A DNA stretch of 34,100 bases. It comes from Desulfobacteraceae bacterium. GTDB taxonomy: Bacteria > Desulfobacterota > Desulfobacteria > Desulfobacterales > Desulfosalsimonadaceae. Made by a program: the position numbers and the translations under genes. Of the stretch, positions 1 through 34,100 are shown in pieces (within the stretch, counting starts at the first letter, position 1; each line of letters opens with the position of its first letter). The notes below the pieces were generated by a model. That model did not search any database and was not told where the DNA came from. It worked only from the letters and a program-made list of their open reading frames with translations. The DNA lies in contig JAIPDS010000020.1 in assembly GCA_021737565.1 (NCBI GenBank), positions 1-34,100 on the forward strand. The letters run 5' to 3'.

Positions 1-9
1 GCCTTCGCT

Positions 10-56
10 AAAATTTCAAAAACTCGGCCTTGCGGCCTCAAACAGTTTGAAATTTT
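10..56. repeat. Imperfect inverted repeat (hairpin) in intergenic repeat DNA
   Basis: An 11-bp perfect inverted repeat (AAAATTTCAAA at 10-20, TTTGAAATTTT at 46-56) encloses two GGCC tetrads at 26-29 and 34-37 that could pair in the loop. The stretch from 1 to 280 holds no convincing gene: the only ORF (70-330) runs through repeat sequence and overlaps the real start at 281. I take this as part of a dispersed repeat rather than a terminator, because no T-run follows the stem directly in a way that would fit an upstream gene in view. Confidence 0.5.
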
Positions 57-136
57 TACGCTCCGGCATTTGCTGAATTTTCCCGAAAACGCTCAATGTC
101 GCTTCAAAAACTGCCCCCGACCTTGGGTCTCCTTGG

Positions 137-250
137 AAGTTCAAGATCAAGGCTTACGCAATTTCGAAGAATGCAACTCACGCTTACAGCGTGATGAAAT
201 TCCGAGGGATGAAGCGCAACGCCGATATTGGACTTTTTACTTTGCCGTCA
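137..250. repeat. Degenerate copy of the MITE-like repeat found at 2510-2635
   Basis: Aligns by eye with 2524-2635: both share AAGTTCAAGATCAAGGCTT, the block GCAATTTCGAAGAATGCA, CACGCTTACAGCGTGATGAA and the right end GATATTGGACTTTTTAC. The left terminus is degraded: TTGGAAGTTC replaces GTAAAAAGTTC, so the terminal inverted repeat is lost on that side. It ends about 30 bp before the acyl-CoA dehydrogenase start and may therefore lie in its promoter or leader. Confidence 0.7.
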
Positions 251-280
251 AATACAAAGAAAAAAGCAAAGAGGTAAACA

Positions 281-2095
281 ATGGCCCAATTGATCACAAA
301 CCGCCGGGATATCGATTTTGTACTGTTTGAACAGTTTGACACGGAAGCCCTGACACAACACGAAAAGTACGCTGAATTCAACCGGAAAACAATTGACCTT
401 ATAATCAATGAAGCAAAAAACTTTGCCTTAAAAGAGCTTTTACCGACCAACGCGGAAGGCGACAGACAGGGCGTTACCTTTGAAAACGGCGAGGTCAAGG
501 TGCCGGAGTGCTATCACCGGCCTTATAAGCTCTACCTGGAAGGCGAATGGACTTCGCTGAGCGAACCAGTGGAGCAGGGAGGCCAGGGAATGCCCCCGAT
601 TGTCGCCCGGGCGGCTTACGAATACCTGATCGGCGGAAATTACTGCTGTGTTAATTATGCCAATTTCGGCCACGGCACGGGCAAAATGATACAGCTTTTC
701 GGAACAGAGGAGCAAAAAAAGCTTTTTGTGGAAAAACTTTACAAGGGCGAATGGACGGGCGGCATGCTTCTCACAGAGGCGGAAGCCGGATCGGACGTAG
801 GTGCGCTTACCACGGAAGCGGTTAAAAACGAGGACGGCACCTACAGTCTAACAGGAACCAAAACATTTATCACCAACGGCGAACATGATCTTTCCGAAAA
901 TATAATCTCGCCGGTTCTGGCCAGAATACCCGGCTCGCCTCCCGGCACCAAGGGAATATCAATTTTTATCGTGCCCAAATACTGGGTAAACCCTGACGGC
1001 TCCATAGGCGAGCGAAACGATATTGTCTGCACCGGGGTTGAAGAAAAAATGGGTATCCACGGAAGCGCCACCTGTACCATGGCCCTTGGAAGCAAGGGGC
1101 AGTGCAAGGGCCTTCTGCTGGGCCAGGAAAACAAGGGCATGAGGATCATGTTCCACATGATGAATGAAGCCAGGCTCGGGGTGGGATTCCAGGCTTTTAC
1201 CTCGGCTGCTTCTGCATACCAGTATGCCTTAAACTGGGCCAAAGAACGTATTCAGGGGCGGGACCTGACCGCGGGAAAGGACCCTGACGCTTCTTCCGTA
1301 CCTATCATACGGCATCCTGACGTACGCCGCATGCTCATGTGGATGAAGGCATATACCGAAGGGATGCGAAGCTTCGTATATTACACGGACCGCGCCATGA
1401 CCCAGCTGGCCCTTACTGAAAACGACGAGGACCGCCAGTATTACCAGGGGATAATCGATCTGTTTACACCACTTGTAAAGGCCTTCTGCGCACAGCGGGC
1501 TTTTGATGTATCCGTCCAGGCCATGCAGGTCTACGGAGGATACGGCTATATAAAAGAGTATCCTGTGGAGCAGCTGGTGCGCGATGTCAAGATCACATCC
1601 ATATATGAAGGCACGGACGGTATCCAGTCAATGGACCTGCTGGGCAGAAAGATTGCAATGGACGGGGGAAAGGCTTTCGGCAACTTTATGAAGGAAGTTC
1701 ATGAAATCATCGCCCGGGCTAAAAAACATGAGGCACTGAACGACATGGCCGGCTTTCTGGAAAAAGCCGCAGGCCGGCTCTCGGAGGTCTGTACGAACCT
1801 TGCCAAGACCACGGCATCCCCTGATGTTAAGCGCGCCTTTGCCCATTCGTTTCCGTTCCTTGAGGTCACAGGCGATGTAATAATGGGCTGGATGCTTCTT
1901 TGGCGTGCAACCGTTGCGGCCAAAAAGCTTGAAAAAGGGGCAAAGGCCAAAGACAAGGCTTTTTACAAGGGGCAGATCACAACCGCTGATTTCTTTATTA
2001 ACACGGTGCTTCCCGGAACCATGGGCAGGATGGAATCCATTGACCGGATGAGCGCTGCAGCGGTGGAAATGGAAGAAGAAGGGTTTGGAAGCTGA
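281..2095 (+). CDS. Acyl-CoA dehydrogenase, long DmdC-like type (604 aa)
   Basis: A flavin-dependent dehydrogenase that makes the 2,3-enoyl-CoA from an acyl-CoA thioester and passes electrons to ETF. The sequence shows the N-terminal helical domain, the flavin/substrate signature around residues 163-175 (MLLTEAEAGSDVG), the GTKTFITNGEHD strand near 192-203, and the C-terminal helical domain with VYGGYGYIKEYPVEQL at 417-431. The likely catalytic base is Glu443 in IYEGTDGIQ, as in the ~600-residue family that includes 3-methylmercaptopropionyl-CoA dehydrogenase (DmdC). An extra C-terminal domain of about 130 residues, also usual for that family, completes the length. The start ATG has an AGAGG Shine-Dalgarno sequence 6 bases upstream. 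The stop directly abuts the stop of the convergent ferredoxin-like gene, which may handle electrons. The actual acyl chain cannot be read from sequence. Confidence 0.9.
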   Translation: MAQLITNRRDIDFVLFEQFDTEALTQHEKYAEFNRKTIDLIINEAKNFALKELLPTNAEGDRQGVTFENGEVKVPECYHRPYKLYLEGEWTSLSEPVEQGGQGMPPIVARAAYEYLIGGNYCCVNYANFGHGTGKMIQLFGTEEQKKLFVEKLYKGEWTGGMLLTEAEAGSDVGALTTEAVKNEDGTYSLTGTKTFITNGEHDLSENIISPVLARIPGSPPGTKGISIFIVPKYWVNPDGSIGERNDIVCTGVEEKMGIHGSATCTMALGSKGQCKGLLLGQENKGMRIMFHMMNEARLGVGFQAFTSAASAYQYALNWAKERIQGRDLTAGKDPDASSVPIIRHPDVRRMLMWMKAYTEGMRSFVYYTDRAMTQLALTENDEDRQYYQGIIDLFTPLVKAFCAQRAFDVSVQAMQVYGGYGYIKEYPVEQLVRDVKITSIYEGTDGIQSMDLLGRKIAMDGGKAFGNFMKEVHEIIARAKKHEALNDMAGFLEKAAGRLSEVCTNLAKTTASPDVKRAFAHSFPFLEVTGDVIMGWMLLWRATVAAKKLEKGAKAKDKAFYKGQITTADFFINTVLPGTMGRMESIDRMSAAAVEMEEEGFGS

Positions 2096-2332
2096 TCAGG
2101 TAACGTTTTTTACATAAATGGCATCAAGCGGACAGGCCTCGATGCAGTCCCAGCAGCCCATGCACAGGTGCTGGAAAATCATCGGCTGTTCAAATGCCCC
2201 GTCCATCTGCTTGATGACCTTATGGGTGCAGGCGGCTACCGGGGCACAGATCCCGTTTTCAGGATCGCATTTTTCAGGGCTGCAAATCTCATAGTTTACA
2301 GCCGCAAACGATTTTTTCTGCTGAATGCTCAT
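2096..2332 (-). CDS. Small 4Fe-4S ferredoxin-like protein (78 aa)
   Basis: A short electron carrier or iron-sulfur accessory protein. The C-terminal half carries a classic 4Fe-4S motif, CMGCWDCIEACP (CX2CX2CX3CP), followed by LDAIYV as in bacterial ferredoxins. The N-terminal half has four further cysteines, CSPEKC then CX6C then CX5C, spaced irregularly, so a second normal cluster is doubtful. I start at the ATG at 2332 (MSIQQKKSF) rather than the upstream TTG at 2371, which has no ribosome-binding site and adds 13 unremarkable residues; the ATG also lacks a strong SD, so the start stays uncertain. The gene faces the acyl-CoA dehydrogenase with no gap. A role in passing electrons linked to beta-oxidation is inference from position. 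Confidence 0.75.
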   Translation of the reverse strand: MSIQQKKSFAAVNYEICSPEKCDPENGICAPVAACTHKVIKQMDGAFEQPMIFQHLCMGCWDCIEACPLDAIYVKNVT

Positions 2333-2509
2333 TTTTTTAGCATTATCAAAAATGTGCCGCACCCGCAACAAAAGCCAGGGGACGCTCTGGAATCTGCAAA
2401 TAAAAGACTTGTATTTGCTGCGGGAATGTATATATTGCCCTTCACTGCTTCATCAAAATAAGCCCTTCTGAATTTTATCGGTGATGCACTCGTAAAAAGT
2501 CTGATTCTA

Positions 2510-2635
2510 GATGGCGCCGTAAAAAGTTCAAGATCAAGGCTTGCGCAATTTCGAAGAATGCAGTCACGCTTACAGCGTGATGAAATTCTGAGAAATTGCG
2601 CGTAACGCAGATATTGGACTTTTTACGGTGCCATC
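2510..2635. repeat. MITE-like element with 18-bp terminal inverted repeats
   Basis: The ends GATGGCGCCGTAAAAAGT (2510-2527) and ACTTTTTACGGTGCCATC (2618-2635) are reverse complements with one mismatch. Sub-terminal blocks also pair (GCGCAATTTC near 2543 with GAAATTGCGC near 2592), and the centre holds CACGCTTACAGCGTG, itself a dyad. The 126-bp element encodes nothing. Just to the left, another CGTAAAAAGTC stands at 2491-2501. A degenerate copy lies at 137-250 and an end fragment at 21618-21636. The 2333-2693 gap otherwise holds only the typA leader. Confidence 0.75.
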
Positions 2636-2693
2636 AAACCAGCCCTGATTCAATTGCGGGACTTCATAACAAAAGTAACAGGAGTATAAGCTG

Positions 2694-4523
2694 TTGAGCC
2701 GTATAGCAAGAAACAAAAATTTAAGAAATATCGCCATTATCGCTCATGTGGATCACGGCAAAACCACCCTGGTGGATGCCATGTTCAGGCAAAGCGGCAT
2801 GTTCCGCGAAAACCAGGCCGTGGAAGAACGGATCATGGACAATATGGACCTGGAACGGGAAAGGGGAATCACGATTGCAGCCAAAAACTGCTCTGTTGCC
2901 TGGAACGGCGTGCGCATCAATATCATCGACACCCCCGGCCATGCGGATTTCGGCGGTGAAGTCGAACGAGCGCTTTCCATGGCCGACGGAGCACTGCTTC
3001 TTGTTGACGCCTCAGAGGGGCCCCTGCCCCAGACGCGGTTTGTTCTTAAAAAAGCCCTGGAAGCCGGTTTGGAAATAATTGTTATCATAAACAAGATAGA
3101 CCGCAGTGATGCAAGGCCGGATGAAGTCCTGGATGAAATCTACGATCTTTTCATCGACCTGGACGCCGAAGAGCGCCAACTGGACTTTACCTGCCTTTAT
3201 GCCATAGGCCGGGACGGGATTGTCAAAAAAGGGATAAGCGAGCAAACAGATAATCTCCATACACTGTTTGACACCATTATTTCAGAAATCGCCCCGCCTT
3301 CATACTCCCCGTGCGAACCCTTTCAGATGCTGGTCTCGGATCTGGGCTATTCAGACTACCTGGGCCGCCTGGCAGTTGGCAGGGTGGCAAACGGAAGTGT
3401 CAAGGCAAACGACTCCCTGGTATGCATCAGCAGGGAAAACCGTGCTATACCCCTTAAAGTCACACGCCTGCAGGTCTACCGGGGAACCTCGCTGCAGCCT
3501 GTGGAGTCTGCAGAAGCCGGAGATATAATAATACTGTCAGGGATTGAAAATGTTGCCATAGGGGATACGATCTGCACGCGCGAGCAGCCCGTGGCGCTTG
3601 AGCGCATAAACGTGGATCAACCCACAATCTCCATGGTTTTCACCATAAGCGACTCACCCTTCAGCGGAAAAGAGGGAAAATACGTCCAGTCCGCCAAAAT
3701 CAGGGAGAGGCTCGTAAAAGAAACACTCATGAACGTGGCCATTCACATGGAAGACACAGACAACAGAGACCGGTTCGTGGTAAAGGGCCGGGGGGAATTC
3801 CAGCTGGCCATACTGATTGAAACCATGCGGCGGGAAGGTTTTGAATTCTGCGCAGGACGTCCAGAGGTGATCTTTAAATACGAAAACAGCTCAAAACTCG
3901 AACCAATTGAAAACCTTTACATTGATTGTGCTGAAAATTACATGGGAGTGGTAACCGAAAAGCTCTCTGTTAGAAAGGGCAAAATGACCAATCTGGTCAA
4001 CAACGGTTCCGGACGCATCAGGATGGAGTTTTCCGTGCCCGCAAGGGCGCTTGTGGGATACCGGGACGAATTTTTAACAGACACAAGGGGCACGGGAATA
4101 ATGAACGCCGGTTTTGCAGGCTACGAACCTTACAGGGGTGATTTTCCCGACCGTTTTACCGGCTCGATTATCGCGGACCGGCAGGGTGCTGCAGTGCCAT
4201 ACGCCCTGTTTAACCTGGAGCCTCGCGGCACGCTTTTTATATTCCCCGGTGAACCCTGTTATGAAGGTATGATAATCGGGGAGCACAGCAGGGAAGTTGA
4301 CATCAATGTAAACCAGTGCAAGGAAAAAAAGCTGTCAAACGTACGGGCATCCGGCAAGGACGACGCGGTGGTCCTGTCTCCTGTAAAGCCCATGACCATT
4401 GAACGCGCGATTAATTTTATCCGCTCGGATGAACTGGTGGAAATCACCCCGAAATCCATCCGCCTCAGAAAAGCCGTGCTTCAGGCCGGCCGGCGCCGCG
4501 ACCGCCTCAGCCGTTCCGCATAA
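2694..4523 (+). CDS. typA: Ribosome-associated GTPase TypA/BipA (609 aa)
   Basis: A translational GTPase of the EF-G/LepA class that binds the 70S ribosome, linked in other bacteria to stress response and 50S assembly. The G domain shows the P-loop AHVDHGKTT (residues 17-25), the switch region RERGITI, DTPGHADFGGEVER and NKIDR, all canonical for TypA. Beta-barrel domain II, the EF-G-like domains III and V, and the TypA-specific C-terminus (QCKEKKLSNVRASGKDDAVVLSP) follow in order, giving the standard family length. The start is TTG with AGGAG about 8 bases upstream; the next residues, SRIARNKNLRNIAIIAHVDHGKTT, fit the family N-terminus. It is preceded by a MITE-like element and followed 34 bases later by the aldo/keto reductase, possibly co-transcribed. 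Nothing appears missing. Confidence 0.97.
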   Translation: MSRIARNKNLRNIAIIAHVDHGKTTLVDAMFRQSGMFRENQAVEERIMDNMDLERERGITIAAKNCSVAWNGVRINIIDTPGHADFGGEVERALSMADGALLLVDASEGPLPQTRFVLKKALEAGLEIIVIINKIDRSDARPDEVLDEIYDLFIDLDAEERQLDFTCLYAIGRDGIVKKGISEQTDNLHTLFDTIISEIAPPSYSPCEPFQMLVSDLGYSDYLGRLAVGRVANGSVKANDSLVCISRENRAIPLKVTRLQVYRGTSLQPVESAEAGDIIILSGIENVAIGDTICTREQPVALERINVDQPTISMVFTISDSPFSGKEGKYVQSAKIRERLVKETLMNVAIHMEDTDNRDRFVVKGRGEFQLAILIETMRREGFEFCAGRPEVIFKYENSSKLEPIENLYIDCAENYMGVVTEKLSVRKGKMTNLVNNGSGRIRMEFSVPARALVGYRDEFLTDTRGTGIMNAGFAGYEPYRGDFPDRFTGSIIADRQGAAVPYALFNLEPRGTLFIFPGEPCYEGMIIGEHSREVDINVNQCKEKKLSNVRASGKDDAVVLSPVKPMTIERAINFIRSDELVEITPKSIRLRKAVLQAGRRRDRLSRSA

Positions 4524-4557
4524 AAACCGAAAAGCCTGTGGCTAAGGAGGATTTTCC

Positions 4558-6006
4558 ATGACACCTCTTATTACAAGAAGACTGGGAAGAACACAAAGAC
4601 AGGTAACCACTTTCGGGCTTGGGGGCCAGGCCTCGATTCAATGGCCGGGACAGAATACTGATCCTGTCGGGATTATTGAAAAAGCATATAATCTCGGGAT
4701 TAACTACATGGACACCTCCAACATTTACGGCCCCAGCCAGAAGCATTTCGGAGAGGCGTTTGCCCGCCTGGGCCTTTCTCCGGCAAAGGGCGGTTATGAT
4801 CCTTCAGCCCGGCAAAAAATTTATCTTGCCACCAAAACCCATATACGTACAGCAAGAAAACCCGAAGGAGAAAGCTTTCCCACGGATTTCAGCGAAGGAA
4901 TGGCAGACGGATTCGGGGTTTCCACTTCTGTTGACGATGTACGCAGGTCATTGAGTCTCATGTTCGGCGACGGCAGGGGCGGATACCCGGAAGACGCCTA
5001 TCTTGACTGCGTGCAGCTGCACAACATAAATACCATGGACGAAGTTGACATGCTCTTTGAAGGAATGGAAAATCCGTCGCCTGATCGCCCCTGGATCGGC
5101 TCTGTTGCCGCGCTTCTCGACCTGCGCGAAGGGACAAACCATACCGGCTGCAATCCCGGAAATGAAAAACTTATCCGGCATATCGGCATCTCGGGACACT
5201 GGAACACTGCTGCGCTTATTTACGCAATCCAGAGGGACAAAAAACGGATAATCGACACCCTGCTTGTTACAATCAATCCGGCAGACCACCTCTACATGCC
5301 TCACAGATACAATGCAATTACAACAGCGGCAGAGGCCTGCATGGGGGTAATCGGGATGAAGGTGTTTGCTGATGCGGCCTATTATCACAAGTCCCCGCAC
5401 TTTTCAAACAAACCAGATGACGTCTGGTACGAAATCGGCTCCCCGCAGCTGCCAAGCGCCAATCTGATCAGATACGCCCTTTGCGTGGAAGGGATTACAA
5501 ACGTAATCACCGGAATAGGACATATAGATGAAGATCCGGAAAAATGCCAGCTTGAACAAAACATCCGGGCGGCACAAATCAAAACACCGCTGGATGAAAA
5601 AACCATGCGGCAAATCGAGGACCGAATAGTATCTGCCGGAAAACAGGCGGCAAACTCCTATTTCCAGCGAAAGGCCGCCGGCCTTACCCCGCCCAGAAAC
5701 GTGGGCGCCGAGGCTGATTCATCCATGCCGCGGCTTGGAAGAAAGGCAGTGCGGGTAAGCTGGGATACCGCCTATGCCGCAGATTCGCCTATAGTAAGCT
5801 ACGAAGTTGTCCGCAACGGAAAATTGGCAGGCAATGTTGCACATCGTCCCCAGTACACCATGCAAAGGTTTCATTTCACGGACGTGTTTGAGAAGGATCA
5901 CCAGGGCGGGACTGCCGGCTATATTGTAAAAGCAGTGGATGCACGCGGAAACAAGGCTGAAAGCCCTGAAGTTTATGCTGATCCCGACACTGTTGCAAAT
6001 TTATAG
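4558..6006 (+). CDS. Aldo/keto reductase with C-terminal fibronectin-III-like domain (482 aa)
   Basis: An NAD(P)H-dependent oxidoreductase of the aldo/keto reductase TIM-barrel superfamily. The catalytic tetrad can be placed: Asp52 and Tyr57 in YMDTSNIYGPS, Lys93 in LATKTHIR and His155 in DCVQLHNI. The N-terminal RRLGRTQRQVTTFGLGG is the usual first strand of the group. The barrel ends near residue 380. The remaining ~100 residues (VRVSWDTAYAADSPIVSYEVVRNGK ... YIVKAVDARGNKAESPEV) look like a fibronectin type III sandwich, uncommon on a cytosolic reductase. No signal peptide or Tat motif is seen. A strong SD (AAGGAGG) sits 8 bases before the ATG. Substrate unknown. Confidence 0.88.
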   Translation: MTPLITRRLGRTQRQVTTFGLGGQASIQWPGQNTDPVGIIEKAYNLGINYMDTSNIYGPSQKHFGEAFARLGLSPAKGGYDPSARQKIYLATKTHIRTARKPEGESFPTDFSEGMADGFGVSTSVDDVRRSLSLMFGDGRGGYPEDAYLDCVQLHNINTMDEVDMLFEGMENPSPDRPWIGSVAALLDLREGTNHTGCNPGNEKLIRHIGISGHWNTAALIYAIQRDKKRIIDTLLVTINPADHLYMPHRYNAITTAAEACMGVIGMKVFADAAYYHKSPHFSNKPDDVWYEIGSPQLPSANLIRYALCVEGITNVITGIGHIDEDPEKCQLEQNIRAAQIKTPLDEKTMRQIEDRIVSAGKQAANSYFQRKAAGLTPPRNVGAEADSSMPRLGRKAVRVSWDTAYAADSPIVSYEVVRNGKLAGNVAHRPQYTMQRFHFTDVFEKDHQGGTAGYIVKAVDARGNKAESPEVYADPDTVANL

Positions 6007-6214
6007 ACCTGCTTATAACACTTCCGGGCAGGCGCAGGACGGCGAAAAAAGGGAAATAACAGCGGCAGGCGGGTTCCCGGCTGCTTTACATATGGCCTGA
6101 ATACTGTTATATAATTAAATAAAATATAATCCTTTCTACAACTACAGTTCGATACGTCTAAAGCCTGTCAAATAGAGAAATGGAACTGTAAGGGCCTCGC
6201 ACTGGAGTGTGCGC

Positions 6215-9133
6215 ATGACGGATCAATCCCGGAATGTCCGAGACCGCTTTCGCCTTATGTGGGCGGTGTTGGCCTTTGCCGTCCTCCTTTTTGTTCTCAT
6301 TGGCCACTGGGGATATCAATGGCGAACCTCGGTGACAGACAGGCAACTGCGCGCCCATCTGCGCCAACAGGCCTCTGCCCTGTCCAATACCATAAACGCC
6401 GAGCAGATTCTTAATCTCTCTTTTAATGAATCCGATTCAAAACTGCCGGAATTTCAGCGCTTTGACCTTCAAATGACGGCTTATAAAAAACTTATAAACT
6501 GTCACGGTATCTGGACTGCCGCCAGGCTCGACAACGGAGAGATGGTCTTCGGTCCGGGTTCTTATTCAGAAACCGATGCCGTGATCTCACCGCTTGGCGC
6601 GGTCTGCGCACATCCTCCACAGGCTCTCGACGATATTTTCAGGCACGGCCAAACTACTGTAATCGGACCCTATACAGACGAACACGGAACATTTGTTTCA
6701 GCGGTCGCACCTGTTCATCATCCGCGCAGCAGAGAAGTGTTAATGACCGTCGGGATAGATATCGAGGCAACAAAGTGGCAGGCGGCCCTTTCGCAGGCGG
6801 GACAGCAGGCTGTTCTTGCAGTGCTCGGACTGTCCGTTGTTGTACTGGGAGGCATTGTCGCGCTGTATGTGCGTCAGCGGTTAAACAGAGAGTGGCAGAG
6901 AAGGCTGCGCCATACCGAGACTGCCGCAATAGCAATATTCGGTGTGCTGGTCACTCTGCTGGCGGCCTGGCTGTTTCACGACACGGAAAACCGCCTCAGG
7001 CAGAACAGTTTCCGGCAACTTGCACAAACTCATTTCCTCATCGTTCAGGAAGCAATCGACGATTTGCGGAATCATCGCCTGGAGTCTTTAAGCCGGTTTT
7101 ATGGAAGCTCAGAGTTTGTGGATCGCGAAGAATTCAGGAATTTCACTTCTCCCATGGTCCGTCGTTCAGACATCCATGCCATTGCATGGGTGATAAAAGT
7201 TCCTGCCGGACAGTTAACGATTCTTTCCGATTACATGGAAGCCAGGGAAATCCATCCTTTTTACATCTGGGAAAAAGACGACAAAGGACAGAGACAACAG
7301 GCTGCCGGCAGGCGGATCTATTACCCGGTATGGTATGCAGAGCCGAGGGAGGGCAACGAAAATGCGCTGGGCTTTGATTTCGGCAGCGATCCCCGGCGTC
7401 TCAAAGCCCTGAATACAGCCGCGGCCACCGGCCTGCCCACAGCTACAGACCCGGTTAGCCTGATATCGATTGGCCGGGAAGAATACGGCCTGGTGGTGGT
7501 TCAGCCTGTTGTCTCAAAAGGAAGTGATATGCCGGAACCTTTGCGCGGCGGGTTTATCCTGGCGGCTTTGCGCCCGAACCTGTTTCTAAAGGCAGCTCTG
7601 GCCCTGGAAACCTTTGAAAAAAGCCCTTCCATCCTGACGCTTCATCAGCATTATCCAGATACAGGCTTTCAGCCCATCGCCACTTCCGGCAACCCGGATA
7701 ACGACAGCCGGAAGATTTCTTTGCCATCCTCCGGGCAAAACCTTTTAAAGGAGGGCGGATCAGATGCGCTGTACTGCCTTTTTCCAATATTTACCTTCGG
7801 AAAAGCCTACAGCCTTGAAGTACGCCCCACGCCTTCGTTTATAGTGGCACATCCCGCGCGGGCGGGCTGGATCGCTTTGCTTACCGGGGGGCTTTTCACA
7901 ATTCTGGCCACACTCCTTACCCTGTTAATAGTCCGCCGCAGAATCGATCTGGAAAACCAGGTGCAGGCCCGGACTGCCGAACTGCTCGCCTCCCGCGAGG
8001 CGAGCGCCAAAAACGAACGGTTTTTAAACAGCGTACTTGAAAGCGTTCAGGACGGCATCAGCGTGCTTGATAAAGACCTGACAATTGTCCATGCAAACAG
8101 GGTAATAAACCAATGGTATCCGTCGGACCGAACCATAACCGGCTGCAAATGTTATCACATATATCACAACCGCGAAAAGCCCTGCGATCCCTGCCCTTCT
8201 CTTAGATGCATGGAGTCGGGGCGCATGGAGCGAAATATTGTGGCCGGCAGGCCCGGTTCAGCAGTTGAATGGCTCGAACTTTACAGCTATCCTATCAAGG
8301 AGCCCGATACCGGGGAGATCACCGGAGTTGTCGAGTTTGTGCGCGACATAACCGAACAGCGAAAACTGCAGGCCCAGCTCTTCCAGTCCCAAAAGATGGA
8401 ATCAGTGGGTCGCCTGGCAGGAGGTATAGCCCACGATTTTAACAACATGTTAAACGTGATCAGCGGATACAGCGAACTGCTGGCAGAAAAACTACCCGCC
8501 GGTCATCCGGCCCGCCAGGACGTAAAAGAAATCGCACAAGCCGCCGACCGCTCGGCTCTTCTTGTCCGCCAGCTGCTTGCTTTCGCGAGAAAACAAACCA
8601 TAGCCCCTGTACCCCTCAATCTGAACACTTCTGTGTCTAGCATGCTTAAAATGCTCGAACGGATGTTGGGTGAAAATATTTCACTGTCGTGGGCGCCCGG
8701 TAAAAACCTGTGGCAGATCAAGATGGATCCCTCCCAGGTTGACCAGATACTGGCGAATCTTGTTGTCAATGCCAGGGATGCCATATTGGGCGCGGGTCAG
8801 GTAACGGTTGAAACCGCCAACGTATCCTTTGACGAGGCCTGCTACAAAAATCACCCGGATTTTACGCCCGGAGAGTATGTCATGCTGGCAGTAAGCGACA
8901 ACGGCCGCGGCATGGACCAAACTGTTATGGAGCAACTGTTTGAACCTTTTTTCACCACCAAGCCACAGGGGCAGGGAACGGGCCTCGGTCTTTCCACTGT
9001 ATACGGCATTGTAAGACAGAACAACGGCTTTATAAACGTCTACAGCGAACCGGAAAAAGGCTCGACTTTTAAGGTTTACCTGCCGAGGCATTTACCGGCC
9101 GATCACCCGGAGAGCAAACCCGCAGGCACTTGA
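6215..9133 (+). CDS. Membrane sensor histidine kinase, Cache-like/CHASE/PAS (972 aa)
   Basis: A hybrid-free sensor kinase. From the ATG start: TM helix ~15-33; periplasmic Cache-like region ~35-198 with GPYTDEHGTFVSAVAPV; TM ~199-219 and ~237-255; CHASE domain ~265-535; TM ~551-573; short coiled linker; PAS ~604-715 with five cysteines (C644, C646, C657, C660, C665) in GCKCYHIYHNREKPCDPCPS; HisKA with His740 in GGIAHDFNNML; and HATPase_c with NLVVNARDAI, DNGRGMD, FEPFFTTK and GTGLGLS. All kinase boxes are intact. I prefer ATG 6215 to GTG 6209 because GGAG at 6204-6207 lies 7 bases from the ATG but only 1 from the GTG. No receiver domain is fused and no response regulator is adjacent, so it is an orphan; the next gene is a c-di-GMP enzyme. 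Confidence 0.9.
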   Translation: MTDQSRNVRDRFRLMWAVLAFAVLLFVLIGHWGYQWRTSVTDRQLRAHLRQQASALSNTINAEQILNLSFNESDSKLPEFQRFDLQMTAYKKLINCHGIWTAARLDNGEMVFGPGSYSETDAVISPLGAVCAHPPQALDDIFRHGQTTVIGPYTDEHGTFVSAVAPVHHPRSREVLMTVGIDIEATKWQAALSQAGQQAVLAVLGLSVVVLGGIVALYVRQRLNREWQRRLRHTETAAIAIFGVLVTLLAAWLFHDTENRLRQNSFRQLAQTHFLIVQEAIDDLRNHRLESLSRFYGSSEFVDREEFRNFTSPMVRRSDIHAIAWVIKVPAGQLTILSDYMEAREIHPFYIWEKDDKGQRQQAAGRRIYYPVWYAEPREGNENALGFDFGSDPRRLKALNTAAATGLPTATDPVSLISIGREEYGLVVVQPVVSKGSDMPEPLRGGFILAALRPNLFLKAALALETFEKSPSILTLHQHYPDTGFQPIATSGNPDNDSRKISLPSSGQNLLKEGGSDALYCLFPIFTFGKAYSLEVRPTPSFIVAHPARAGWIALLTGGLFTILATLLTLLIVRRRIDLENQVQARTAELLASREASAKNERFLNSVLESVQDGISVLDKDLTIVHANRVINQWYPSDRTITGCKCYHIYHNREKPCDPCPSLRCMESGRMERNIVAGRPGSAVEWLELYSYPIKEPDTGEITGVVEFVRDITEQRKLQAQLFQSQKMESVGRLAGGIAHDFNNMLNVISGYSELLAEKLPAGHPARQDVKEIAQAADRSALLVRQLLAFARKQTIAPVPLNLNTSVSSMLKMLERMLGENISLSWAPGKNLWQIKMDPSQVDQILANLVVNARDAILGAGQVTVETANVSFDEACYKNHPDFTPGEYVMLAVSDNGRGMDQTVMEQLFEPFFTTKPQGQGTGLGLSTVYGIVRQNNGFINVYSEPEKGSTFKVYLPRHLPADHPESKPAGT

Positions 9134-9250
9134 TGAACTTACCTCAAAGATCAGTCAATCGCCCTTTACTTATAGCCCGGGACCTGCTACAAATTAGGCC
9201 ATTAAAATTATCTTTCCCCGTTTGCGCGCAATAAGCCGGGAGACCCGCTG

Positions 9251-11473
9251 ATGAATGAAGAAAATAACACCTCTGAGTCCGAATTACAGAAACCGGGTCT
9301 TAATGTAAAGCCTATCGAGCCCGAAGAGCCCCTTGCGTTCTTCCGTTTTAACCAGGCTTCCCTGAAGGAAGTTGTAGAAGACCTCCAGGACGGATATTAT
9401 GAAACCAATCTGCGCGGCGACCTGATTGCATTTAACCGCGCCCTTTGCCGCATCCATGGCTATCCCCCGGAAACCATGGCAAATATGAATTTCCGCGATT
9501 ACACCCCGCCGGAACTGCATGATGAAATATTTAGGACTTATCATAAAGTTTACAAAACCGGGCAGCCGGTGCAGATTCTGGACTTCAAGGTAACGCGCCC
9601 GGACGGATCAGTCTGCATCATTCATACCTCGGTTCACCTGGTCCACAACAGCGAAGGAAAACCCACGGGATTCCGCGGCATCTCGCGCGACGTAACAGAG
9701 CAGAAACGAAACGAGGCATACGAGAATACCCGAACGCAAATACTGGAAATGATAGCCAGAAACGAGGCCCTTGTAAAAATAATGGAAGCCGTTCTGGCCT
9801 CCCTTCAGGAACAGATGCCCGATTTCGCCGGCATGATTTTCCAGGAAAACCAGGGATATCTGCAATGCCTGGCATCCATAAACCTGCCCGAATCCTGTGC
9901 ACCGCTGATGGGTGATGATATTATCGGCCCTGACGGTACAATCTTCGGCCGGGCAGCTTTCAGCAGAATGCCGATCTTTATAGATTCGGTCGAAAATGAC
10001 AAAAGGTGCGAAAAATACCGGCACGAACTGCTTAAAAACGGCATAAGGGCCTTATGGGTCTATCCGATAATTGCAAAAGAAGAAAGCGCGCTCGGTGTAC
10101 TGGCGGCATGCGCTGGCTCGGAGAAAACGCCGCTTGAAAGGGAAGCAGGCTGGCTGCAATCAGCCACGGCCACCGCGGAAATAGCATTTGAGCACCACCG
10201 CATGACAAACGAGCTGTCTTACCTGAGCAGGCACGATACCCTTACCGGCCTTTTAAACCGCCGTTCATTCATGGTAGAATCAAGGCGAATGTTCTCTCTG
10301 GCCGAGCGCAAGGCCTGGACCTCGGCAATGCTGTTTCTGGATCTTGACGGCTTCAAGCATGTAAACGACACGTGGGGGCATCAAATTGGGGATCTTCTGC
10401 TGGTGACAGCCGGCCAGCGGCTTTCGGAATGTCTGCGCCAGTCGGACTGTCTGGGCAGGATGGGAGGCGACGAGTTTGCCGTTTTCGTCCCGGAAGTCAA
10501 TACGGAATCGGTCCAGGTAATAGCAAACCGGATATCACGCGCCATATGCCAGCCGTTTGATTTAAACGGGATGATTGTCAGCGTGGGGGTTAGCATAGGC
10601 ATAGCTCTTAGTTCCGAAGATGAGGAGATCTCTGTTGACAATCTTCTTATCCAGGCCGATTCTGCAATGTATCATGCAAAAGATCAGGGCATAGGCTGGG
10701 CTTTTTACAAACCCGAGCATCAAAAGATTGCCGGTAAAAAAGCCCGCATGGAGTCAATGCTTCGCAGATCCATGGCAAACAACGAACTGCTGGTCCATTA
10801 CCAGCCTGTCCGGGACCTGAAAACCGGTCAATGGGTTGGAGCCGAGGCCCTTGTAAGATGGGACCATCCCGAGCGCGGCATTGTAGCCGCGGCCGAATTC
10901 CTGCCCCTCGCAGAATCACGCGGATTAATCTGTGAAATAGACCGTTACGTGCTTCCCCGCGCCCTTAAACAAACCCGCGACTGGAGAGGCTGGATCTCGG
11001 TAAACGTATCTCCGGTAAGCCTCTGCAGGTCAGACTGGGTATCGTTTGTAAGCGACAGTCTAAAATCACAGGATTTCCCGCCGGAAAGACTCATTCTGGA
11101 AGTAACCGAAAGGGTTCTTCTGGACATGGAAAGAGCCGCGGCCCCGCTTGAAGAGCTTTGCCGCATGGGCGTACGCATAGCCCTGGACGATTTTGGACGG
11201 GGATATTCCTCGCTGTCCTACCTTTCCCGCCTCTCGGTGCATTGTCTAAAAATAGACCAGGGGCTGATAAAAGCCTTAAAAGACAATACGCGCAACACCA
11301 CCCTGGTGGAAATGCTTCTTGCCCTTTCAAAAAAACTCGGTGTTGATGCAGTGGCCGAAGGTGTTGAAACATCGGAAGAACTGGAATGGCTGATCCAAAA
11401 CAACTGCGGCCTGGCGCAGGGATACTTTCTTGCCTATCCCGCGGCATGGGAAACCCTGAATCTAAACGGCTGA
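9251..11473 (+). CDS. PAS-GAF-GGDEF-EAL cyclic-di-GMP enzyme (740 aa)
   Basis: A soluble bifunctional candidate for cyclic-di-GMP turnover. A PAS domain covers ~35-150 (ends GFRGISRDVTEQKR), a GAF domain ~160-315, GGDEF ~322-490 and EAL ~495-735. The synthase signature GGDEF (405-409) is intact. An RQSD inhibitory-site motif (396-399) lies exactly five residues before it, as in product-inhibited diguanylate cyclases. The phosphodiesterase residues are also present: EAL at 532-534, Asn in SVNVSP, EVTE, DDFG at 646-649, Lys667 in LKIDQ, Glu703 in AEGVE, and the QGY loop. Either activity could dominate. It lies 117 bases after the histidine kinase on the same strand. No TM helix is seen. Confidence 0.93.
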   Translation: MNEENNTSESELQKPGLNVKPIEPEEPLAFFRFNQASLKEVVEDLQDGYYETNLRGDLIAFNRALCRIHGYPPETMANMNFRDYTPPELHDEIFRTYHKVYKTGQPVQILDFKVTRPDGSVCIIHTSVHLVHNSEGKPTGFRGISRDVTEQKRNEAYENTRTQILEMIARNEALVKIMEAVLASLQEQMPDFAGMIFQENQGYLQCLASINLPESCAPLMGDDIIGPDGTIFGRAAFSRMPIFIDSVENDKRCEKYRHELLKNGIRALWVYPIIAKEESALGVLAACAGSEKTPLEREAGWLQSATATAEIAFEHHRMTNELSYLSRHDTLTGLLNRRSFMVESRRMFSLAERKAWTSAMLFLDLDGFKHVNDTWGHQIGDLLLVTAGQRLSECLRQSDCLGRMGGDEFAVFVPEVNTESVQVIANRISRAICQPFDLNGMIVSVGVSIGIALSSEDEEISVDNLLIQADSAMYHAKDQGIGWAFYKPEHQKIAGKKARMESMLRRSMANNELLVHYQPVRDLKTGQWVGAEALVRWDHPERGIVAAAEFLPLAESRGLICEIDRYVLPRALKQTRDWRGWISVNVSPVSLCRSDWVSFVSDSLKSQDFPPERLILEVTERVLLDMERAAAPLEELCRMGVRIALDDFGRGYSSLSYLSRLSVHCLKIDQGLIKALKDNTRNTTLVEMLLALSKKLGVDAVAEGVETSEELEWLIQNNCGLAQGYFLAYPAAWETLNLNG

Positions 11474-11506
11474 AAAAAACACTTCATGGTTAGCGGGGAA
11501 AAAGGA

Positions 11507-11535
11507 TTGACATTAAATGAATGATCATTTAACTT
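11507..11535 (+). promoter_or_regulatory. tetR promoter with operator filling the -35/-10 spacer
   Basis: A perfect -35 TTGACA (11507-11512) and a weaker -10 TAACTT (11530-11535) are separated by 17 bp. The 20-bp dyad TTAAATGA-N4-TCATTTAA occupies 11513-11532, from the first base of the spacer into the -10. The same half-sites recur at 12141-12160. This is the usual geometry for autorepression by a TetR protein. The expected transcription start (about 11542) falls next to the ATG at 11544, so the mRNA may be leaderless. Confidence 0.75.
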
Positions 11536-11543
11536 AGCCCGGC

Positions 11544-12116
11544 ATGAGAACAAAAGACGAGGAAAAACAGGAAGCGCTGTTTGAAGCAACTGTCCGGACG
11601 GTAAACAAAGTGGGTTTTGCCTCCAGCTCGGTTGCCAAAATTGCAAAGCAAGCGGGAGTATCACCTGCAACCCTTTATATTTATTACAAAAACAAGGAAG
11701 ATCTTTTGATCTCCACTTATTTGAATATAAAGCGCAGGCTCAGTGAAGTTGCGTGCAGGGATATTGATGAAACTCTGCCGCTGCGGGACAACTTCAGGCA
11801 GGTATGGTTCAACCTGTTTTGGTTTACCTCCAGACACCCGGATTATTTTCAGTTTGCCGAGCAATTCTCCAATTCACCCTATAATGACAGGATAAACCAA
11901 AAAACAGTGGACAAAATGTTTGCACCCGTGGCCGATCTTATAAGACGCGGCATTGAGATGAAAGTCATAAAAAACATGGACGTGGAGATCATTACCGCCT
12001 TTGTGTTCTATCCTGCTATTATTCTTTCAAACCCCCGCTTGTGCAGAAATTTTGATATGAGCGAACACCAGATTGATCAGTCCTTTCAGCTGGCCTGGGA
12101 TGCAATAAAGCTGTGA
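11544..12116 (+). CDS. TetR-family transcriptional regulator (190 aa)
   Basis: A ligand-responsive DNA-binding regulator, presumably a repressor. The N-terminal TetR helix-turn-helix is clear: ALFEATVRTVNKVGFASSSVAKIAKQ followed by AGVSPATLYIYYKNKEDLL (residues ~11-55). The C-terminal ligand/dimer domain (~60-190) is aromatic-rich (FNLFWFTSRHPDYFQF) and matches no ligand class I can name. The start fits the family because only about 10 residues precede helix 1; no Shine-Dalgarno sequence is visible, in line with a leaderless transcript. Matching operators stand before this gene and before the next one (12214), making the unknown 260-residue protein the likely controlled target. Ligand unknown. 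Confidence 0.92.
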   Translation: MRTKDEEKQEALFEATVRTVNKVGFASSSVAKIAKQAGVSPATLYIYYKNKEDLLISTYLNIKRRLSEVACRDIDETLPLRDNFRQVWFNLFWFTSRHPDYFQFAEQFSNSPYNDRINQKTVDKMFAPVADLIRRGIEMKVIKNMDVEIITAFVFYPAIILSNPRLCRNFDMSEHQIDQSFQLAWDAIKL

Positions 12117-12140
12117 AGCAATTTTTTATGTGCCATCTTT

Positions 12141-12160
12141 TTAAATGAATATTCATTTAA
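12141..12160. promoter_or_regulatory. Perfect 20-bp TetR operator palindrome
   Basis: TTAAATGAATATTCATTTAA is a perfect palindrome with the same outer half-sites (TTAAATGA/TCATTTAA, 4-bp centre) as the operator at 11513-11532. By the same geometry, TAATTA at 12158-12163 could be the -10, with a poor -35 (ATCTTT) directly before the palindrome. It lies 53 bp before the ATG of the 260-residue gene, which it very likely controls. Confidence 0.8.
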
Positions 12161-12213
12161 TTAAGTCGGTTTAAAAACAACAAGGCAAAACATCAAAAGA
12201 AAGGAGAGAGAAA

Positions 12214-12996
12214 ATGACAGACGCGGAAATCAAAATCTATGACATCATGGCCTGCAATGTGTACTGGGATTTTGAAAATTCGCCCATGCCCAGGGAAACC
12301 CACAAGATGCTTGTGGCCCTGTATCCCACACCTGGTGTAAAGGCGCCGGATCTGATAGAAAAAATTGTCGCATACGGGCCGGACGGCTATGAGGTGGAGT
12401 TTGCAAACCAAAAATTTGACAATACAAGGCTAAACGGCTGGTTCTATACGCCCGGGATTCAGAATTACTGGTACATGGTAAACCTGCCGTCCGGTTTTCT
12501 AAAAGAAGGTCAATACAGCATTGAAGTCACCTGCAAGGACGGCACCGCGGACAAAAGATCGCGCATTCAAAAAAACGCCCCCTCGGAGGCAATCGTGGAA
12601 GCCTACCTTAAGCATCGCGACAGAATACTTGAATCTTTCTCCCCGTCAAAGACAAAGCCGCTGCCCCAGGACTCGCCGCTTAAGAATATAAAGCTTGGCT
12701 GGGCGACCTTAAAGGACGTGGCGGGTCTTGATGCGTTCTACGTCACCCGTCTTGCCAGGGCATCCACCCCCAAGGAGTTTGACGGAAACAACCTGGCCTT
12801 TTTTGACAATATCTATTACCAGAGAATTATAAACAATGATCCGGATGCCGGCAGAAACCGCAGCGGGGTGATAGTTGACAGGAAGCTTGAACCCGGCACT
12901 AACTACGGCTATTTTGTGGAGATCACAGACGCCAATGTCGGAGGCGAGGCCAATATCTGTGTCTTTCAGCCCCATCAGTTCTTTAAGACCCCGTAA
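12214..12996 (+). CDS. Uncharacterised 260-residue protein under TetR control
   Basis: I do not recognise a family. There is no signal peptide, TM helix or nucleotide-binding loop, so it is probably cytosolic. The N-terminal ~120 residues look beta-rich (VAYGPDGYEVEFANQKFDN, WYMVNLPSGFLKEGQYSIEVTCKDG), the last suggesting an Ig/carbohydrate-binding-like sandwich strand pattern. The C-terminal ~90 residues have another beta-rich block (RKLEPGTNYGYFVEITDANVGGEANICVF) reminiscent of fibronectin-III repeats. Aromatic residues are frequent. A strong SD (AAAGGAGAGAG) precedes the ATG. The operator at 12141 ties it to the TetR gene upstream; its function is probably connected to whatever that regulator senses. 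It is followed by the duplicated lipoprotein units. Confidence 0.75.
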   Translation: MTDAEIKIYDIMACNVYWDFENSPMPRETHKMLVALYPTPGVKAPDLIEKIVAYGPDGYEVEFANQKFDNTRLNGWFYTPGIQNYWYMVNLPSGFLKEGQYSIEVTCKDGTADKRSRIQKNAPSEAIVEAYLKHRDRILESFSPSKTKPLPQDSPLKNIKLGWATLKDVAGLDAFYVTRLARASTPKEFDGNNLAFFDNIYYQRIINNDPDAGRNRSGVIVDRKLEPGTNYGYFVEITDANVGGEANICVFQPHQFFKTP

Positions 12997-13022
12997 TTTT
13001 CCTTAAAATTAATACTTTTTTC

Positions 13023-13065
13023 ATACTTTGGTCGTATTCCATTCCGTTTGGATTGCTGCTATAAA
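13023..13065 (+). promoter_or_regulatory. Promoter of lipoprotein copy 1: dyad plus -10
   Basis: The dyad ATAC-N7-GTAT (13023-13037) is followed by TATAAA (13060-13065). No good -35 stands 17 bp before this -10. The dyad centre is 30 bp upstream of the -10, about -42 from the expected start, which is where class II activators bind. The same arrangement and spacing recur at 14222-14264. Confidence 0.6.
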
Positions 13066-13075
13066 ATTAATCAAC

Positions 13076-13094
13076 AATCCGGCAGTGCCGGATT
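13076..13094 (+). promoter_or_regulatory. 5'-end hairpin of copy 1 mRNA
   Basis: AATCCGGC-AGT-GCCGGATT forms a perfect 8-bp stem with a 3-nt loop, only a few bases after the predicted transcription start (~13072). Copy 2 has a hairpin of the same stem length in the same place with a different sequence. Such 5'-terminal hairpins are known to protect mRNA from RNase E/RppH-type decay; that role here is inferred. Confidence 0.55.
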
Positions 13095-13171
13095 ATGCGC
13101 TTCAAATAATATTAAATATACGGAACAGGGGGAATAAGGAAGTGCAGAAAAAGAATTTCCGGGAGGAGGTG

Positions 13172-13240
13172 ATGCGATTTTACAAAAAACCGGCAATATG
13201 CAGGAAAGCACTGATAATCCTTAAGGTACAACCGGGTTAA
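13172..13240 (+). CDS. Possible 22-residue leader ORF
   Basis: An ATG at 13172 follows GGAGGAGGT (13162-13170), by far the best Shine-Dalgarno in this leader, and opens a 22-codon frame (MRFYKKPAICRKALIILKVQ then PG) ending at 13240, 33 bases before the lipoprotein ATG. It is basic and hydrophobic. A GTG at 13142 in the same frame would make 32 residues. The sequence is absent from unit 2. It may be a regulatory leader peptide, a small protein or chance; evidence is the SD alone. Confidence 0.3.
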   Translation: MRFYKKPAICRKALIILKVQPG

Positions 13241-13273
13241 AACCCAAACAAGCATCTATTAGGGAGATGAAAA

Positions 13274-14095
13274 ATGAAAAAAATCGGCAAACTTATTGCG
13301 ACAATGTTTATGGTGGTCGCCCTTATCGGGCTCGTGGCATGCGAGCCGTCAGGGGTTGAAACCTACGACCCGAGCACAGGTTGGCTTTCAGGTGTAAGCT
13401 CGGCCCGCATGTTCTATCCCGGCAATATTAACGAGCTGGACAATGTCGGGGCCACCACCCTGTCAAGCGGCATGGGCGGAACCAAGGAGGGTATGTACTG
13501 GCTGGCAGAACCCCTGGCAGAAGCAGGCATGATAGTTCTGGCAATAAGCGCCTCTGACAACATGACTGTGGCCGGTTATGAAAACGCCCATCAAGGCGGC
13601 CTTGATATCCTTGCAAGTGAAAACTCGGGAAGCAGCCCGATTTCAGGCAAAATCGGAAATTACGGAATTATCGGCTATTCCAAGGGCGGCGGAGCAGTGA
13701 TCAACACTGCCTCAGAACTTGGAGATGCGGTCGGAACCTGCGTGGCACTGGCTCCCTGGAGCCCGAGTCCGACATACAACCACAGTGCTGCAACCATGAT
13801 CCTTACAGGCACTGCGGATATGATCGCACCCGCTTACATGGGCGAAGGCGCCTATGACAGCCTGCCTTCCGGCGTGCCAAAGCTTTATGCGTCTATGCTT
13901 GGCGAGAGCCATATGTACTGGAACAGCCTGTCCAATACGGGCAGCGAAACAGAGTTTATCAGGGCATGGCTGAAATACTACCTGGAAGGCGACGAGTCCT
14001 CCTATGATGTATTTGCCAACGGCCCGGGATCGGGCATGACCGATTATCAATTTGACGACGGCTCCGGCGGAGGCGGCGGAGGCGGCTGCAATTAA
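13274..14095 (+). CDS. Lipoprotein alpha/beta hydrolase, cutinase/PETase-like (copy 1, 273 aa)
   Basis: An envelope-anchored serine esterase candidate. The first 22 residues are a lipoprotein signal with lipobox LVAC (Cys23). The rest follows the bacterial cutinase/PET-hydrolase pattern: MYWLAEPLAEAGMIVLAIS (~74-92), SGSSPISGKI (~118-127), nucleophile elbow GYSKG with Ser136, the APW block with Trp162 (equivalent to the wobbling Trp185 of Ideonella PETase), Asp182 in TADMIAP and His213 in GESHMYW. Lys137 replaces the usual Met after the nucleophile, and Met67 stands where PETase has oxyanion Tyr87. The protein ends in an acidic then glycine-rich tail closing with Cys-Asn. SD AGGGAG precedes the ATG. 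Ester substrate unknown; PET or cutin activity is not implied by fold alone. Near-identical paralogue next door. Confidence 0.85.
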   Translation: MKKIGKLIATMFMVVALIGLVACEPSGVETYDPSTGWLSGVSSARMFYPGNINELDNVGATTLSSGMGGTKEGMYWLAEPLAEAGMIVLAISASDNMTVAGYENAHQGGLDILASENSGSSPISGKIGNYGIIGYSKGGGAVINTASELGDAVGTCVALAPWSPSPTYNHSAATMILTGTADMIAPAYMGEGAYDSLPSGVPKLYASMLGESHMYWNSLSNTGSETEFIRAWLKYYLEGDESSYDVFANGPGSGMTDYQFDDGSGGGGGGGCN

Positions 14096-14141
14096 TCCCT
14101 TCTGCATGTTCTGTTTTTAACAAAAATGCAAAAATAACCGC

Positions 14142-14177
14142 AAAAAAGCCCTTTCATTCTGAAAGGGCTTTTTTTTA
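14142..14177 (+). terminator. Rho-independent terminator of copy 1
   Basis: AAGCCCTTTC-ATTCT-GAAAGGGCTT forms a 10-bp perfect stem with flanking A-run and a T-run of ten. A weaker TGCAT...ATGCA pairing (14104-14131) stands just before it, as also in copy 2. Confidence 0.95.
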
Positions 14178-14221
14178 TAACCTTTTTTATGTCTATAGCG
14201 CCAAAATCTACTACTTTTTTC

Positions 14222-14264
14222 ATACTTTGGTAGTATTTCATCCGGTTTGGATTACTGCTATAAA
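14222..14264 (+). promoter_or_regulatory. Promoter of lipoprotein copy 2: dyad plus -10
   Basis: ATACT-TTGGT-AGTAT (14222-14236) is a 5-bp dyad, more perfect than in copy 1, followed by TATAAA at 14259-14264. The 30-bp distance from dyad centre to -10 equals that in copy 1, and a consensus -35 is again absent. An activator-dependent promoter is likely; the activator is not in view (the neighbouring TetR operators have a different sequence). Confidence 0.6.
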
Positions 14265-14273
14265 ATTAATCAA

Positions 14274-14295
14274 GTATTCGGAGGTACCCGAATAC
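14274..14295 (+). promoter_or_regulatory. 5'-end hairpin of copy 2 mRNA
   Basis: GTATTCGG (14274-14281) pairs with CCGAATAC (14288-14295) across a 6-nt loop, a few bases after the expected start (~14271). Stem sequence differs from copy 1 but pairing is kept, implying the structure itself is under selection. Confidence 0.55.
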
Positions 14296-14341
14296 GCGTT
14301 TTACATTTAAACCCAAACAATTATTTAAAGGGGGATGGAAA

Positions 14342-15166
14342 ATGAAAAAAATCGGCAAACTTATTACAACAATGTTTATGACAGTCGCCCTTCTCGCGCT
14401 CGTGGCATGCGAGCCGTCAGGATTTGAGACCTACGACCCTAGCACAGGTTGGCTTTCAGGTGTAAGCTCGGCACGCATGTATTATCCCAGCAATATCAGC
14501 GAGCTGGACAATGTCGGGGCCACCACCCTGTCAAGCGGTATGGGCGGAACCAAGGAAGGCATGTACTGGCTGGCAGAACCCCTGGCAGAAGCAGGCATGA
14601 TTGTTCTGGCAATCAGCGCCACTGACAACCAGACTGTGCTCGGTTATGAAAACGCCCATCAAGGCGGCCTTGATATCCTTGAAAGCGAGAACTCGGGAAG
14701 CAGCCCGATTTCAGGCAAAATCGGAAATTACGGCATCATCGGCTATTCCAAGGGCGGCGGAGCAGTGATCAACACTGCCTCCGAACTTGGAGATGCGGTC
14801 ACCACATGCGTGGCCCTGGCTCCCTGGGAACCGAGTCCCACATCCAACCACAGTGCTGCAACCATGATCCTTACAGGCACCGTGGATGCAATCGCACCGG
14901 CTTACATGGGTCAAGGCGCCTATGACGACCTGCCAGCAGGCGTGCCCAAGCTGTATGCCTCCATGTCTGGCGAGGGCCATATGTACTGGAACGATTTGTC
15001 CAATACGGGCAGCGAAACAGAGTTTATCACCGCATGGCTGCAATACTACCTGGAAGGCGATGAAGCCTCCTATGATGTATTTGCCAACGGCGCGGGATCG
15101 GGCATGACCGATTATCAATTTGACGACGGTATCCCCGACGACGGCGGAGACGGCGGCTGCAATTAA
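14342..15166 (+). CDS. Lipoprotein alpha/beta hydrolase, cutinase/PETase-like (copy 2, 274 aa)
   Basis: Paralogue of the preceding gene, roughly 85-90% identical by eye. Lipobox LVAC (Cys23), Ser136 in GYSKG, Trp162, Asp182 in TVDAIAP and His213 in GEGHMYW are all kept, so both copies should be active. Changes gather in the signal peptide (A9T, V14T), around the active-site loops (S163E, Y168S, A181V, M183A, S212G) and in the C-terminal tail, where GSGGGGGGGCN becomes GIPDDGGDGGCN. Changes next to the catalytic Asp and His, and in the loop after Trp162, may give a different substrate preference. It has its own promoter, SD (AAGGGGGA) and terminator, and is followed by an Lgt-like/CPBP fusion that could act on lipoproteins. 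Confidence 0.85.
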   Translation: MKKIGKLITTMFMTVALLALVACEPSGFETYDPSTGWLSGVSSARMYYPSNISELDNVGATTLSSGMGGTKEGMYWLAEPLAEAGMIVLAISATDNQTVLGYENAHQGGLDILESENSGSSPISGKIGNYGIIGYSKGGGAVINTASELGDAVTTCVALAPWEPSPTSNHSAATMILTGTVDAIAPAYMGQGAYDDLPAGVPKLYASMSGEGHMYWNDLSNTGSETEFITAWLQYYLEGDEASYDVFANGAGSGMTDYQFDDGIPDDGGDGGCN

Positions 15167-15212
15167 TCCCTTATGCATGTTCTGTTTTTAACGGAAATGC
15201 AAAAAAAACCGC

Positions 15213-15247
15213 AAAAAAGCCCTTTCATTCTGAAGGGGCTTTTTTTA
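15213..15247 (+). terminator. Rho-independent terminator of copy 2
   Basis: AAGCCCTTTC-ATTCT-GAAGGGGCTT plus T-run. Compared with copy 1, one A is now G, giving a U-G wobble instead of U-A, so the stem stays paired. TATAAT at 15246-15251 directly follows and might serve as a -10 for the next gene, but no good -35 is seen. Confidence 0.93.
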
Positions 15248-15293
15248 TAATCTTTTCCCGGCATTAACCATTACTCCAAATTCAGAGGCTGAT

Positions 15294-16739
15294 ATGATCA
15301 AGTACCTGGAACTGGCTTCCAATTATCCGTTCGCACACACCCTTGGCGAAATCTATTACTATGGTATCAGTTTTTTTGCCGTTGTATTTTTCCTTTTTCT
15401 TGCGGCAAGAAAGCTCATTGCCCTGGGGTATCCCAAAAACCGAGTAATGCTGTTTGCCGCTGTTTTCATTCCTGCCACATGCCTGCTGGGCTACCTGGGC
15501 TCGCGCGCGGCCACGATGTTTTACCGCCCGTTTCATGAATGGAGCATCCCGTTTCTGATTGAAAACATGCTCCACAGCAGCACCCATACCTTCCATGGCG
15601 CCCTGATACTGCCGGTAATTTTCCTGATTGTTTTATGCCGTATTTTCAAATTCAGGGTTTTTGAAGGGCTTGACGCATTTTTTCTCTATGTTCCGCTGGT
15701 GCATGCACTTGGACGCTCGGCATGCTTGGTTGTGGGATGCTGCTGGGGGGCGCCCGTGCGCATGTATGTTTTTAATTCAGTAATCGGATTTCCCAATCCT
15801 GTTCCTCTTTACGCCATTGTGGTCAATGTCGCCATTTTTTTCTTTCTTCGGCGCGTTTACACTCGGGTTTATGCAGCCCCCACCCTGAGAAAGCGTTATT
15901 CTGGTACGGTTTTGGCCGGCTATCTCCTGTTATATCCGCCTGCGCGAATTATTTTCGAAGTGTTTCGCATGGAGCCGAGGATATATGAAGGCCTTACCCA
16001 GGCCCAGATTGTAATGGGCCTTTTCATGATCGTCGGAGCAGCACTGCTTCTTGTCATCAGGAGCCGCTTTTCAAAACAGGAGGCCCGGGCAGAGGCCGAA
16101 CTTACAAACCTTTTTTCCATGGCAACCCTGCTGGTTCTTCTGGTAATTGCAAATTTCATGATAATCTACTTCACCCGCATGATAAGGGTGTGGCCCTGGC
16201 CGATCCGGCCCGTGGATTCCCTGGCCGAAGCCCACAGCCGCGTGCTTTACTACATGCCCATGATGCTGATACCTGCGTTCTGCCTCTGGTGGCTCCGCAG
16301 GTTTAAGGAACCAATATTGCAATGGTTTAATTGGGAAAAATTTTCATACACTTTTTTAATCGGCCTTGCCTTAAGCGCCTATTACAGCATAAAACTGCTG
16401 GTGTTACAGGATGTGGACTTAAGAGGTCCCGCCTTCTGGCCGCCGGTGCTGATCATGAGCATAATGAACGCGCCCGCAGAAGAAATCATGTACCGGCTGG
16501 GGCTTTACAATCTTTTAAAAAGGGCCTCTTATTCAAAGTTTGCGGCAAATATTGTGCAGGCAGTTGTGTTCTCGCTTCTTCACTTCATGATAGCAGGCGC
16601 GGTGTTCGGAATTTTTGCCTTTATATACGGAGTTGTCATGGGGGTTATAACCGAGCGCAACAAAAGCATAATCCCGGCCATAATCTGCCACTTCATAATC
16701 GACTGGGGAACCATAGGCATGCCTATTCTCAGGCATTAA
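15294..16739 (+). CDS. Lgt-like membrane domain fused to CPBP protease domain (481 aa)
   Basis: A polytopic inner-membrane protein in two parts. Residues ~1-260 resemble prolipoprotein diacylglyceryl transferase (Lgt): HGALI at 101-105, HALGRSACLVVGCCWG at 137-152, NPVPLYA at 168-174 and ARIIFEVFRMEP at 217-228. The GR-G-CF-GCC-G form is that of divergent Lgt-like proteins, not housekeeping Lgt. Residues ~340-481 carry the three CPBP/Abi (Rce1-type) protease motifs: EExxxR (E396-E397, R401), FxxxH (F426-H430) and HxxxD (H466-D470). SD AGAGG lies 5 bases before the ATG. It starts 47 bases after the terminator of two lipoprotein genes, suggesting modification or processing of lipoproteins or other lipid-anchored substrates. 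That link is inferred. Confidence 0.82.
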   Translation: MIKYLELASNYPFAHTLGEIYYYGISFFAVVFFLFLAARKLIALGYPKNRVMLFAAVFIPATCLLGYLGSRAATMFYRPFHEWSIPFLIENMLHSSTHTFHGALILPVIFLIVLCRIFKFRVFEGLDAFFLYVPLVHALGRSACLVVGCCWGAPVRMYVFNSVIGFPNPVPLYAIVVNVAIFFFLRRVYTRVYAAPTLRKRYSGTVLAGYLLLYPPARIIFEVFRMEPRIYEGLTQAQIVMGLFMIVGAALLLVIRSRFSKQEARAEAELTNLFSMATLLVLLVIANFMIIYFTRMIRVWPWPIRPVDSLAEAHSRVLYYMPMMLIPAFCLWWLRRFKEPILQWFNWEKFSYTFLIGLALSAYYSIKLLVLQDVDLRGPAFWPPVLIMSIMNAPAEEIMYRLGLYNLLKRASYSKFAANIVQAVVFSLLHFMIAGAVFGIFAFIYGVVMGVITERNKSIIPAIICHFIIDWGTIGMPILRH

Positions 16740-16783
16740 CGGCAACCAAACGCAAAAAAACTCTAACAGGATCGGGCTTGTAA

Positions 16784-17869
16784 TTGGCGGGGAAAAAGTC
16801 AAAACAGCGAATATTTGCCCTTGACGCCTTAAGAGGCCTTGCAGTGCTGCTGATGGTTTTGCAGCACATTATCTACTGGGTCTGCGGCGAACTGCAAACC
16901 AACGCCGCAATGCCCGCCCTGGGTGCGTTGGGCGGCCTGGCCGCACCGATTTTCATCGTACTGGCAGGTACGGGGGCCACTCTTGCCGTAGAAAGACACG
17001 AAAACGTTGACCGGCTCCTTGCAGGCCGGGGGCTCATGATCATAGGCTTCGGATATGTGCTTAACCTGCTTGCGCCAAACTGGTTTTCCCTTCAATCATG
17101 GTATGTATTGCACATGATCGGCTTCGGCCTGCTTACCGCCCCGGTTTTAAGAAGGATTCCCGGCCATGTGCTCGTAATCATGATGCTTGGAACCATCGCC
17201 TTGACCGGCCTTGTCCAAAGCAGCCTGAATACCCCCTTTTACATGGGCAACCATCACATGACATCCACCTCCCTGCCGGCAGGAGTGCTGCGCCTTGCCC
17301 TGGTGGAAAGCTTTTTCCCGGTTTTGCCGTGGATTGCTTTTTTCATGGCCGGCCTGCTTGCCGGAAGATGGCTGACTTCAGGGGCGTTTTCACTGCTGGT
17401 GCGCGCCTCCGGTCTTTTGTTTGCGGCCGCGGTCGCGCTCTCCGGCATCTATCTGGCTGGATTCAAATTTGCGGCCCATGAACCCTGGATACGGATTTTT
17501 AAACCAATACCCAACTTTTTTCCCGCCCTTGCACCGATTACTTTTTTTCTGCTCGCCTCGGCACTTCTATTAACATTTGTATTTATATCCTGCTGCAGCT
17601 TCCGGACGGCGTCCAATCCGGGGCACGCCGGCCATGGCTCAAACATCCTGGTCTGCCTGGGAAGATGTTCGCTTACCATTCTCATGGTGCATATACCGCT
17701 TATAAGAGAGCCGGTTGTGCGCCTGGACATCTGGCGAACCCTGGGAGTCCCGCAGACCCTCGCGGTCACCATGTCTTTTTTGATCCTTTTTTCCCTTGCA
17801 GCAGTGCTGTGGAGCAGGATTAACTTCAAGTACGGCGCCGAATGGCTGCTTCGCAGGGCCTTTCCTTAA
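16784..17869 (+). CDS. DUF1624/acyltransferase-like polytopic membrane protein (361 aa)
   Basis: A membrane protein with about ten predicted TM helices. The start RIFALDALRGLAVLLMVLQHI (residues 9-29) is the signature of membrane acyltransferases and DUF1624/DUF418 (heparan-alpha-glucosaminide acetyltransferase-like) proteins; the D-x-x-R-G motif and the helix-1 histidine (His28) are present. The late LGRCSLTILMVHIPLI block (His303-like) is likewise typical. It probably transfers an acyl group to a lipid, glycan or surface molecule, but the acceptor cannot be told. The start is TTG at 16784, 44 bases after the Lgt/CPBP gene with a weak SD (AGGAT), so co-transcription is likely. It converges on the SpeE-like gene with 6 bases between stops. 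Confidence 0.75.
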   Translation: MAGKKSKQRIFALDALRGLAVLLMVLQHIIYWVCGELQTNAAMPALGALGGLAAPIFIVLAGTGATLAVERHENVDRLLAGRGLMIIGFGYVLNLLAPNWFSLQSWYVLHMIGFGLLTAPVLRRIPGHVLVIMMLGTIALTGLVQSSLNTPFYMGNHHMTSTSLPAGVLRLALVESFFPVLPWIAFFMAGLLAGRWLTSGAFSLLVRASGLLFAAAVALSGIYLAGFKFAAHEPWIRIFKPIPNFFPALAPITFFLLASALLLTFVFISCCSFRTASNPGHAGHGSNILVCLGRCSLTILMVHIPLIREPVVRLDIWRTLGVPQTLAVTMSFLILFSLAAVLWSRINFKYGAEWLLRRAFP

Positions 17870-17875
17870 CTGATC

Positions 17876-20800
17876 TTAACGGATATGCCTTTTTAACTGG
17901 CTTTCTATCCGGGCGGAAAGATCTTTTCTACCGGAATCCCTTGCTTTTTTAAGCGCCAAAGCGGCTGTCTTTTCGGCCTCGGCCGGGCGGCCGGCCGCAT
18001 TATATGCAATGGCAAGCGTGGTAAGCATTACAGGGCTTTTCTCGCCTGTAAGGGAGCATGCTTTTTTTGCATTCTCAACAGCGCTTTTGGGATCTCTTAA
18101 GCTTCGCTCTTTTACCGTGGCCTGTATCCATGCCAGTATGTTTAAAGCCTGTGCCATGTCAGGCTTCAGGCGTACTGCTTCTCTAAGATGGTCGGCGGCC
18201 TCTGCAAGCCGGTTCTGTCTTGTTAAAATATATCCCGCGTAATAGTGGGATTCGGCAATGTCGGGCCGCACCCGCAATGTTTCCTTAAAATAGAAAAGGG
18301 CATTATCCAGGCTGTTTTTTTTAAGCTGGGCAAAAGCCATGTTGCCCATGGCCTTTATAAAGCCCGGGCGCAGCTCAATGACCTTTTTAAAATGGGATAT
18401 GGCCGAATCCATATCTCCTTTCCGGTAAAGCAGAAAACCAAGGTCGTTGTGAACCCTTGCATCCCCCGGGTCCAGGGCAAGAGCCTTTTGGTAATGCTCT
18501 GCAGCTTCCCCTGTTCTTCCGGCCTCATCCAGAAGAGAAGCCAGGTAGCTGCGGGCCGGGGCCTTGTATTTTATTTCAGGGAGCTTGCTTTTAATTGAAT
18601 CTATCTGGATTGCGTGCAGGCGACGGGCAATCTTTCTGTCTTTAACCAGATTGAGATCCATTGGATTCTCCCTGCAGTAGTCGGCCAGAAGCGCCTCGAA
18701 CCTTTTCTTCTGCTCCGAATCAGCACGGGAAAGATCAACCATGCCTTTAAAGGGCGAATATACTGACAGGGCAAACTCCGCAAAATCAATCTGATCCTCG
18801 ACCGATTCACGTATGCGCCCGGCGGCCGAGGCGGTATCGGGACTTAGCCACGCCCTGTCCTTTAATTTTTCCAGAAGCACCTCCTGGGTTTCTTTGCCGC
18901 GATACATCAGCCTTGGAGCCGAATACTCAAGAAGTGGCAGGTCTTCAGTATTGATCGGGCCCGGGCCGAAAAGCCTTGAAAGATCCTCTGACACTATCAA
19001 CCGAAGCAAAAGCTTTGGCCTGGCAAGCTCGATATTGGAGGACCGCCGGGCGTAATCAATATTATCACCTGCCTGCTCCCAGTTTAGCCCGGCTTCGTCC
19101 TTGAAACCGACAAAAAGAAAATCCTTTGCCAGTCCGCCCGGATCACATGAAACCAGGATGCTGTCCGGAAACACCTCTGCAAAGCTCCGCCCGATAAGCG
19201 CAAACGTGGGCCAGTCCATCTGATAGCAATGAAACCACTGCACATAAATTCCGTTATCTTCAAGACTTTTTTTTGCAGTTTCAAAAAAGTCCCGGGTAAA
19301 CAAAGACGCCATGCCCGCCATCCATGGATTGGAAGGCTCTGAGATTATCACGTCATAGCTGGTGCGCGACAGGGTCAGATGCGCCAGGGCGTCCTGGAGA
19401 ATTGCCCGCGTGCGCCGGTTGTCAAGCACATTGTTGTTCCACTGCGAAAAAAACCGGGCGGCCTCAAACACGCACTCGTTTATATCTATTACATCCAGCC
19501 GTTCTACAGGATAGTGCAACACCTCGCCCGCGGTTACACCGCTTGCCAGCCCCAGAACCATAACCTTTTCAGGGTCTTTGGCAAAAAGCATGGGGAAATG
19601 TGCCAAAAGCGTCTGGGTGTTCATATCCCCCCGGGAAGAAGCATCCATCTTGCCGCTGTTGGCCATGGAATACTCGGCCTTTCCAAAAGGGCCGGGGTAT
19701 TTTAAAACTGTTGTAAAACCTCCTATACCTTCCCCGTAATAAACCAGCTCCCCCCTTTCAACATCTGCAAGAATCTGAGCGCCGGAAACAAAAGATTGCA
19801 GCCATCCTGTTCCCTGGATCGCCTGCTTTACCGCCTCTGCTTCTTCAAAACGATGGTACTTGCCGGTTGCAAGAACATGACGGTTCCAGGCGGGATAAAC
19901 CAAGCACATAAAAAGCACTCCCGCTGCAAACACGGCGGCCGGCACGGCCCGGCGCGGCGAAAACCGCATTCCGATTTTTACCGCAAACAAGACTGCCGCA
20001 AGAGCAGCTGCAACCTGCATTCCTATGACAATTTTCAGCCCGGTTTCCATGCCGACCAGGGGCATGAGAATAAAGCCGGCAAAAAACGCACCAAAGACAT
20101 CACCGATCGTGTTAAAGGCATAAATTACGCCTATGGACCTTCCAACACCCTCTATGGACTGCGTATGGATCTTTGCCACCAGGGGGAAGGCGGCGCCGAA
20201 AAAAAGTGTGGGCAGAACCATGAATCCGAAAAGAACCAGGGCCTCCACACCGGCAAGCAGCCCGAACTGGTCCCTGAAGGCGTATATGAGTTTGGCGAAA
20301 AAGAGCTGGCTGTTGCCGAAGATGTGGCTTATTACAAGTGCTGAAAAAGCGGCAAGGACCTGGGTTATTATCAGAAGGCTAAAAGCATTGACTGTTTTGT
20401 CGGCCCACCTGCCGAAAATCACGTTGCCCAAAGCCAGCCCGGTAATAAAAGTGACCAGTACAATGGTGAACGAATAAGTCGTCGGCCCCACAACAAGCCC
20501 CAAAAGCCTGGTCCAGAAAACCTCGCAAACCATGGCACAAAAGCCCGAGACAAGAAAAACAGCCAGCGCGGTATTGGCCGTCCTCCTGGGATACGTGTTT
20601 GCAGGCAGGGAAATTTTCTTGACAGAAGAGCCGCCCCGCTTGCCAGCCCCGTTTTCTTTTTCTTTTGCCCCGGAGTCGGACCGGCCTGTGGCGGCCGCTG
20701 GCCTTATTAAGATGCAGGTCAGGCCTATGGTGGCGTTTATTAAAACCGCAACCAGCATGGAGCCCCAGATCCCCAGGGTACTTATCATCCAGAAGCCGCA

Positions 20801-21352
20801 AACCAGGGCGCCAAGGGCCGCACCAAAAGTGTTAAGACCGTAGAGCCGGCCGGCATGGGTGCCCAGATGCGCAAGGCTGCTGACATAAAAACGGCAAAGA
20901 ATGGGCAGGGTCGCACCCATGCATATGGTGGGAAAGCCCAGCAGTAAAAGCGCGCCTGCAAATACGAAAAAATTGAACACAAGGGTGTGCTCATAAAAAT
21001 TATTGTATAAAATGCCGTATATTCCGCCGGACAACAGGAGCAGCGCGGGCACAAAAAAAGCATAAACCGCCGTGGCAATTTCCAAAACACCGTAAACCCT
21101 GACCAGCCCGATTCCGTGCCAACGGCTTGACATACGCCCTGCAACATATCCACCCAGTCCCAGCCCGGCCATAAAGACCACCAGAATGGCGCTTACGGCA
21201 AAGGGGGCTGCGCCTACCACCCTGGAAATCAGACGCATCCAGATAATCTGATAGATCAGGGCAGTCATACCGGAAAGAAAAAAACAGACCAGTATGAATA
21301 CAGCCAGCCGCCGGGCGGGAGCCTGCAATTGATTATCGCCTTTTGATCTCAT
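17876..21352 (-). CDS. Membrane transporter-like / spermidine-synthase-like / TPR fusion (1158 aa)
   Basis: A three-part protein. Residues ~15-490 hold two repeats of a six- to seven-helix membrane module (FLSGMTALIYQIIWMRLISRVVG at 25-47; FLVSGFCAMVCEVFWTRLLGLVVG at 266-289), split by a basic cytosolic linker (220-260). Residues ~520-760 form a Rossmann methyltransferase fold of spermidine-synthase type: VLGLASGVTAGEVL at 599-612, DVIDINECVFEAA at 620-632, and YDVIISEPSNPWMAG at 666-680, where Glu672 stands in place of the usual catalytic Asp. Residues ~930-1150 are TPR repeats. Proteins of this layout are common and mostly uncharacterised in Desulfobacterota; ordinary aminopropyl transfer is doubtful given the changed residue and membrane part. 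It starts at ATG with a weak SD, divergent from gspF. Confidence 0.85.
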   Translation of the reverse strand: MRSKGDNQLQAPARRLAVFILVCFFLSGMTALIYQIIWMRLISRVVGAAPFAVSAILVVFMAGLGLGGYVAGRMSSRWHGIGLVRVYGVLEIATAVYAFFVPALLLLSGGIYGILYNNFYEHTLVFNFFVFAGALLLLGFPTICMGATLPILCRFYVSSLAHLGTHAGRLYGLNTFGAALGALVCGFWMISTLGIWGSMLVAVLINATIGLTCILIRPAAATGRSDSGAKEKENGAGKRGGSSVKKISLPANTYPRRTANTALAVFLVSGFCAMVCEVFWTRLLGLVVGPTTYSFTIVLVTFITGLALGNVIFGRWADKTVNAFSLLIITQVLAAFSALVISHIFGNSQLFFAKLIYAFRDQFGLLAGVEALVLFGFMVLPTLFFGAAFPLVAKIHTQSIEGVGRSIGVIYAFNTIGDVFGAFFAGFILMPLVGMETGLKIVIGMQVAAALAAVLFAVKIGMRFSPRRAVPAAVFAAGVLFMCLVYPAWNRHVLATGKYHRFEEAEAVKQAIQGTGWLQSFVSGAQILADVERGELVYYGEGIGGFTTVLKYPGPFGKAEYSMANSGKMDASSRGDMNTQTLLAHFPMLFAKDPEKVMVLGLASGVTAGEVLHYPVERLDVIDINECVFEAARFFSQWNNNVLDNRRTRAILQDALAHLTLSRTSYDVIISEPSNPWMAGMASLFTRDFFETAKKSLEDNGIYVQWFHCYQMDWPTFALIGRSFAEVFPDSILVSCDPGGLAKDFLFVGFKDEAGLNWEQAGDNIDYARRSSNIELARPKLLLRLIVSEDLSRLFGPGPINTEDLPLLEYSAPRLMYRGKETQEVLLEKLKDRAWLSPDTASAAGRIRESVEDQIDFAEFALSVYSPFKGMVDLSRADSEQKKRFEALLADYCRENPMDLNLVKDRKIARRLHAIQIDSIKSKLPEIKYKAPARSYLASLLDEAGRTGEAAEHYQKALALDPGDARVHNDLGFLLYRKGDMDSAISHFKKVIELRPGFIKAMGNMAFAQLKKNSLDNALFYFKETLRVRPDIAESHYYAGYILTRQNRLAEAADHLREAVRLKPDMAQALNILAWIQATVKERSLRDPKSAVENAKKACSLTGEKSPVMLTTLAIAYNAAGRPAEAEKTAALALKKARDSGRKDLSARIESQLKRHIR

Positions 21353-21566
21353 CTGTCAAAGTCATGATAAAGCATATTTAATTGTTTCAGAGGCACTGCC
21401 TGCATTGCCGATGACGGCTGCCTTCAGTAAAAGGCAAGCCGGCCGTCTTTTTTGATCATCCGGAAAAGGGGGAAAGAAAAAGGAGAATGAAATATGATAA
21501 CGCTTATATGACAGGATGGCGGAGGTTTGTCAAGCCGTAAGTTTTGGTTTGCCGCCGGATTACCTG

Positions 21567-21595
21567 TTGAATTTGCCGGAAAGTGCTGGTAGAAT
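21567..21595 (+). promoter_or_regulatory. Sigma-70-type promoter of gspF
   Basis: TTGAAT (21567-21572), 17-bp spacer, TAGAAT (21590-21595): 4/6 and 5/6 matches to consensus. The predicted start near 21602 leaves a leader of about 50 bases before the gspF ATG. It shows gspF has its own expression signal, apart from the other gsp genes. Confidence 0.65.
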
Positions 21596-21617
21596 AAAAT
21601 ATTAAAATCGCATGCTT

Positions 21618-21636
21618 GATGAGCCTGTAAAAAGTC
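21618..21636. repeat. End fragment of the GTAAAAAGTC repeat
   Basis: GATGAGCCTGTAAAAAGTC matches GATGCACTCGTAAAAAGTC at 2483-2501 in 15 of 19 positions. It lies in the gspF leader, so a repeat seems to have inserted or recombined just upstream of gspF. Confidence 0.4.
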
Positions 21637-21652
21637 TTTGGGAAAACGATTC

Positions 21653-22882
21653 ATGCCTATTTACGAGTATAGCGCCTTAAACGCCAAGGGCAAAACAGTA
21701 ACAGACATCATAGACGCGGAAAGTACCGCGGCCGCGAGGCAGAAACTGCGCGCCTCCCGGATATATCCCATATCAATAAAAGAAGTATATGAAACAGGCC
21801 GGCAGGCCGGACATGATATCTCCGGGTGGTTCAAACCTTTTTCCAACAGGGTCAGTGCCGGCGAGCTCTCCATAATGACCCGGCAGCTTGCAACTTTGCT
21901 CGGCGCCGGCTTTCCTCTGGTTTCGGCTGTATATACGCTTATTCCGCAGACGCGCTCCCAGAAATTAAGACAGGCCCTTGCCCATATCAAGGACGCCATA
22001 GAAGAAGGAAGCAGCTTTGCCGCGGCCCTTAGCCAATATCCTGACATTTTCTCGGAAATATACGTAAACATGGTCGCCTCGGGGGAATCTTCCGGGACCC
22101 TGGAACTGGTTTTAAACAGGCTGGCCGATATCACCGAAAGGCAGCAGGCCATTACAAAAAGCGTGCAATCGGCAATTGCCTACCCCATACTCATGTTTTT
22201 TGTGGGCACACTGATTTTGATCTTTCTGCTGACCTATATTGTGCCCAGCATCATTTCAATATTCGAAGACATGGATCAGGCCCTGCCCCTGCCGACCCTG
22301 GTACTGATAAACGTAAGCGAGTTTTTAAGAAACGGATGGTGGGTAATACTGCTCGCACTGGTCGCAGTAATCCTGGTGCTAAGGCGGATAAAAAAAACAG
22401 ACCGGGGAGGCTATGGGTTTGACAGGCTTGCCTTGAAACTCCCTCTTGCCGGGGAGCTAAGGACCAAGCTGGCAACGGCACGCTTTGCCCGCACCCTGGG
22501 TTCTCTGCTTGAAAACGGGGTATCCCTGATGGCGGCCCTGGACATAGTCAGAAATATAGTTGGAAACCGCGTTATTGCAGACGCAGTGAAAAACGCCGCC
22601 CTTAACGTGGAAAAAGGCGGGGCGCTTGCAAAATCGCTTGAAGCATCCAGCGTTTTCCCTCATATATCCATCCAGATGATCCAGGTGGGTGAAAACAGCG
22701 GAGAGCTTGAAGCCATGCTGGCAAAGATTGCCGACATATACGAAAACGAGGTGGAATCCACGGTATCGGCCATGACCGCGCTGCTCGAACCCCTGATAAT
22801 ACTTTTCATGGGCGTGGTTGTGGGATTTATAGTAATTTCAATATGCCTGCCGATTTTTGAAATGAACCAGATGGTGGGCTAA
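21653..22882 (+). CDS. gspF: Type II secretion inner-membrane platform protein GspF (409 aa)
   Basis: The polytopic platform protein of the type II secretion system, which links GspE to pseudopilus assembly. The start MPIYEYSALNAKGKTVTDIIDAES is typical of GspF. Two copies of the cytosolic T2SSF domain lie at ~60-185 (LSIMTRQLATLLGAGFPLVSAV) and ~265-390 (FARTLGSLLENGVSLMAALDIV), each followed by TM segments (YPILMFFVGTLILIFLLTYIVP; PLIILFMGVVVGFIVISICLPIF). It ends NQMVG as expected. I use ATG 21653 rather than TTG 21638; GGGA lies 9 bases before the ATG. Unlike most T2SS loci it is on the opposite strand to gspE and converges on the PilT-like gene with 13 bases between stops. Confidence 0.95.
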   Translation: MPIYEYSALNAKGKTVTDIIDAESTAAARQKLRASRIYPISIKEVYETGRQAGHDISGWFKPFSNRVSAGELSIMTRQLATLLGAGFPLVSAVYTLIPQTRSQKLRQALAHIKDAIEEGSSFAAALSQYPDIFSEIYVNMVASGESSGTLELVLNRLADITERQQAITKSVQSAIAYPILMFFVGTLILIFLLTYIVPSIISIFEDMDQALPLPTLVLINVSEFLRNGWWVILLALVAVILVLRRIKKTDRGGYGFDRLALKLPLAGELRTKLATARFARTLGSLLENGVSLMAALDIVRNIVGNRVIADAVKNAALNVEKGGALAKSLEASSVFPHISIQMIQVGENSGELEAMLAKIADIYENEVESTVSAMTALLEPLIILFMGVVVGFIVISICLPIFEMNQMVG

Positions 22883-22895
22883 AAACACCTGCTGC

Positions 22896-24500
22896 TTACC
22901 TTGTCCTCGCAAGGTCGCTGTAATAAAGAGCGTCACTGGCATATATCATACCGTCTTCCAGCGTAATGCGCCCCTTTTTGCAAAGCCTTGCAAGCTCGAT
23001 ATCAATAGACGTGAAATCCTCTGTTCCCTGCTGCATCTGGCTGCGTATCTGGTGGGTTTTGCCCTCCCGTATTATATTTTTTACTCTTGATGAGTTTATC
23101 AACCTCTCCATTGCAAGTACTCTTCCGGAACCGTCCTTTAAAGGCACAAGCCTCTGGGCCACCGAAACTATCATGGCATCTGCGAGCATCATTCGGATCA
23201 GGTGCTGCCTGTGGGGCTCAAACCTCTGTATGATATTTTCGATTGCAACCGTTGAATTGGCTGCATGCATTGTGGTCATTACCAGGTGTCCCGTATACGA
23301 AGCCTGAAGAGCTATCTCAAAGCTTTCCCTGTCGCGCATCTCGCCTATTACAATCACGTCGGGCGCCTGCCTCAGCACCGACTTCAGACCTGAGTGAAAG
23401 CTCGCAGTGTCCCTTCCGACCTCGCGCTGGCTTATGTTGCTCTTTTTGTGCTTGTGCAGATACTCCACGGGATCTTCAAGAGAAATAATGTTGCTTCGCC
23501 TGTTGTTGTTGATCATGTCCACCATTGCATAAAGGCTGGTTGATTTGCCGTGCCCGGCCGGACCGCTTACCATTATGAGTCCGGTGGGCCTGAGCGCGAA
23601 ATCCATGAACCAGGACGGAAGATTCAGCTCGGAGGCCGGAGGTATGCTTTCTATAATCGGCCGGATTGCAAGGGCCACCGAGCCCCGCTGCCTGTAGGCA
23701 TTTACCCTGAACCTGCTTATATCCGGATACGTGACCGAAAAATCCACTTCACTCTGCTTTTCAAAAACGCTCCATACCTCACCGGGCATCATCTCTCTTG
23801 CAAAGCTTTCGCAGTCGGCAGGTGTAAGCGGGGGTGCGGCAAGCCGTCTGAGGGTATTTGCAATCCTGAGGGAAGGCGGGGCCCCCGCGGTCAGGATAAG
23901 ATCGCTTGCATTGACATCCGCTGCTTTACTTAAAAGGGAGTCAATTTTGATACCCGACCTGCCATCCTCTTCTGCAAAAGCCGATCTGCTGCGCTCAATG
24001 TCTTTTCCGCTGATTTTTCCCGAAGGTTCCGCCATAAGCGCTTCAATGGCGGTATCCATCATGAACGAGGGTACCACAACAGGATCTATCTTTTTGCCGA
24101 GCCTGAACTCAAGTTCGCTTATCGTCCTCAAATCCCCCGGATCAACCATTGCCAGGGTGAGCCTGCCGCTCTTGGTTGCCAGGGGAAGAATTTTTTTCTC
24201 CTTTATCCTTTCAGGCGCTATCATGGCGGCAACCCCGGGATCTATATCCATGTCAAAAAGATTTACCGCGGGCACGCCGAACTGCGAGGAAAGAAAATCC
24301 AGGAGCTGCTCCATGGTCAAATACCCGAGCTCCAGAAGTATGGACCCTATATGCTCATCCACCTGGCTCTGGCGTTTTAAGGCCTCGTCAAGCTGGGCCT
24401 GGCTGATAAGTCCGCCTGTCACCAGCAATTCGCCCATGCGTTTTTTGGCACCCTGGCCCGAAGATTTTCCGGGACCCTTTTGATCAGAACTGCCGTTCAC
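22896..24500 (-). CDS. PilT-like secretion ATPase with GspE/MshE-type N-terminus (534 aa)
   Basis: A hexameric AAA+-like secretion ATPase. Residues ~20-160 resemble the MshEN/GspE N-terminal domain (MGELLVTGGLISQAQLDEAL; FGVPAVNLFDMDID). The rest is PilT-like: LLSKAADVNASDLILTAGAPPSLR (~189-212), Walker A GPAGHGKST (313-321), LEDPVEYLH, Walker B DVIVIGEMRD with Glu387, the TMHAANS loop, and the PilT C-terminal mark NIIREGKTHQI (475-485). PilT normally has GPTGSGKST, so two P-loop positions are changed (T to A, S to H), though Lys319 and Ser/Thr remain. No zinc tetracysteine of GspE is present. It is last in the gsp operon, 85 bases after the TPR gene, suggesting a retraction or regulatory motor for the pseudopilus. 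Confidence 0.85.
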   Translation of the reverse strand: MNGSSDQKGPGKSSGQGAKKRMGELLVTGGLISQAQLDEALKRQSQVDEHIGSILLELGYLTMEQLLDFLSSQFGVPAVNLFDMDIDPGVAAMIAPERIKEKKILPLATKSGRLTLAMVDPGDLRTISELEFRLGKKIDPVVVPSFMMDTAIEALMAEPSGKISGKDIERSRSAFAEEDGRSGIKIDSLLSKAADVNASDLILTAGAPPSLRIANTLRRLAAPPLTPADCESFAREMMPGEVWSVFEKQSEVDFSVTYPDISRFRVNAYRQRGSVALAIRPIIESIPPASELNLPSWFMDFALRPTGLIMVSGPAGHGKSTSLYAMVDMINNNRRSNIISLEDPVEYLHKHKKSNISQREVGRDTASFHSGLKSVLRQAPDVIVIGEMRDRESFEIALQASYTGHLVMTTMHAANSTVAIENIIQRFEPHRQHLIRMMLADAMIVSVAQRLVPLKDGSGRVLAMERLINSSRVKNIIREGKTHQIRSQMQQGTEDFTSIDIELARLCKKGRITLEDGMIYASDALYYSDLARTR

Positions 24501-24585
24501 TTTCCTTTACCCGATAAAATATCCGCAAAAATTGACCATTAACAAGCATCCGCCTTCCGCGCCTTTATACCACAACGGCAATAAC

Positions 24586-25572
24586 CTAAAATCGCCAGTG
24601 AAAGGAAACCATAACAGAATCGGATCCGATTCCCAAGGAAAATCCGGGTTCTCTCCTGCTGCCAATATGCTGCTGAATATAATCGCTGTAACTCTTACGG
24701 TTGTATTTATGAGCGCTGGATACGGCCCCGATCGCCCCTCCTCCGTAAAATCCGGCTCCGGCCAGGCCAACAAGGCCGCCCATCGCATACATGTCATTGT
24801 CAAATGCCTCCAGGGACGCAGCAGCAAGCCCTATGGTAAGAAAAAAAGCCGTTGCCGCCTCCCTGTACCGGCCACAGTAAAGATAGCCTCCTCCCGGCAC
24901 TATGGAAAACATGCCTGCAAGAAACGGACTTTTGGCAGGGATCCTTCCCGGATCATCCATGTCCCTTAAGATCTGTTCAACATTGTATTTCCGCCTGTTT
25001 CCGGGAGTTATTTTATCAAAGGACAAACGTGCGCCCGACAAATCGCCGGATTCCAGCTTAAGCCTGCCGCTTTCAAACCTTGCCCTGTCCCGGTCATCCT
25101 GATCCGGGGCACGCACGGCTATGGCCTCCAGAACATTAACAGCCTCCCTGATATTGTTGCGCCCGGCATGGCACCGGCTTATCATAAACATTGCCTCCAC
25201 TGCGCGCTCCGAGCTCGGAAATTGCTTTACCACTGATTCAAAGGCATTTATTGCGTCCCCGTACCTCGGGATCTGAAAATATGCCATGCCGGCCTTAAAT
25301 CCGGCTTCGGCGGCCCTTGGATGGTCGGGGAAAAAATGGGAGAACCGTTTAAATTCGATGGCGGCGGCAAGATAATCACCGCTTTTATAATTTTTTTCTG
25401 CAAATTCATACAAAGACTCGGGCGAAATGCAGAATTTTCCTGATTCGGAGTCCGCCCCCTGTACGTCCGCGGACATGCATACCAGAAAAAATACTGCCGC
25501 AACCATGCAGCCCCATGCAGCCGGGCCGGGGCATGGTTTTCGCGCGGCCCCTGTGCTAACTCTGCGTAACAC
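24586..25572 (-). CDS. TPR protein with C-terminal hydrophobic domain, T2SS-linked (328 aa)
   Basis: An envelope protein of unknown function. A signal peptide (~1-40, hydrophobic core MVAAVFFLVCMSADVQGA) is followed by TPR repeats at ~50-190 of the BamD/YbgF type (YEFAEKNYKSGDYLAAAIEFKRF; AGMAYFQIPRYGDAINAFESVV; AMFMISRCHAGRNNIREAVNVL). A glycine-rich hydrophobic stretch at ~218-290 (PFLAGMFSIVPGGGYLYCGRYREAATAFF) resembles DUF5683/TM2-like modules. It ends SVMVSFHWRF, an alternating strand with C-terminal Phe as in outer-membrane proteins. The GTG start overlaps the end of gspE by 17 bases with GAGGA 8 bases upstream, so translation is probably coupled. A pilotin- or assembly-type role for secretin is possible but unproven. 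Confidence 0.75.
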   Translation of the reverse strand: MLRRVSTGAARKPCPGPAAWGCMVAAVFFLVCMSADVQGADSESGKFCISPESLYEFAEKNYKSGDYLAAAIEFKRFSHFFPDHPRAAEAGFKAGMAYFQIPRYGDAINAFESVVKQFPSSERAVEAMFMISRCHAGRNNIREAVNVLEAIAVRAPDQDDRDRARFESGRLKLESGDLSGARLSFDKITPGNRRKYNVEQILRDMDDPGRIPAKSPFLAGMFSIVPGGGYLYCGRYREAATAFFLTIGLAAASLEAFDNDMYAMGGLVGLAGAGFYGGGAIGAVSSAHKYNRKSYSDYIQQHIGSRREPGFSLGIGSDSVMVSFHWRF

Positions 25573-27271
25573 GCAGCACTTCCTCTATTGTGGTTACCCC
25601 GTTTAACACCTTGGAAAGCCCGTCCTGATAAAGGGTTGTCATGCCCAGCCTGACAGCCTCGTTTTTAATACGATGCGAGTCATAGGTCCTTAATACCAGG
25701 TTCTGGAGCGAGGATTTAAGCTCCAGGATCTCGTAAATGCCCACCCTGCCGCGGTAGCCGCTGTTAAAACACTTGCTGCATCCCGCCGCCCGGTAAAGAA
25801 CCGGCTTTTGCTTGTCCCCGGGCTCAACGCCGAGACGCTCAAGGGTGGCGGCATCCGGCTCATAAGGCTCTTTGCACTCCTCGCACAGCACCCTGACCAA
25901 ACGCTGGGCAATTACAGCTATCACGGACGATGAAATAAGAAATGGCTCAATGCCAAGATCCACCAGGCGGGTAATCGCGCTTGCCGAATCATTGGTGTGC
26001 AGGGTGGAAAATACCAGATGCCCGGTCAGTGCTGACTGAACCCCTATTTCCGCTGTTTCAAGATCTCTCATCTCGCCTATAAGTATCACGTCCGGGTCCT
26101 GGCGTACTATAGAACGAAGTCCCCTTGCAAACGTCAATTCTATCTTGGGATTTACCTGGATCTGGTTGACTCCTCTTAACTGGTATTCCACCGGATCTTC
26201 AATGGTAATAATATTAATGTCCGGGGAATTAAGACTCGAAAGCACCGCATAAAGGGTTGTTGTCTTACCGCTGCCGGTAGGACCCGTTACAAGGATTATA
26301 CCGTGGGAATAGCTGATAAGCCTTTTTATCTGGTCAAGCTTTGCCTGGGCCAGACCCAGCTCCGAGAGTCCGAACAGGGCCCCTGACTTGTTTAAAAGAC
26401 GCATTACCACGCGCTCGCCATACTGAATCGGAATGCTTGATACGCGGATATCAATATTCTGGTTGCCTATTTTCACCTCAAAACGGCCGTCCTGCGGCAG
26501 CCGCTTTTCTGCTATATTCATCCTGGACATGACCTTGATGCGCGAAACCAGGGAGGACTGCATCCATTTTGGCGGGGTGAGCATATCATAAAGAATACCG
26601 TCAACACGGTACCGGATCTTAAGACTGTACTGCTCCGGCTCTATGTGAATATCACTTGCCCCGATCTTCACTGACTGGGAAATCACGTGATTGACCAGTT
26701 TGATTATGGGAGCATCGCTTGTATCATCAAGCAGGTCCGCGGTTTCTTCTATCTCGCTTATTATGTCCCCGCCGTTTTCCTCCATATCGGCAACGAGCTG
26801 CTCGGCGGTATCCCTGCTGCTGTCATAGGCAAGATTTACAATGGAATAAATAGCATCGCGCGTGGAAAGCACAAGATCAAAGTCATTGATCTCAAGGAGC
26901 TGAACCAGGTCATCGAGTTGCTGAAACGCCGTGGGATCATTTATGGCGATTTTTGTGCGCCCGTTGTCTTCAGAGCCCTGCCTGCCGGATTCAGATCGTA
27001 TGGGCACCATGGCGTATTTTTTTAAAAAACCTATGGGAACCTTTCTGGCAAACCAGGTATCAAGATTTTCCAGGGGGAGCTTCTGCCAGAACGGCAGATC
27101 ATAAATGCGGGCATAGGCCTGAAGCAGCTGGTGCTCGGAAACAATCTTTTTTTTAAGCAGAACCTCTGAAAGGGGCAGGTTCTGCTCAGAGCGCATTTTT
27201 TTTGCCTCTTCAAGCTCGTTTTCATCCACCCCGAACTCTTTTGTAAGTATATCTGAAAGACCCTGCCTCAT
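25556..27271 (-). CDS. gspE: Type II secretion ATPase GspE (571 aa)
   Basis: The cytosolic motor of the type II secretion system. The N-terminal MshEN-like domain (~1-150; SDILTKEFGVDENELEEA) is followed by the ATPase core: Walker A GPTGSGKTT (330-338), Asp box IEDPVEYQLRGVNQIQVN, Walker B DVILIGEMRDLETAEIG (~395-410), and the His box TGHLVFSTLHTNDS. The zinc-binding tetracysteine expected of GspE is complete (C463, C466, C498, C501). The length is standard. The ATG overlaps the gspD stop (ATGA), and the 3' end overlaps the TPR gene, so gspD-gspE-TPR are translationally coupled. Confidence 0.97.
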   Translation of the reverse strand: MRQGLSDILTKEFGVDENELEEAKKMRSEQNLPLSEVLLKKKIVSEHQLLQAYARIYDLPFWQKLPLENLDTWFARKVPIGFLKKYAMVPIRSESGRQGSEDNGRTKIAINDPTAFQQLDDLVQLLEINDFDLVLSTRDAIYSIVNLAYDSSRDTAEQLVADMEENGGDIISEIEETADLLDDTSDAPIIKLVNHVISQSVKIGASDIHIEPEQYSLKIRYRVDGILYDMLTPPKWMQSSLVSRIKVMSRMNIAEKRLPQDGRFEVKIGNQNIDIRVSSIPIQYGERVVMRLLNKSGALFGLSELGLAQAKLDQIKRLISYSHGIILVTGPTGSGKTTTLYAVLSSLNSPDINIITIEDPVEYQLRGVNQIQVNPKIELTFARGLRSIVRQDPDVILIGEMRDLETAEIGVQSALTGHLVFSTLHTNDSASAITRLVDLGIEPFLISSSVIAVIAQRLVRVLCEECKEPYEPDAATLERLGVEPGDKQKPVLYRAAGCSKCFNSGYRGRVGIYEILELKSSLQNLVLRTYDSHRIKNEAVRLGMTTLYQDGLSKVLNGVTTIEEVLRVTQS

Positions 27272-29091
27272 TTTTCCTGCTCTTTTTTATCATCTCCGGG
27301 CCGCCCGTAAAGCTTAATCGAGTCCTCCTCCGGCACGACCCTCATTTCTCCCTTTCTTTCCTCATAAAAATCCGAGGCGTCCTGCGGCCGGGACATCACC
27401 CTGGGGGTTAAAAACACAAACAGGTTTGTCTCATCATTTCCGGTGGCAGAAGACTTAAACAGCCAGCCGAAAAAAGGTATGCTCCCCAGGCACGGAACCC
27501 TATACTCGGTTTTTGAAAGACTTTCATCTATCAGCCCTCCTATAACCACTGTATTCCTGTCATTTACCTCCACGGTTTTATCAATGGTGCGCTTCAGGGT
27601 TGTAGGCTGGAACTGGTCCGTGGTGCTCTCAAGCTTTGTTACCTCCTGGAGAAGATCCAGGCGGATTTTTCCGTCCTTGTTTATCTGCGGAGTTATCTCG
27701 AGCAATATGCCGACATCCTTATACTCGTAATTGCTGTATTCGGTATCTCCGCTGGCAGCCCGTGTAAGATACGGTATATTCTTTCCAACACGGATCTTGG
27801 CTGTTTTATTGTCTGTTGTCAATATCTGGGGGGTGGAAAGGATCTGCACATCCCTGTCTTTCTGATAGGCCTGTATCAGGGCGCGAATAGTGGGAAACTG
27901 AATATCTCCAACGGTGATGTTTTCGCCGAGTATGCCCATTGAAAATCCGGGGGGTAAAAGAGCTCCGCCGGTTACGCTCGCCTCTGGAACCGCATAGTTG
28001 TATCCCGGATCTCCTCCCATGGTTCCCCCTGAAAATCCACCGCCGTAAACCCCTTCGCGGTCATCATGGCTTGCCTCGCCCCCGGCTATCCATTCCGCCC
28101 CCAGTCGGAATGATTTATCCTTGCTGACCTCCATGATCAGGCATTCTATATATACCATTGCCCGGGGACCGTCCAGTTTTTCAATTACCGACTTCAGGAT
28201 ATCATAGTCGTCCTTTTCCGCCCGGATTATCAGGCTGTTGGTTGCCGCGTCAGCGGCGATCTTGACATTTTCAGATACTATGGGCGCTTCTTTTTTTCCT
28301 GCTTCCCCTGATTTTGCTGATTCTCTTGTCGGCAGCTCCTGGAGAACACCCACCAGCTCTTCGGCCGAAGCGTTTTCAAGATAATAAACGTGTATCTTTT
28401 CTTTGCCCCTGGGCACTTCCTTGTCCAGCATCTTAACAAGCTCCTGAACGCGCTCCAAATCGGGCTTGCTTCCCTGCACCACCAGCAGGTTTGTCCGCTT
28501 CTCGGCAACTGCCACTATCTGTTCATCCTGGCGGCGCTCTCCTTTTCTCCCTGCATTAAACAGGGAGTCAATGATTCTGACCATTTCCTCGGCATCTGCA
28601 TGCGCCACCGGGATCACGGATATCTCCCTTCCCGTGCCCTCAACGTCTATTGTATCTACAATGCGCATAAGACGCCTGATATTGGAATACACATCGGTTA
28701 TAATCAACATGCCAGTGGGCGGATAGGATATAATCACCGCGCTCTTTGAAACAAGAGGCGAAAAAATCTTTTTTATTTCATTCGGATCTGCATAATCAAG
28801 CGGGAGAATCTGGGTTACTATCCTGTCTCCTTCTTCATCCGCCTCGCGCTTCAGCTTGGTCTCAATACTCATGCTGCGTGCATTAGGAGCGGGGACAACC
28901 TTTGTAACGCTGCCGGCATCAACAGTTGCATAGCCGTGAACATCGAGCACGGATTCAAAAACCCGGTATGCCTCCCCGACTGTTATCTCGCTCGGAGATA
29001 CGACCGTGATCTTGCCCTTTACCCTGGGGTCCACTATAAAATTGCGGCCTGTAAGCTCGCTTATAAACTTGATAAACACGTTTATATCCAC
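27268..29091 (-). CDS. gspD: Type II secretin GspD, N-terminus cut by a stop codon (607 aa from GTG)
   Basis: The outer-membrane secretin that forms the exit channel. N0/N1-N3 ring domains (~1-300; e.g. FIKFISELTGRNFIVDPRVKGKITVVSPSEITVGEAYRVFESVL) precede the secretin barrel domain, which ends with VPCLGSIPFFGWLFKSSATGNDETNLFVFLTPRV. The C-terminus is charged (GDDKKEQEK). The frame is open further upstream and encodes VSIDFNDV, part of the N0 domain, and a complete signal peptide from 29274, but a TAA at 29224-29226 interrupts it. The only start left after that stop is the GTG at 29091, giving a product without signal peptide and lacking the first N0 strand, which should not be exported. So the gene is either freshly inactivated, read through, or misread by one base. 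Confidence 0.93.
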   Translation of the reverse strand: MDINVFIKFISELTGRNFIVDPRVKGKITVVSPSEITVGEAYRVFESVLDVHGYATVDAGSVTKVVPAPNARSMSIETKLKREADEEGDRIVTQILPLDYADPNEIKKIFSPLVSKSAVIISYPPTGMLIITDVYSNIRRLMRIVDTIDVEGTGREISVIPVAHADAEEMVRIIDSLFNAGRKGERRQDEQIVAVAEKRTNLLVVQGSKPDLERVQELVKMLDKEVPRGKEKIHVYYLENASAEELVGVLQELPTRESAKSGEAGKKEAPIVSENVKIAADAATNSLIIRAEKDDYDILKSVIEKLDGPRAMVYIECLIMEVSKDKSFRLGAEWIAGGEASHDDREGVYGGGFSGGTMGGDPGYNYAVPEASVTGGALLPPGFSMGILGENITVGDIQFPTIRALIQAYQKDRDVQILSTPQILTTDNKTAKIRVGKNIPYLTRAASGDTEYSNYEYKDVGILLEITPQINKDGKIRLDLLQEVTKLESTTDQFQPTTLKRTIDKTVEVNDRNTVVIGGLIDESLSKTEYRVPCLGSIPFFGWLFKSSATGNDETNLFVFLTPRVMSRPQDASDFYEERKGEMRVVPEEDSIKLYGRPGDDKKEQEK

Positions 29092-29274
29092 GTCATTGAA
29101 ATCAATGGAGACCCGCTGATCATCTTTTCCGTTAACCTGCTCTTCAATCTGCCCGGATTGCCCGGACCGGCCGTCGCCATCATCACGGCTCTGGGCAAAA
29201 CCCGGGACGCTTATGGTAAAAAGTTAAAGAAACAGGCAGCTCAGTATTAATGTCCTCATAACCGTTTTCCTCAT
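29092..29274 (-). pseudogene. gspD: Interrupted signal peptide and N0 start of gspD
   Basis: In frame with gspD, from ATG 29274: MRKTVMRTLILSCLFL, TAA (29226-29224), LFTISVPGFAQSRDDGDG, then RVSIDFNDV joining the open frame at 29091. Restoring one base (TAA to TTA, Leu) gives a textbook Sec signal with cleavage after GFA. An alternative ATG at 29259 (MRTLIL) has GAGG about 9 bases upstream. Confidence 0.85.
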
Positions 29275-29287
29275 AATCACCCGCGGT

Positions 29288-30175
29288 TTACTCTATCCTG
29301 TAATTTATTCTTTGCCGTGACCCGTCACGCTTGATCTCCAGCTCAACTTCCCCCGCAGAGCTCAAATCCTTATAAAAAGCCATGGCGTCATCCATGGAGC
29401 GGATCCTTCTGCCGTTTGCGCTCTTTATAACATCCCCGCTTTCAAGGCCCATTTCCTCGAATATCGAATTCCTTCGTATCCCGCTCAACATTATGCCGGC
29501 GGGCTCTCCCTGTTCAAAATACGGCCTTACCCGCACCTGGCGCATCAGGTTGTTTATATCCTGCAGGGCGCCTGCAATACGCTCCCGCTTTATCTCTATG
29601 TTCATTTCCCGGCCACCCGAACCGCCGCGCATTCTGGAAATGCCTCCCCTTCCGGCGGTCCTGGTTCCCCCGTCTACCAGGTCCTCGATTTCCAGCACCT
29701 CGTCTTTTCCGTTTACGTCAAGTACAACTCTTTTGCGCAAAATAGCCTTTATGCGGGCCTGCTCGATGTTATCGCCGACACGGTAAAGCTGCTGCTCCCG
29801 GTCGGATTCTATTACAGCATAAGAGTTTTCATTGTCACCGACAATCGTTCCCCAAAGCCGAAGATTGAGCTTTGTCTTTTCCATGTCTTTTATGTCCTGG
29901 CCGCTGATCTCTTCATCTGCGGGCTGGCTTTTTCCCTGCGCGTCAAAGAAATTGCGCTCGGCAATCAGCTGATAGTCGCTGAAACCGTCGAAATCCTGCG
30001 ATTCGGACGCGCCCTTTTCCCCGGAAGACTCCGGCCGGAATGATTCGTGGTCAAAATTCCGCATGACCGCGGTGTTAAGGCGGTATTCAACCCCCTGGTA
30101 AAATATGGTAACCCCCAGAAAAACGATTGCGGCAACAAGCGCCGGATTAACTATTTTAAGGATCCTGTCAAGCAT
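29288..30175 (-). CDS. gspC: Type II secretion protein GspC with PDZ domain (295 aa)
   Basis: The inner-membrane clamp that bridges the platform and the secretin. One TM helix at ~10-30 (IVNPALVAAIVFLGVTIFYQGV) is followed by the GspC homology region at ~65-165 (YQLIAERNFFDAQG; LNLRLWGTIVGDNENSYAVIES; LYRVGDNIEQARIKAILRKRVVLDVNG), the part that binds GspD N0. A Gly/Arg-rich linker (~172-188) leads to a C-terminal PDZ domain (~196-295) with SIFEEMGLESGDVIKSANGRRI. PDZ-type GspC is one of the two known forms. It lies 13 bases upstream of the original gspD start, its physical partner. Confidence 0.93.
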   Translation of the reverse strand: MLDRILKIVNPALVAAIVFLGVTIFYQGVEYRLNTAVMRNFDHESFRPESSGEKGASESQDFDGFSDYQLIAERNFFDAQGKSQPADEEISGQDIKDMEKTKLNLRLWGTIVGDNENSYAVIESDREQQLYRVGDNIEQARIKAILRKRVVLDVNGKDEVLEIEDLVDGGTRTAGRGGISRMRGGSGGREMNIEIKRERIAGALQDINNLMRQVRVRPYFEQGEPAGIMLSGIRRNSIFEEMGLESGDVIKSANGRRIRSMDDAMAFYKDLSSAGEVELEIKRDGSRQRINYRIE

Positions 30176-30189
30176 TGCCCAATGTCCGG

Positions 30190-31053
30190 TTAACGAAAGG
30201 AATAATTCGATTGTCTGAGGGTTCCGGTAATACGCATCGGGATCCCGCCCTGCCTTTTATATTTTTCCGGAATCATATTTCCGATCGATTTTAGAAGAGC
30301 GGGATGCGGCGTAATTCTTGACGAAATATTCACCCTGCTCTCTTCAACCGGAAAAGACAAAATTACTCTTCCGTTTCCCTTTAAAGAAAACTGTCTGCCG
30401 TTAATTGAAAAACTTGAAATGTTTAAATTACGGTTTTTCAACTCCATTTCAGCCCGCCCCTGGCTGAATTCAAGTTTTCCAATACCGTAAAAAGGCGGAT
30501 TCAAATTCAGTGTGCCTTCACCTACCCCGAAAATCGCACTTCCTGTTCCCCGCATGTCCAAAGAGCCGCTGTATTCCAATTTGCCTTCCAAACCGCCTTG
30601 CGCAGTATATCCGGAGATTTTTTCAAAAACGGGATTCAAGGCCTCCATGTGAAGGCCGTTTATATCCATCTGCAGCGATATTTGCCTGCCGCCATCTTCT
30701 GATGCGCCCTTTATACCGATACGCCCCTTTATCAGGCCCTTGGCAGCCTCTGTGCGAATGTTAAAAAAAGGCTTTCCAATAAAAAAATTAATATACCCGG
30801 GGCTGATCTCCAGATGCTCAAATAAAACCGGGTCGGAACCCCTGTAGGTTATTTCAATTTTTTTTGCAGACATTGACGGCGGAAAACCCGGCCCGAGCCC
30901 TTCCACCGAGGCTTCCACACCAGGAGCCGCCCGGGCGGCCAGATGTTCTGCGTAGCGCTTAAAAGAGTCCGCCGGAAAGCACAGATAAAGAAAAACCAGG
31001 GCAAGCCCGAGAATATACAGGATATATGCGATCCATTTTTTAATGTTTTTCAT
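30190..31053 (-). CDS. gspN: Type II secretion protein GspN (287 aa)
   Basis: A single-pass inner-membrane/periplasmic component found in a subset of T2SS. One TM helix (~8-26, YILYILGLALVFLYLCF) is followed by a beta-rich AsmA/GspN-like domain with repeated strands (LEHLEISPGYINFFIGKPFFNIRTEAAKGLIKGRIGIKG; GGLEGKLEYSGSLDMRGTGSAIFGVGEGTLNL; FSINGRQFSLKGNGRVILSF). The length is near that of deltaproteobacterial GspN, and the place between gspM and gspC, 14 bases before gspC, supports it. Its role in secretion is poorly known. Confidence 0.85.
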   Translation of the reverse strand: MKNIKKWIAYILYILGLALVFLYLCFPADSFKRYAEHLAARAAPGVEASVEGLGPGFPPSMSAKKIEITYRGSDPVLFEHLEISPGYINFFIGKPFFNIRTEAAKGLIKGRIGIKGASEDGGRQISLQMDINGLHMEALNPVFEKISGYTAQGGLEGKLEYSGSLDMRGTGSAIFGVGEGTLNLNPPFYGIGKLEFSQGRAEMELKNRNLNISSFSINGRQFSLKGNGRVILSFPVEESRVNISSRITPHPALLKSIGNMIPEKYKRQGGIPMRITGTLRQSNYSFR

Positions 31054-31093
31054 CTCCGCCCGCCTCTATCTTCAAATATATCTGCAATACGGA

Positions 31094-31645
31094 TCATGCC
31101 CCAAAAGTCTTTGCCTGCATCACCACTGAAAGCAGGCCGTTTTCCCCGCCCTCTCTGGAAACCGTTAGCTTGTCCACCGTGACCATGCTCTCGGATGTCT
31201 CCACAAAATACAGGTAGGAAATCAGCTCCTCAAGGGTGATGTCCTGAATTTTCAACTCAACATATGTCACTTTCAGTCCGGTTGCTTTATCCTCTTGTGT
31301 GCCCGGCTTCATGTAGGATATGTTGTCCTTGATACCCGTGTTGCCTGCCAGCCTGTCCATGAAGGAAAACAGGGTAAAATCCCCGGCTCTTTCCGAATAG
31401 CGCTTTTCGGCCATTTTTGCCCTTGATTCAAGGGCCTGGTATCGCACCCGCATCTCTCTCATTTCAACCAGTTCCTGCTGTTTTACAACCAGTTTGTCTG
31501 AAAGCTGCTCCCGCTTTTGAAAAACAGGCTGAATCAGCAGCAGAAAAATCAAAAACACCAGCACAAAGCAGCCGCCGCCTCCGAGAAACAATTTTTCTCT
31601 GCGGCTAATATTAACCGGAATCATGCGGAAAAAATCCTGGATCAT
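31094..31645 (-). CDS. gspM: Type II secretion protein GspM (183 aa)
   Basis: A small bitopic partner of GspL. A short cytosolic N-terminus (SRREKLFLGGGG) precedes a TM helix at ~22-40 (GGGCFVLVFLIFLLLIQPVF), a coiled coil at ~42-85 (QLSDKLVVKQQELVEMREMRVRYQALE), and a ferredoxin-like fold at ~95-183 (FMDRLAGNTGIKD ... ITLEELISYLYFVETSESMVTVDKLTV). This is the GspM/PilO plan. Its ATG overlaps the gspL stop by four bases (ATGA), indicating coupled translation, as expected for a GspL-GspM complex. Confidence 0.88.
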   Translation of the reverse strand: MIQDFFRMIPVNISRREKLFLGGGGCFVLVFLIFLLLIQPVFQKREQLSDKLVVKQQELVEMREMRVRYQALESRAKMAEKRYSERAGDFTLFSFMDRLAGNTGIKDNISYMKPGTQEDKATGLKVTYVELKIQDITLEELISYLYFVETSESMVTVDKLTVSREGGENGLLSVVMQAKTFGA

Positions 31646-33108
31646 TGCCCGGCTCCTGTAAGATCGGCCTTTATTCTGAACCTTACCTTTTCGGCTCTTT
31701 TGTCCATGTTGGCGGAACTTATGCTCAGGTTGCTCAAATACTGCGAGCTCTCAAGGTGTACCTTCACGTCGTCAACCGTATTAAAATTGCTGCTCAGCCC
31801 TGAAATCTGTATGCCCTCGCTGTCTCTTACAAAACGAGTGATAACAACATCTGTTCCCTCCGGAATCAGGCGGCTTATATCATAGAGAATGTCAATATTT
31901 AAGACTTCAGAGCCGGCTTGGTCTGCAAAACCTTCCTCCCCTTCTGTCCTGCCGAGCTTGCCTCTCATCTGCTTCAGCGGATCCACTATACGCTGCTCGC
32001 CGGGAAACGTGCTCCTATACTGCTCAAGAATGGCACTGTCTATTGCCGAGATCTGCTTTTCCAAAAAATGGACTTCCGTGGCCACCCGCGACATAAACAG
32101 GATAAAAACCAAAAGGCATAAAACACCCGTGGTAATAATCCTGCCGCGGTTTTCACTCCAGTACTTTTCAACTGCCGAATGCCTGCGGCCGAAATTAAAG
32201 GGTCTTATACCCGCTGTCTCCACTCCCGCCAGGCACAGGGCGCCGGTTGCCTCGGGGCCCGGCTCCGGTCCTTCAGGAAAGATTATGTTAAGATCCGTGT
32301 CAGCCTGCAGGTCAAGGCATGATGCGCCGATCTCAAGAGTATTTTCAAGTGATGATACAAAATCAGGGGCATTGGCATCAAGACCTGATATCAGCAGCTT
32401 TTCAGGTTCAAACTCCATGTCGTAAATGGTTTCAAACGCGGAGATCATCCTGCGTATTCCCGCGCAAAGCTCTTTTGCGGATGCAACATGATCCCCGGCA
32501 CGCACGGTTTTGCGAAGAGTCCGCATAAGGCAGATCTTCCCGGAAACCGCAATGCAAACCGTTGCACTTGAGCGATCATTATCAACAAAAATAAAATTCT
32601 TTAAACCGGAATCACTCCCCCCTGCAACGCATAAGGCCTGGCTCAGACCGCCGGTTGTGACGTAGCCGGGGTAAATACCGTTTTGATCCAGCACGTGCAG
32701 TATATGCTCAAGCCTTTGTTTTTCAACCGCGGCCGCTATCAGATCGGTCTGGTCCTGCTGCCCGACGGTCATAAAATCAAGAATTACCTTGTCTATCTCA
32801 AAGGGAAGCGTGGGTTCAAGCTCAAAGGCAAGAATCTGCTTGATCTTTTTCCTGCTTTTGAATGGAACGGTGATGTTTCTGAAAGAAACACAAGAGGGCG
32901 GGATTGAAACAAGACTGTAGGCTCCCGCCGCGCCTGAAGCAGCCACGGCCTTTTCCACGGCCCATTCAAGGCTGTGCTCGGGGTCGGGCGCGTCTGCAAA
33001 ATCCACGTAAACGTGTCTTTCCAGGCGGCTTTCCTTTAAGCCGGTCCTGATCATAACAGCGCATGCACCGGCTTCCCGGATATCGAGTGCAAGTATCCTG
33101 CTGCTCAT
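31642..33108 (-). CDS. gspL: Type II secretion protein GspL, PilM/PilN-like (488 aa)
   Basis: The inner-membrane anchor of GspE. An actin-like cytosolic part at ~1-300 (ILALDIREAGACAVMIRTGLKESRLERHVYV; SIPPSCVSFRNITVPFKSRKKIKQILAFELEPTLPFEIDKVILDF) is PilM-like. A single TM helix (~325-343, ITTGVLCLLVFILFMSRVA) then leads to a periplasmic ferredoxin-like, PilN-like domain (~400-488, ILYDISRLIPEGTDVVITRFVRDSEGIQISGLSSNFNTVDDV). The fused PilM-PilN plan is that of GspL. It lies 100 bases after gspG and overlaps gspM. Confidence 0.9.
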   Translation of the reverse strand: MSSRILALDIREAGACAVMIRTGLKESRLERHVYVDFADAPDPEHSLEWAVEKAVAASGAAGAYSLVSIPPSCVSFRNITVPFKSRKKIKQILAFELEPTLPFEIDKVILDFMTVGQQDQTDLIAAAVEKQRLEHILHVLDQNGIYPGYVTTGGLSQALCVAGGSDSGLKNFIFVDNDRSSATVCIAVSGKICLMRTLRKTVRAGDHVASAKELCAGIRRMISAFETIYDMEFEPEKLLISGLDANAPDFVSSLENTLEIGASCLDLQADTDLNIIFPEGPEPGPEATGALCLAGVETAGIRPFNFGRRHSAVEKYWSENRGRIITTGVLCLLVFILFMSRVATEVHFLEKQISAIDSAILEQYRSTFPGEQRIVDPLKQMRGKLGRTEGEEGFADQAGSEVLNIDILYDISRLIPEGTDVVITRFVRDSEGIQISGLSSNFNTVDDVKVHLESSQYLSNLSISSANMDKRAEKVRFRIKADLTGAGQ

Positions 33109-33208
33109 GGATGACCCGCTTGTTTTAAAATATGAAATTCCTCCCGGTAAAAATAAATCCAGGCAGAACTTTCCGCTCGCTGCCCGGACCTGTTCGGAAA
33201 GTATCTAT

Positions 33209-33679
33209 CTATTCGATTTCCCAGCTCTTTATGTCCTTATTGTCGCCTTCTCCGCCGGGCTCGCCGTCTGCGGCGTAAGACATTATATCATAGTCGTCGT
33301 GATTGCCCGGGCAAATATATACATACTCATTGCCCCACGGATCCTTTGGCACCCTTCCTTTTTCAAGATACCCGCCTTCCCGCCAGTTCATGGGCTGCGG
33401 TCCCGAGTCCGGCTCCCTGACCAGTGCCTCCAGTCCCTGTTGGGTAGCCGGGTATTTCCCGTTGTCCAGTCTATAAAGTTTAAGGGCGGTTTCAATCGCC
33501 TGAATGTCTGATCTTGCTTTGATTCTTCTCGCCTGCTCCGGCCGTCCCATTATCCTTGGCATAACATATACAGCCAGGATGCCTAAAATCACGATAACGA
33601 CCATAAGCTCTATCAGGGTGAAACCCGCCCGCCTGCCGAAAATTCTTTTTTCTTTCATAAAAGCAAGTAATTTTCGCAT
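33209..33679 (-). CDS. gspG: Major pseudopilin GspG (156 aa)
   Basis: The major pseudopilin of the T2SS. The prepilin site is [26 protein letters not shown]: cleavage after Gly, mature Phe1 and Glu5 as required by the prepilin peptidase. The GspG core follows ([33 protein letters not shown]), then the calcium-loop region with [38 protein letters not shown], including the C-terminal GEGDNKDI characteristic of the family. I start at ATG 33679 ([11 protein letters not shown]), which has GGATGAGG just upstream; the longer ATG 33706 lies right against a hairpin (33708-33731) and has no SD. It is first in the minus-strand operon; gspH-K are absent here. Confidence 0.95.
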
Positions 33680-33707
33680 AACCTCATCCCGAATAAAAAT
33701 TGTCATC

Positions 33708-33731
33708 CCGGCCGAACCGCATCAAGGCCGG
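33708..33731 (-). promoter_or_regulatory. Hairpin in the gspG leader
   Basis: CCGGCC (33708-33713) and GGCCGG (33726-33731) make a 6-bp all-GC stem with a 12-nt loop between the predicted promoter and gspG. It has no T-run, so it may be an mRNA-stabilising or attenuating structure rather than a terminator. Confidence 0.4.
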
Positions 33732-33748
33732 CATTTCACCAGATTTTG

Positions 33749-33777
33749 ATCCTACATAACAATAAAAACTTGATCAA
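33749..33777 (-). promoter_or_regulatory. Predicted promoter of the gsp operon
   Basis: Read on the minus strand: TTGATC (33777-33772), 17-bp spacer, TAGGAT (33754-33749), each 4/6 to consensus. The start near 33742 leaves a leader of about 60 bases before gspG. The 33707-34059 gap holds, besides this, AT-rich sequence and the direct repeats at 33969-34014. Confidence 0.45.
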
Positions 33778-33968
33778 GGCCTTTTTTGTCTTATCCAGCC
33801 CTCCTGCTCCTGTATAATTATCTTTCGTCATGCTGCAGGCACGAAAAGCTTAAAATTAAACTCTACCAGCAAGCCGGTTCAAAGGAAATACAACTAAAGC
33901 AGTAAAAAAGTATTAGTCTTGCTGAAAAAAAATCAGTGCATAGCAAGCCTTTTAAAATAAATTGTGTT

Positions 33969-34014
33969 GATAGCAAATGATATGACCGCAATTCATAGCA
34001 AATGATTTGTCCGC
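33969..34014 (+). repeat. 25-bp-spaced direct repeats, possible mobile-element end
   Basis: GATAGCAAATGATATGACCGC (33969-33989, 21 bases, differing in three) is repeated as CATAGCAAATGATTTGTCCGC at 33994-34014. Shared core ATAGCAAATGAT. Iterated sites of this kind just before the first gene, preceded by TGTGTTGA (33963-33970), are typical of the ends of IS21-family elements, where the transposase binds repeated subterminal sites. The element itself runs out of the window. Confidence 0.45.
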
Positions 34015-34059
34015 TTTTGCAAATTTTGGGTAAAACTACTTGGCAAAAAGGAGGTGCAA

Positions 34060-34100
34060 ATGAGCCAAGTAGATTATCCAGGATTTGCCTGGAGGTGGGC
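34060..34100 (+). CDS. Partial CDS at the window edge (first 13 codons)
   Basis: ATG at 34060 follows a near-perfect SD (AAAGGAGGT, 34049-34055 core) at ideal spacing, giving MSQVDYPGFAWRW and running off the window. Thirteen residues are too few to name a family. The repeats just upstream suggest an insertion-sequence gene, but a host gene cannot be excluded. Confidence 0.55.
   Translation, partial: MSQVDYPGFAWRW

Follow-up and report, generated by a model that had tools for sequence, protein, structure and literature searches.

Tandem PETase-family lipoproteins with a C-terminal GGCN tail, encoded beside an Lgt-like/CPBP fusion gene in a Desulfobacteraceae bacterium

The window analysed here, i.e. 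the whole stretch of 34,100 nucleotides from contig JAIPDS010000020.1 of a Desulfobacteraceae bacterium (assembly GCA_021737565.1), carries two neighbouring genes for PETase-family lipoproteins (copies A and B), followed by a gene fusing an Lgt-like domain to a CPBP protease domain and by a set of type II secretion (T2SS) genes (Table 1). Pairwise alignment of A and B revealed 89% identity across their whole length, and they are the sole two copies in the 2.65-Mb draft genome. Beyond the coding sequences, the repeat unit takes in sequence upstream and a terminator-like hairpin downstream (listed at 15213-15245 on the + strand and at 14142-14174 on the - strand), pointing to a tandem duplication of the entire transcription unit. 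The interval 13013-15247, to which a previous sequence-only reading had assigned the pair, likewise covers the duplicated upstream region and the terminators, beyond the two ORFs. The dN/dS between the copies was 0.28, and both are therefore under purifying selection.

Table 1 Features of the tandem PETase-family locus, in window positions.
Feature	Position	Strand	Remarks
Copy A upstream region matching that of copy B (~14210-14310)	13003..13096	+	Ends in inverted repeat; alignment, folds
PETase-family lipoprotein copy A	13274..14095	+	273 aa; Ser136/Asp182/His213 triad, lipobox Cys23, C-terminus ...GSGGGGGGGCN
Copy A signal peptide with lipobox LVAC	13274..13342	+	Cys23 codon 13340-13342; copy B counterpart 14342-14410
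Copy A Gly-rich linker and GGCN-stop tail	14051..14095	+	Copy B counterpart ~15119-15166
Terminator-like hairpin with T run after copy A	14142..14174	+	Duplicated after copy B at 15213-15245
PETase-family lipoprotein copy B	14342..15166	+	274 aa; 89% identical to copy A; C-terminus ...PDDGGDGGCN
Fusion of Lgt-like domain (PF01790) and Rce1-like CPBP protease domain (PF02517)	15294..16739	+	Candidate tail-handling enzyme
HGSNAT_cat/acyltransferase-like membrane protein	16784..17869	+	Conserved fusion neighbour; same gene order in L021, L099, L186, L188
Fused MFS/spermidine-synthase-like/TPR protein	17876..21352	-	Convergent; conserved neighbour of PETase and fusion
Type II secretion genes (GspF, E, D, C, N, L, G, others)	21638..33706	.	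Possible export route; putative functional link

The leaders of the two genes showed some features of their own. Their inverted repeats, ATCCGGCA/TGCCGGAT at 13073-13092 (copy A) and GTATTCGG/CCGAATAC at 14272-14295 (copy B), differ in their letters and are identical in their pairing, and both fold (z -1.6 and -2.8); they could represent an RNA hairpin in which compensatory substitutions preserve the pairing, or else an operator for the TetR-type gene (11544-12116). About 120 bases at 13105-13239 are unique to the copy A leader and contain a possible 22-codon ORF (MRFYKKPAICRKALIILKVQPG), preceded by a strong ribosome-binding-like sequence, GGGAGGAGG.

Membership of the PETase/bacterial-cutinase family, proposed in the sequence-only reading, was borne out. 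The Pfam PETase model PF12740 (curated gathering cut-off of 28 bits) was the sole Pfam match of both copies, scoring 79.5 bits (E 3.5e-22) for A and 76.9 bits (E 2.3e-21) for B, while the match to the NCBIfam BHET hydrolase model fell below its cut-off. Both copies aligned with solved PET hydrolases; the best match among solved structures was GlacPETase (8x6v), with E values of 3e-29 from the single sequence and 4e-34 from the profile and about 31% identity, followed by type II and then by type I PET hydrolases and cutinases. In a maximum-likelihood tree, A and B were sisters within a clade from the same order (18 rows; support 99/97), separate from the solved enzymes. Their nearest relatives were encoded in MAGs named Syntrophobacterales SV1-B6.3 and delta proteobacterium MLS_D, names that make an anaerobic lineage, as previously suggested, plausible. 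No matches at E 1e-15 were found in other genomes among 395 sampled across the phylum, denser sampling of the class yielded ten genomes with a PETase match, and no relatives were found in viral contigs. A and B are a confirmed, if slightly unusual, new pair within a known enzyme family; lipid-anchored relatives of plastic- or cutin-degrading enzymes encoded side by side are not in themselves unusual.

The catalytic residues proposed earlier proved well placed. Ser136, Asp182, His213 and Trp162 of both copies aligned with Ser160, Asp206, His237 and Trp185 of IsPETase, and the Ser-Asp-His triad was unvarying in all the rows of the alignment, which comprised the pair, 38 relatives and four solved enzymes. 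The bacterial cutinase/PET-hydrolase pattern claimed for the pair therefore held for the triad and Trp162, but not for two positions of subsite I or for the C-terminal disulfide. Subsite I of IsPETase is made up of Tyr87, Met161, Trp185 and Ile208 (PMC5785972), and the aligned residues in A and B were Met67, Lys137, Trp162 and Ile184. Met67, which stands in place of the aromatic-clamp Tyr/Phe, was confined to the A/B clade; together with the common C-terminal GGCN tail and the adjoining fusion, it had gone unnoticed in the previous reading. Lys137, to which that reading had drawn attention, does follow the nucleophile in both copies, but it is common among relatives of the same order and hence not special to the pair. 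A and B matched neither the subsite I of types I, IIa and IIb (Tyr/Phe, Met, Trp, Ile) nor the Thr, Gln and Tyr reported for type III PETases, which lack the clamp (PMC12442448). With Met67 replacing the clamp aromatic, they fit none of the PETase types I-III. They share with the type III enzyme HaloPETase1 the absence of a Tyr/Phe-Trp clamp and of Met at x2, but have Met, Lys and Trp with GYSKG instead of Thr, Gln and Tyr with GHSQG. The C-terminal disulfide conserved in PET hydrolases, which we take to be Cys273-Cys289 in IsPETase, lacks its first cysteine in A and B, whose only three cysteines (23, in the lipobox, 156 and 272) include none at the Cys273 position. In summary, the pair has in common with GlacPETase and other known PF12740 members the full-length domain match, the aligned triad, Gly-x-Ser-x-Gly, Ile at IsPETase position 208 and Trp at 185, and departs from them in Met67, Lys137, the missing disulfide partner, the N-terminal lipid anchor and the GGCN tail. 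A subsite I unlike that of any described PETase type widens the sequence space available for polyesterase work.

Structural models added little to these alignments. AlphaFold models of full-length and trimmed copy A, built from only four sequences, reached pLDDT values of 50.8 and 41.0, too poor for the geometry of the triad. In a Foldseek search with the better, still poor model (pLDDT 50.8), GlacPETase ranked at the top, at an rmsd of 6-7 Å, followed by PE-H and IsPETase; rmsd values were mostly 6-8 Å.

A and B seem to us very unlikely to be genuine, plastic-adapted PET hydrolases, despite their PF12740 membership and GlacPETase being their nearest solved relative. Their Met67 and Lys137 correspond to Tyr87 and Met161 of IsPETase, positions at which the Y87A and M161A substitutions left 5% and 52%, respectively, of the IsPETase activity on BHET (PMC5785972). 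On the other hand, type III HaloPETase1 still degrades PET with the clamp absent (PMC12442448), so that some PET activity of A and B is conceivable. The spread of the family, diversified across one order and with many paralogues in genomes that also encode plant-polymer enzymes, suggests instead a natural substrate, and PET activity is unlikely to be the role of these proteins.

The sequence-only reading had also interpreted the differences between the copies as a diversification of substrate range. It was literally right in placing differences beside Asp182, His213 and Trp162 (S163E, A181V, M183A and S212G), but the clustering was weak: of the 23 substitutions in the mature domain, 4 were no more than 2 residues away from one of these sites, where 1.5 would be expected (P = 0.045, with the sites picked post hoc). 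Given this marginal value and the dN/dS of 0.28, neither a diversified substrate range nor positive selection on the active-site loops was supported.

Both ends of the proteins carry distinctive signals. The lipid anchor claimed earlier was corroborated by the lipobox LVAC-EPSG, with Cys23, in both copies (assigned by matching to the pattern [LVI][ASTVI][GAS]C). At the opposite end, A and B finish in GGCN. Near orthologues keep the lipobox and end in GGCN, GGCD or SGCD after a flexible linker. A pattern search for GGC[ND]-stop in the own genome returned three proteins, namely A, B and one GDSL-type lipoprotein. The latter, a GDSL/SGNH-type protein encoded on contig C73 (L032:754-1515), combines an N-terminal Cys-Glu-Pro lipobox with a C-terminal GGCN, as in A and B.

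The tail was far more frequent in g60, a genus of a different family within the same order and rich in PETase paralogues. Its genomes G180, G335 and G370 gave 15, 14 and 14 GGC[ND]-stop matches, compared with 4, 0 and 2 in the reversed control. The matches fetched were, bar one chance match (L159), genuine C-termini of secreted proteins; a Ser/Gly-rich linker was present in nearly all and a lipobox in most. In these three genomes the tail is carried by more than 30 secreted proteins from unrelated families; the tail-bearing families include PL11 rhamnogalacturonan lyase, GH5, GH43, GDSL, PAF-AH-like, DUF3237, PHB-depolymerase-like and PETase proteins. When S-G-G-C-X-stop was searched in the same genomes with X left free, X was Asn in 24 of the 26 matches. 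This preference, together with the presence of the tail on unrelated secreted families, defines a motif that crosses families. A class-wide search for GGCN-stop showed clear enrichment in G180, G335 and G370 only, with few matches elsewhere, at about chance level; those in other families (G190, G388) were not ORF ends and were discarded as chance matches. Since the tail is frequent in g60 only and the search of the own genome found just three tail proteins, it may have been inherited with the genes. None of the NCBIfam and Pfam models covers the GGCN tail, and no description of it was found in the literature covered, subscription papers aside. A strict tail on unrelated secreted polymer-degrading enzymes seems to be undescribed.

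The tail varies among PETase paralogues. L045_332, L048 and L005 lack GGC[ND]. At L041 (G370) and L045 (G335), both at 1390-2343, the Gly-rich tail ends in GGGGGGC-AIAVITDF or AIAILSGF rather than in GGCN, and at L091 (G180; 6449-12128) a cluster of four PETase-like lipoprotein genes adjoins the fusion, each product ending in a Ser-rich linker and GCN.

One explanation for the tail cysteine is that it forms only a disulfide, either intramolecular (Cys156-Cys272) or with a surface partner, resembling the capping of the chain end in known PETases. The window clade conserves both Cys156 and Cys272, a cysteine stands 12 residues ahead of the tail cysteine in the GDSL protein, and known PETases do possess a conserved disulfide (PMC5785972). 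However, other PETase clades retain the tail cysteine without Cys156, the long Ser/Gly/Thr linkers that precede it are unlike a packed disulfide, and the Asn following it in 24 of 26 cases would be left unexplained. The number of other cysteines in tail proteins was odd about as frequently as even, and therefore did not discriminate between a free and a paired tail cysteine. On balance, we regard a disulfide-only role as possible but doubtful.

We consider it likely that A and B are a duplicated PF12740 serine ester hydrolase whose linker-GGC[N/D] tail acts as a shared tethering or maturation signal. This reading builds on direct results, namely the sequence family, the aligned triad, the lipobox, the tail and the occurrence of the tail on unrelated secreted enzymes. 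After tandem duplication, both proteins would hydrolyse esters and be exported through the T2SS, and the near-terminal tail cysteine would be the point of a C-terminal modification or surface attachment. The small number of tail proteins found in the own genome and the PETase paralogues without the tail count against this reading. Judging from the sequences, natural polyesters are probably their substrates, a guess prompted by the fact that tail-bearing enzymes are mostly plant-polymer enzymes.

The gene adjoining the pair offers a candidate for handling such tails. In both the window and G030 the fusion immediately follows PETase genes; the distance is 0.9 kb in G180 and about 3 kb in G102. 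The order PETase-fusion-acyltransferase-MFS/spermidine synthase was also found in G030 (L021) and, with one extra gene, in G102 (L099); G180 (L091) has PETase, fusion and acyltransferase in order, G335 (L186) has fusion, acyltransferase and MFS/spermidine synthase in order, and L007, L008 and G151 combine PETase with MFS/spermidine synthase, some of the neighbours in relatives having been identified by their characteristic ends and lengths, without a family search. Since canonical Lgt genes are located elsewhere, the fusion represents a paralogue distinct from them. It matched the broader Pfam LGT domain, but scored only 51.8 bits against the Lgt equivalog model, whose cut-off is 334. Instead of the canonical Lgt signature GRxGNFxNxE it has GRSACLVVGCCWG, in which the Asn of GRxGNF is missing; the Lgt-like motifs HTFH/HTYH, GR, GCCWG and E-x2-R are conserved in relatives. 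The CPBP part contains EEIMYR (EExxxR), H and HFIID (HxxxD/N), all kept in relatives, and resembles MrtS and MrtJ, below cut-off. Transmembrane-type CTERM clients were absent from the sampled contigs of the own genome, and one was found in G102. There, an M4-protease-like protein (1168 aa; L098:12969-16475), encoded some 2.5 kb from a PETase gene, carries the classical tail GGGGGGGC-MISSLNPTP-transmembrane-CRR.

These features make the fusion an attractive candidate handler of GGC[ND] tails. A specific version of this idea is that the fusion lipidates and processes the tail cysteine, in a transmembrane-free relative of MYXO-CTERM, Synerg-CTERM and JDVT-CTERM sorting that would leave a lipid at both protein ends. 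The myxosortase model postulates just such an enzyme: in it, an Lgt-like transferase yet to be identified would lipidate the C-terminal cysteine ahead of CPBP protease cleavage and T2SS export (PMC11980579). Also in favour are the proximity of the fusion to PETase genes in the window, G030, G180 and G102, its status as an Lgt paralogue separate from canonical Lgt, its conserved Lgt-like and CPBP motifs, the resemblance, though below cut-off, to MrtS/MrtJ, and the classical GGGGGGGC-TM-RR tail of the G102 protein near a PETase gene. Yet the GGC[ND] tails have neither the transmembrane helix nor the Arg cluster of the known systems, three tail proteins (PL11 twice, GH5) lack a lipobox for inner-membrane retention, the Lgt-like domain lacks the Asn of the canonical GRxGNF, the fusion and PETase genes of G335 and G151 are not adjacent, and the fusion is present too in G004 and G005, genomes without GGCN excess. 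Lipidation by the fusion is accordingly, in our opinion, unlikely. The broader proposal, that linker-GGC[ND]-stop is a new transmembrane-free anchoring signal of Desulfobacterota secretomes with the fusion as its dedicated Cys-lipidating enzyme, we judge rather improbable; the fusion would in that case lipidate the tail cysteine and might trim the last residue. If true, it would constitute a bacterial counterpart of CAAX processing, supplying the transferase postulated for MYXO-CTERM-type sorting, and A and B would be a client pair encoded beside their own processing enzyme. The recurrent PETase/fusion neighbourhood offers, in any case, a candidate open to testing for the lipid transferase that C-terminal cysteine sorting is postulated to require.

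Compared with the MYXO-CTERM, Synerg-CTERM and JDVT-CTERM systems (MrtX, MrtS, MrtJ), the window shares the linker followed by a near-C-terminal cysteine and a nearby CPBP gene with EExxxR and T2SS genes. In those systems, however, a transmembrane helix and an Arg-rich end come after the cysteine, whereas the A and B chains stop one residue past it, and the window CPBP domain is fused to an Lgt-like domain. For the tethered-hydrolase reading, a further parallel is found in surface lipoproteins of the T2SS such as the pullulanase PulA, since A and B are likewise lipobox proteins from a genome with T2SS and GspN, the latter being part of the window cluster and reported to be necessary for surface transport of T2SS lipoproteins (PMC12802150). 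Unlike PulA, A and B add the C-terminal Cys tail, and their T2SS export route is putative. In G016, G032 and G011, the Lgt-like and CPBP halves are separate adjacent genes, all keeping GCCWG where canonical Lgt has GNFxNxE, and in some relatives with such split genes they adjoin a gene named ceramidase-like from the look of its sequence.
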